Source: Antitrichia curtipendula (lineage: Eukaryota > Streptophyta > Bryopsida > Hypnales > Leucodontaceae). From it: a stretch of 64,000 bases of DNA. The stretch covers positions 11,178,696 through 11,242,695 of the forward strand of contig OX579638.1 in the NCBI GenBank assembly GCA_951230915.1. The letters run 5' to 3'. The notes below the pieces were generated by a model. That model was given only the letters and a program-made list of their open reading frames with translations. It searched no databases and was not told the DNA's origin. Shown here in pieces: positions 1 through 64,000 of this stretch (positions are counted from its first letter, which is position 1; each line of letters starts with the position of its first letter). The translations under genes were made by a program, and so were the position numbers.

Positions 1-1740
1 GAGGATCAGAGGGTGAGAGGCAATGCAAGTTTGATTTTAGCCACAACATGACTCTGTTTTCCATTGTTCGATGATTAAACTTGGTTTTGCTGTCGCAGAT
101 TTGGAAACAGGAATAGAGTTGTCGCAAATCCGCTGCAGAGATGAAGGAAGTGACCGTACCTTGAAATCAACTGCTTGTTCCATCGTTACAAATGCGGTCA
201 TGGATGGAAATGCTCGCCCCAATTCCGACATCGGAGGGTGTTGACAAGGAACTGACAGAGGCTTGTGAACTTGGATTCTGCAGCAGGATGCCCTCGAGTC
301 TCGTACAGGATATAGTGTATGCTGTGACACACTCTGTAGAACTACACAGACTTATCTTACACTTAGAATTAGTGTTACTCGAATATTAGTGTGACTTCAA
401 AATTAGTGATGCCTGCAAAATAGTGTGGCTTTGGTAAATTCGTAGATCACATAATCGAGCAGGGCAAACCAGTCTGTGTACCTTCGATAGAAGTTTTGAC
501 TTACTAGTAGGATTGAGTTATCGTGAAGTACTTCTTTCATATGACCATAACAGAAGAAATTTCAGAGTCAATGATTGTCCACAACATCCTATTTAGGTTT
601 TACATTCACTATTTTGGGTTTGCATGATGACCGGTGTTCCCTGGCAAAGAGTACTTTGGTGGCAGACTTTGAAAATTGCTAAGTAATTAAGTTATGTGAG
701 TTTTTGGCATGCAGATGGTCAACCCTGAAGGGACGGCCAGTGACCACTTTCCAAACTTCAATGTTCTTTTTTCTCTTCTTGCAAGAATATCAGATTTAAT
801 TTTTTGTATTAATTTTTCATAGATGTAGATGCATATCTATTATAAATTACTAAAATTTCACACTTTTTTTGAACTTTGGAGATTTTTGTGAATTTTTGAA
901 TAAAACGTGAAATAACTTATATCAAATATGCTTATAAATTTTAAAATTCCTCAATAGATGTATATTGTAGTGCAGAACATTAAGGTGTAATAACATTTAT
1001 CATGAGTATCTGAAATTAGAGAATTAGCTCTCCATGGTAATAGACCCATAATTTCAAATTGTAACAAAATATTCAATTTTACAGAATTTTTATCAAAATT
1101 TCAAATCAAGATAGAAATTGGAATTAACAAGCATCATTTCATTAGTTGGATTTACATTACTAAAAATAACTTTTTTAAAGTGTTAATTTAGATCAAGAGA
1201 AAGAATTAAAAAAACACTAAAAATATAATATTCAATGACATGCAGATTTTCCATTTTTTAATGTAGGAAAGTAAGAAAATATCACTAGCAGGGAATGTCT
1301 AAAACCATTTATTGAAAATGAGTTGAATTGAAATGAGTTGAAGCAACTCATTTCAATGAATAGTGTTGGATATTTCTAAAAATAATTCTCTAAAAATACT
1401 ATTTTTCCTCCTTGCATTAGAAAAAGAGCTGGACTAGCAAGTTGAAATTTTTTATTTTCAATTTTCAGATTTTTTTTTATTCATCCACATCAGACTACTA
1501 GTCTAGAGTCTGGCTATTATAGAGGTTGTATTCTTTCTAAATGAATAATTTCTAAAAGACAAAAAGCTCTCATGGAACTTTTTGAAAGCTTAGACAGGTT
1601 CATAAAAGTCATTTTTGAACAAATGAAAGATAAATGTTTACTACAAGCACGCTTGTATTGCTTTTGTATAAATATGATTTTTGTCCAATTAGATGCTCAG
1701 ATCAAAAGTTATGGGGCTTAAGAACTTATAGATAGCTTGT
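1..1740. other. AT-rich DNA without recognisable genes
   Basis: I see no supported gene here. The first ~500 bases are less AT-rich than the rest but contain only short open frames on both strands with no recognisable protein. From about 780 onward the sequence is strongly AT-rich with many A and T runs, typical of old intergenic repeat DNA in this window. Confidence 0.5.
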
Positions 1741-1773
1741 ACAATGTATCATCAAAAAAGATCGGGGTGGATT

Positions 1774-1960
1774 GACCCCCTCGCTCGACCTTACCAGGGG
1801 TGCATGTAAAAAAAAGCCCCCTATTTTGGGCCATTCCAGGGTATATTCTTGACCTCATTTAACAAATTGGGGGTCCCTGATCGCAAATATGAATTCAAAA
1901 TTTGCAAAAAAAATCATGTGCAAAAAACAGAGTTTGCCTGCAGGGCCGAGCGAGGGGGTC
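1774..1960. repeat. 14-bp perfect inverted repeat pair (small foldback or MITE remnant)
   Basis: GACCCCCTCGCTCG at 1774-1787 is repeated in inverted orientation at 1947-1960. The DNA just inside each arm is also related (ccttaccaggg near the left arm, ccagg/cctgcaggg near the right). The GC-rich arms stand out sharply from the AT-rich surroundings, so this is probably a small inverted-repeat element or the ends of one. No coding frame is supported between the arms. Confidence 0.5.
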
Positions 1961-2299
1961 AGTTTTCCCTGGCCTCAAGAAAGGCAAGCAAACTATAAAG
2001 TTTTTCACATTGACTTTAAAAAAATATTTGTTGCAATCTATGAAGCCGAATATGTTGAATTTTTTTTCGTAAATTCTCATAGTAGTATAGGTCAACAATA
2101 TTTAAATAAAATCGAAAATAATCATTGAAATTATCCAAAGGACTTTAAATGTCCTTGTTGGCTTTCCAAGATTAATAGAATCTGGTATAATGAAACATGT
2201 CATTTTTATCAAATATAACCATACAAATTTGAAATTATTACAAACTTTTGAAGAAACTAGGAATAAATTCATATAGAATACATAATAAACTTCAAAAAT

Positions 2300-2761
2300 T
2301 GAAAATGGATCTTGTGCTTAACTTGTTTGAGATCATGTAGTAAAAATTTCATCAAATTTGTTCATACGGATTAGAAGATATTAGCATTAGAAGTATGTTT
2401 TCAGTAAGATATTTAGATTGTCCAAAAAACAAGATTGTCCATGACTTTCTCATCCCTAGTCCAAATAGAATGACTCAAAGCTTCAAATGTAGACACAAAC
2501 ATAATATTTTAAGAAAAAAAATTTAAAAATTATTTTAACTTTTTGCGATTGTTTTTTGCTGCCCGCTGTTCCCTTTTTTTTGGCTTCTTGTGCTATAACT
2601 TTTGTTCCTAAGCACAAATTGAAACAAAAATTAAATATCCACAAAACTTTTGGCAAACTACACAACCTCAAAAAAATTCAATAAGATTCACTACAAATTG
2701 AGACAATAGGAATCCACCTAGATCCAAATTGTCCCTGAGGGGACAAACAATCCTTTAGGGG
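2300..2761. mobile_element. TTAA-family element, right part only
   Basis: The interior closely matches the complete element at 22,090-22,668, including the stretches around cttaacttg-tgagatcatg, the gattgtccat-actttctcat segment and the tgctgcccgc segment. It ends in TTTAGGGG immediately followed by TTAA (2762-2765), like the other members. I could not find a matching CCCC left end, so the left boundary is approximate and the copy is probably truncated or eroded on that side. Confidence 0.65.
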
Positions 2762-3577
2762 TTAACTTGATTTTCTTCATTTTAGTATTACTTGAATTAA
2801 ATCAAATTGAAAAGAAATCTATTTAATGGTCAAAATTGAGATGAACAACTAGAAGTTAGAAATGGCTAAAATACACTACATATTGTTAAATTCTCATCTT
2901 TTATTATAAAATTTAGGCCTCAAGTTAATTCAAAAATGGTCTAAATAATTTAAATTTAGTATAATAATGATTGCATGGGATAGCCATAAAAAAAGCTTAA
3001 AGAAAAACAAAGATGAAAATCATCCCATTTGCACTGTGAAATTGAAAGGTCTTTATCATTGAAAGAACACAATTTGGCCTTAAACATTCTTTTAGGGTGC
3101 ATTATTGATCCTATAAATATTGAAATTGTTGATGTTGAGAAGTGCACCTAAAGTTTACAACTTCAGAATTCTTGCAAGAATTCTCACCTTGTAAACAATA
3201 TGAGATTTTATTTGTTATTGGATTTTATTAGTTAGTGTCAAATGATCAAATTGAACTAAAGGATTCCAAAAATTTATTAGAATAGTAATTGCAATAACGA
3301 TCTATATATTCAAATTGGTTTAGTCAAAATTTAAAAATAACCTTTGGGGTTTTTGTGTTGATATATACAAGGTCCACTTTTTAACCATAGAAGGGCTTTG
3401 AAGCCACGACAAGAATTAAAGCCATGACCAAAATGATAGAATAAAGCAAAGACAAGAATATCATAATATTGAAGCTACATAAGTAAAAATTGTAGTCTAT
3501 AATGTCTTTTTAATTGAGGGAGTTGAAAGGTTTTTGAAGCAACCAACAAGGGCCTAATCTTTGGGATTTTGTCTTAA

Positions 3578-4523
3578 CCCCTAAAGGACCAAACACCGTT
3601 TTTTGACAACATAGCGTTTTTGGGCAGCTCACCACGAATGGAATTTTTATTTTTTTTCTTTGAAATTTTCACACAAGATGTGCCCGAGGAGTAGCTTTAG
3701 GGCCCAACAATTTTCATAACTTTTGGCCACATGGTTAAAAAGTTATGGTATGATATGTAGTTTTCATTGTTCGGCGGGCAGCCCGGGCAGCAAAAAAAAC
3801 TTCTTTAAAAATCATTTTCTAAGGAAATAAAAATTTGAAATTGGTTCTCTAGATTTATATACACAAGGAAAGCTTTGAATCATTCCACTTTGATTTATGA
3901 GATGAAAGTTATGAGGAATTTTAGTTGTGGGTAGTTTGCGGGTAGTTATGGAATCTCTACTCTAAAATAAACTTTGAAGTCCTTTATTTAACTCAATTTT
4001 CAATATTTTTGGAAAAAAATACAAACACAAAGTGTAGATTGATTATTACAACATTACAATCGTTTGGATTGGCATTTTTCAATTCCATAATTAAATCCTT
4101 AACAATTTAGTGTTTTGAATCATTTTCTACTTCTTTCTACTTACTATTTTTTTCCTATATGTTGTACATTTTCCAAATGATCTGAAATTTTTCAATCATG
4201 TAGCTAACTTGCTTTGAAGAATGAATCCAAAGAGTTACCACCATTTTGGACATTTTTTCATACAAATGTGACCATGTGAAGTGCAGCTGCCCGGTTTTTC
4301 GCAGGGACAAAAAAAGGGTTTTTGTCACTTCAAATGCTAATATCTTGCAATCTACACGGTGGAAATTTCTGAAATTTTTTCCACATCTTCTCAAACTAGT
4401 TTACTACAAGATCCTACGGTCACATGTGTCCAAAAATGTTTTTTTTCCAAAATTTGGTACTTGTACTAGAAATGGCAGTTTGGGAGCGTTTTTTGTGAAA
4501 ACATAGTCAAAAACCTTTAGGGG
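3578..4523. mobile_element. TTAA-flanked element, 946 bp, non-autonomous (piggyBac-like)
   Basis: It begins CCCCTAAAGG and ends CCTTTAGGGG, with TTAA directly outside both ends (3574-3577 and 4524-4527). The paralogous position in block B (44,503-44,506) reads tttgtcTTAAagaaat, an unfilled site with a single TTAA, so the four bases were duplicated by the insertion. There is no transposase-sized reading frame inside; two overlapping open stretches of under 90 codons show no recognisable family. The element at 48,271-49,197 is a relative in the opposite orientation. Confidence 0.85.
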
Positions 4524-5609
4524 TTAATAAATATAGTTTCAATGTCAACTTTTGGTTAACATACACTTCCAAAGTCTAAAAATCACAATTGCTAAGACTT
4601 CTATATCAAATGAAGTTTATATACCTTTAACCCTCAAAAGATTGAGCCTGGAGCCATGTCTAAACTTCATATTGCAATTATCTATAAATGTAACATGTTG
4701 TACATATTTTTCAAAAAATAAAACAATTCATACTAATCATCAAATGTTGCACTATATGTTCCAAAATCTGAATTTTTTACCACAGATTTACATTACTAAA
4801 ATATCACTAGAAAAGAATATCCAACACCATTCATTGAAAGTAAGTTCAAGTAATTCTCCCCAAAAAATTGAGTAGAAAAATGTATTTTTTTCATCTTAAA
4901 ACATTCTCTAAAAGCATCCTAAAAGGGTATTTTTCTCTCAAGGGTTCCTAAAGTTAATAAACGATCCTTAAAAAATCTATATAAATTTTAAATCTATTTC
5001 AAGTTTTTAAAATCAACTTTTCTCATAGAAGATTCATTTTGCCAAAATCCCAATATATATTTGAATCCTAACAAAAATTTGAATGATGACCTTGAGGTTG
5101 GAATTAGTTTATCCCATATTTGGAGTGACCTTTGAGGATTTGGTATTGACAAACATTGGGTCCAAATTGCAACCACATAGTGGATTTGAAGCCACAAGCT
5201 TGAAATTAAAATCAAAATCTGAACTTTAGTGATGGCATGAAGCCAAAACTAAAATGGTAGAATGAAGCCAAGATGAAAAAACAAGATTTTGAAGCAACAA
5301 CAAAAGTAACTTGAATTTCAAAGTCACGTGACCAAAATAGAAGTTGACAAATAATTAAGTGTCTTTTCAATTGAAGGAGTTGAAAAGTTGTTTTAAAAAT
5401 CCAACGGAAACCTTTGAGGTTCACTAAATTTTTAAATCAAAGATTGAAAAAATTTGAAATATAAAAAAAATGAGAAAGTTGAAAGGTTTTTGAGTATGTC
5501 GGATGTAATGGTAGGTAGGTAGATAGAAAATTTATATGGTATTAGTTGAAGCATCAATTAAACCTCCAAATATTCTAAATGCTTATTTGGTCAATTTTGG
5601 ATGTAGTGT

Positions 5610-8600
5610 AACAAGCAGATACTACCTCTTAACTACCTCTGTTGAGGTGATAGTGTAAAACTATGTACAAGCCTAATAGTAGGGTAGTTAGGAAATAATT
5701 TTTGTACATATGGCATGTAGCCATTGGACAAAAATAATTTTCAATTCCCTACATGGAAACACTCAATCTCCAAATTTACTTTCTTCTTCCTCAATTCCTT
5801 TCTTCTTGCAACCAACCCTAAATTACATTAGAAATTTCAATACCACATAAAACACAACATCAACAATCTAATGAGAGACTATAATTTACTCTTCATAGCC
5901 CCGCAATCACGGCTTTGGATACTCTACTACACTACTTCAATCAAAGCCCAATAAACATGTAGCCAATATTTCCATCTTCAAAGTGCAAGTTTAAAAAAAA
6001 AATGCAAGTTATGAATCATACTTCTTTGTGTTTTCAAATGCAAGTGTCTTCTTTGAGGTTAGTTTGTTTATCAAGTATTAAATTATATCCATACGGAATT
6101 CTTTAAAGAGCCTGGTTGATGTTTCGTTTTAAAATTGCAACAACTTTCAATTGTGCACCCAGGCAAGCATTCCACTTGTTGAGTATTCTACACAGTGGAA
6201 ACTAGTTTTTGATAGAATCTGCATCAATTCAGATACTTGCGCTGTAATCTTGGAACTTTTGAATGTGAAGTCCTCAATCTACACATGTTGCTATCAATTT
6301 AACATTCACAGGCATTCATTCGTAGCTCCATTATTAACGTTTCAACTGGTTGTCATTAACTAATTTATCTCTAAGAATTTCTTTCAAACATTGGTAGTAT
6401 AAGTGATAAGCTAGTGTAATTATATAAGTCATAAAGTCTAGATACTCAAATAAGAAGCATCATGTCAAGGATTTTATCTAAACAATGTCATATAGAGACT
6501 TTCTTCTCCAACAATGTCCTCACAATATGGGTAGGTTTGAAAAGTAGGTAGATGATTCAAGTAGATGGAGCTCCTGTACTAACGGCTTTTCAAGTCAAAT
6601 CATACGACATTGGAGATTATTGTTTTCTTTTCAAACCGTACATCTGTTGATTTTTGTAAAGAGGTTTACTATTTTCTTTTCAAATTGCACGGCTATTGAT
6701 TTTTTGGAGGGGGGCATTTTTTTTTTCCAAATCGTATGGTTGTTGATTTTTCAAAGGGGTGGGTGGGTTCAAGAAGGGTCTACTTTTTTCTTCTCAGAAG
6801 ATAGTTTAGGTGCATGGTTTAAAGAAACAAGACGTGTGGGCCCTAGAGAATTGCTTACAAAATCATATTTTGAAGAAAGTTGGATCCATTATAAAGATTT
6901 AATTTTTTTATTAATAATATTTATCTCTAAAACATTAAAAATAATCATAATAGGTACAATAATGTAGACTATTTGTAGACTATTTGTAATGAATGCTTAA
7001 TGTCTAAATCTTTTTGTGCGAGGTGGAATCTCTACAACGTCTTCTTTTAGGTAGCTAGAGGTTGAAGCATTGGTTGTCTCTAGTATGAGTTATATTGTAA
7101 AATCCTTTATTTCTTGAATTAAAATTTGTTTGTATTTGAACGATAGATCCTTCCAATCATTATTCTATAAGTTGAATGTTACTTTGATTAAGTAAACTCG
7201 AAATGATGATAGTTCGCTATAAAGTATTGGCTTTAACATCTTTCATGTTTGTCTCTTGGTTAACGTACATTCTATTGTACTATAATTAATGTCATAGGTA
7301 TCAAATAATACCTTGTTATATTCAGGGCACTAGTCAATTCCATATTTATTAGCAAATGTTTTGTTTTTCTTTTCTACCTACTCTAATAAAATTGCTGGAT
7401 TTGATTGGGATTTTGAAAACCCAAAAGATCTATAAAATCTTTACATTCAACAAAGTCTTAAATATGGTAGATGATATCTTTCAAACATAATTGTTTAAAT
7501 TTATAATCTTCATCAAGATTCCCTTTACTTACGTTATAGTAGTTTCTCCCTAATGTTTGGAAAATTTTCATTGTATCTAATTCATGTTTATCATATTCAT
7601 TTTTATTCTTAGATTTATACAAAACTTCCATTTTAAAGAATTCTTCAAAAGGTTTATATTTCTTTATGTCAAATACAAGATGGTGGATTTGATTAATGTT
7701 GTTTGTATCTCCTTTGGGGTTTTATTAATTGCCCTACATAAATTTGTAATATTTTTGTGCAAATGATGTCGTAGATAACTATGAATCTACCATCTTTGTG
7801 TGCTAAATTAAATAATAAAATAATAAAAATAAACATTAGTGCACTTCAAAACGTAAATGTCCCTTAATGAAGCTTATAACAAGAAAGTACATTTTATTTT
7901 CTTCAATGTATCAGCAATGTACAATTCAAGAGGTGGTTGCTTTTAGTGACCACTGCATTTCAACTTCAAAAATTTGTAATTTAATTCATGAAGGTCCAAA
8001 AAATATGAAAAGACTTGGGTTAGATGTCAATTCCATTTTTTTTTCTACAAAATTTACTAAAAATTGTTTAAAGGAGTTTAGCTTCCCCCAAAAGGCAAAC
8101 CATTTAAGAGAAGATTACCTTAGTTACTGTGTTTGGAGTCATATGGGAAATGCTCAATTAAAATTTCTACATCAAATTTTGAAAGGTCAACATCCCCTTG
8201 CACCAATCACGATGACATTATGCACATTTTTTTATTATTGAGTTCCAAATGATGGCTCTAAATAAAAGATCGAGGTAAAGTTAAGAGTTGCGGATCGAGA
8301 GAAGTATCTAACTCAACTACTCAAGAGACTTGCAATGCAAGTTAGCCAAATCTTTTTTCTCTTGCGAAATCATTTGTACTGAGCTTCATTTTCACAGTTT
8401 GTCAAATCGCCGTAATTTACATGATCCTATGAAGCCCTAGAAACTTTCCAAACTTCCAACAACTTCCCACCACATTGGTATATACGCTACATCCACAATC
8501 TGTTTTTTTGCTCGATTCCTGCTAAACTCTTTGACGCATTTTGGACTTGATGTGTCTATCAACCTCAAAGTTCAATGTATATACGAGTATTAAATGGGTT

Positions 8601-11500
8601 CCAGTCTTTGAGACCATATACCTGGACATAATTTGCATCCATGAGGTCACAAGTAGTAGCAACACATCCCTATATACAGTAACCATAGTAGGTTTCAGCG
8701 TTACCACCCAATACAATAATAAAACCCTGATTCAGCTATATTACAGGTCTTTCAAGCAAGAGTGCCCGATTCCTGACCCAAAACTATCCACATTTCCATA
8801 AGAGACAACATCTGATCAGTGTTACCGAAACGGCATCATTTTGCCATTTCGCCATTTTTTCCTATTCCATAAAGCTTAAATTCTTATAATGCAAAGACAA
8901 TGGACAAGGAACTCCACAACATTAAAATTACAGGGAAGATAAATTCAAAGAGATTTCCGGACAATGGCAACCACAAATGACCTAAAAATTCAGCACATCC
9001 ATCAAAATACAAAATGACCTAAAATCCTACATGGACACCAAGAAAAGTAGAAAATACAACCTGGAAGAGAGAGCAACTCCTGAGCAACGACGGCGTCTTT
9101 TAGATCAAAGTATCCGGAAGATGCAAATTTAAGACGTTGATTACGCACCAAAGCATCTATCTTCAAATCTCACTTGGAACGTCACCAATTCTATCCTATA
9201 ATCATGATATATACTCCATTGAAATGCAATCAACAACCAACAATCAAGATTCGTATAGCTCGAGATCACAATTCCAATCCGACTCCCTCCGACTATATTT
9301 CCCATTCCAATATTGTGGATAAGCCAGAGTTAGGGCTTGCGCAATAGAGACCTGTGACGACTCAGCCTTTAGGTTCCCAAGAAGAAGAATCACTCCAATC
9401 TGATTGAGGAAATTCCTTCACAAAAATGACCAAATTCAGCTGGATAAAAACCTAACATCGTTTGCTGGCTTCAAATAATAGTAATATACCATGTTTTGAG
9501 ATTAAATTCATAAAGTAACTCCTCCAAGAGTTCCACCAGCAAATCTCAAAAATTCTTGCAGAGGTGTGCACACCAAATTTTTAACCACCAAGCATCGTCG
9601 TCTCCCGCTCTGCCACTAAACCCTAAACCTCCCAAACCAATGCGACTCAGGTAAGAAAGCAGAAATACTGAAAACCAATGCGACTCAAGCAAATTTATGC
9701 ACAAGAGCACCAAAATTCATTAAATGGTTGAGTACCTTACCAACATCAAAACACGGACATCCAACAATAAATCGCAGATTACCCTCCAGTGGCTGCATCA
9801 GAATGCCATTCCAACCCTAAACCCTGATTCATTCCATCAACCATCTCTGCCTAAACTTTCTGAATTCGATTGAATTCTACTCACAATTCAAATAAGTTCA
9901 CAAGCGATTCTTCAAAACCTTCACTTGTAACATCAACTTGAATACCAGATAGTTGTGCATAGCTTCAGCTACAATAGGTGCAACATGCATTGTAAGATCA
10001 TGATATGATTATGGGAATTACATGCATTTAAGGAAGACAAGAATCCAAAATTTGTGATTCAACAATAGATCTAGAAATTTAACAAAGCACGCTGTTGAAT
10101 ACATTTGACTTGTAATCTCTGAGTTGTCTCACTACCCATACAAGATTTTCATAAGGAAATTTATGTGAAGCCCAAAACCTACCTTACTTGCGAGAGTCAA
10201 ACTCTATGAAAGCATAATGCATCGATTTTCTTGTCTGCAAACACAATGGATAAAAATGAAGAACTTTTCTCCAACATTTTGTCACATGTGAAGGATCATA
10301 AAACTAAAGACATGATTTTTAAACATGCAGAATTTGCCTAACTCTACTGATGAAAAATTTGTGCGGCAAACTGAAGTACATGAACTTCTTCTACTCAAAG
10401 GAAAATCATATACACTCCACCTAAATCTTCAAAATTATTAGGAATTCAAAAGCTGACCTTCTTAATTCGCCAAATTGGCTGAAGACACTTGTCATAATGA
10501 ACGAATCAAAAGAACAAATCAAAAGAACAAATAAACAAGAGGCGACATACTTCTTCCAAAACAGCGTTGTCTCGAGAGAAAGTCTCAAAAGACGAGGAAC
10601 ACCAAAAAATACCAAGATTCAAGCATCAAGGATAAACGTAAAGCTATAAACACAACCATTTCTTCTAACTGCATTTCATACAAAGATTCTCGGAGAATTT
10701 TCACTTCTACTTTACTTCTATCATTGATAGCCTTTCAACTCATTCCAGACACTTCGCAAGCCAAGTTTCCTAGCCTTTCCGACTTGAATGTTTCAAGGCA
10801 CGCCCAAGAATTTCCAATCTTCTTTAGAGAAATCGCGCCTTTGCAATCTCCAATCCCTTGTTGTTAATTCGAAGTTGCCGCAATCACCATTCTCTGACCT
10901 GGAATGCGTTTCAATTGGAGTCCAACCAAATCAACAGCAAGGCTAAGTTACAAAGGCAAATTCCCACCCCAAATCAAAAAATTTAGCCAAGCGCAAGATG
11001 CACAACAATTCAGAATTCAATGCCAGATTACTCCTCGCGATAATATTAGTGACACAAATTGTTCGCAATTCTAATGCTGGATACATGGATGCTTACAAAT
11101 AAGTCAAATTTTGGAGATTGCCCAGAGTGTCAGGAATGCGGTTCCTAAACTTGTTGTTCCACACAGTCCTGCAATTGCGCATTTCTGAAATATCAGAAAC
11201 TAAAATCACGTAATTTGGGTTGTAGTGCTCCATTTTTGATATGATTCAAAGGGCACGTCTTGGTTACGTTTTTAGTCGCATGATCGGCTCCATGACAGAA
11301 AATCATCTTCAGTATCTCCTTCTTGACTATGACATGCGGTGCTCCTCGTGCTCCGGCAGATGCTTCTTCCAATCTTCGAGATTCTCTTCTTCCCCGGCGA
11401 CTTCGAAATTCAACTGAGAGCGTTCCTCGAGTTCTCAGTTCTCGACCCAGCGCCGAAGTTCCCAATGTTGGGAGCGTAAGCGTGTTTAGAAGGGGCCCAT
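5610..11500. other. Block-A-specific DNA with no supported gene
   Basis: This stretch is missing from block B, except that block B keeps a ~20 bp piece matching 6800-6822. About 5.6-8.2 kb is AT-rich with short open frames only. From about 8.3 to 11.5 kb the base composition is less extreme and contains AAACCCTAA-like motifs and GT-AG-like signals (for example around 9600-9660), which could mark a noncoding transcript or a decayed gene. I found no frame with recognisable protein motifs. The 90-codon minus-strand frame at 11,193-11,465 is arginine-rich and not convincing. Confidence 0.4.
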
Positions 11501-13933
11501 AAACAAAATCTTATATAAAAATTCCCAAGGTCTTAAAAAGTCTAAAATTAAATCCTCATAAATCATTTTTTCATCAAAATTCCATTATTTTCATCTTTAC
11601 TTCATTCCAATATTTTAATCTTGACTTCAAAATTCTATTATTTTTAGTAATGGTTTCAAGTTTTTGTCATTTTTGTCATTTTTGTCTTAGATTCATTCCA
11701 TAAAATTAGTCATGGCTTCAAACACACCCCATGGTTGCAAGGTGGACTTCGAGGTTGTAACCTTGAAGGAAGCACCCAAATCCTATCGTATGACACTCAT
11801 CTATAGAAATAGTGCATCAATACTTCAATGACAAAGGGAGGTTCATGCAATACCCCAAAGTTGATACCACCAACCATATTTCTAATGCTCAATATTTGTA
11901 TGAAAATTCCCAAATGGGCCCTTGAAACCTTCAATTGGACATCAATGATAGTGTAAAGAGCAATGGATTGGCCTAGTACAATATGACAAAACTAATGAAC
12001 TATAAAACAAGGATGAATATTTACATTTAATATCTAACAAATATAAGTATATTTCTAGTAGATTCTAAAAGATTAGAATTATTATGAAAGTTTTTTTTTT
12101 TTTAATGAAACATTTTGGATGTCTAATTTCCAAAAGAATTGTCATTCATTTGTGAAAGCAATTCTTGTGATTGCATTCAACAATTCCAATAAAATTTGAA
12201 TAATAATATTAATTAAAAAGTCATAAAATATTATCCTCTATTTGAATCTCCTTGCGATTCTTATACTAAAAAGTGTTTGGTTTTATATTCAACTTGTAAT
12301 TTTCTTTTAATCACAAGAATGCATGATTGCATGCAATTTATTACATTCACTTGTTTCATTCTAAACTACGGATTAAGGCTCACCTTCGCCACTCTAAGCT
12401 ACAAAAAGAAGATCTCATCAAACATGCACCATAAATGGTACAAAATAAACTTCTACAAAATTTAGAAAATTTGGAGTTAATTTTGAGAATAACATTTCCA
12501 CATGGCTTCTAACTACTTATAATGAGACCCAAAATCAGAATCCAAAAATGGACATGTATGTGACATGGAAATTTTATTGAAGTTGTCTTCTTCATGCACT
12601 ATCATGCACGGTGGGTAGTGTTGGCATTCTTTGCCAAATAATTAATTGAAGTTGCCAATGAAATGTAATTTAGTAGATGCTTAAAAATAGACATATTCAT
12701 TTTTGCATACGATGTAATTTGAAAAAATAATATCTTAACAATTCCAGCATCTATTTTAAGAATCTTTTTTGCTAACCTTGACCACTAGATATAGTAATAG
12801 AATTGGAAAATAAAAGCAATCCTTTATTTGAATTTTTATTATTATTTGAAAATAAAAATATTTGATGTGAATGATTGTAAGAAATTTTTTCTGATTTGGA
12901 TGCATTTGGTGTAGTATTGGAAGTCCTATGAGGTTTTGGAAGAAAATAGTTTGAGGTAGAATGAAATATGTAAGATTAGCAAATTGTAAGAAATAGTGCA
13001 TTTCCAAAAATCCAAGTCAAATAAAAACTCTCCAAAAGTCATGGACCAAAATAAGTAGCTTTTTTAATTCAAAAAGTTCATGTTTTGAGGCTTGTATTGC
13101 CAAAAAAAACACAAAATTAATCATTTTTCAACTTTGAAGGTCTTCTAGTTTGTTATTTATGTATTAGTGACATCAACTTCTATTATTTTTATTTATGCAA
13201 AGGAAGAATACTTTCAATGCATGTGAGAGTTAGAAATATTTCTAGTTATAAAACTTCTTTGGCATTATATTTAACCCTTGACTCAATTCAACTTTAATCC
13301 AATTTTAATCTTTCTGTGAGTTTGAAATTGTATTGGGAACCTCCCAATTGGCAAGTGTGATATATAATTCATTTGAAGAATTTTATAAATTAATAATTTT
13401 TGAAAAGATATGGAAAAAATAAGGATGCAAAATAGTCAAGATTACCTTATTTATAAATTTTGAGTCATTTTGAGTCATTTTGAGTTGTAATATAAAAGTT
13501 ATACCAAAAAAACTCAAGTATCGTGAGAGGAAATAATACAAGTTCATTTCTTTCAGTGAACCATGTATTTTTATTTTTATTTCAAATCAACACATCCTCC
13601 AAATTTTATCTTTTTAAATTATTTTAGATTGATATTGAGAGCATGTAATTTTTTTCTTAGAATACTATACATTATCAATGTTTTTGAAAAGTAGATAGTA
13701 TTCTAAATAATATTACCATTGCAATTGTAAGAAAATGTTATGTTTTATAAATTAGGAATTTGAATATTTTATAACACAAATATATTTTGTCATTAAAAAT
13801 TGACCACATACTAAGGGGCAAAGTGTAATTTTTCTGTTATTAGAATTAGGGCAAGCCGTTAGTATAGGATATGAAAACTACTTACTTCATTTATTTTTAT
13901 TTTTCATTGCTTTCACAATTAATACTTTGTTAA

Positions 13934-14697
13934 CCCCTAAAGAACCATCGTGTTTAGTGGCCCAAAATCTCTTCAAAATACTTCTCTCTAGAGCAAGGTC
14001 AAAACCTTCATCAATGTTTATTTCTAACAACATCAACCATATAATCTTTTGATTAACGAGTTCAAGTACAATGTCCCAAAATTTTAGAGTGAATATCCTC
14101 ACCGATTGCAAGTTCAATGTGTCTAAACTTCAAAATATAGGCTTTTTTAGTCCTTTTGAAAGGTAAAATTTTGTCTTTCAACATTTTAAGAAAAAAACAT
14201 GTATGTTCTATAACTTGTGCATTTTAATCAATATGTTGGAAACGGTTCGAGAATAAATATTAAAAATTTTAACCAAAAAAACTTTTGTATTCTTTTTTAA
14301 AGAAATTGTAAAATGGAAGGTCTAATTGAATGAAAGATATAACTAATATGCTAATAACTTTTGGAAGAAAGTGAGAAATGCTAATACCAATAGTGCAAAT
14401 GTTTTAGTAAAGAATTGATATCTTTTATTTTTATTTTTATTTGAAAATTTTGAAAATTGAGAGCAAAAGATGACTTCATATGTTGTTTTTACCTTCATTG
14501 CCTGCACAATAAAACTCATCATAACTTTTACTTCTTTATTTGGAATTCAATGGTTTAATTTTTTTTTGGGATAGGTATCAATCTACACAACTCCAAAAAA
14601 ATTAATAATATTTTGAATATATTTTTTGCTGCCCGATTTGACATTAAAATCAAAAAAATCCTTCCAACTTTTGTAATATTTATTGGTCCTTTAGGAA
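13934..14697. mobile_element. TTAA-flanked element, 764 bp, non-autonomous (piggyBac-like)
   Basis: It begins CCCCTAAAGAACC after TTAA (13,930-13,933) and ends GGTCCTTTAGGAA before TTAA (14,698-14,701). Block B carries the unfilled site: ttgTTAAaatat at 50,479-50,482, with matching DNA on both sides (cacaattaata on the left, atgataacttctatttc on the right). The right end has lost its CCCC motif by substitution. There is no coding capacity. Confidence 0.85.
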
Positions 14698-14870
14698 TTA
14701 AAATATACATGATAACTTCTATTTCTATTTGCAAACCAAAGATAAGTTTATACTTGGTGTTAGAAAATGTCGTTGTTGACAAAATGAATTCAATTCAAAT
14801 GCATATTCAAGTTCATTCTAGGACCTACATAAGGATTTTGTATAGGTTTTAATTTGGATGAATGATTTAA

Positions 14871-15108
14871 CCCTCAAAATTGGGCTGGTGATTGTGGCGA
14901 TCATCTCTTTTAGTATTGTATGACATCATCTACTTAAAAAAACACCAAAACTACTCATTGCGAGACTCATTGGAGGTCAAACTTCTTTGCAAGATTTCTC
15001 CTTTATGCACAAATTTCCAAGGATGAACAATTGTGCTTTGTCTTATATAGAAAGATTATTTGTCATCCATCAGACAAAAAATGTCTTTGGCATTGTCTTT
15101 GGCATTGG
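14871..15108. mobile_element. Short TTAA-associated MITE, ~0.24 kb (second subfamily)
   Basis: This is related along its length to 17,824-18,017, 23,010-23,230 and about 50,655-50,885. Shared landmarks are gaggtcaaact, ctcctttttgcacaaa, aaggatgaacaattg and ttgtcatccat. TTAA lies at both proposed ends (14,867-14,870 and 15,109-15,112). Because block B has it at the paralogous place, this insertion predates the block duplication, unlike the long TTAA elements. Terminal repeats are weak, so the limits are tentative. Confidence 0.55.
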
Positions 15109-15314
15109 TTAAAGGATTTTGTAAAAATGCAAAATGCATATATCCTATTAAAATCAATTACATCAATTTTAATTTACTACCTTTGTGACAAATCTTGTTC
15201 TCGAAGGATAAATACCACTTTTACCACCAAGTGAGAACACAACTAAACAAACTTGCGATTGGTTGCTCAATATGCATATTTTCAATGGCAACCGAACTTC
15301 CATTTTTTTAGAAG

Positions 15315-15568
15315 TGCCAGAGAGGCAATACAAAATCATACAGTGGTGCTCCAAATTTCAAAATTCATCCACATATTGGATAGGATACATCACACTAGCA
15401 CATATCAGACATCTCTATGTTGATTTCATCCATAGTATGACGATTTCATCCAGGTTTATATTTTAATTAAAATTTTTTTAGCCATTTCATCCAAAAACTT
15501 TGGCAATTTTTTACCCTTTTTTCAGACAGATTTTTTTTTCTTGTGCAATCTGGCACACAAAAGCCAAA
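15315..15568. repeat. Direct repeat to the left of RPL18a copy A
   Basis: This segment, from gaagtgccagagaggcaat to tgcaatctggcacacaaaagcc, is related to 18,363-18,620 on the other side of RPL18a copy A and to 54,213-54,460 in block B. The near-identical RPL18a unit starts immediately after it at an A-rich junction. Such flanking direct repeats could have helped duplicate or exchange the ribosomal gene unit, but that is inference. Confidence 0.6.
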
Positions 15569-15622
15569 TAAAAAAGCCCTGATATTGAGTTACATGGGGT
15601 GGATAAACAAGTAGGCCAACCC

Positions 15623-15629
15623 TATAAAA
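15623..15629 (+). promoter_or_regulatory. Candidate TATA box of RPL18a copy A
   Basis: TATAAAA lies about 250 bases before the start codon, inside the conserved unit shared by both gene copies (the same motif is at 51,680-51,686). Downstream of it are AGCCCTAA, a telo-box-like motif common in ribosomal protein promoters, and a pyrimidine-rich leader. The role is inferred from position and motif only. Confidence 0.4.
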
Positions 15630-15872
15630 TTCAGCAAAATAATGTATTGGTTGGCCCGGTGGCAACGCTCTAAACGGAGAGATCCACAGGAAGTAGAGAG
15701 TGAGTTTCAGTGCCCGCTACCTAGTGTGAACGCTGACCCCAAGCCCTAATTTCCGAAGCGGCTGCTTGAAAGCCCTCATCGTTCCTCTCGCTCGCTCTTT
15801 TCCAAGCGTGCCGCGTCGGGAGACAGGCGCTCTCGATTACATTGCATTTCGGGGATTTCTCAGCACGCAGTC

Positions 15873-17376
15873 ATGACATTCCGGGTGAGTAATCCTCGTT
15901 TCTCTTTTGTGATGCTGTAACATCTTTTTGTGTAGACGAAAGCACCGTGAACGCTAGGGTAATTTTGTTAGGGTTCTGGTGTTATGAGTCCAGCAATTTT
16001 GTAAATACCAACAGGATCAGACGTATTCATGTTCATTTTCGATGTGATGGGTGTGCAATACTTTTAAGAATGGATATCGTGATGGAAGATTTCTCGGAAT
16101 CCTGCATTTTCCTGCACGTTCGCAGAGTTTTTACTTGCATTTGAGGTGTCTGATCGTGTCAGTTCCTTGCTGTAACAGTTTCACCAGTACCAGGTGGTGG
16201 GGCGAGCCCTTCCAACTCCCGCCAAGGAGACCCCGAAGGCTTACCGCATGAAGCTGTGGGCCACCGACGAAGTGCGCGCTAAGTCGAAGTTTTGGTACGT
16301 CCTTGCCTCGCTTATTTTCCAAGTGTTTGGGTTCGTTATTTCAAGCTCGTTCTTCGGAAACTTATCATTACTCCCGTAAGAAATCATCGACTGGATTGTG
16401 GCTAAGCTGGTCCATACTTTTTTTGAATTGTATCTTGAGGTGACCTTACTATCAAATCTCTGATCCGTTTTATGAATGCTGTTGACGTGGTTTGTGCTGC
16501 ATTTGATTTCTCTTTGGTTTGGGTGGACGCGGTTGCTTTGCAGGTACTTCCTCAGAAAGTTGCAGAAGGTGAAGAAGTCTCACGGTCAGCTCTTGGCTAT
16601 CAATGAGGTACCTGGAATTTCTGTGCTGCATATTTCTCATTGCATATTTGATGCCGATGACTGATCCCCAGCAGTGGCATTGAGCGATGAAGAGAGACAG
16701 TATTCCGAAGTCGTTTTTAGGGTAGTCCATATTGCCAATCATGGCCTATCAAATAAGTATGCAGAAGTTTTTTTGAGAATCCTTGAGGTTCAGCGGATCC
16801 GCTGGATGTAATTACTCAGTCGTTCAAGACCGTCCTCTCTTTAAAGTTCGATGCGTTGTTACGAAGCTGTCGTCCTTATGCATGCTTGGAGTATTAGGCC
16901 TTTACGAATTCTGATGCTTATTTTGAATGATAGTTTATGTTATAGTAATATCCAGAATAGGTCAGCTGTTTAAGATGAAAGTAAATGGAGAAAGTGTACG
17001 ACTTGCTGCTAAACGACCTTATGTTTATCTTCAGATTTTTGAGAAGTACCCCACCACCATCAAGAACTATGGTATCTGGGTGCGCTATCAGAGCCGGACC
17101 GGCTACCACAACATGTACAAGGAGTACCGAGATCTGACTCTGAATGGAGCGGTGGAGCAGATGTACGATGAGATGGCTTCTCGTCATCGGGTGCGGTCGC
17201 CTTGCATCCAGATCATTAAGACTGCAACTATTCCAGTATCGCTCTGCAAGCGTGAGAACACCAAGCAGTTTCATAATTCCACAATTAAGTTCCCATTGAC
17301 CTACCGCAAGATCCGCCCACCAACCAGGAGCTTGAAGACCACATATAAGGCATCCAGGCCCAACACCTTCGTGTAG
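15873..17376 (+). CDS. RPL18A: 60S ribosomal protein L18a (eL20), copy A
   Basis: Cytosolic large-subunit ribosomal protein. Four exons: 15,873-15,884, 16,179-16,294, 16,544-16,607 and 17,035-17,376, all with GT-AG introns. They join to 534 nt coding 177 residues, about the length of plant L18a. The product starts [16 protein letters not shown] and keeps diagnostic segments such as [57 protein letters not shown] and [12 protein letters not shown]. The start is the only ATG that places [10 protein letters not shown] near the N terminus; exon 1 is just four codons. No damage is visible. Its unit (15,570-17,820) is nearly identical to copy B, introns included. As a housekeeping gene it is probably expressed. 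Confidence 0.96.
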
Positions 17377-17823
17377 ACATGCGTTTGCTGAAGGGGTATG
17401 CCATAGTTGTTCTTTCTGTTTGTTTCATACGGGGATCAGTAAAGCTCTGGAGCCACCCAACATTCAAGTAAAGATGTGCCGGTTCCTATTCTTTTATGGG
17501 ATGTCCTCCGGGAATTGTTTTGATTTCTCTTTTTGTTCACTGCAGGGTACATTGGTTTAGTGTACTCATTCTTTTAGTTTGTGAGAATGAACTCTTTCCT
17601 CGACAATTGGTAGCTGGAACTGTGTGGAGAGCAATTGTTTTCGCTTAGGATGAATCTTTGCACTGTTTGAAACCAGTGCGACTTTTACAAAGGAAGTCCT
17701 GTGGCATTATTTAAGCGCATGTTTGAACCTTCAAGGACTATTTTTTTTCCCAAGATTTCTAAAGATGCGAAGGAACGTTTTATGAAGGACCACTTAGACT
17801 AAGAATATAATGATGACGCTTGA

Positions 17824-18017
17824 CCCTTAAGCGACGGGCTCATAACCGTGCTTAACACTATGTGAATTTTTGGATTAAAATAGTGCAAAAGCATTCATTG
17901 GAAGTCAAACTAGTGTAGAGGATCTTCTCTTTTCCCACAAAATTTGGAGGATGAATGATTGCACTTTTGTCCTACACATGAGATTCTCTTATCATTCATC
18001 GGCCGCAAAACGTCCGG
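17824..18017. mobile_element. Short TTAA-associated MITE, 194 bp, absent from block B
   Basis: Block A reads gatgacgcTTGA, then this element, then TTAAgtagaag; block B reads gatgacgctcaagcagaag with nothing between (about 53,877). The insertion is therefore direct and sits just at the end of the near-identical RPL18a unit. The flanks fit a TTAA duplication with one mutated copy. The interior matches 14,871-15,108 and 23,010-23,230. Confidence 0.6.
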
Positions 18018-18362
18018 TTAAGTAGAAGTTGTAGATTGCTATTGAGAAGTTGAGCTAGCTCATTCCAGACAATTTCCACAATTTTCTGGCCATGGACACC
18101 TATGAAATGGTTCAAATAAATTTTGCATTCAATCTATAACGAAGACTCTTTAATTCATGAGATTTTGGACTAAGTAGGTTGACTGCGTGGCTGCAAATAG
18201 TATTTGGTGATTGTGATGGATTGGAGTCCTTTATTGATTTGCCATAGAAACTTCTATGCCTTTTATTGTAAAATCATTTTAGAAATTGGCCATTTTAGGG
18301 CTTTCATGTTGTAGTAATCTAGGAAATACTACAACCCAATCTTTCTTTTCCATTTTTTATGA

Positions 18363-18620
18363 AGTGCAAAAGTGGCAATATAAAATGTTATAATGGTGTT
18401 CCAAATATCAGCATTCATCCAAATATTGAATAGAAAATATCACATTCGTACATATCACATGTTTCTAATTCTATTTTCATCAATAATTTGACAATTTTAT
18501 CCAAGATTTTGTTTCAATTTGAAGTTTTTTGGTGAAAAATTTCTCAATTTTTAACCCTATCTAAACCAAATTCTTATTTTTTGGTGCAATCTGTCACAAG
18601 GAAGCGAAAAAGAAAAGCCT
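18363..18620. repeat. Direct repeat to the right of RPL18a copy A
   Basis: It is related to 15,315-15,568, with matching order of gaagtgc, aatatcagcattcatcc, cacatatca, tttcaatttgaag and ttggtgcaatctg. The block B counterpart is at 54,213-54,460. Together with 15,315-15,568 it brackets RPL18a copy A. Confidence 0.6.
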
Positions 18621-18995
18621 TGATTGTAATGACTTCAGGTGAGTGAAGTGATCATAGTAGAGTTATTTGTAGGTTTGTAAGTTTTTTTCAGATTGTACCA
18701 AGGATGTTAGAGAAAGGCTTAACTAAGAATAATACAAAAGAAACAAAACACCAAATTCTATTAACCCCCAAGTTTGGTGCTTCAAAGAATTTTGTCCTAT
18801 GTTTTTTTCAAAATCTAGCTCTTGGTCCCTCATTTGAGACACTTTTACAAATAACACCAATTAGAAAAGATCTAATTGCAATGTGACAATACCAAAATTG
18901 TTTCACTAGATTTGAATATCATTAGGATTACAAAAAATAAATTAACAAAAAATTGCATGGATGTGAACATGATGGATGAAATCATGACCTCTTAA

Positions 18996-21900
18996 TTTGT
19001 ATTTAATATATAGGATGATGGCACTTTTGTTGTTTAGTGGGAGTGGTCTAGAGACTTTTTTTGACCATTTAGGTAGTAGACTTCATAAATTTGTAACAAC
19101 TTTATTTCAAATTTTTATTTAGTTAAAAAATTACAATTTCAATTGCTATTTCTTTCTTACATTAGTCATTTGTGGAAAAATAAAAAATAAAAAACAAAAT
19201 CTTCTCATAGGAACAAGGCAACCATTTTGTCTACGATGGGACCATCCAACTTAGATTACATCTGTACATTTGGAACTACTATTGCATTAACTTAGACAAG
19301 ATTGGTCAGCTATAGTGACATTGAGAAATATTGAAACCTTATTTTAGTGCATTTTAATTCATTGATCATTTACAAGGAATGCAACTTACAATTTAAGTTT
19401 ACAATTTACTCAATTGGTACATTAGAAATAGTAGGAAGGTGTGAATGATGAAAGTCTACTTTAACTTCTTGCTATGGCATGATTGCCATATAGCTGTGGA
19501 AGAGATATTCATCTACTATTTTTTAATCTTAGCATGCACAAAATTAGTGCATCTTTCAATGTAATCAAATCCTTATGTGCATAATTCTCAAAGAACCCTA
19601 AGCTGCCAAAAAATAAAACTAGATGCATTTATTTGGAAAATGTTTAATGGATGATTTTAGTGGTCTCCATAGGGCACTAAAATCACCCATTAAACATTTT
19701 CTATCCATCTTGTTATTCTAAAGTTAAAAATATTTATCATTAAAATTTGAACCAGTTTTTTTTTCTACAATTGACTTTGGATTAAATATTAGTGATATTT
19801 AGAAGAATTTTTCCTTTTGAGTTAATATTGTTATACTTAACTTAATATGGTATTACTTCACATTATTTTGCTTTATACCTTTTTAGAGAGTTTTAGATAC
19901 TAATGTGACAAAATAATTATTATTCAAAGTAACACCAAGGATTCCTACAAGAACTTAGTCAATAAAAGACCACACAGTTATGTCCTAGGTATGCAATTCC
20001 CATATTATATGACCTTCATTATAATCACTTATAATGCATTTTAGTTTAATCTCAAGGAATATAATTTGTTTTAATATAATTTTTTTTTGTAGCCCTTTCA
20101 ACAAGGAATGCATAAACATAATTATATACATGAAATGAGTATTTTTTAGGACAATAATAGCATTAAAAACCTAATTATATGAGTTTTTTTAATACATGTA
20201 TTATAGGCCTAGCTACTCACTTTTGGAAGCTTTCTAATCAATTTAATTTTAATGGTAGAGAATTTTTTGTACAGAATTTTTTAAGCTATAGATTTTTCAA
20301 TTCTTCATGTATATTGCAAGTTTTTATCTAATATGTATTCAATCCACATTTTCTACAATTAATTTTTTTAAATTTGGTTTTCAATTAACTTTTTGGTCTT
20401 TTTAATTTGATATAATTTTTATAAAAACCGTCTTCTAAGTCATTTTAATGCCGATGACCCCTACGTATAATACAAAAGTTGCATATTTAGGAGTTATGTG
20501 TTGAACAATGATAGAATGTAAGCATGTCCCTTAAGCCTAAAAGCAAAAAGAATTGGATCTTCTTAAATGTTTGTATACTCTTCTACACATTTTGTAACAC
20601 ATGTATAATTTAGATTTTTAAACCCCTTATTTGCAAATATTCTATAGTTCAAGAATATGTTTTTCCTTAATAACTAATTTTCAAAGCAGTTGAAGAATAA
20701 CCATTGAAAGATGACTTTAAACTTCTTGAATTTCAAGTAGTTACAAAGTCACTTTTAATTATAGAATGCAAGTCTTGCATGTGTTACAATGAATGTGTTA
20801 CAATGTTAGAAGTATTTGAAAAGTCATTGTATGTGTGCCATGGCTTTGTATTTTTACTCGAGTTCTAGATACAAGCTCTCATTGAAATTTAGATCATTAT
20901 CCAAGAGTTTGACTTTGCACAAAAACAATCATTGGTATAAAACTAAATAGCTTAAAGATCAAATACATTACAACCATCTTTGAAGTACGCACAAGAAAAT
21001 CTTTCATTTTTTGATTTGAAGATGTAAAGACTGTGATTAATATTCTAATTTATTGTAGGTACCGATTAAATTGTTTAGAACTAATGAGTTGATTTCATTT
21101 CCTAAAAGCACAAATTTGAAAAAATAAATTTTCAAAGAACGCAAATGTCTACTTTAGAATGCGCTTAATTGCTTTAGCTAGAAGTTTAGACTTTTTAAAA
21201 AAATAATTTCTAAAGAAGAGAAAGATTTTTTAAATCTTTTTTCCAAATAAATTCAAAGATTGTCACACGAAAAAAGCAAATTTAAAATTCAAGAAATAAC
21301 TTAAATAAATACAATTCATAGAGCTTAGAAGGTCTAATTTTTTGTCTTCAAACTTAATAAGTTCTAGACTAAATTATAGCTCAATTTGACAATATTGGTC
21401 ATCATTATAATTAAACAACTTACTATTGACTAATAATAAAACTTTGTTTAGTTGCACACAAGTGAATCTACTTTAAGAGCATGTGGTTGATTGCTTTATA
21501 AAATAATGAAACAATAGGGGAATTTTGAACAAGTCTATATACAAAGGTTATTTTTTGATTGCAGATGGCCAAAGACCTACAAATATATAATGGTTCAAAA
21601 AAATTATATTAATTCTTCTTAAATTTCCAAAAAATCTAGAAACTGATGTAATTTTATTTCATATTGATTCAAATAAAATATAAAACAATTGTAATGTAAC
21701 GAATTAAGGTGGTTGCAAGAAAGACCGTTTAGTTTTTTGATAGTATTTGGCCAAAATTGTAGTTTTTGCGTTCAATACTAGGAGTAATAGGGATACTATG
21801 AAACAAAACAATTTGAGCCGTTGATTAAAAAAACTAACGACTATAAGTATTGTTGCAAATCCTATAATAACTTGCAAGTAATAAAACAATTCTATTTGAA

Positions 21901-22085
21901 AAATAGACAATTTGTCACAAATAATAGGTATAAATTAATAATAAATAGAAAACCATGACAAAAAAAACCTAAAAATTAATATAATTTCACCAAAAAAATA
22001 AAGTCTAAACCATCTTTATTGTTTAAAAGTGTACATCCAAAAGAACACTATTTGTATAGATATGGAGTCTATAAAATAATATATT
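18996..22085. other. AT-rich intergenic DNA, nothing recognised
   Basis: After the point where the block A/B similarity stops (about 18,995) there are about 3 kb of AT-rich DNA with only short open frames. I see no exon-like GC rise, no RNA gene and no clear inverted repeats. A short local inverted match (aaatgtttaatggatgatttta near 19,637 against aaaatcacccattaaacattt near 19,678) is the only structure noted. Confidence 0.5.
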
Positions 22086-22089
22086 TTAA

Positions 22090-22668
22090 CCCCTAAAACC
22101 CCAAGGGTGTTTTTTGCCAAAAACCACTCAAAACTACCACTTCTGTTGTATTCACTTAAAGAAACCAAATTTTTTGTTTTTGGGGGAATTCAACCATAGG
22201 ATCTTGTACTTAACTTGTCTGAGATCATGTGGTAAAAATTTCATCAAATTTGACCGTACGGATTGGAAGATATTAGCATTCAAAGTTGAACAAAAAGTTC
22301 TTTTTTAAGAAGATGCTTAAATTGCCCAAAATACTAAGATTGTCCATAACTTTCTCATTCCTAGTCCAAATAGAATGAATCAAAGCTCCACGTATAGGTA
22401 AAAACATAATCTTTCAGGAATCAAACTCAAAAAAAATGATTTTGACTTTTTGTAATTTTTTGGGGGCTGCCCGCCAATCTCTATTTCTTGCTCATTGTGC
22501 CATAATTTTTTAATCCGGCATCCGATTGAAACAAAAATTATATATCCACAAAGCTCTTGCAAAGCAGCACAACCTCAAAAATCTCAAAAAAATTCACTTC
22601 AAATTGAGACAATAGGAACCTATCCGGACTCAAATTGTCCCTCGAGAGGACAAGTGGGGTTTTAGAGG
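22090..22668. mobile_element. TTAA-flanked element, 579 bp, non-autonomous (piggyBac-like)
   Basis: It begins CCCCTAAAACCCC after TTAA (22,086-22,089) and ends GGGGTTTTAGAGG before TTAA (22,669-22,672). The interior is close to the partial copy at 2300-2761 and, in opposite orientation, to the left part of 45,571-46,485. No coding frame of note. Confidence 0.75.
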
Positions 22669-23009
22669 TTAAATTGGCTTTGGTCGGCACATGTCCCTCC
22701 TACTGTGAAAATAAACCACAAAAATTTCAAATCCAAATCATAAATTTTGGGTACTCCCAAATACTAAACCCTCCTAAACTTCAAATTATGATAATTAAAT
22801 AAAAAATTATTTTTAATTATAAAATTATTCTTTTAAAGTTCTAAAAAATAAAGAATATGATTACAATCAAGTTGGCCATCTCTAATAAAAATTACAATTT
22901 AATCAAGTTCTACCCCCAAAAGTTCTAACAGAAAACAACTTTGTTAGTCTAAATGTGAGGCAAGATAGTACCAATCTTTCTTGTAATCACCCACTAAACC
23001 ATATATTAA

Positions 23010-23230
23010 CCCTTAAAGGATGAGGGGTGGCCTTGGAAATCATCCCTTTTTATTACCATGTGAATCATAGGCTTAAAAAATAGCAAAAGCAATCATTAGA
23101 AGGCAAACTATTAAAGAAGACCTCCCCTTTTCACAACAAAATTCCAAGGATGAATAGTTGTACTTCTGTCCTACTACAATGATTCTTTGTCATCCATCGG
23201 ATGTTTGGCATCTATGTCAACATTCAAGGA
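23010..23230. mobile_element. Short TTAA-associated MITE, 221 bp
   Basis: It begins CCCTTAAAGGATG after TTAA (23,006-23,009) and ends cattcaagga before TTAA (23,231-23,234), giving weak inverted ends (yCCTTrAAkG). The interior matches 17,824-18,017 and 14,871-15,108. Confidence 0.55.
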
Positions 23231-23234
23231 TTAA

Positions 23235-24093
23235 GATAGTTGTGAAATCTTACACCCTTGTGATTTTGAGAATAAACTCTATATCCAATATTATATAAAG
23301 AAGTATGAATGTAGCTATGCATAAATTATTAGCTGGATTGGTCCTTGTCTTCAAGTGAGAGATCATTGAAAGTGCCCCTTGCCATCATAGGATCACAGGA
23401 AAAAAATGAAGGAAATTCTTGAACTTTATTGAAAAGCTTGGTGAAGTTTAGTAGAAAGATTTGTGTAAAAAAAAGTTCATGATGAAAATTCTATTGCCTT
23501 TGTACTTCGCCATTTTTTTTAAGTCATTGCTCTAAAAACACACATTTAGTGTTGAATAGTTTTCAGTGATCTTTTAATAGTTTCTTTGACTATACTTGAC
23601 AAACATTGAAAAATTACTGAAATTCCTTGCAACAATTTATAGTCTAAGAAGTTTGTAAGAAACAACTCAAGGTAAAATTACCTTATTATCATAAGTGAAT
23701 AACAAAAAGAATATTAAAATATTAAAAATATATATAAAATTGCAATACACTTACTTAATAGATAGGCGAGTGAAAAAGTTTGTTTTGACAATAAATTGTG
23801 CATTTTGGTGAGTGAACTTGAACAAATGGATTCTTAATTCACATCATTCCTTACAATAACTTAAGGACAATTAAAATCAAAATAACTAAATTCAACTCTT
23901 TAAGTAAGTATTTTATTCTTAAATCAAAATCAATTGAAAAGAGAGTATTCAACAATGAAATCTCCATTGTATAGTGCTTATATAGTGAATGAGATTGTTA
24001 ACATACTCTTTAATTTTGAGATCATATTGCTACATTTTGGATAAATATTCATGTATATAGATGAATATTCATTTGTTTCAATGAACACAAAAT
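23235..24093. other. AT-rich intergenic DNA left of the MULE
   Basis: No gene or clear repeat is seen. The stretch ends at the direct repeat that marks the left boundary of the large MULE. Confidence 0.5.
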
Positions 24094-24108
24094 CATGGGG
24101 AGGGGGGG
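24094..24108. repeat. Left target-site-like direct repeat of the MULE
   Basis: CATGGGGAGGGGGGG lies directly outside the left terminal inverted repeat. The same string, with a longer G run, lies directly outside the right end at 37,397-37,414. It is longer than the usual 9-11 bp MULE duplication; the core could be CATGGGGAG with the G run a property of the target. Confidence 0.7.
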
Positions 24109-24152
24109 ATTGCTATTTTGCGTGCATAGATATGCGAGCGTAGAGCATAGAG
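24109..24152 (+). repeat. Left terminal inverted repeat of the MULE
   Basis: It contains the 15-mer TGCTATTTTGCGTGC (24,111-24,125), matched exactly in inverted orientation at 37,377-37,391, and gagcgtagagcatagag (24,136-24,152), matched at 37,357-37,373 with one mismatch. The spacer between the two matches is 10 nt here and 3 nt on the right. The motif GCGAGCGTAGAGC is repeated again just inside. Confidence 0.8.
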
Positions 24153-24989
24153 CATAGATTTGCGAGCGTAGAGCGGTTTTAGTTAGTTAATTTCGGGAAT
24201 GCGGGCGATAAAGTTAAAGTTATAGAACATTTGAAGTGTTTTAACTCTAGAAAATTATAATAATGACAGGCTTATGACCGTGGAGTAGGTTGCAGGAATA
24301 TGACTAAGAGCAGTTTTAGATCGTAAGTACACTTACCATATAGAAGACGGAAGTCGCAAGTATCGGCCATATAGTCCTATAACCGTGATGATAAGGGTTA
24401 TAAGAGGTGAGACGATATCATATGTGTGGTTCCGGATTGTAGCAAGGAGAAGACTAAGGAGGTATTGTTTAGGGGATTGCAAGAGGTAGGGAGAGTACGT
24501 GATGGAGAATGGGCGCGCAAGAGTGAGGAAGAGCAGCTACCATGGTGGTAGCGTAACAGATTTTCTGTCGGTTTAGCTTATGTTCAGGATTTACAAGGCG
24601 ATTTAGAACAATTTAGGATGCGATTTTAGGGTGGATTTAGGGTTTAGGATTTTAGGAAGCACTTAGAAGACAGACAGAGACTACGACCACAACAACGGAG
24701 ATGGATTTAGGCATTCAAGAAACCAAGAAGGCTTAGATATGAGACAAACATTTAGGATTTAGGGTTTAGAGTCTCATGCCATGCAGCAGTACGATGAATG
24801 AGAAATACTCCAAGAACTTCTATAGGGTTTGATAGTGGAGCAAGTTCACAACAACAAAAGCTGCTTGCACAAATTTGGCGGTGGCCCTTCAAGTCTCACC
24901 GCCTTCTCTTCAAAGTAGGGGAGAGGATCACATTACGGTAATAGAACTATTCTTGCTCACTATGCACCGTAGTGTTTTAGTAGCAGAAT
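24153..24989. other. MULE left subterminal region, noncoding
   Basis: This holds subterminal repeats (CCTATAACCGTGA at 24,376-24,388, related gaccgtgg and cggttata motifs) and a stretch at about 24,600-24,780 rich in GATTTAGG and TTTAGGG-like words. It is downstream of the transposase stop codon on the minus strand and presumably holds its 3' untranslated region. No protein is supported. Confidence 0.5.
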
Positions 24990-27900
24990 CTATAGAATCT
25001 GTTTGATCTCATTCCAGCTGAAACTAGGAGCGTGCATGAAAACATTTACCTCCGGATCTAACCCACAAACAATGACAAATATGTAGTACAGGTGCTTATA
25101 ATACGTCCATGCTCCTCGTTTGCCAAGTGACTTTTGTGACATGTCTTTGAACGATGGACACTCGCAGTTTGGGAATTGACCAATTGTCAGTAGATACCTG
25201 GATACCTTAGAAATATTTTGAGACTCTAATGTAACAATGCAGCCAAGAGCTGGAGGAGGAACCATTAAAATATTGCAGATCTCCCCGACAATGGACAGAG
25301 CAGAAGCGCAGTTGTTGTGGTGCTTCGTTGTTGGAGCGGCAGTGTTCCTCCGAATGTTCTTCCCGTATTGCTTGGTGGGGTGATCTAAAGGATTCGAAGG
25401 AGGAGGATAGTCGCCCAGGTTTACAGAAGTGCTTTCTCCAAACAGCTTTCGAGGGGATAGTTCGGCGCACTCCATAAGGTGGAATCCGGCGTTTTCAAGA
25501 TTTAGAATCTCTTTCATTGTCAAGTTTGTGCCCATTTTAACAGGCCAAACATCAGGGACGACAGGTTTAGAAACAACCCATTTCCGCCGAGTTCCATTCA
25601 CACAGCGATTGATGTCATCATTACAGAAGAAGAACTGCATTTTTTCCAATTTGACCTTCTTGTAATTGTCCATCAAGCCGGTGTAAGTTGGGGCAGCTGT
25701 ACTTCGATTGTCCTGCACTATCTTTGCCACGCATTTCTTTTTGGTCTTCACCTGCAGAGTGAAGCAGGCTTTTGCAGATGTCTTTGGGAGCCTTGCTATA
25801 TGCCATTGGCGTTCATCGCAAACAGTTTCCTGAACTGATTTGGCATGTTTTGCTGGAGAGTGAGTCGATGGTGACTTTAGTGAGGGAGCAGTGCCTTCTG
25901 TAGGGCGAAATTTGAATTCCGATTGTGGGTCCTCGGCAGTGAGGTCAACAATCTCTGGATTGAGCCGCTGAACCTTGCGTCTTGGGGGCGAGACACTAAT
26001 CCTGTTAGGGCGGTGTGAATCAAATTCTGATCCCAGAGGGAGATCTCCCTTTCGCTTCAAGGAAACAAAAACTTCCTCCCCTTCCAGATGAGGTTCACGT
26101 GTGCAGAAGACGTTAGCACCAGGCATATTGGCAAGGGCGGCATGAAGAACCTTGGAATTTTCAGAGCGTTGAGCTGTACGAAGACGGAGTTCTTCTTTAC
26201 CCGGGCCAGTACCTGGCTTTTCACCCTTCAGAAATTGGTAGTAGGCAACTACCTGCATGAATGCTCTGACCATGTCATCGACGGAAGCAACGTACAGATC
26301 ATTCCCTCTTTTGCCTGACTGTTGCAACCACTTGTTGTGGATTGTCTCCGCCAAATTACATGACGGCATCTCGGCCAATTTGGGTGGTGAAAGGTCCTGC
26401 ACGCAATCCTACATGATGAGAATTGAAACGAGAAACAAGGATACAGAACATTGAGTGATTAGAGAGGAAGACATGCAAGAACTGCCACTACTGAGGACTA
26501 GTGCCGATATCGGCATGACGACTGCAGGGTGCGTGAAATGAAGAAAAGAATCAAATGAAGCTTGCTCTTACCAGTTCCATGAAGCCTCCCCATTGGCGGT
26601 AACAGAAATGCCAGAATGCTAGCCATAAGTCAAGTCTTGGAAGTCCATCATCGGTTGAAGCTCCAGATGATAACCACCATGCACGGATGGCCAAATATCT
26701 GGTCTGAGCTTCCTCCAATGATACAGAGTTCTTGTATTGTTTACAGAGGCGTCGATGTTGATCCTGCAGGTCGACTCGGATATCTGCTTTAGTGTGTTTC
26801 TCCAGTGATTGGGTCCAATGGAAAAGGCAAGTCCTCTCGCGGTTGATCATAGGGATGGTTGAGTCACCAGAACCATACACAATGCGTACAGCATTCCAGT
26901 TTGCCTGTGCACTGTCAGCTATGAATCCCTTAAAATTTGGATTAATAATATCATGCCTGGAAGACACAGCATTCACATTCTTCCAGAACACTACTTGAGC
27001 TGCCACATCTTCAGATTGCATGTCGCAAACAGCAATCGTCATAACGCGGCAATATGTGGAGTCATACACGTGACAAGCCATTGTGGTCCAAGACTTCACC
27101 CGTTTGACATGGTCAAACATCATCCAGGCGTTTTCCAAATCACCTCCGGGCTGCATACGGCTGACCAAGTCGACCCCACTTCCGGAGCCCAACTCTGCCA
27201 TCTTGAAAATGAAGACCTTGTCAGACTCCGATCCTTGTCCTGGAAACCTGTTCTCCTAGATGAAGGCCCAGTTGCTTAACCCTCTCAGTTTGGTTATGCT
27301 ATCAAGAACTCCAAATCGATGAAGGTATCGGAAAGTGGTGACCTCGTTTCGAATACTCGGAGACGACATTTGTTTAAATTTGTCCAGGACAAAGATGAGT
27401 TCCTCAATCGCCAGAGTTTTCTGAGTCCCACCTTCCGGACATAAAAGTAGTTCGCCTAGGTACTCCTTAGTCGCCTCAAGGACAATGGCAGAGTTTGTCG
27501 CTGATGGAGCCCTTTCTACATGTTCGCCAATAAGACTACGGAGTTTGGCAGCTGACTCTCGATAATTTCCTTGCTTCACAGGATGTGAATGAAATCCGAG
27601 ATGGATATAGACACGAGTCATGTGACTTGGACCGTAAACATAATATATCTTGGCAGGGCAACTATCTATGCAAGTAGGCTTCACAAGGCAGAGGGCACAG
27701 ACAAAAGTAGAATTGGAAGGGGGGGCCGATCCGGGAACAAAGGCAGACGACGCAAGACCGTCCCATTCAGTTTCATTTGACGGAGTCAAACGGTTGGGTC
27801 GACTTACATATTCGCAAGCGGAATTCGTGCATCGTAGATGTCCCAAGCAATTAGACAATCTGAAGGAAAGTGCAGATGTTGACTGGATATGCGTAGTAGT

Positions 27901-28683
27901 TGTTCGAGTCCAAGCGTGTCCATCATCCTTTTTATCCATGCCATGCAGCTGCCCAGCCTTTGTGGATAGCGGATACTTCCCCATTGGAGGGAGCTCGAAG
28001 ATAATATCACCATTAAAGTCTGGTGGCAAATACTCTACCTTCTCTATCGTAATAAGATTGTAATCAATCTTACTAAGAATTGACCTAGCGCCCTTCTTGA
28101 TACTCAACTGGCGTAGGCAATTAATGATACTCTCAACAGGTGGCAAGGGAGGCTTAGAAGTCGATGGACCTGAACGACGATGGAGGCTTGACTGAAGAAC
28201 GCAAGGTTCATACTCGGCATGGGGTTCTACAGGGTGAGGAGCAGTAAAGTCATGCGTAGAATGGATGCAGTCACTATCAGAATCATCACTAAGAACATGG
28301 ACAGGACCATCGACATGCTCTAATTTAACGTTTCGAAGCATTGGAGTGACCTCTGATGTTACAGAGGAATGTCTAGTTGTAGAATGGACTGAATTGTCCT
28401 TCACTCCATACACGCGATAGTTTCCGGGTGTCAAAGACCAAACTCCACCGTCAAGAGAGTCAAATGCCATCTGCGCTACAGTGTGCGAGACCTGCCTCGT
28501 GACTGGGTTAACAACATCCAAATCTAAATGCAAAGTACCTTCCATAATCAGAAACCTAGAAGCCAAACGAGAACCACTAACTCTGGCAAAGCCATCCTCC
28601 CCCACGATGAAGGAAATAGGCACTATTGCATCATCTCCTCGAATTAGAACCGTATTCGAGCTTGCATCCTCTGAGGTAGACAT
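24990..28683 (-). pseudogene. MULE-type transposase, broken by one in-frame TAG
   Basis: Conceptual protein of ~1,176 residues in two exons: 28,683-26,572 and 26,408-24,990, joined across a GTAAGA...TAG intron in phase 0. The ATG at 28,683 opens the frame. Residues 285-367 form a Cys/His cluster (C285, C290, C329, C332, C338, C342, then HLGFHSH at 361-367), like the GCM/WRKY-related zinc modules of MULEs. The DDE core follows, with KGFIADSAQANWNAV (D near 590) and RTCLFHW (C619, H622). Near the C terminus CECPSF ... YYKHLYYI (1119-1141) resembles a SWIM finger with its third Cys replaced by Tyr. Codon 476 is TAG (27,258-27,256); the frame continues unbroken on both sides, so CAG-to-TAG is the simplest reading. 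It would catalyse cut-and-paste transposition of the host element. Confidence 0.8.
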
Positions 28684-29541
28684 GACAAACCTAACTCTGC
28701 AGGCAGCACTACCACGAACATGTACGCTGGGTGCAAAACGTGGAAGAAGAAAAATTACATGATATAGTTCCGAGATTAAGTAAACTAGGCATGGAGGACT
28801 ACGTCAGTACAATTTTCTCATTTCATAGGTAAAGACATGTAGTCACTCATTAAGACAATGTAGTACTTAACAAACCTGGTAGTACATGTTCCATTCAATT
28901 AGTATCCGTTCCTAGTTACATCGAAAACGTTGAGATCCACACCCAGATTAAAATCGAGGATGCTGCGCGATTTACAAAAATTTAATGAGACACCATTTAA
29001 GAAGTATGCTTGGTTGTAAGATCAGTCCCTCATTTCTTTTATTAACCGCGAACCACTTCTTGAATAGCTACAACAACTCTTGTTGTAATTTGGAACCCGT
29101 AAGTCTATAACAATTTTTTCAGTAATTGGGGGAACTGCCTCACGACAACCGTCAACCGAAGTGTCAGAATATTTAAACCCGGAAATTGGTACAAGGACCA
29201 TTCCTGCATAATTATAATTACCTCCATGACATCCATCATAACTTGAAACGAGTTATAACGGCGCAACGGATTTGATCGAACCGACCTGTTCCTAATTATG
29301 CTCGGCCCGCCGGTATGGAATGTTGCCATTACTGACTGTAGCTTCAGCATTAAATCACTAATCATCCTTCTTTACTGGCATGTTTGAAAAATTTAACACC
29401 CCATTGGACAACGTAACAATGTTTTTACGGCGCAAGCGTTGGAAATAAAACGTAAATTACTTTGTTAATACACATAAATAGATATCTGTTAATTAGTATT
29501 GTAGACAGTCGGAGTGACATTGAATTCTTGCAACCTTTAGA
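28684..29541. promoter_or_regulatory. Divergent intergenic region between transposase and ParB-methyltransferase genes
   Basis: This is the 858 bp between the two start codons of head-to-head genes, so it should hold both promoters and possibly a shared one. I found no clear paired TATA boxes or other motif I would name. The open frame at 29,365-29,105 on the minus strand looks incidental. Confidence 0.5.
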
Positions 29542-30354
29542 ATGCCAAAGAGACAAAAACGGCAAGCCCTCTATTTTACAAATCCAAAGCGCCTGAAGAA
29601 GTCTAGGATAATGAGGGAGTTGCGATCAAATGCACGGATAATAGATGCAGGGCAAACTGTTAGAGACCTAGAATGTGATAGTGGACAACTATCAATTAGC
29701 GAAATGCAGGTTCTTCCCTCAGGTAGCCTTATAGAAATTGCAGAGGAAGAGATGGGTCGAGGAGATCCCGATAATTCCTCAACAGCCAATAGCGAAAGCG
29801 GAAGCACACCAGATGAGTGCGCTGGTGATCGAGCAGAAGGATCAAGTAGAGAGACCACTCCAGAGCAAGGTAATGTGACGATTAATTTGTTGGTTCGTCT
29901 GTGAACATCATTGTTGATGTTCATGAAGGAATTCTATCCAGTACCTTTCACATTGAGTAGGGGGGAGTAACCCATCACCTCATGTTCATGTAATTATCAA
30001 TATTCCGCCGTTATTATCCATTTGCTGCAGACTCTGAGCAGGTTGGAGTGAAATGAGGTTTCACAACTTTGGGACACTAACATTGACAGGGACAATCATC
30101 CACCTTCACAACTTCCTAGGATCTCAAACGCTGGATATGCTTAGCGCAGAACTGACTTCAATTTTCAAATGGTTCTAGCTAGGAGTCAAGCCGAAAGAGT
30201 GATCTCCGAAACGGGAATTGAGGCCCACGGTTTGTGCTTTGAGTGCGCTAGATCGATTTCGTCGGGGCAGATTGCCTAAATTACAGATACTGCATTTCGG
30301 CGGCTTGCAACCTTGGGTTCAATAAGTGTTTATCACTGAGCTTCTGGTCCACTG

Positions 30355-31440
30355 GAATTTGGGCGCCGAGATCGAGCGGAGACGGCAGGGCTCAGCAGGG
30401 ACGAGCGGAGGGGATGGAACGTGCGACCGAGACCGCAACATGTGACCGGGGGAGTGCGAGCGTGGGATAAGAACGGGAGAGTGAGACCGCAACATCTGAC
30501 CCGTCGAGCGCGCAAGGTCTGAGCGGAGAGGTGAAAGCGCTAGAAGAGTGTGGGAAAGCGAGATCGCAACATCTGCCGGGCGAGAGCGAAAAGTCTCACC
30601 AAGGGAGGCCTGAGCGCTGGGAGAGCTGGAGAGAGCGAGACCCCAACATCTGATGGGGGGGCGTGAGCGGGGGGGGGGGGGAGAACGGGAGAGCGAGAGC
30701 GCAAGGAAGGAGTAAGCGGGGGACAAAAGCGCTCGGACAACGAGACCCGAACATCAGAGCGGGCGGGCGCGCAAGGTCTGAGCGGGAGGACGTGAGTGCT
30801 GGGTGATCTCGTGAGAGCGAGACCGCAACATCTGAGCGGGGTGCGAGAGCGTGGGGTGAAAAGGGGAAGGCAAGACCGCAACACCTGACCAGGCAAGCGC
30901 GCTAGGTCTGAGCGGGGGGGCGAGAGTGCTGGGACAGCTGCGGAGAGCGAGAGCGCAACATCTGACCATGGGTGCGCAAGCTTTGAGCGGTAAGGGCGTG
31001 AGCGTCGGATGTCCACGGTATAGAGCAAGACTGGAACCTCTCAGCGGCGAGCGAGAAAGGTTGGAGTGCGAAGGGCGTGAGCGCTGGGAGAGCGAGACCG
31101 CAAAATTTGTCCGGGGCTGCGTGAGTGTGGGGTGAGAAAAAGAGAGCGGGACAGCATTATCTGACTGGCCGAGCAGTTTAGATCTGAGCGGGAGGGCCGT
31201 GTGCACAAGGAGATCTCGAGAGAGTGAGAATCCAACATCTGATTGCGGGTGCTTGGAACGTGGAGAGGGAACGGGAGACTGTAACCGCACAATCCGAGCG
31301 GTGGGGCGGGAGCGGAGAGCAGGACAGGAGGCCTGAGCGGGGAGAGAGAACAGAAGAGCGAGAAAGCAAAGATTGAGCGGCGTTGGTTGAGCGGTGGGCG
31401 TTTTAGGAGCGGAGAGCGGAGCAGAGAGCAGGGCTTGGGA
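30355..31440 (+). repeat. Degenerate purine-rich tandem repeat in intron 1
   Basis: About 1.1 kb of imperfect repeats built from modules like gagagcgagaccgcaacat, ctgaccggg, gcgcaaggtctgagcgg and gagtgctggga, recurring every ~50-60 bases. The plus strand is rich in G and A, with G runs up to 13 long near 30,670. It lies wholly within intron 1 (29,870-31,575) of the ParB-methyltransferase gene. Long Ser/Arg/Pro open frames on the opposite strand (for example 30,754-31,560) are by-products of the repeat, not genes. Confidence 0.8.
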
Positions 31441-31764
31441 AAAGAGACAGTTCTGACATAAGTGGCACATTAAAAAATTGGATTTCAGTATTGTTGCGAC
31501 AAAGATTCCAGTGATAGTTTGTTTGCTGTGTCCCCTTGACCGCTCAATTTTGTTTCTCAATTTTGGTTCCTACAGGTGTTGTCAAGATGCATACTTCCTC
31601 CAATACCATTGTGAGCACGGAGAACAAGGGTGAGGACATTTCAGAGACTAATCCATCTCCAATCACCACGGAAGAAGCGCAGATGGAATGCGGCAGCAAA
31701 GAAAACGATGAAGACACAACGAACACAACGGGTAAGACTTCACATTCTTTTATTTGTGGGATTT

Positions 31765-31915
31765 GGAATAAGCTTCGGGGTGCTGCTATCGACACTCTGC
31801 CTTCAGTTATGGGCACTCTGCCTTGAGTTATTGGCACTCTGCCTTGCTGCTATCGGCAATCTGCTTTGAATTATTTGGAGTAAGCTTCGAGGTGCTGCTA
31901 TCGGCACTCTGCCTT
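31765..31915 (+). repeat. Short tandem repeats in intron 2 (GGCACTCTGCCTT type)
   Basis: The word ggcactctgccttgagttatt and close variants recur about five times, interleaved with two copies of aagcttcg-ggtgctgctatcg. They sit within the intron between exons at 31,576-31,731 and 32,165-32,251. Confidence 0.6.
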
Positions 31916-31989
31916 AAGTTCAGCCCCCCCTTAGACGGGGTGCCGATGGCGGCACCCCTTCTAAAGGGGCGCTGCCGACGCACGCAACA

Positions 31990-32033
31990 CCCCCTTAGAC
32001 GGGGTGCCGCCATCAGCACCCCGTCTAAGGGGG
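31990..32033 (+). repeat. Perfect 18-bp hairpin in intron 2
   Basis: CCCCCTTAGACGGGGTGC (31,990-32,007) is followed by an 8-nt loop and its exact reverse complement (32,016-32,033). A related imperfect copy lies just upstream, about 31,930-31,972, and each is followed by GGGGCGCT-xxC-GACGCACG. The GC-rich stem would be very stable in RNA or single-stranded DNA. Confidence 0.8.
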
Positions 32034-35000
32034 CGCTATCGACGCACGGAACAACCCTGTGGAAAGGTGCCATCGGGTATTAAAATGTCTTGGGTCCTTC
32101 TGTGCTACTGAGGATTTGAACGCCAGGAGCCTTTCGATTTCTGAATGGTTATGTCTTCGTGCAGGTCCATCGGACGATTTGACGGATCCTGGACGGAATA
32201 CGCTAAGGGGTGGGCTGCAGTCTTCGTCACAGCCGGACATTCTCGACTCCGGTGTGTATTCTTGACACCAATTTGCTAAGTTCTGCCATTTTGATTTGTT
32301 TTTTCTCACACTGTTTGTTTTGCAGAGGAACTGGAGAACGAGGATGTTGAGACCCCCGAGGACGCTCAAGAAGCAGAGAAAGCATCGACGGAGATGACAG
32401 CCGAAGAGCTTGGCAAGGAAATGGACAAAATGGTCGTGCAGGAGTCGGTCAATACCAATGTTGTCCTGGACAAGCTCCGCTTCAAGCCAAGGGAGAAGTC
32501 GAGACTGAACATCCCGCTCTGCCGGATGAAAGCTCTTGCTACAGTTCGCCCGTACCTAAAAAATGACGTTATGGCACTAGGAGCCCATTTTGTGAGTACC
32601 GGGTATATGGACGGGCATGGTGTCTTTTATGTGGCCTTGCAAGACAACGAGGGAAATACACAGGACGTGACGGACGAGGATGTGTCCAGTTGGAGTCCAG
32701 CCTGGGTTGCTGCAAACCAGGACTTCGAGAGGGAGCTGGAGAAGGAGGACGCCTGGAAGCAGTTCTTGGGCAAAATGTTCTTCGTTTGGAACGGCAACCA
32801 TTGACTTGCGGCCTGGCTGCCAATCATAAACAGAAATCATGGAGATGACGCGTCCTGGCATTATGCGGTTGAATCTATTGTATTGGAGGTTGAGGGCCAG
32901 AACGGTCCACTTCTCACAGCTTTGCACCAAGTCAACTGGTAATACCCAACTCACTTTCGTGCTGGTTTCTTTTCTTTGAAGTATGTTGTTTGTGTAGTTC
33001 TAATCGTTATTTACTGAAACAGGAGAAACCAGACCTGTCACGTGAAGTTAAATCTTGTACACAAATTGTACCGGCTTCAGAATATTGCTGGCCAACCCCT
33101 GTTGTATTACGAGAATCTCGTAAGTAAGGAAGAGCTGGCTAACACCGAGAAGAAGCAGAAATCGAAGATTTGCACTTGGTACACCCTGACGCTCAACGGG
33201 CTAATTAGCGTTCTCTATCAGGTATGGTTCACATTCCTTAAATGTGATCTAAGATTGAGCCCATTTCCTTTTTTGAATGTTGGCTGCCCCGTTTCCCCGC
33301 TCCCTTTTCCTGGTTGCATTTGATATTCTCAAAATTTGGGCTGCCGATGGCGGCCGTCTATTTCAATGAATGTTTTGCTGAACTCTTTGTTATCTTCTTT
33401 GGGCTATTAGCGCTGCTCGTTTGACCTTCTCAGTTTTGGTCCTAATATAAATTCCCCTTTCACCATTAACTTCAAATAGAGTTTTTTTTCTTTGTTTTGC
33501 AGCAAGAGCTGGGTGAAGCAGTGGCTCATGCAACCAGGAAATTCAAGGAGAAGTATCCAGAGAAATCGAGTGAATGGACTACTGGGAAGCTGTATGATGT
33601 CATTGGGAAGGCTGTGGATAAAGTGAAGAAGGATATGTCATCCGATGTGAAGAAACAACTCCCCATTGCGGATCCAAGGCAAACACCAGCTTTCTTGGAG
33701 CAAGTTCGTATTCATCATGAGAACCGGGAAGACGATCCTGAGATGTCCCAGGAGAAGTTGTGGTATCTTTCAACCTCGATGATGGACGCGGCAATAAAAG
33801 TCAAATGGCTTGAGCGGTGGAACAAACCTGCATCGCTTCGGAAAGCAATGAGGTTCCCGAAGACCAAGTTTCCTGATCATGCTTTCCCGGACTGGCTTCA
33901 CAAGGCCACTTGGTGGGCTCAGGTACCTTGTTTACTTTTTCTATAGTATTTTGAACTCTGTCCTGGACTCGTTACATTTGTTACTAATTCCATGTTACAG
34001 TTGGCAAGTGCTGTGCAGGAACTTTTCGATGCGACTCTCTCTGAGCTGGATGTCACGATCAGTTATCAACCTCCTGGCGAATCACCAATTCCGAGCATTG
34101 GTGATTATGTGGAACAGAATCAGATTCAGCTTTGGGATACAGCATTTTCCCATGAGTTTGATGGCAAAGGTGTTCACAAGAATCATCCTCCTGAGTTCCA
34201 AGTTGGTCTGGATAAGGCTGTGGCACGAGTTCTCTACCGATATTTTAAGTTCGTGCTGTATGCACGAAACGCTACAGCCAAGACGCCATCCTTCTTCCCG
34301 AGTTACTTGGACAGACGTGTTGAGAATTGCATGATATCGGATGAGATCGCCAAGAAGTGGACGAAGGAGCACTGGGAAGTGTGTGGCTAGTATATATATT
34401 GACTGTCCTCTCAACAATCCTCCTCCCTATGAGATTGATTTGAAGAACAAGGTGCAACCGGATTTGGCTAGATTGAAGACGGTGCATGACACTCCGATGG
34501 GGGCACCTGGCAAGAAGACAAGGGGCTCGAAGAGAAAGGCCGAAGAAGAAGCAAGAAAGAAGGCGGCCTCAGATGCAGCGGCTGCACTAGAGAGTGATGT
34601 AATCGCTGTTGGGAGTGCCAAGAAGACTGCCAAACCGTCTACAAGTCAAGCAGCGGATATGGATACGGATGTAGAAGTGTTAGAGGTGATTCAGCCCAGG
34701 GCTCCGCTGCTCACTCCTGGTGGTGCTCGAGATGCCCATGTTTCTGCTCTTCACGGGCTGTCGAGCCTACTATCACTTCTTACGCAGAGGTTGAAGAGCG
34801 CAGTTACCTCTCGGAAAGCAACTTCGTCATCTGGCTCTTCCCTCAAATCCTTAGTGTGTGTTCAGAATTCCAGCCTCTCTCAGATTATGGAAGCTCTTCC
34901 AGATGTCCACGCTTGCCTTGAGACGCTCAACAAGTTTGTTCTGAAGGTTCGTTTTCTTATTCATGAGTTACACTTATGTATTCCTCTAAACTAGCCTGCC

Positions 35001-36479
35001 CAGTTATGGTTTGTTACTGTTGTGGAAACTAGCCAGTGCCGGTACATAGTTATCCACCGTTTGCGTCCTTGTCGCGTTGTTGGAAAAGCATTCAGTTACT
35101 ATACTTTCACAGGCAATTGAGTTCCGAGTGCAATTCGGTTATGGCATTTTGAACTAATGACGTCCATCATTTTCAATCTCCAGATCAAGAATGAAGACGA
35201 GACAAAGGCTTTGAATAAGTCTTGTCCTCATAGCGGCTTTGATTTGATTCTTGGCGATATTAATGATGGCCTCTGGGTTCCGTCCATTTCCCAGAACCCC
35301 GGGGATGTCCCGGCATAGAATGAGTACTCTGAGCAACACACTGAAAGTGTTTTTGAGTTTGGGGAACATTTTCTTCATGGAGCGGGTGCAATTCTGTTGT
35401 TTGTTCCAGATGTTCCAATGATCCGGACTGATGTGCTGTCGTATGCAAATGGCTACAACTTTGTTCTGCACCGGGAGTGGTGGGGGATTAATGACTTACC
35501 CTCTGCGTCGTTTTACAACCCAAACAATAAGGTAACTTCTCCTTTAAATCAGTTATTCTGTTCACTGCATTGTACCGAATAATTTCTACTTGTTCTAATT
35601 CAATTTCATCGCAATCTCCATTTCCAGAGCAGAGGATTCCGGATTCAGCTCTTCATTCACCGCGCCTTGGATTCTTGCGAATTCACGGTAGCGACCAATG
35701 AATCACTGGCGGAGTTCGGAATGGGAGTATCTGAATTTGATGTGTTATTCAACTTCACTACTGCAGCCTCTCAGTCCATTAATGGATCTGTTCCGTGAAG
35801 AGGCGCCCGTGAGAAGGATCCAATTTTTCTTCAAATGCTGATCGAGGCGTTTACCAAGCCGGGGTCCATCATCCTTGATGCATTTGCTTCTATTGGTGAG
35901 TATTCTTTATTCTTGTGTTGAGTTTCTCTCATATTTTGGGTCCTTTTTGGATCATCTCTAATTTCCTTTATCCAAATCCAGGTAATTCTGTTCGAGCTTG
36001 CAAGGTTATTGGACGGCACATTGCCGCCCTAGAGTCCGACATCGTGGTCTTCTGCTCTATGTTGCAGCCGTTCCAACAGGTTGAAGCTACAGCTCCAATT
36101 CAAATTCACGCTTCCGAGTCTCCATCTGAGATGGCACTAGACGTCCCTATTCGGCATATCACTAAGAAGAACAGATTTAGTAAGTACATCTCCTGCCTTA
36201 TCCTATTCGCTTGCATTCTTATGTTCGTGATCATTTTACTAACCCACACTCGTTTGGCTCAGAGTGATCACTGTACTCCCTTCTCCGGCCAAAGACTATT
36301 TCATGATGCCATGGGACGCAGACGCCGCTACGTTGCAGGCGACAGAATCTACTCCGACCTCCACACACCCCTATAGATGGTTTAGTAGACGCGTTCGTCG
36401 TTTTATTGATGACGAGGCAGACGTTGATATGGAACCAGGACCAGATTCTTCTGGTAGTTCGTCAAATTTTTCATTTTGA

Positions 36480-37356
36480 TGATATCTATATTACCCGGAT
36501 TTATTGTTTGAGTTGTATTCACCCACATACATCTTGTGCTTTCATTTGTAATGTTCAGCGTCTATATATTTCAATGTGATGGTTCATCTTAGCATCCATT
36601 TAGAGTGCATTTGAATTTGGTTGTTTACCTTAAATGTATGAATTCATGAAAGTCTTCCTGGCTTAGGCTACTGTCTGAAATTCTAAGGAATAAATTCAGC
36701 TTACATTATATTTGAACTAGCCCCTTTGAAATCTGAGGAAGTTCTTTCTGTGAAGTCTCTGTGATTTCATTCTTCACTTTGTTCAGAAATTTGTTGCAGG
36801 CTGTTTTCTCTAGCATGGGTGAATGCATTCACAATATAATTTTTATGAATGGATGTTGTGGGAGTACATTTCTTTTCTCTTCAGTACTGGGAAAAAATGA
36901 CCATAATGTCCACTTCTTTATGCATCTGTTGGAGAAAGTCTCGTGGTCACAGTCTTTTAAAGAATATAAGATGGTTCGAATCAAATTAATGGTTTGATAA
37001 TATCCAGAGGTAGGTTAGTTTATTTTTGGAAATTCTTTGGTGGCTTCAAGATAACTTCGGGCTTAGGATAACAACGACTAATGGATATTAACGACCATAA
37101 GGTAACAACGGTCATAGGGTCCGTACTCAACTTATTCGAGAAGACATTGATTTCTACCATTTCATCGAGCTCTGTTGCCTATTACCGTGGTCAATTATTT
37201 CTCACATTTGACTAACCTCACGGTTATAGGGTCGTACTATTGTACTTCATTTTTTATTTTTACCTTTTTGGGGGGCTTAGATTTTATCTTTTACTTTTAC
37301 TTTTATAAAATATGCCCATTTGCGGAAACTGTGGGCTTCAAAAAGTACACTCACCA
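36480..37356. other. MULE right subterminal region, noncoding
   Basis: This lies between the end of the ParB-methyltransferase gene and the right inverted repeat. From about 37,080 it contains repeats of the ccataaggtaacaacggtcataggg and cacggttatagg type that match the left subterminal region in inverted orientation. No protein is supported. Confidence 0.5.
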
Positions 37357-37396
37357 CTCTATGCTCTGCGCTCACCGCACGCAAAATAGCATCGTC
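37357..37396 (-). repeat. Right terminal inverted repeat of the MULE
   Basis: Inverted partner of 24,109-24,152; see that entry for the matched words. The last element base is taken as 37,396, just before CATGGGGAG. Confidence 0.8.
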
Positions 37397-37414
37397 CATG
37401 GGGAGGGGGGGGGG
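37397..37414. repeat. Right target-site-like direct repeat of the MULE
   Basis: CATGGGGA followed by ten G, matching CATGGGGA plus seven G at 24,094-24,108 on the other side of the element. The G-run length difference is the kind that slippage gives. Confidence 0.7.
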
Positions 37415-38170
37415 AGTCACTTAGAAATTTTTAGCAAACAAGTGAAACAACGTGTGGCATAATATAGGAAGGTATTAATTCATGGTATCTAAAAATTAGA
37501 AATAACTTTGAGATAATATATGGTCTACAAATCATGTATATTCAGCTATAAGTAAGATATATGTATGAATAATAACTCGTATTTATAAAAAAATTGCTCT
37601 AAAGTAGCTTCTAAAATATGGATCCTATGAGTTTATTGTTAATAGGTTCAATAGTTATGGGACCGTTGACATACTCTATTGGATAGAAAAACATTGGTAA
37701 TAATCTTTTTTGCCGAATGAATTCAGTTCTTTGTTCATTGGTAGGTCACATGTTAGCCTTTGAGCGATTGAGGGTTTGGGAGTACGGGCTTGCCTTCATA
37801 TAGGTTCAAATTTAAGATCTAGAATTTTGGATTAGGATTTTTTGGCATCTGACTTTTTTGTGTTTTGTTTCCTATGGAGTGTGCCATGGTAGAGCTATTG
37901 GAGAGGCACATCATACATGAGGGAGGGCACATCATATAGGTGGTGACTAGAATTATGACCAAATTCCAGTTAATTTCATATGTAGATTCTACTTGCAAGA
38001 AATGGCAAAATTTGGTAGCATCATCGGTGGAGTATGTTTCACTTCATCTTGCACAATTTGAGCTTGATCATATTTTCTACCATCACTATTTCGATTATGA
38101 TCATTTGTGATGGACAACTTCAACTAGAATATGACATTTTTTTGAGATCTTGGCAACTTTCAGCCCCCCT
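37415..38170. other. AT-rich spacer between two transposons
   Basis: No gene, RNA or clear repeat recognised between the MULE and the CACTATA-ended element. Confidence 0.5.
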
Positions 38171-39346
38171 CACTATATGAAATATGTGTTTTAGGTGACG
38201 TTTTGTAATTTTTTAAACAAATTTTAGGAAACGTCTGTCGCACGCGTAGTTAGCGTGTAAGCATCTTTACTTCTAAAATAGGATAAAATGACAAAAGTTA
38301 TCATCCCATGGAATTCAACTATGTTGCTGCAAATTTTAACTATCCGAATCTTCTTATTCTCTTAAACAAAACCCCAAGCAACCCGTACACTATATTATTT
38401 ACTTTCCAGAACTAATACTTTCCGGAATTCTATCCGGATTACTTCAATCCGGATTCCGTATCCCTTGATTCAAAGATCTGGTTTTTGGTACCCCTGTTTT
38501 ACTCTCAGGGGGTCCACTGTTGGTCTTTAGAGGGGTAGGGACGCACCACTCTTTCAATTCACATTCCTAAATAAGAAAAACATACAATCAGACACCTGTA
38601 TTACTTTGTACTAATAGTGACGGAAGAGATATGATCCTCACAACTCCCCAAGGTAGCTAATCCGGAAAGAAGGTCACTCAGAACCACACTCTATCACTCC
38701 CACTACAACGACAGATCAAGGCAAACCGGAACTAAATCTAAGGTTAGGTTACTGGATAACAAGGCTCACATTTAGTTGGCAGGCCTTCCGCTGGGTCGAG
38801 GAACATTCCGCTGACGGAAGCTTATCTCCGTACGGAACCCTTCTTGAGTTCCGGACTTGCACCCTCTCTTCCCAACCGGATTACTATTTTAGTTCTTTTA
38901 AAGGCACAGTGCTCTACCTATTCTATGAACCCAGAATCCGCTCTTCACACAGTCCTATCAATCAAATTCCGATCACTTAAAATCTGAACTCCTCCTCACC
39001 TGACCTTCTTCCACATTACCTCTGCATGAAAAACTGATATATCCGTACTCATAGGTAAAAATAAGAGAAATCCACGAAGTGGCTTGGAATTAAAGAAAGC
39101 TTCAAGAAACATAAACTAATGTACTCAAAAATGGGCTTGGAGAGAATGTCTTTGCCACAGACTTGTCTCCTTTAAAAACTACAACAAAAAGGCAAAAAGG
39201 GCACCAGAAATCTAGGCAGCCAACCTATGACATTCCAAAATACTCGGAACGCCAAGGGCAGTTACTCCTAAAAGTCCGGAACCGGGTCCCACACACGGAA
39301 AATCCGTTCCAAAACAAAAATTCAAATTCAAACTTCAAATCACTAA

Positions 39347-41305
39347 TTATTTACCGCGGCGTGGCTTCTTGGAACTACTACCGCCTTGGTTCAATGTACC
39401 CTTGGGGTTTGCTTTGACTGGTGTCGAACGAAGAGCTGCACGAGTCTGGATTTTCCGCAAAAGGGGCGGAGAATCCTCATCCGTCTCCGTTGCCGATCCG
39501 GTTTCAAACTCCTCATCTTCCGAATCTTCAATGCACTCCACATTCGTCGTCTTTCCAAGATCCGTCTCCTCCAGGTCGACCATTACACTATCCCTGTTCG
39601 GCATCGTCTGCTGCATGTGTGAAAAATCCGCCGGGTGGGTACGAGCCGGATTCGTTAAGCCCCCGATCCGGTCAATCAGGTCCCGACGAGTCTTCCGACT
39701 TGCCAAGGAAACTGATCCCGCCACATTCGATGGAGTTGGTGATACGTTCCGGATAACAACAACTTCCGGTTGTACCGGAATCGTCTTCGCCGCAGCTTCT
39801 CTTCTGGCTTCAACGGGAGAGAAAACAGTCGTAGTCGTTGCTTCCACTTGGGTTGCGGAAACTCCTCCAGTTGGTCTTAGAAGGGATCTCAGACCTTCGG
39901 ACTGAGACTGTGTCAATCCGGTGGTGACGTTCTTCACTGGGGTTGTCATAAACATCGATGTCGGAACTTCCGGAAACTGTGAGAAATCCATCGCCTTTTC
40001 CAGATCCAGATGTCCCAACAACTTGTTCATCTCCCTCAGTACTCCCTCCATTTTGGACTGAAAGTCGACCAAGATGGTTACCACCTTGGATCCGGTGATG
40101 TATCCTTCCTTCATCAGTCGATCACTGAAAAGGTGGGATCGTACTACGATTTCCGCCGGTTGTGTGACTAGTCCGGATAGATTCCGGACCAGTTGAAGCG
40201 CCTCTGCCTCCTTTTGCCTCGCAACCCCCAGTTCTCCTTCCATTCAATTGAACCGGGTCCGCAGATCGTCTCGCTCCTTCTCCAAGTTCCGGATTTGCTC
40301 GTCCTTTGCACGTAGAACTTCCGGACTAGGTCGTTTCTTGATCTCCTCGACGAGTTTATCCGGCTCGACCTTGACCTCGTCCATGATCTCGATAATCAGA
40401 TCGGACATGTTATCATGCAGATCGCGGGCCTGTCGCATCCAGGTCATTCCGGCTTCATAGAACTTGGATGTTCCTTCTCCTTCCGGAGCCAATGGAGGCT
40501 CTCCTTCCTCTGGAAGCGGAAGCTTTCCTCTTGATCCCGGATCAGTCGACTTCCGTCGCCTTTCTCTCCGTTCTAGCTGTTCCGTCCTGTCTTCCGGAAC
40601 ATCTTCCTCCTCAGAATCCAGATGGACTTCTTCAACCTCTCCTGTCATGCCATACTTTAAAAGAGTCGCTCATGTATCGTACGCGACCATCTCCTGACTG
40701 CTTAGGACTTCTCTCTGATGGTAAAGGTGAAAAAGATACGGGCTGATGAGACTATGTTTCCCCTTTGCCACATGCTCCGCTAATTTTGTCACTACTGCGG
40801 CAATAACCCTTCCCCAGTGTACCAATCTATCTTCTAATGCACCAAAGATGGTGTTGGCAACTGTAATAGTAACCCGGGTTGGCTTTTCCGGATACAAAAT
40901 CGGAATGAGAAACTCTAGTACTCGTCTGTGCCTGTCATCTCGGCACTCACTAATCGCGTATCCCTCTTTGGCATTGGCCGGACTACGGAACTTTCCGCTC
41001 GCATACTTATCCGTACTAGAAGCTAATCCAGATCCGGTCTTCTTGAAACCGTATACTTCCGCCCATACGTCCTCATTCCATGCGACGGGCCGACCCCTCA
41101 CAGTCAACTCGTATTGATTCGGAACTCCCAGGATGAGTTCCTGAATCATTTCGTCACTCTTCAGATTCCAGGGCCTCCGAATGAGTCCTCCGCACCCTAT
41201 GCGCATTAGGTCTTCCTCTAACTGTTTCCGGGCATTCGCGTCGGAAGGGATACCGGGACAGACCATTCGTGCTACGACCGTAACCTTACGACTACACTCC
41301 GCCAT
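39347..41305 (-). pseudogene. Unknown transposon protein, frame broken by two TGA codons
   Basis: One continuous frame of ~652 codons from ATG 41,305 to the stop at 39,347, interrupted by TGA at 40,672-40,670 and 40,246-40,244. The same frame is open on both sides of each stop, and CGA-to-TGA explains both. The N-terminal third is globular (segments WNEDVWAEVYGFKKTGSG and LISPYLFHLYHQREVLSSQE). The middle is acidic and then coiled-coil-like (RAKDEQIRNLEKERDDLRTR, ARQKEAEALQLVRNL). The last 200 residues are low complexity with an acidic patch (CIEDSEDEEFETGSATETDED) and a basic end (KKPRRGK). I do not recognise the family; there is no visible transposase triad, integrase or reverse transcriptase. 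Its place inside the inverted repeats suggests a structural or DNA-binding role in that element. Confidence 0.65.
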
Positions 41306-41780
41306 CTTCACCGACACGTACTGTAGAATCCGGTGCAATTGGCACCGTCCTCACTTTCCACTCTTTGTCGCGTTCTAACTCACCACTCTTTCACTCTCTA
41401 CTTGCGCTTGCAGGCAGCAGCGGAAAAAGAGAATGAGAGTGTGCTGCGGAGGGGTATATATACCCGGCGTTCGGCCGACAGTTCCCGGTGGAGAACGGGA
41501 GTTGGGTTGTTCCCGTAACGGTCTCCTAGTTCTCTAGGCCGGGTCCTCGGTAGTAGGTTCTGATCATCCGGCTGGTTTCTGGATTCCGGATTTGATCCTA
41601 TTACGAACTGTTTAGACTTTAAACTAGTATTAGCAATCCGGAATTTAGTTATCCTCTCCTTACGTTCTAGTCTTTCCGGATTGCCCATTCATACACAAAA
41701 AACTGAAAAATTCTAGCCTATTCTAACCTTATTCTAGTCTATTCTTCTCACTTTTGAATTTCCGTCACACGACAACGTCT

Positions 41781-41862
41781 ATTGCAACAAACCCATGTTT
41801 TATGTCAGCATTGATGTTATGTTGGATGTGTTGTTGACATAAAAACATGGATTTGTTGCAAT
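41781..41862. repeat. Subterminal hairpin, ~27-bp stem
   Basis: ATTGCAACAAACCCATG-type sequence at 41,781-41,807 is inverted at 41,835-41,862 (TGACATAAAAACATGG then ATTTGTTGCAAT). Two small imperfections interrupt the stem. It lies just inside the right end of the CACTATA-ended element. Confidence 0.75.
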
Positions 41863-41929
41863 GGACATCACCTATAATTTGTTTTTAAAAATTACAAAAC
41901 ATCACCTAAAATGCAGGATTCTTATAGTA

Positions 41930-44240
41930 ATTGTCAAACAATCCCCATATTGCCCCCCTTTTTTATTTGTTTGAGGGCAATTTGGAGGAGCTTCGTGGAG
42001 TCCTATTGTATGGCTGATAGCCTTGCGAGGTGTTTGTGGCAAAAGGCTCTAATTAGAGTAGCAATTCATGTTTGTGGGTGACCCTTATAGTTTTTGTATA
42101 AGCTACTGCAATATGTGTTATGGGGGGTCTTTTTTGTGTGTTGTATTACTCAGACTGTTGTAGTATGTCATGTACATTCAATTGTGATATAAACACATTT
42201 TAGGTTGATTGTGGTTTCCTATATCACTTGTCATTGTTGTAAACTAGCTTCAACATTTTTGGATATATCTTTGCTTTCACAGTTTTTGATTTCGGTGGTG
42301 CATTTCTCAATTGTTTGGATGTTGGAAGTGCATAATGTGGCGGATTTGCATGCTCTTTTTTAGGTGATGCAGTTTGAGTGTTAGAGTTTGTAATTCAAAT
42401 GTTTCCTGCATGTTTGTGCTTTGTTTATAGTACATGTGTTGTGTTTGTGGCTTCCATTTTTTTAGCCTTCTTTGCATACTTCACTTTTGGATTTGTGGAC
42501 TTTCAAGTAATGCATTGATTTGTCTAATGTGCTTGCAATTGAATTTTGAACTATTTCTTGATTTGTTGAGTTTGTGTTATCACATCATATGTTGTAGATA
42601 GTTGAACATTTATGCTCCTTTTCAATTTTTTTTTGGCTTTAGGTTGTTTAGAATTGTTTATCCTTACCAATTTGGGATTTTTTCAAGCATTTTGGAGGGC
42701 TTCTACTTCCTCATTTGGGGGAGGGGGGCTTAAAGAAGTTCACAATTGTTTTTCCTTCACATTTTTGGGGGGCTCAAGGTAGTTTAAGATTTTTATTCCT
42801 TCCTAGTTTTTTGGGATATATGGTAGTTTACTATTTTTTTGTCCTTCTCATTTTTTTTGGCTTAACACAATTTCTGTTTTCTTTTTCTATTTCTTTTTTT
42901 CTTGGCTTTGCACAACCCTCGTTTTCCTATAATGTTCCATGTTGGGAGGATATAAATCCAATGTTTGATTTGTGTCTCCTTTCCACTATTTTTCCTTTTA
43001 ATTTTTTTCATGTGATTTGTTTTTGTCTTTAATCTTGGTATTTTTCTTTTTCAATTTTTTTCCTCTTCTTATAATGAAGTAAGGATATTGAAAATTGTCC
43101 TTCCTTGCCAATTCTAAGTAATGGTACGGAGGTCTAAAATACCATGAATTCCAAAGTTAGATGATAATAGGGACCATTTAATTGGTTCCAATCATTAAAA
43201 TATCCCTCCCGTGAAAAAAATCTAGCTGCACATAATATCCAATTGTCCACATGGAGTGACTCCCTCGTATACAAAATATTACGTTTGGATTCTATAGGTT
43301 TTATTTACACTCATAGATGTAAATAGCTTCATTGCTCTACTCAAGATTACACCTTTGCATTAACTAGAAAAATCACAATTAAAACAATTACATCCTTTTT
43401 TATCCATTAGTCTCTTATGATAGAAGGTAACAACCTAGAAATTCTCCAAATAAGGATTTGAATATGGTTTCTATTATTGAAATATAAAATGTTGTACTAG
43501 TTCTTGTAGGTAGTATACATGCAATAATTGCCTCTTTTGAGGTGATAGTATAAAACCATGTATACATACAATAGTAGGATAGTTAGGTAATAATTTCTAC
43601 ACACGTGGCACACCATCATTGATTAGAAATTAATTTTTATTTTTATATATTGCATAATATGTATTACACAAAACACAAGAAGTGTTTCAAAGGTCATAAT
43701 TACACTAAAAAACTATTTAGCACATCCCGGTCACCAAAAATCACTGGAATATATGTATAGGAGCACACCGCCCTCACAATCACTTTTTGCCAACCACATA
43801 GGACATATAGTCACATCATCACTGTCATCGAGCACAATGACATTGTGCACTTTCTGTACCTTACCTAAAACAATACCTACAGACAAGGAAAATTGTCATT
43901 TGAAAACATCATATGAAAAAACATAAATCAACAAAACTCTTAAAAAGAAAAATTATAGGATAGGAGAGTACTCGGAATTGCATACTTGAAGTGTGCACCT
44001 TCTTTAGCGTTGTCTAAGTATGTTGCTAGTCATTGCCCCCTTAAATCTGCCAATTGAGATCTTGGATTTGTGTGCTCAAATTTTTTTGAGTGACATCATC
44101 CATAGTGATACTATTTGGTTGCATCATACATTTCTAGAGCGTTGATGCTCTGGTATACTTCATCCCACCTTGGCGAACAGGTAGCACCTACAATTTTGAG
44201 GGCATATATTGCCCAAATCGCAATATGGGCAACAGTCGGG
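41930..44240. other. T-rich intergenic DNA, nothing recognised
   Basis: Mostly T-rich on the plus strand with short open frames of Phe/Leu-rich low complexity. Around 43,505-43,620 there is a match to block A 5635-5750 (gaggtgatagt, gtagttagg, aataatttt landmarks), so part of this stretch may belong to the older duplicated segment in rearranged order. Confidence 0.45.
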
Positions 44241-45570
44241 AAGAGTTCAAATTCTAGAATAACCTTTGGGGTTATATACAAGGTTTACTTTTCAATTATG
44301 AAGGGCCTTTGAAGCCAGGACTAAAATTGAAGCCACAACTAAAATTGAAGCCATGACTAGAATGATAGAATAAAGCAAACTTAAAAATATCAAAATATTG
44401 AGGCTACATGAGTAAAAATTGTAGCTTATAGTGTCTTTTCAATTGAGGGAGTTAAAAGTTTTTTGAGGCAACCAATGGGGTCCAAGCTTTGGAAATTTTG
44501 TCTTAAAGAAATAGGGTCCAATGTCAGCTATTGGTTAACATACACTTCCAAAGTCTAGAAATCACAATTGCTAAGACTTCTATATCAAATGAAGTCTACA
44601 TACCTTTAACCCTCAAAAGATTTTGAGTCTATAGCCATTTTTAAACTTCATATTGCAACTATCTAGAAATGTAATATGTTGTACATATTTTTCAAAAAAA
44701 TAAAACAACTCATAACAATTATCAAATGTTACAATGTATGCTCTGAAATCTGAATTTTTTCCATAGATTTCCATTGTTAAAATATTACTAGAAAAGAATA
44801 TCCAACGCCATTCAATGAAAGTAAGTTCAAGCAATTCTCCCAAAGAAATTGAGTAGAAAAATGATTTTTTTTCATCTTAAAACATTCTCTAAAAGCATCC
44901 TGCATGGGCACTTTTCTGTAAAGGGTTCCTAAAGTTAATAAAAGATACTTAAAAAATCTATTTCAAGTTTTTAAAATCAACTTTTCTTAAAGAAGATTCA
45001 TTATGCTAAAATTCCAATATATATTTGAATCCTAACAAAAATTTGAGTATTGATCCTAAGGTCGGAATTAGTTTATCCAATATTTGGAGTGACCTTTGAG
45101 GATTCGGTATTGACAAATATTGGGTCCAAATCGCAACTATAGAGTGGGTTTGAAGCCGCAAGCTTGAAATTAAAATTGAAATCTCAACCTCAATGACTAA
45201 GATGCTAGAATGAAGCCAAGATGAAAAAACAAAATTTTGAAGCAACAACAAAAATAAGTTGAATTTCAAAGTCACATGAGTAAAATAAAAGCCAACAAAG
45301 AATTCAGTGTCTTTTCAATTGAAGGAGTTGAAAAGTTGTTTTAAGAATCCAACAAAAACCTTTGAGGTTCATTAAATTTCTAAATCAAAGATCGAAAAAT
45401 TTTGAAATATAAAAAAAATGAGATAGTTGACAGGTTTTTAAGTAAGTGGGATGGGATGGTAGATAGGTAGATAATTTACATGGTATTAATTGAAGCATTA
45501 ATTAAACCTCCAAATTTCCTAAATGTTGATTTGGTCAATTTGGAATGCATAGTTTAGGTGCATGGTTTAA

Positions 45571-46485
45571 CCCCTAAAACCCCGTTTGTCCCCTCGGGGG
45601 ACAATTTGGGTCCGGGTAGGTTCCTGTGACCTCAATTTGTAGAGATTTTTTTGGAGATTTTTTGATGTTGTGCAGTTTTGCAAGAGCTTTGTGGATATAT
45701 AATTTTTATTTCAATTGGTGCCCAAGAGAAAAAGTTATGCCCAAAATAGAGTTTGGCGGGTAGCACAAAAAAATCACAGGAAGTCAAAATAAATTTTTTA
45801 AATATTTTTTTCAAAATCTATGTCTTTTTGTCTACATTTGAAGCTTTGATTCATCCTATTTGGACTAATAATGAAAAAGTTATGGACAATCTTAGTTTTT
45901 TGGGCAATCTAAGCATCTTCTTGAAAAAATAACTTTTAGGATTCATTTTTTAATGCAATTTTTACAATTTTCAGAATATTTTTTTTAGAAAGGGTTGAAT
46001 TTGCTTTCTAGAACAATCTCACCGTTGGGATTATGGTATTTCAATTTTGTCTTAGAGCTATTAACGATTTAGTTATTCCTTCAATCTTGAACCTACGTCT
46101 ACTTAACAATTTTTTAATGAGTAAAAATTTAGTGTTTTTGCCTTGAATTTTTTTTCCTAGATCCTCAACTAAACTATTCAACATATAAACTTAGAAAATC
46201 AAAATCAACAATACAAAAAATTTAAGTTAAATAGGTTCAAAGCCCAAAAATCTAGTCAAGCAAGGTGCAAAAAAACTTGTTTTCTTCACTTTGATTGCAA
46301 ATATCTTGCAATCTATTTGTTCAAAGTTTCTGAAATTTCTTGCACACATTCTCATACTAGTCTAGTATAAGATCCTATGGTTAGATATGCAAACAAAAAC
46401 AATTTTTATAGTTTTTTGTTCTTTGCAATAGAAGTGGCAGTTTTGAGTGTGTTTTGATGGAGAAAAGGCCTCGGAGTTTTAGGGG
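45571..46485. mobile_element. TTAA-flanked element, 915 bp, non-autonomous (piggyBac-like)
   Basis: It begins CCCCTAAAACCCC after TTAA (45,567-45,570) and ends GGAGTTTTAGGGG before TTAA (46,486-46,489). Block A keeps catggtTTAAagaaac at 6813-6826, which matches the joined flanks with a single TTAA. The left part is the reverse complement of the 22,090-22,668 type; the right part matches the 3578-4523 type, so this copy looks like a mosaic of two subfamilies. No coding capacity. Confidence 0.85.
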
Positions 46486-46489
46486 TTAA

Positions 46490-48266
46490 AGAAAACAAAT
46501 CTTATATAAAAATTTCCAAGATCTTAGAAAATCTAAAATCTAAATCCTCATAGTTTATTTATTTTTTTATCAAAATTATATTATTTTCATCTTTACTCCA
46601 TTCCAATATTTTAGTCCTGACTTCAAAATTCCGTTATTTTTGTCTTAGCTTCATTCTATTAAATTAGTCATGGCTTCAAACATACCCCACGGTCACAAGG
46701 TGGACTTCGAGGTTGTATCCTCAAAAGTAGCACCCCAATCCTACCATATGACACTCATGTATAGAAGTAGGGCTACATGGTGCATCAATACTTCAGTGAC
46801 AAAGGTTCATGCAATACCCCAAAGTCAATACCACCAACCATATTTCTAATGCTCAATATTTGTATGAAAATTCCCAAATGGGCCTTGAAACCTTCAATAG
46901 AGATCATTGGTAGAACAAAGAACAACAAATTGCCCTAGTACAATATGTCAAAACTAATGAACTGCAAGACAAAGATGAATATTTACATTTAACATTTAAC
47001 AACTAAATGTACATTTTTGGTAGATTCTAAAAAATTAGAAATTTTATGAAAGTTTTTTTCCTTCTTAGCGAAATATTTTGGATGTATAATTTTCAAAAAA
47101 CAATTTGTCATATATTTATGAAAGCAATTCCTATGATTGCATCCAACAACTCCAATAAATTTTTAATAATAATATTAATTCAAAAACTATAAAATATTAT
47201 CCTCTATTTGAATCTCCTTGCAGTTTTTGTAATAGAAAGTGTTTGGATTCATATTCAACTTGTAATTTTCTTTGAATCACAAGAACACATGATTGCATGC
47301 AATTTATCACGTTCACTTGTTTCATTCTAAACTATGGATTAAGGCTCACCTTTGCAACTCTAAGCTACAAAAAGAGGATCTAATCAAATATGCACCATAT
47401 ATGGTATAAAACAAACTTTTAGAAAATTTAGAAAATTTGAAATTAGGTTTGAAAATAATATTTCCACAAGGCTTCTAATTACCTATAATGAGCCCCAAAA
47501 TGAGTATCTAAAAATAGGAACGAATCTGGCATGGAAATTTTAATCAGGTTATCTTCTTCATGCACTACCATACATAATGGTTAACATTGGCATTCTTTGC
47601 CAAATAATTAACTGAAGTTGCCAAATGTAATTCAATAGATGCTTAAAAATAAATATACTTAATTTTCCATATAACTTAATTTTAAAAATAATATCCCAAC
47701 AATTCTAACATCTAATTTAAAAAATATTTTTTGCCAACTTTAATCATTAGATATAGTAATAGAATTTGGAAATAAGATCAATTCTTTTCTTGAATTTTTA
47801 TTATTATTTGAAAATGAAAATATTTGATGTGAAGCATTGTAAGAAAAAATTGACTAATTTTGATGTATTTGGTCCAGTATTGGGAGTACTATGAGATTTT
47901 GGAAGAGAATATTTTGAAATAGAATGAAATATGTAAGATTAGCAAATTGCCAAAAGTAATGCATTTCCAAAAATTCAAGTCAAATAAAAATTCTCCAGAA
48001 GTCATGGACCAAAATTAGTAACTTTTTATTTCAAGAAAATTCATATCTTCAAGTTTATTTATTTTTAAATTACGAAAAAAATAGAAAATTAATCATTTCC
48101 TTAAACTTCAAAGGTCTTCTAGTCTATTATTTATGTATTAGTGAAATTAGTCTATTAATTTTATATTTATACAAAAGTAGAATACTTTCAATATATGTGA
48201 GTTAGAATTTTTTCTAATTATAAAATATCTTTGATAATATATTTAATCCTTCACTTCACTTCAACT
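46490..48266. other. Block B intergenic DNA, no gene
   Basis: It aligns with block A 11,505-13,293 (for example the cttcaaacataccccac and caaggtggacttcgagg words). It has no supported reading frame, and conservation with block A shows no codon-like pattern by eye. Confidence 0.5.
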
Positions 48267-48270
48267 TTAA

Positions 48271-49197
48271 TCCCTAAAGGTCAGAGACTATGTTTTCACC
48301 AAAACCGCTCCAAAACTGCTATTTCTAATATAAGGACCAAATTTATTTTTTAAAAACATTTTTCAAGAAATATAACCGTAGGATCATGTGTTAACTAGTT
48401 TGAAAAGATGTGGAAAAAATTTCAGAAATTTCTACCATGTGAATTGAATGACAATAGCGTTTGAATTGACAAAAGCCTTTTTTTTGTCACTGTGCAAATC
48501 CGGGCAGCTGCACTTCACAAGGTCACATTTGTATGAAAAAGTGTCCAAAATGGTGGAACTCTTTGGATTCATTCTCTAAGGCAAGTTGGCTACATTTTTG
48601 AAAAATTTTAGATCATTTGGAATTGTAAAACATATAGAAAAAATGAGTAAGTAGAAAGAGGTAGAGAATGTTCAAAACACTAAATTGCTAAGAATTTAAA
48701 TATGAAATTGAAAAATGCTAATCCCAAAGGTTGTAATGTTGTAATAAACAATCCACATCCAATGCTTTTATTTTTTTACAAAAATATTGAAAATTGAGTT
48801 AAATAAAGGACTCCAAAGTTTATCTTAGAGTAGAGATTCCATAACTACCCTCAAACTAAGACTCCTCATAACTTTCATCCCATTAATCAAAATAGAATAA
48901 TTCTAAGCTTCCCATGTATATGTATATATATATATATATAATCAATTTTAATTTTTAATTTAAAAAAAAAGTGATTTTTTAAGAAGTTTTAGCTACCCGT
49001 TGACCAATGAAAATGACATATCATGCAATAACTTTTCAACTACGGAGTCAAAAGTTATGGAAATTGTTGGCCCTTAAAGCCATTCTTTGGGTACATGCTG
49101 TGTGAAAATTTCAAAAAAAGAAAATAAAAAATTTCAGTCATAGTGAGCTACCCAAAGTTGCTATGTTGTCAAAAAATGGTGTTTGGTCCTTTAGGGG
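48271..49197. mobile_element. TTAA-flanked element, 927 bp, opposite orientation (piggyBac-like)
   Basis: It begins TCCCTAAAGG after TTAA (48,267-48,270) and ends GGTCCTTTAGGGG before TTAA (49,198-49,201). It matches 3578-4523 in inverted orientation over most of its length, including the gcccgg(g)cagc segment. Block A at 13,285-13,320 lacks it: aactttaatcc...tttaatctttctgtgag. A TA dinucleotide run lies inside at about 48,918-48,942. Confidence 0.8.
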
Positions 49198-49201
49198 TTA
49201 A

Positions 49202-50478
49202 TCTTTACGTGAGTTTGAGATTGTATTGAAAACTTCCAAATCGGCAAGTGTGACATATAATTCATTTGGAGATTTTTATGAATAGTTAATAATTTTTGAA
49301 AAGATATGGAAAAAAATAAAGATGGAAAATAGTCATGAGTACCTTATTTATAAATTTTGAGTCATTTGGAGTTGTAATATAAAAGTTATTGTCAAAGAAC
49401 TCAAGTATTGCGATAGGAAATAATACAAGCCTATTTCTTACAATGAACCATGTATTTAAAAAAAAAAAATCAACACATCTTCCAGTTTCATCTTTTTAAA
49501 TTATTCTAGATTGACAATGAAAGCATGCGATTTTTTTTCTTAGATTACTTAGCATTATCTATGTTTTGAAAAATAGATAGTGTTCTAAATAATATTACAA
49601 TTGCAATTGCAAAAAATGCCATATTTTATAATTAGGAATTTGAGTATTAATCTTTTATGACATAAATATATTTTTTTATTAAAAAATTACCACACACTAA
49701 GGACAAAGTTTAATGTTTTTATTATTAGAATATTTTAGAGATTTATTTTGAATATATTAATCTTCACAAAATTATTTGCAATCATAACTCTGTTTATACA
49801 AATAAATTTGAAGGTAGTTGGATAAATGTAGTAAATTTAAATAATAGGATTTGTAAATTTTGAATATTAATATGTATTATTATATTTAGTAAAAATATAA
49901 TTGTGGGTGTTAATAGTAGGAATTTAATATAAAAATCTACATGATTTAAAAGTTTACACTATTTTCAAAGAGCATCTCCAATCTTCTTAAAAAAATCAAT
50001 CTTTTTGAAATCTTGAATGAAAAATATAACAATTATTACTAGGATCTAACATCAAGTCTTCTATGTACTTTCAAATGAGATATTTTTTGAAGGGGTTAGT
50101 ATCTTTGCTAAATCTTAAAGAAGAATACACAAAATAAATTCAATTAGTACTAGAATTTGAGTAGTACATATTCCTTTACGCTAAAATAATGTAGATGAAT
50201 TTTGGATGAATGTGGCTTTTTTATTAAAGTGAAATTTTGGATGAAAATTCAAATAAAATTTAGATGGAGATAGGATAATTGTACTATTTGAGATAACATG
50301 AAAAATATGTTGGAGTTTTCATTATGTTGGTTTTATCTAAAATAAAATAAAGATTATACTATTACTCGTTATAAACTCATATAATTTTGGAATTAGGGCA
50401 AGCCGTTGGTATAGGACATGATAGTTACTTAATTATTTTATTTTATTTATTTTTATTGCTTTCACAATTAATATGTTG
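49202..50478. other. Block B intergenic DNA, no gene
   Basis: The first part aligns with block A 13,305-13,840. About 49,740-50,390 is extra DNA absent from block A, AT-rich and without a recognisable element boundary. Confidence 0.45.
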
Positions 50479-51339
50479 TTAAAATATCTATGATAACTTC
50501 TATTTCTATTTGCAAACTGAAGATAAGTTTATACTTGGTATTGGACAATGTTGTTGTTGACAAAATGAATTCAAATCAAATGTATATTCAAATTCATTCT
50601 AAAACCTACATAAGGATGTTGTAGATGTTTTAATTTAGATGAATGATTTTAATCTTCAAAGTTTGGGCTGGTAATTGTGGCAATCATTTCTTTTAGTACC
50701 GTGTGACCTCGCGTGTGACATCATCTATTTTTTTTTTTTTTTTAATTCCTCATTGCAAGTCAAACTACTTTGCTGGATCTCTCCTTTTTGCACAAAATTC
50801 CAAAGATGAACAATTGCACTTTTGTTTTAAATAGAAAGATTCTTTGTCATCTATTGGACAAAAAATAGTCATTGTAATTGTTTTGGGCATTGGTTAAAGG
50901 ATTTTGTTAAATTGAAAAATGCACATATTTTATTAGAATCAATTGAGGTAATCACACCTAAAATGGCATGCTACCTAAAATTGCATGCTGGATATGCTGC
51001 CTAAAATGTACTCCTACTATTTATGAGAGCCTATGATTGCTTTTAGGAACACTTATTTTCAGCACATTGAATATTCATAGTTTATTCATATGGTGTCCAA
51101 AAAATGAATTTTAAGATAACCTAAAATCTCCTTTTCAATACCAACACAACTCCATAAAAAATTCTAATATAATAATGGAAACCATGTTGATTTATTTATT
51201 TGTGCAATTTTAAATATAGTTACTTTAGATCAATTTTAATCAACTACTTTGGTGACAAATCTTATTCTTGAAGGATAAATACCTCTATTACCACCAAGTG
51301 AGAACACACCTAAATAGACTTCAGATTAGTATGCATATT

Positions 51340-51626
51340 GATGGTCTGAGATGACCCTAAACTACCAGGTCATGGTGGTGAGGTACCCTAACTGAATGCC
51401 GTGGTTACGGGTTTGATACTTGGCGAAGACAAGTTCTTTAACTTGTGTGAAATTAACCTCTCATCCAGACAAAAAAACTTTGCAATGTGATTCCTTAACA
51501 CGCTGCTGTCAACACTCCCCCACCCCCGCCCCGCAAAAAAGAAACCTTAAGCAAATCCAACCAAAAAAACCAAAAACCATACACAAAAAATCACAAAGAA
51601 CCCCTAGAAGCAACAACTAAAAACCC
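51340..51626 (+). repeat. Possible tRNA-derived SINE with A-rich tail
   Basis: This block-B-only insert starts with catggtggtgaggtac (A-box-like) and carries acgggtttgatacttgg (B-box-like, compare GGTTCGANNCC) about 40 bases later. It ends in a long A-rich tail leading straight into the conserved RPL18a unit. The box matches are imperfect, so the call is tentative. Confidence 0.35.
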
Positions 51627-51679
51627 AAAAAAGCCCTGATATTGAGTTACATGGGGTGGATAAACAAGTAGGCCAACCC

Positions 51680-51686
51680 TATAAAA
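51680..51686 (+). promoter_or_regulatory. Candidate TATA box of RPL18a copy B
   Basis: TATAAAA at the position equivalent to 15,623-15,629, in the shared unit. Position and motif are the only evidence. Confidence 0.4.
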
Positions 51687-51929
51687 TTCAGCAAAATAAT
51701 GTATTGGTTGGCCCGGTGGCAACGCTCTAAACGGAGAGATCCACAGGAAGTAGAGAGTGAGTTTCAGTGCCCGCTACCTAGTGTGAACGCTGACCCCAAG
51801 CCCTAATTTCCGAAGCGGCTGCTTGAAAGCCCTCATCGTTCCTCTCGCTCGCTCTTTTCCAAGCGTGCCGCGTCGGGAGACAGGCGCTCTCGATTACATT
51901 GCATTTCGGGGATTTCTCAGCACGCAGTC

Positions 51930-53433
51930 ATGACATTCCGGGTGAGTAATCCTCGTTTCTCTTTTGTGATGCTGTAACATCTTTCTGTGTAGACGAAAGC
52001 ACCGTGAACGCTAGGGTAATTTTGTTAGGGTTCTGGTGTTATGAGTCCAGCAATTTTGTAAATACCAACAGGATCAGACGTATTCATGTTCATTTTCGAT
52101 GTGATGGGTGTGCAATACTTTTAAGAATGGATATCGTGATGGAAGATTTCTCGGAATCCTGCATTTTCCTGCACGTTCGCAGAGTTTTTACTTGCATTTG
52201 AGGTGTCTGATCGTGTCAGTTCCTTGCTGTAACAGTTTCACCAGTACCAGGTGGTGGGGCGAGCCCTTCCAACTCCCGCCAAGGAGACCCCGAAGGCTTA
52301 CCGCATGAAGCTGTGGGCCACCGACGAAGTGCGCGCTAAGTCGAAGTTTTGGTACGTCCTTGCCTCGCTTATTTTCCAAGTGTTTGGGTTCGTTATTTCA
52401 AGCTCGTTCTTCGGAAACTTATCATTACTCCCGTAAGAAATCATCGACTGGATTGTGGCTAAGCTGGTCCATACTTTTTTTGAATTGTATCTTGAGGTGA
52501 CCTTACTATCAAATCTCTGATCCGTTTTATGAATGCTGTTGACGTGGTTTGTGCTGCATTTGATTTCTCTTTGGTTTGGGTGGACGCGGTTGCTTTGCAG
52601 GTACTTCCTCAGAAAGTTGCAGAAGGTGAAGAAGTCTCACGGTCAGCTCTTGGCTATCAATGAGGTACCTGGAATTTCTGTGCTGCATATTTCTCATTGC
52701 ATATTTGATGCCGATGACTGATCCCCAGCAGTGGCATTGAGCGATGAAGAGAGACAGTATTCCGAAGTCGTTTTTAGGGTAGTCCATATTGCCAATCATG
52801 GCCTATCAAATAAGTATGCAGAAGTTTTTTTGAGAATCCTTGAGGTTCAGCGGATCCGCTGGATGTAATTACTCAGTCGTTCAAGACCGTCCTCTCTTTA
52901 AAGTTCGATGCGTTGTTACGAAGCTGTCGTCCTTATGCATGCTTGGAGTATTAGGCCTTTACGAATTCTGATGCTTATTTTGAATGATAGTTTATGTTAT
53001 AGTAATATCCAGAATAGGTCAGCTGTTTAAGATGAAAGTAAATGGAGAAAGTGTACGACTTGCTGCTAAACGACCTTATGTTTATCTTCAGATTTTTGAG
53101 AAGTACCCCACCACCATCAAGAACTATGGTATCTGGGTGCGCTATCAGAGCCGGACCGGCTACCACAACATGTACAAGGAGTACCGAGATCTGACTCTGA
53201 ATGGAGCGGTGGAGCAGATGTACGATGAGATGGCTTCTCGTCATCGGGTGCGGTCGCCTTGCATCCAGATCATTAAGACTGCAACTATTCCAGTATCGCT
53301 CTGCAAGCGTGAGAACACCAAGCAGTTTCATAATTCCACAATTAAGTTCCCATTGACCTACCGCAAGATCCGCCCACCAACCAGGAGCTTGAAGACCACA
53401 TATAAGGCATCCAGGCCCAACACCTTCGTGTAG
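51930..53433 (+). CDS. RPL18A: 60S ribosomal protein L18a (eL20), copy B
   Basis: Exons 51,930-51,941, 52,236-52,351, 52,601-52,664 and 53,092-53,433, each exactly 36,057 bases from its copy A counterpart. The 177-residue product is identical to copy A. Over the shared ~2.25 kb unit I found only three differences: T/C in intron 1 near 51,985, and A/G and C/T in the 3' flank near 53,744 and 53,832. Introns therefore match as well as exons, unlike the diverged DNA outside the unit. Upstream, the block A direct repeat is replaced by the A-rich SINE-like insert. Both copies look functional; conservation of promoter and UTRs implies similar expression. Confidence 0.96.
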
Positions 53434-54212
53434 ACATGCGTTTGCTGAAGGGGTATGCCATAGTTGTTCTTTCTGTTTGTTTCATACGGGGATCAGTAAA
53501 GCTCTGGAGCCACCCAACATTCAAGTAAAGATGTGCCGGTTCCTATTCTTTTATGGGATGTCCTCCGGGAATTGTTTTGATTTCTCTTTTTGTTCACTGC
53601 AGGGTACATTGGTTTAGTGTACTCATTCTTTTAGTTTGTGAGAATGAACTCTTTCCTCGACAATTGGTAGCTGGAACTGTGTGGAGAGCAATTGTTTTCG
53701 CTTAGGATGAATCTTTGCACTGTTTGAAACCAGTGCGACTTTTGCAAAGGAAGTCCTGTGGCATTATTTAAGCGCATGTTTGAACCTTCAAGGACTATTT
53801 TTTTTCCCAAGATTTCTAAAGATGCGAAGGAATGTTTTATGAAGGACCACTTAGACTAAGAATATAATGATGACGCTCAAGCAGAAGTTGTAAATTGCGA
53901 TTTACAAGGTGGAGTAGTTCATTCTAGACGATTTGCTCACCATGGACCCCCATGAAGTGGTCCAAATAAATTTTGCATTCAATCTATAACGAAGACTCTT
54001 TAATTCATGAGATTTTGGCCCCAGGGGTTGACGTAGTGGCTGCAAATAGTATTTGGTGATTGTGATGGATTGGAGTGATTTAATGATTGCAATAGAAACT
54101 TCTATGCCTTTGATTGTAAAATCATTGTAGAAAGTGGCCATTTTAGGGCCTTGATGTTGTGGTAATCTAGGAAATATTGTAACCTGGTGGGTGTTTTTTT
54201 TCATTTTTTCTG

Positions 54213-54460
54213 AAGTGCAAAAGTGGGAGCTATAGTGGTGCTCCAAATATCAGCATTCATCCAAATATTGAATAGAAATTATCACATTTGCACATATCAG
54301 ATGTCTCTAATATTGTTTTCATTTATAATTTGGCAATTTCATCCAAGATTTTTTTTTTTAATTTGAAATTTTTTTGTTGTAGAACTTCTCAATTTTTTAC
54401 CCTATTGAAGCTAAATTATTATTTTTTGGTGCAATATGGCTCTATAAAGCGAAAAAGAAA
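54213..54460. repeat. Block B counterpart of the RPL18a-flanking direct repeat
   Basis: It matches 18,363-18,620 and, more distantly, 15,315-15,568. In block B only the right-hand copy is present. Confidence 0.55.
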
Positions 54461-54845
54461 AGCGTTGATTGTAATGATTTGAGGTGAGTGAAGTGATCAT
54501 AGTAGAGTTATTTGTAAGTTCTTTTTAGATTGTACCAAGGGTGTTAGAGAAAGGTTTAACTAAGAATAATACAAAAGAAACACAACGCCAAATTCTATTA
54601 AACCTCAAATTTGGTGCTCAAGGAATTTTGTCCTATTTTTTTTCAAACTCTAGCTCTTGGTCCCTCATTTGAGGCACTTTACGATTAGCATCAATTAGAA
54701 AAGAGGTAGTTGCAATGCAACGATACCAAAATTATTTAATTAGATTTCATAGAATAGATGTTTGAATATCATTAGGATTACGAAGAATAAATGAACAAAA
54801 TTTTTTTTGGATGAAAACGTGATGGATGAAATCATGAGCTCTTAA

Positions 54846-55555
54846 CCCTTGAACAACCATCATGTTTTTTTTTGGCAATATAGATAATTTTGGGCAGGTA
54901 CCTGTGATTGGAGATTTTCATATTTTTAGATGAAATTTTATTAGAAGTTTTGCATGAGGAATATCTTTCATGACATTTGGGAATACGAGTCAAAAGATAT
55001 GGCCCAATATGTTACTTTTTTTCTCAATCGAGCATTTCGGGCAGATCAGGAAGAATCACTTTTTTCCGAAACAAAAATTTTGAAATTGGTTTTCTAGAGG
55101 TATATATACATGGAAAGCTTTTAATCATTTCATTTTGACCAATGAATCAAAAGTTATGAGGAGTTTTAGTTTGTGGGCAGTTGTAGAATCTCTATTCTAA
55201 AATAAACTTTGAAGTCCTTTATCTTACTCGATTTTCAATGTTTTTTGAAAAAAAAAAAATCATAGGATGTAGATTGTTTATTATAGCATTGCAACCATTG
55301 GATTGGCGTATTCCAATTTCATATCAAAATTGTTAACAATTTTGTATTTTGAATCATTCTCTACTTTGTTCTACTTACTATTTTTTTCCTATATGTTGTA
55401 CAAATCCAAATGATGCAAAATTTTGTAAGTATGTAGACAACTTGTCTAGGAAAAAAATCCAAAGAAGCACCACCATTTTGAGACATTTTTTCACAGAAAA
55501 AGTGAGCTTCTAAAGTGCAGCTGCCCGGTTTTTTGCAAGTTCAAAAAATAGACAT
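54846..55555. mobile_element. TTAA-family element, left part, right end lost
   Basis: It begins CCCTTGAACAACCATC after TTAA (54,842-54,845) and matches 3578-4523 up to the gtgcagctgcccgg segment, then stops abruptly near 55,555. Block A has the empty site tctTTAA-tttg... at 18,992-18,995 (tcTTAAtttgt). Block A/B similarity also ends here, so the truncation coincides with the duplication edge or a later rearrangement. Confidence 0.75.
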
Positions 55556-56640
55556 GTATCACTACGCACGGGGCGAGATTCTGGAGCTCAGAATGGTGGG
55601 GATCCAAAATGCAAAGAAACAGTGAAATTTTGTAGTAGAGGTCGTCAGCTCTGACACCTCTAATGTTAATGTATTACTGTAGGGACCCGGCGATGTTAGT
55701 GCAAATATGTGTAAGGTACTGTGCTCTTAAAGCGACCATTTAAGGGCTGGTCCGCCTTTTTCACAGGCTTCCGTGGGTAGAATTATTTTTAGATCATTTT
55801 TCAGAGAAAGGAAAATAGATGTGGAACCTAACACAAGTGGTTTTGTATTTTTCCAAGCATTTTTGAATTACTTATAAATTTTCAAAGATTTGGGGCATAG
55901 GCACGTATTTGTGACCATAGGTCTTCCAAAATCTGTCCACTTTCAACTTGTAAAGAGATGAACGGAAATGAAAGACAATGATTGGCTCTTGCAATAGAAA
56001 AATATTTTTTCCTCCATGCATTCAATTGCTAAACTAGTCCATTTAAGGATCAACCCATCTCCATTCTCCACCTGTAAATAAGGGCGGTTTGGCTAAAAAT
56101 AGGGACGGTTTGAAGAAGATGGGCGCTTTTAGAGCACACTACAGTACCACACTGCGCTGTAGGGTTTAGGGATCAATGGTATATCGGCATTGATTGATCC
56201 AATGCAAATGCCATAGGCGCAGGAGAATCAGGGTCCGACCTGATCTTCGTCGTAAACTTGTCCTGATCGATTTCCTCCTACTTCAGAAATGTCGGTGAAT
56301 GATTGATATACACAGAACGTTCCGAATTGCTGGCTAGGGGTGGGGATCGACAGCAACTGTGTGGGGGGAAGTGATCAAGTCAAGCCTTTTTGCATTTCAG
56401 GAAGAAGTTCCGAATTTATGGGACCCACCGTGTCCGAACCCTGCTCGCAGTGACTAAAACCACTTGTCTGAGTCTCGAAGTGCATCAATTCGTTCTCTCC
56501 ATGAAAAATCGTACGTCGCCTGCATCGTCAGTCCCCGGATCTTGGTCGTCTCCGTTCTCAGGGTTTTGGGTTTTGAGTTCTCCATGTCAATTGCAGTGTT
56601 CTATCAGTAGAAGGTCGACTTCTGGTGCAAACGTTTAGGG
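55556..56640. other. Upstream region of the Nudix gene
   Basis: No protein recognised. Base composition becomes more balanced toward the gene, and 56,250-56,640 probably holds promoter and 5' untranslated region. An open frame at 56,390-56,638 ends just before the Nudix ATG but shows no family motif. Confidence 0.45.
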
Positions 56641-59600
56641 ATGGCGACATTGTCCACGCCGTGCGTTTCCCGCTTCTTGGCGTCGCCTCACTTGAGACGA
56701 GCATTGGGCGAACGCATTCGAGTCAGAAGAGCGGTACAATGCCGCATTCCGAAGTTGCGGGTAAGTGCCGTGAGAGCACAGGCTTCCGTCGCACAGGACC
56801 TGCAAGGCTACTGGCAACATGTTTATACCTGTAATGCTGGCCAGGTAGGTTTCATGCCGCTTCTGTTTTTTTAGGGTTTAGGGTTTAGGGTTCAATCGAA
56901 TGCACTCTTTATGCATTCAGTAGCAAAAATTGGTGACTTTCTTGCACTCTCTGTGTATTCAGTAGCTGAAATTGGTGACATCTTTGCACACTTTATGCAT
57001 TCAGTAGTTGAAACTGGTGGCATCCTTGCTCTCTTTAGTTTCAGTAGCTGGAATTGGTGGCGCCCTTGCACTCTGTTTGCATTCTGTAGCTGAACCTTGT
57101 GTCATCCTTGCAGGAAAGGCAGGTGGAGTTCCTACCCTTTATTCTCGAAGACAGCACAATTGGTTACATCCATCCGAGGTAAGCGCCTGGAATTAGCTTT
57201 GTGTTTGGTTACGATGAGCTCTACCATTTCCATCGGTGTCTTATATTCAGATGTTGTGCTGAATTGCTCACTGCTCTTGCGGAAGCTCAATTGTGCTACC
57301 TCGTGTGATGCCAGATTTTTGAAACATTTGAGACGATTTCCTGAGGTGTTTACTTTCCGTGATGATGAGGACAATGCGAAGAGTAAAGGCTGGGTCACGC
57401 TGCACGAATTACTTCAATCACCCAGAGAACGCACTGATGCGATTGAAAGTGTGTTGCGCTCACTGGAATTGGAAGGTCTTGTCCCTGGATGGCGCAATGA
57501 GGTACTTTCCAATCAAATTCAAGAGTATATAAGTTAGGAACATCATCAAAGGGAAGAGGATTCCAATGCTCTGAAATGCATTATTTGGATAGTGGATTCA
57601 AACGTTCTGAGGGTCTGAAGTTTTCTTGGTAAATGACCTAAAGTTGACACTTGAACAGATGTTTGTGTGGTCAACATTGGGAGGCCTTTGTATAACCATT
57701 CTGACTATAGAGGGGCCTCCTCATGAATCAAAAAAGAAGATTCTCTTTAATGATGTTGTCTGATATTCTTGAAAGAAGCTGATTTTACAGAGAACCTATT
57801 TTCGTAGCTTGTAATTCTAACGTATTGCTCAGACATTTGATCAGCACTAATGTTAGATAGTTATATATGTAACAGCTCGTGTTGCTCTTGTTGCTCCTGG
57901 TATTCATGTGCAGCATTACCCAGTGGTGACCAGTTTTGGAGGACGACCTCTCTTCACTTTAGAACGTGCAGCTGTTCCGTTTTTTGGCACGAAAGTACGC
58001 TTCGTTTCCACTTTACCAGGCAATCTACACAGTTTGGTGCAGTTTCCAATCTCCCAAGGCTAAGATGCACGTGAGGTCTTATTTTCTTCTGGTTGCAGAA
58101 CTCTTTCAGCTGAGAACTCGATGAGTCACTTTCCCTTGCAAATAGTCTCATGTGATCTAAACTAAGCAGGCATATGGGGTTCACATGAATGGCTACGTTC
58201 AAGTTGATGGAGAAAAGCATCTTTGGGTTGCTAAGCGTAGTGCGACAAAGCAAACCTTTCCGGGCATGCTTGACCATCTTGTTGCCGGGGGCCAGGTCAG
58301 ATCTTGTCCGCTTTATTCTTGAATTATCTTTTTGTCCACTTCAATAATAATGATATTTAATGTTATGTTACATTTAATGTTACTTACTCTGTCACCTGAC
58401 TCACTCTAGTTCTCATTTAATTTACAAATAGTGTTCAGTGTTGGTAACAGCAGTGGTATTCATGACATTCAGTGCACTACATGTCAACATGAACACTAGT
58501 AAAGATTACAATAGTTGGCAATTAGTGTAGAGAACTGAATGTTGACACCAGCTGACCTCTTAATAGCCGGCATCTTTGAAGCACAAATTGCTGCAACTCC
58601 TACTGACTGCTTCCAAATCCCTCCAACTTCTGTTGGTGCTAGTTTTGGAGAATTTGCATCCCTTTTAGTACTAATCTAGGTGTTGCATTTTGGATGGTAT
58701 CTCTTTTAGGTGTACCCTAAGGTCCCTGTGAATTTTCAAATTCTAATCGGGTCTGAAGAGGGTTCCGTCTTGTCCTTGTATTTGTTCTTTTTATGATCAG
58801 TCTGAAGGAATTGGCTGCAAGGAGAACCTTATCAAAGAATGTGACGAGGAAGCTGGAATACCTGCAGTTCTTGCTGCCAAGTATGTATCTTTAACTCTTG
58901 TCCGTTGACTTCCTTGTTATTGTTTGAATACTTCACTTCTTTCCACCAGATAGAATGAATATCGACAGAATTTCTTGCTGACAGAGATTAACTTAAGCAA
59001 TGAAATCACCAGAGGTCCTTCAGAAATTCAACTTTTCTTGAGGTACCTTGGTATTCTTCAATTTCGAATGAAGAAAAGGTGTCTTGTGTAGGGCTACCTC
59101 TGTAGGAGTTGTCACCTATGAGCAGATTAAGGGGGAAGCGTTCAAGAGAGACGTTCTCTTCTGCTACGATCTAGAGCTGCCCACAGATTTCCAGCCTTCA
59201 AATAAAGGTATCAATCAGAAGCGCTGTCCTCTCTCTTTAACTGAGGTAGAGGTACTATTTGCAGCGATTTAAGCATTTTAACATATGTTGAGTGTGATTT
59301 TTTGGGAGATCAGTATAGACCTGTAGAGAGCATTTTGGGGGTACAAGAGCGAACATGGTGGGAGGTTGTAGTCCACTATTGACGGTCAGTAGTCAATCCC
59401 AATTCCATTCAAAGACATCTAGCCTATTCATACTTACACCACTTACTGATAAGTCAAACACCACATAAGTTGGCAACAGGGGTCAGCATTTAAGTGGGAT
59501 CAGTTCTGTATACAATCACTATAAAAAACTAGAGTTTTTTTATGTCTAAGTTGATGGATTTTAGGTGACATTGAATGTAACATGTGTTTTTATGTCAACA

Positions 59601-60338
59601 ATAATGTCCATTGTGGACATCAAAATATAGGTTGTTACATTTGATGTCACCTAAAATCTGTCACCTAAAACACAGTTTTTTTATAGTGCTATTACACATG
59701 TTTTTTATAGGATTTATTGTCCTCTACCTTACTGAAAATGCATTCAACCACGGGTACGGGAGCACATGATTCTCATGATAATCACTCTGGTACTGATGCA
59801 GACGGTGAAGTTGAAAGCTTCAAGCTCGTACCTGTTTCTGAAGTGGCAGAAGGCCTCCGCACTTCCCAGAACTACAAGCCTAATTGTGCCCTGGTTGTCA
59901 TCGATTTTTTGTTCCGTCATGGGTGAGTTCGTCAACATGAAAGGGTTATGAGATTTATTACTCATCCTCACCTCATTCTTATCCTTTTTTCATTTCATAA
60001 ACTTAACCCCTGAGTGCCTGAACTAAAATAAAAAGCATGCTTTCGAAGCCATTTATAGTAACTTCCAAAACATATTTCTACCATTCAAAAATGTTGGGCA
60101 CAATTTCTTCTTTCTATGGTACATTTCGTTACCTTCCTTAAGCTTTCTAATCGATTTCTTTCAATTCCAATAGATTGGAAAGCAGCAGCTTTTGGCTTTC
60201 AGGCCACGAGTATGTTGATTGGTTGGAATGTTGAAAGTTGATCTCACACTTTTTCTTTTTTCCACCAGATTCATTCATCCAGATCAGCCGGGCTATTTGC
60301 ATCTTCTGCAAAGCTTGAGAAGTGGTGAGTGCCAATAA
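56641..60338 (+). CDS. Chloroplast-type Nudix hydrolase (NUDT20/24-like), nine exons
   Basis: Exons 56,641-56,844; 57,114-57,178; 57,315-57,501; 57,914-57,994; 58,170-58,295; 58,801-58,880; 59,092-59,207; 59,802-59,922; 60,269-60,338. Phases agree and give 349 residues. Residues 1-45 are Arg/Ser-rich and acid-poor, like a plastid transit peptide. A DUF4743-like N-terminal part follows (FTFRDD, GWRNEHYPV). The Nudix box is at 219-241: GGQSEGIGCKENLIKECDEE then AGI, with KE for RE and the first glutamate position of the consensus not matched, as in this subfamily. Conserved C-terminal landmarks are FKRDVLFCYDL, DGEVESFKL, NYKPNCALVVIDFLFRHGFI and YLHLLQSLRSG. Plant relatives hydrolyse pyrophosphate bonds, possibly of damaged thiamin diphosphates; the substrate here is inferred only. 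The gene looks intact. Confidence 0.9.
56870..56890 (+). repeat. Three tandem TTTAGGG units
   Basis: TTTAGGG repeats three times in intron 1 of the Nudix gene. This is the Arabidopsis-type telomere word, common at interstitial sites in plants. Confidence 0.8.
56901..57113 (+). repeat. 42-bp minisatellite abutting the intron 1 acceptor
   Basis: Five units at 56,901-56,942, 56,943-56,984, 56,985-57,026, 57,027-57,066 (40 bp) and 57,067-57,108. They have the pattern TGCACTCTTTATGCATTCAG, then tagctgaaattggtgacatcct. The next bases, TGCAG (57,109-57,113), are the start of a sixth unit and at the same time the acceptor of exon 2. Every unit junction reads (c/t)ttgc(a/t)c, one base away from a CAG acceptor. 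Confidence 0.9.
59517..59688. mobile_element. CACTATA-ended MITE in Nudix intron 7, 172 bp
   Basis: The left end reads CACTATAAAAAACTAG, the right end (reverse complement) CACTATAAAAAAACTGTG. Inner repeats TTTTAGGTGACA face each other, so nearly the whole element folds back on itself. The same CACTATA end, TTTTAGGTGA word and a TGACATAAAAACATG-like stem occur in the 38,171-41,929 element, suggesting that type of element mobilised it. Confidence 0.75.
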
Positions 60339-60473
60339 CAAGGGCATGTGTTTCAGAATCTTTTCTTTTAGAATCTGGATTCCTTATCTAAGTGTGTTGA
60401 GGCAGCTCCTAATAGAATGTTATGTATTCTTTGGAATAGCCAAGATTAGACCTAGATTTTTTTGCTGTTTTAA

Positions 60474-61931
60474 CTCTTGACTGATCAATATTCTAATTAT
60501 GCTTCTCCTGGTGACAATCCATGTTTTTTCAGTTTGAATGGGACACTAGAACAGGTTATATGAGTAATATGACATCTCTAATAAGTTTATAAGGTAGAAA
60601 TTACGGATCTTTGTCTTGAGAAATAATGCTTAATCTTGCATTCCTCTAACCCAGCTCAAATCTTAATTCCAGAACTGGCAATGAACATCAAATTATATCT
60701 TGCAATAAGCATAAATAAAAGCCCTTTTTCCAAGAGTAATATACAGCAGAGTCGTTCGGTGGTTTGATCAGAACACATGTGCCATCAATAGCTCCAATCA
60801 GATGTCAAGAATTTGATGTAACAGGCTTCAAATTTTGATACGATTTGTTTGCTTCTAGATGTTGGGTGATGAAGACAACTTTTTAAAGATGTCTATGAAT
60901 TGTTGCACTTTTTTGTACTTTAATCCATGTTGTACAACTAGATGGTGAGGCATCTCAAAATTTTGTATTCTTGACAATTTCATAGGCATCACACAAGAAG
61001 ATCTTTTTAAAAGTTCTCAAGAGTAGAGACATCACTTACACTATAAAGACCTTCCATCATTAGGGCTAAAGCTTGGTCAAATACTTCTTCTCATGTAAAA
61101 CCTTCTAAGGTATCCTTCACCTTCCATCTTTGAGACTTTGCCTTCAAGCTTGGGGCACCTTATTTTTACAAAGGTTCTAGAAGATATGTCTGATCTTATA
61201 CAACAACAATCCTAAAGAGGGAATCTCTTTCAACTATTATGTAGATTATCAAATACGAATAGTCACATTAGTCAACTTGTTTGTCAATGAATTTGTTGAA
61301 AAATTATGTTGGTTATTCTTTGTGTGTCACATTGAGAATGAAGAAAGTGACGAGCTTTTGAATGCTACCTAGAAAAACGAAGATAATTGACAATCTATTG
61401 GGTAGTTGAATAATTCACCATTACATTCTAAAGTGAACAAGTTGTCAAATGTGAATTTGCAATTTCCAAGAGAATCCACCACATGCATTTGGAGATTATA
61501 ATACTTGATCAACATGCTTTTCCATGTATTCAGGGCATTTTTTTCCAAGTGGAATCTTTGGTGATTTCTGAAGGGTGGGTGACAAATTAGATGTCTCTAG
61601 GAATGCAATATGACGTACATCGACAAGATAAGATTCAATTGGAAAAAAAAGTGGAGACAAACTAGAAGGAAATTGTTTGCTGTTGGCATCCCAAAACTAT
61701 AGGATTCTTGGTATTTCTTGTCTACCAGCACGGATTAGTCATCTGCAACTCCTTCTCTATCCAATTATAGCTCTCTGAGGCAAATCAGGCATGCAAAGTG
61801 TGTTGATTTTCCACCCCAAGCAACCCTAAATCACCTTCCTATCGAGTTTCGATCAAAATGGACCCTTTGCTACGTCGCTCCCAAATTCTTCTTCCCAACG
61901 TCTGGAAAACGTCCGCTATGACGTTCAGGGG
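60474..61931. mobile_element. Possible TTAA-flanked element with a decayed transposase fragment
   Basis: TTAA at 60,470-60,473 is followed by CTCTTGACTG; at the other side GACGTTCAGGGG precedes TTAA (61,932-61,935). The ends are only loosely inverted. A second candidate left end, TTAACCCCTGAGTGCC at 60,003, lies in Nudix intron 8 and would wrongly include the last exon. The interior holds the PIF/Harbinger-like fragment at 60,709-60,798. Confidence 0.35.
60709..60798 (-). pseudogene. PIF/Harbinger-like transposase fragment
   Basis: Read on the minus strand, this 30-codon stretch gives IGAIDGTCVLIKPPNDSA and then VYYSWKKGFYLC. That fits the first-aspartate region of DDE transposases of the PIF/Harbinger (HARBI1) type, usually written as GAIDGTH. 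Stops and frame changes follow on both sides and I could not follow the other catalytic acids, so it is a remnant. It lies 370 bases downstream of the Nudix stop codon. Confidence 0.55.
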
Positions 61932-61935
61932 TTAA

Positions 61936-62575
61936 ATGGGGAATATAAAATTGTCACCTCATTTAGGAAAGTTAGGTATGTTGTTCAATTGAGAATGGGC
62001 CACACAAATCCTTTAGCAAATTGGAAGACTAAAAGAAATCTATTGTAACTCCCCTTCATGCAAACTATGCCATGATTACATCTATCACATTTTCATTTAC
62101 ACAATTATTCATTCATTTGTTCATACTAAATTCAAATGACATCCAAAATTCTCTTCAATGAAAACTTGAAGCTTGATGAAACCTCTTTGGGGTGATGCAT
62201 TGGAAATTGGAACAAGCTCTATTCTAATGCAAATTAAATCTTCAAACATAGAAATTGTACACTCTAGTAATGTCTTATTAGATGAGATTTGGGGGTCTTG
62301 GAGGGCTGTTTCAGGCCCATTCCCAGCGTTGTTCCCCCGGCAGTTAAAGAACACCATTGTTAAAAAAAAATTGAAAAAAAATGAAAATGAAAAAAAAAAT
62401 CTTAAAATGAAAAAAAAGAATGAATTTTTATTTATTTTTATTTTTGAAAAAAACAAAACACGACGTGGCAATCTTTGTGCCACGTCAGGTAGCTACTACA
62501 ACGTAGTTCCAGGGGTTGAGAATCGTGGGGAACTTGTAGCCCTCCGCAAGGGCTAAAAATCATCTAATGACTTCA
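61936..62575. other. Intergenic DNA, no gene
   Basis: Contains an A/T homopolymer-rich stretch at about 62,350-62,470. Lysine-rich and Phe-rich open frames there on both strands are low-complexity artefacts. Confidence 0.5.
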
Positions 62576-62580
62576 TTACA

Positions 62581-63391
62581 AATTGCCAATTCGAGGCATT
62601 CAATTTTTTTTTATTAATGTGTAGCATAATTGGTAGATTTTGGTCATCATAATTATCATTGCATCCTTGCACAATTCCAAACAAGGATACCAAATCTCAA
62701 ATTCCAGAAAGAAAAATTCTATTTTTGATGAATTTTTAAAGTCAATTTTCATAGTTTCACTTAATATTTTTTTGAAAATAATTGGTGGTGAATTTTTTTA
62801 ATTCAATTGGATTGATATGTAGGGAACATCTATATGCACATCTTTCCTCCAAAAAAGTTTCATAATTTCCTCTAGGATTTATTCAATGTGAGGCAACATA
62901 TGATCAAACTTTGTGAAATAGATGTCTCTATATTATAACTAGATTTTGGCAAAGTAATTGTACCATTGTGATCAAATGTACAAACTTAGTTGCAAAGTGA
63001 GAATCAAATACCAAAATCTAGTTAAAATATAGAGATATCTATTTCACAAAATTTGGTCATATGACACCTCACATTGAATAAACCCTAGAGGAAATTATGA
63101 AACTTTTTTCGCGATGCTTGTTGAAGGAAAGATGTGCATATAAATGTTCCCTACATATCTATCCAATTGAATTAAAAAATTTCATCACCAATTGTTTTCA
63201 AAAAAATATTAAGTGAAACTATGAAAACTGACTTTGAAAAATTCACCAAAAATAAATTTTTCTTTTTTGAATTTGAAATTTGGTATCCTTGATTGGAATT
63301 GAGTAAGAATTGGGTGATAATTATGAAAAAACAAAAATTCCAAAAAATTCTATACTATGCAATGAAAATTGGAATGCCTCGAATTGGCAAT
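62581..63391. repeat. Large foldback element, arms of ~0.37 kb
   Basis: The left arm starts AATTGCCAATTCGAGGCATT and the right arm ends with its inverted partner (aatgcctcgaattggcaatt). Matching runs continue through both arms (for example aaaattctatttttgatg, gtagggaacatctatatgcac, agatgtctctatattat-actagattttgg) down to a small centre near 62,970-63,010. No open frame of interest. This is a MITE-like inverted repeat that could give hairpin RNA. Confidence 0.85.
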
Positions 63392-63539
63392 TCGTAAATT
63401 AAGTAGACCTTACTGTACAGTACCCGGCAAGCACGAATCGTCCACTCCATTTTGCCAGTCAAAAGAAAATTGTAGAATGTATCATATGGTTAACATTTTT
63501 CATCTTGCATAATTAACATTCACTTCTTATGCAATTCCG

Positions 63540-64000
63540 ATCAAGCATACCAAATTTGAATTTCAGAAAATCAAAATTCTATTTTTGGTGAATTCTTTCA
63601 TTAAATTTTAATGATTTTATACAATAATTCATTGAAAAATATAGATGATGAATTTTTTTAATTCAATTGCGGCAATATGTAGGAAATACCTACACGCACA
63701 TCTTTCCTTCAATAGGCATTTCCAAAAACTTTTAGAATTTCCTCACAAAGGTTTCAAAGGTTGTCGTGACAATGTCCAATTTTTTGAAAAATAGATATTT
63801 CTTTATTGTAATTAGATTTTGGCAAAACAACTATACATTCATGTTCAAATGTACAAAATTAGTAACAACATAAAGGTCAAATAGAAAAATCTAATTACAA
63901 TAAAGAAATATCTATTTTTCAAAAATTGGACATTGTCACGACAACCTTTGAAACCTTTGTGAGGAAATTCTAAAAGTTTTTGGAAATGTCTATTGAAGGA
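63540..64000. repeat. Second foldback element, truncated by window end
   Basis: The left arm (63,540 to about 63,835) is related to the left arm of 62,581-63,391. From about 63,855 the sequence runs back as its own reverse complement (aatctaattacaataaagaa, ggacattgtcacgacaacc, aaaagtttttggaaatg). The right arm continues past 64,000. The two neighbouring foldbacks are separate members of one family. Confidence 0.85.

Follow-up and report, generated by a model that had tools for sequence, protein, structure and literature searches.

DNA transposons with a ParB-methyltransferase accessory gene are already known from algae. As presented in the available portions of PMC12477816, Sola1-1_Ec32 of the brown alga Ectocarpus belongs to the Sola1 superfamily, is 21.5 kb in length and has, on the other strand from its transposase, a gene for a 1104-aa protein with ParB-like and N4C/N6A methyltransferase domains; similar transposons of green and red algae are cited there (Iyer 2011, Petroll 2025). 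The element of the moss Antitrichia curtipendula described here is likewise a DNA transposon with a ParB-like/methyltransferase-like gene opposite the transposase strand, its domains being weakly shown. However, it is a MULE with 10-bp target site duplications (TSDs), its gene has ~1229 codons, and the catalytic motif is absent in 16 of 16 copies, which sets it apart from Sola1-1_Ec32 as described. In the literature searched, with many subscription papers outside its scope, no MULE with a ParB-methyltransferase was found, nor, for accessory genes of this type, a MULE host, selection evidence, a missing motif or arrays. The first-pass annotation knew of no MULE with such a gene; this stands in that literature, and the accessory genes described from algae belong to transposons of other superfamilies. 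With the present element, this algal class of accessory genes also includes green-plant MULEs, and the gene shows signs of long-term selection.

Maize MuDR (mudrA/mudrB), an autonomous MULE, also combines a transposase with a second gene; the function of mudrB is unknown according to the accessible part of PMC6446971, whereas here a two-part protein has recognisable motifs and the introns bear arrays. VANDAL MULEs with VANC share with our element an accessory gene and candidate noncoding arrays that differ by subfamily (available parts of PMC10398659, PMC5735166 and PMC13317346). Unlike the VANDALs, termed non-TIR MULEs there, our element has inverted ends and a ParB/methyltransferase-like protein with a putative anti-silencing role. 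Retrotransposons of dinoflagellates and charophytes are also mobile elements with a gene of the methyltransferase family, but in the excerpted text of PMC5890265 these are C5 cytosine methyltransferases of demonstrated activity, whereas here a DNA transposon encodes a protein of another class that is probably non-catalytic. The phage fusions of ParB and a DNA modification methylase (loci L002–L005) have a ParB-type N-terminus (weak in the moss protein), a C-terminal methyltransferase and motif IV before motif I, as here. Unlike the moss protein, they keep DPPY and GSG, and profile comparison with the ParB-like exon gave alignments in the wrong part and no sensible match.

The window, that is, the whole stretch of DNA that was analysed, is 64,000 nucleotides (64 kb) long. 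The features of the element are the following:

24095–24104, no strand: left TSD copy, 10 bp, ATGGGGAGGG, identical to 37398–37407
24105–24174, plus strand: left end GGGGATTGCTATTTTGCGTGC with two subterminal GCGAGCGTAGAGC repeats (inverted-repeat scan; genome-search starts)
24990–28683, minus strand: transposase gene, two exons (28683–26572 and 26408–24990), 1176 aa (gene model; homologues)
28684–29541, no strand: intergenic stretch between the divergent start codons, 858 bp (gene models)
29542–36479, plus strand: ParB-like/amino-methyltransferase-like gene, about 11 exons, ~1229 codons (splice and frame model; exons matched in 19 copies)
30429–31242, plus strand: ten copies of the 17-bp GAGACCGCAACATCTGA (at most three mismatches; 0.09 expected) in predicted intron 1
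31921–32048, no strand: palindromic repeats of predicted intron 2, core GTGCCGN4CGGCAC, found exactly at 31940 and with one mismatch at 32004
32326–32938, plus strand: exon encoding the ParB-like motif; relatives read VWDGNHRLAAW, the window copy WNGNH followed by a stop (homologous clusters; genome copies)
35184–36179, plus strand: methyltransferase-like exons; the motif IV position reads GDINDGLW, the motif I position LDAFASIGNS (profile matches; copies)
37357–37397, minus strand: right end, reading inward GGACGATGCTATTTTGCGTGC (12 copies stop here or one base earlier)
37398–37407, no strand: right TSD copy ATGGGGAGGG, identical to the left copy

Other copies in the genome fix both boundaries and give an element span of 24105–37397 flanked by the 10-bp TSD. 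The comparison of ends across copies, which the first-pass annotation had proposed, thus corrected its span of 24109..37396 by no more than 4 bp. The inverted ends contain a perfect 15-bp stretch, TGCTATTTTGCGTGC, at 24111–24125 and 37377–37391, and can be extended with gaps. A scan of the 64-kb window gave 52 distinct pairs of inverted 15-mers, of which this is the sole one with a 15-nt flanking direct repeat; the flanking direct repeats of the remaining pairs do not exceed 8 nt (search floor 7). A single pair of inverted ends encloses both genes in divergent orientation, in agreement with the initial description of two divergent genes within shared ends and flanking repeats. Both genes run outward from the 858-bp gap, possibly a bidirectional promoter, and stop 0.9 kb from either element end. 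A script requiring symmetric offsets detected no nested unit inside the element; this is a weak result, as the same script misses the real ends too. A ribosomal protein L18a sequence is also present in the window; its best scores are against PDB chains of plant ribosomes.

MULEs usually have a WRKY-GCM1 type DNA-binding domain and a SWIM motif. The transposase of the window copy, interrupted by one in-frame TAG at 27256–27258, contains a SWIM-like CxC...YKH motif, with Tyr where the relative L001 has Cys. It has 132 homologues at E ≤ 0.01 and is of the IS256/Mutator type with an RNase H domain; the ISCth4 transposase fold was matched by the relative P0001, the match being made on that protein and not on the window protein. 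Together with the 10-bp TSDs and the many copies whose ends surround both genes, this fold match supports the original identification of a MULE.

The host genome (400.19 Mb, 303 contigs) was searched with the left 1.9 kb of the element (query start 24109). At least 46 matches were obtained with the best 40 of 211 candidates scored, corresponding to about 39 places besides the window copy, and 35 of the 46 listed matches start at query base 1 or 2. Twenty copies were taken non-randomly, as the top scores of three bands of identity to the window copy (93–97, 82–83 and ~80%); these bands are our own grouping into subfamilies A, B and C. For each copy, a short left flank and 5.9–15.9 kb of the sequence following the left end were examined; in these reads the transposase is seen mainly as its 3′ part, and most lack the region that lies ~3.4–5.9 kb into the element on the left side. 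Sequence of the partner gene follows the end of the transposase in 19 of the 20 copies, in the order and orientation of the window. Twelve copies extend to the right end, which falls at window base 37396 or 37397, and each of them has a 10-bp TSD (ten perfect and two with one mismatch; that of L041 is counted as perfect after a one-G shift of the left boundary), so two-ended copies with the 9–11 bp duplications that the first-pass annotation had asked for do exist. In five copies (L028, L033, L034, L036 and L043), the similarity still lies within the partner gene, or only just beyond it, at most 0.5 kb from the edge of the stretch; L038 and L039 lose similarity inside the gene.

The remaining copy, L026 (C1:33.50), bears on the possibility that the pair of MULE ends encloses only the transposase gene, with the partner gene belonging to unrelated host DNA. 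This copy has the transposase side and no partner gene across the 15.9 kb read. However, it breaks off near window base 29132 without a right end and looks truncated rather than closed around the transposase. Twelve copies do close around both genes with 10-bp duplications, and the outcome named in advance as refuting the two-gene unit was seen in none of the 20 copies; for this family, such a reading is refuted and retains a negligible probability.

The partner-gene model was built from splice sites and open frames. Exon 1 (29542–29869) was predicted from the splice phase, and sequence matching it occurs in 6 of 20 copies, the reads of most others missing that region. Both genes reported by the first-pass annotation are present; nevertheless, the partner gene probably starts further upstream than it had it, at 29542, and the window copy is dead, with one stop in the transposase gene and, in the partner gene, three stops (32802, 35316 and 35796) as well as a frame break near 34382. 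A stop or frame break is also found in 15 of the 16 copies holding all nine exons e2 to e10, the sole exception being L041 (assembled from tblastn pieces; e10 83% covered).

Selection on the partner gene was estimated in five between-subfamily pairs, chosen by us and compared without a tree. Pooled exons e2–e5 and e7–e9, with stops skipped (702–803 codons), gave dN/dS values of 0.08–0.13 (dN 0.078–0.090, dS 0.69–0.95). The ParB exon alone gave 0.06–0.11, while e6 (0.22–0.30, outside the pooled figure) and e9 (0.21–0.53) evolve faster. The partner gene is under purifying selection in the five pairs tested.

A search with the ParB-like exon revealed eight homologous protein clusters. The motif is DGNHRL in six of the seven clusters that reach it and DGNYRL in the other; DGNHRL is kept in 19 of 19 other genome copies, while the window copy has NGNH and then a stop. 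By hhalign, a ParB profile matched the ParB-like part at this motif (P 0.0065, 24 columns). The control match of the phage fusions to phage ParB, at 4e-39, is partly circular, since the sequences from which the ParB set was drawn by searching included these four fusions. Pfam ParB matched none of the eight homologues of the exon, one of which matched DndB at 0.0059, and a 1046-aa partner query, with words from the first 500 residues and candidates of similar length, found no homologues. A fold prediction for this part was discarded at pLDDT 40. Taken together, the motif and the profile match weakly suggest a ParB identity for the N-terminal part. The name "ParB-methyltransferase" given earlier is supported in part, by the conserved DGNHRL with its faint ParB profile match and by the methyltransferase-like end with its sub-threshold Pfam matches.

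These Pfam matches, to N6_N4_Mtase, were found in the window copy (8e-4 and 1.5e-4) and in three other copies (2e-3 to 8e-5); all fall short of the cut-off and extend over motif I alone. Pfam on single ORFs likewise gave weak matches, all under the cut-offs, and the motif I stretch was also matched by PHROG (3e-4) and CcrM (0.0084). The methyltransferase-like exons of the window aligned with the four phage fusions at 6e-5 by hhalign; a 16-copy profile of these exons gave P 0.032 against the same fusions, which is weaker than the window sequence alone. Motif I reads LDAFAS(I/L/V) or LDASASL and then GNS across the exon joint, assuming splicing as in the window, the reference being DxFxGSG. The catalytic motif IV, (D/N/S)PP(Y/F/W), is found in 0 of the 16 copies with the exon. 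At its position, assigned by our reading of the flanking pattern, all 16 copies, L041 included, have DINDG, NINDG, DIKDG, NIKDG or NIKDD. The absence of the catalytic motif argues against methylation by the partner protein, and the methylating role considered by the first-pass annotation is not upheld.

The introns of the partner gene contain two kinds of repeats. The GAGACCGCAACATCTGA units of intron 1 have recurring spacings of 53–54 and 77, and this 17-bp motif occurs nowhere else in the 64-kb window. Each of the five subfamily A copies holding the region has an array of 9–15 units; among the 14 copies of subfamilies B and C, the motif is matched once on the plus strand in one copy and once on the minus strand in five. 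In nine of these 14 copies, taken for tandem repeat analysis, other arrays lie ~1–3 kb 5′ of the ParB exon: in subfamily B, a 59-bp unit in four of five copies and a 44-bp unit in the fifth; in subfamily C, a 21-bp unit in two copies, a 10-bp unit in one and a 52-bp unit in one. The 16-bp palindrome GTGCCGN4CGGCAC, in turn, is common to the subfamilies. Its exact core was counted 46 times, in 17 of the 20 copies, versus 0.15 in block shuffles, in which dinucleotides are not preserved; 36 of the 46 lie upstream of the ParB exon, and the core is embedded in larger hairpin repeats. Judging by their sequence and position, the intron-1 array, the palindromes or both are candidate binding sites, which gives the partner protein defined candidate DNA targets. 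Intronic minisatellites and hairpin repeats also arise and drift without function; divergence of the arrays between subfamilies is therefore no demonstration of binding.

The reading that we prefer, with a probability of roughly 0.5, is that of a two-gene green-plant MULE whose partner protein binds the element's own repeats non-catalytically, most likely in anti-silencing or element marking. The transposase would cut at the inverted ends, and the ParB-like part of the partner would bind the intron-1 array, the 16-bp palindromes or both, with the methyltransferase-like fold used as a non-catalytic module. Occupation of its own DNA would most likely counter silencing or mark the element for the transposase, in a VANC-like manner, rather than lead to methylation. 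VANC anti-silencing proteins cause sequence-specific hypomethylation of related copies. Somewhat more tentatively, this MULE lineage may have turned the ParB-methyltransferase fusion into a catalytically dead reader of arrays inside its own gene, with arrays and protein co-diverging into a private system of self-recognition or anti-silencing in each subfamily. If the partner reads but does not write, the idea that proteins of this kind place epigenetic marks on the transposon encoding them has to be reconsidered.

Other roles of the partner have to be weighed against non-catalytic binding. It could be a mudrB-like transposition cofactor in integration or target choice with no part in silencing, which we consider unlikely. 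The head-to-head arrangement with the transposase gene, the retention of the partner beyond the transposase end in 19 of the 20 copies and the purifying selection agree with this. In MuDR, mudrB is apparently needed for integration (available part of PMC6446971). Against this, a cofactor by itself leaves the subfamily-specific arrays unaccounted for. Still less probable is an active N4-cytosine or N6-adenine methyltransferase by which the DNA of the element is marked, as suggested for algal transposons including Sola1-1_Ec32 in Ectocarpus (accessible text of PMC12477816). The order of motifs IV and I is that of the phage ParB-methyltransferases, and methyltransferase profiles do match; however, D/N-I-N/K-D occupies the motif IV position in 16 of 16 copies, motif I has ASxG against GGSG in the phage fusions, and the Pfam matches are confined to motif I below the cut-off. 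Finally, gene capture by MULEs is described in the portion available of PMC13317346, and the stop or frame break in 15 of 16 copies with all nine exons would suit a captured host or bacterial gene carried as a functionless Pack-MULE-style passenger. This explanation is very improbable because of the selection result: a long multi-exon gene is kept in three subfamilies with dN/dS near 0.1, and its ParB-like exon is related to eight other protein clusters.

Beyond the moss genome, scans of IMG/VR with the transposase and with the ParB exon found no relatives. The collection of bacterial and archaeal genomes contained one relative of the transposase; its 4.1-kb contig is catalogued as cyanobacterial and is probably contamination.

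In four copies of the element belonging to subfamily B (L030, L031, L036, and L037), an exact GTGCCGN4CGGCAC palindrome is found at a second place, 996 bp past the start of the exon with the ParB-like motif. The offset is identical across these copies, and the site is apparently inside another intron. Degenerate TTTAGGG-like repeats of the plant telomere type are located just inward of the left end of the MULE (window 24611-24770). A relative of the window transposase, L001, is on a 4.1-kb contig assigned to a cyanobacterial genome; the presence of this contig there is probably contamination.

The following features were noted elsewhere in the window:

15570-17820 and 51627-53877, two copies of the ribosomal protein L18a gene
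39350-41350, a pair of long ORFs of 298 and 226 aa on the minus strand
57094-58060, DUF4743 exons

The L18a copies are 99.87% identical across 2251 bp, whereas the similarity of their duplicated surroundings is mostly about 80-86%, a difference that makes recent gene conversion look likely. A Pfam search of the 298-aa and 226-aa ORFs revealed no match; the pair is possibly a retrotransposon gag-like unit. The DUF4743 exons are presumably part of a Nudix-hydrolase-like host gene.
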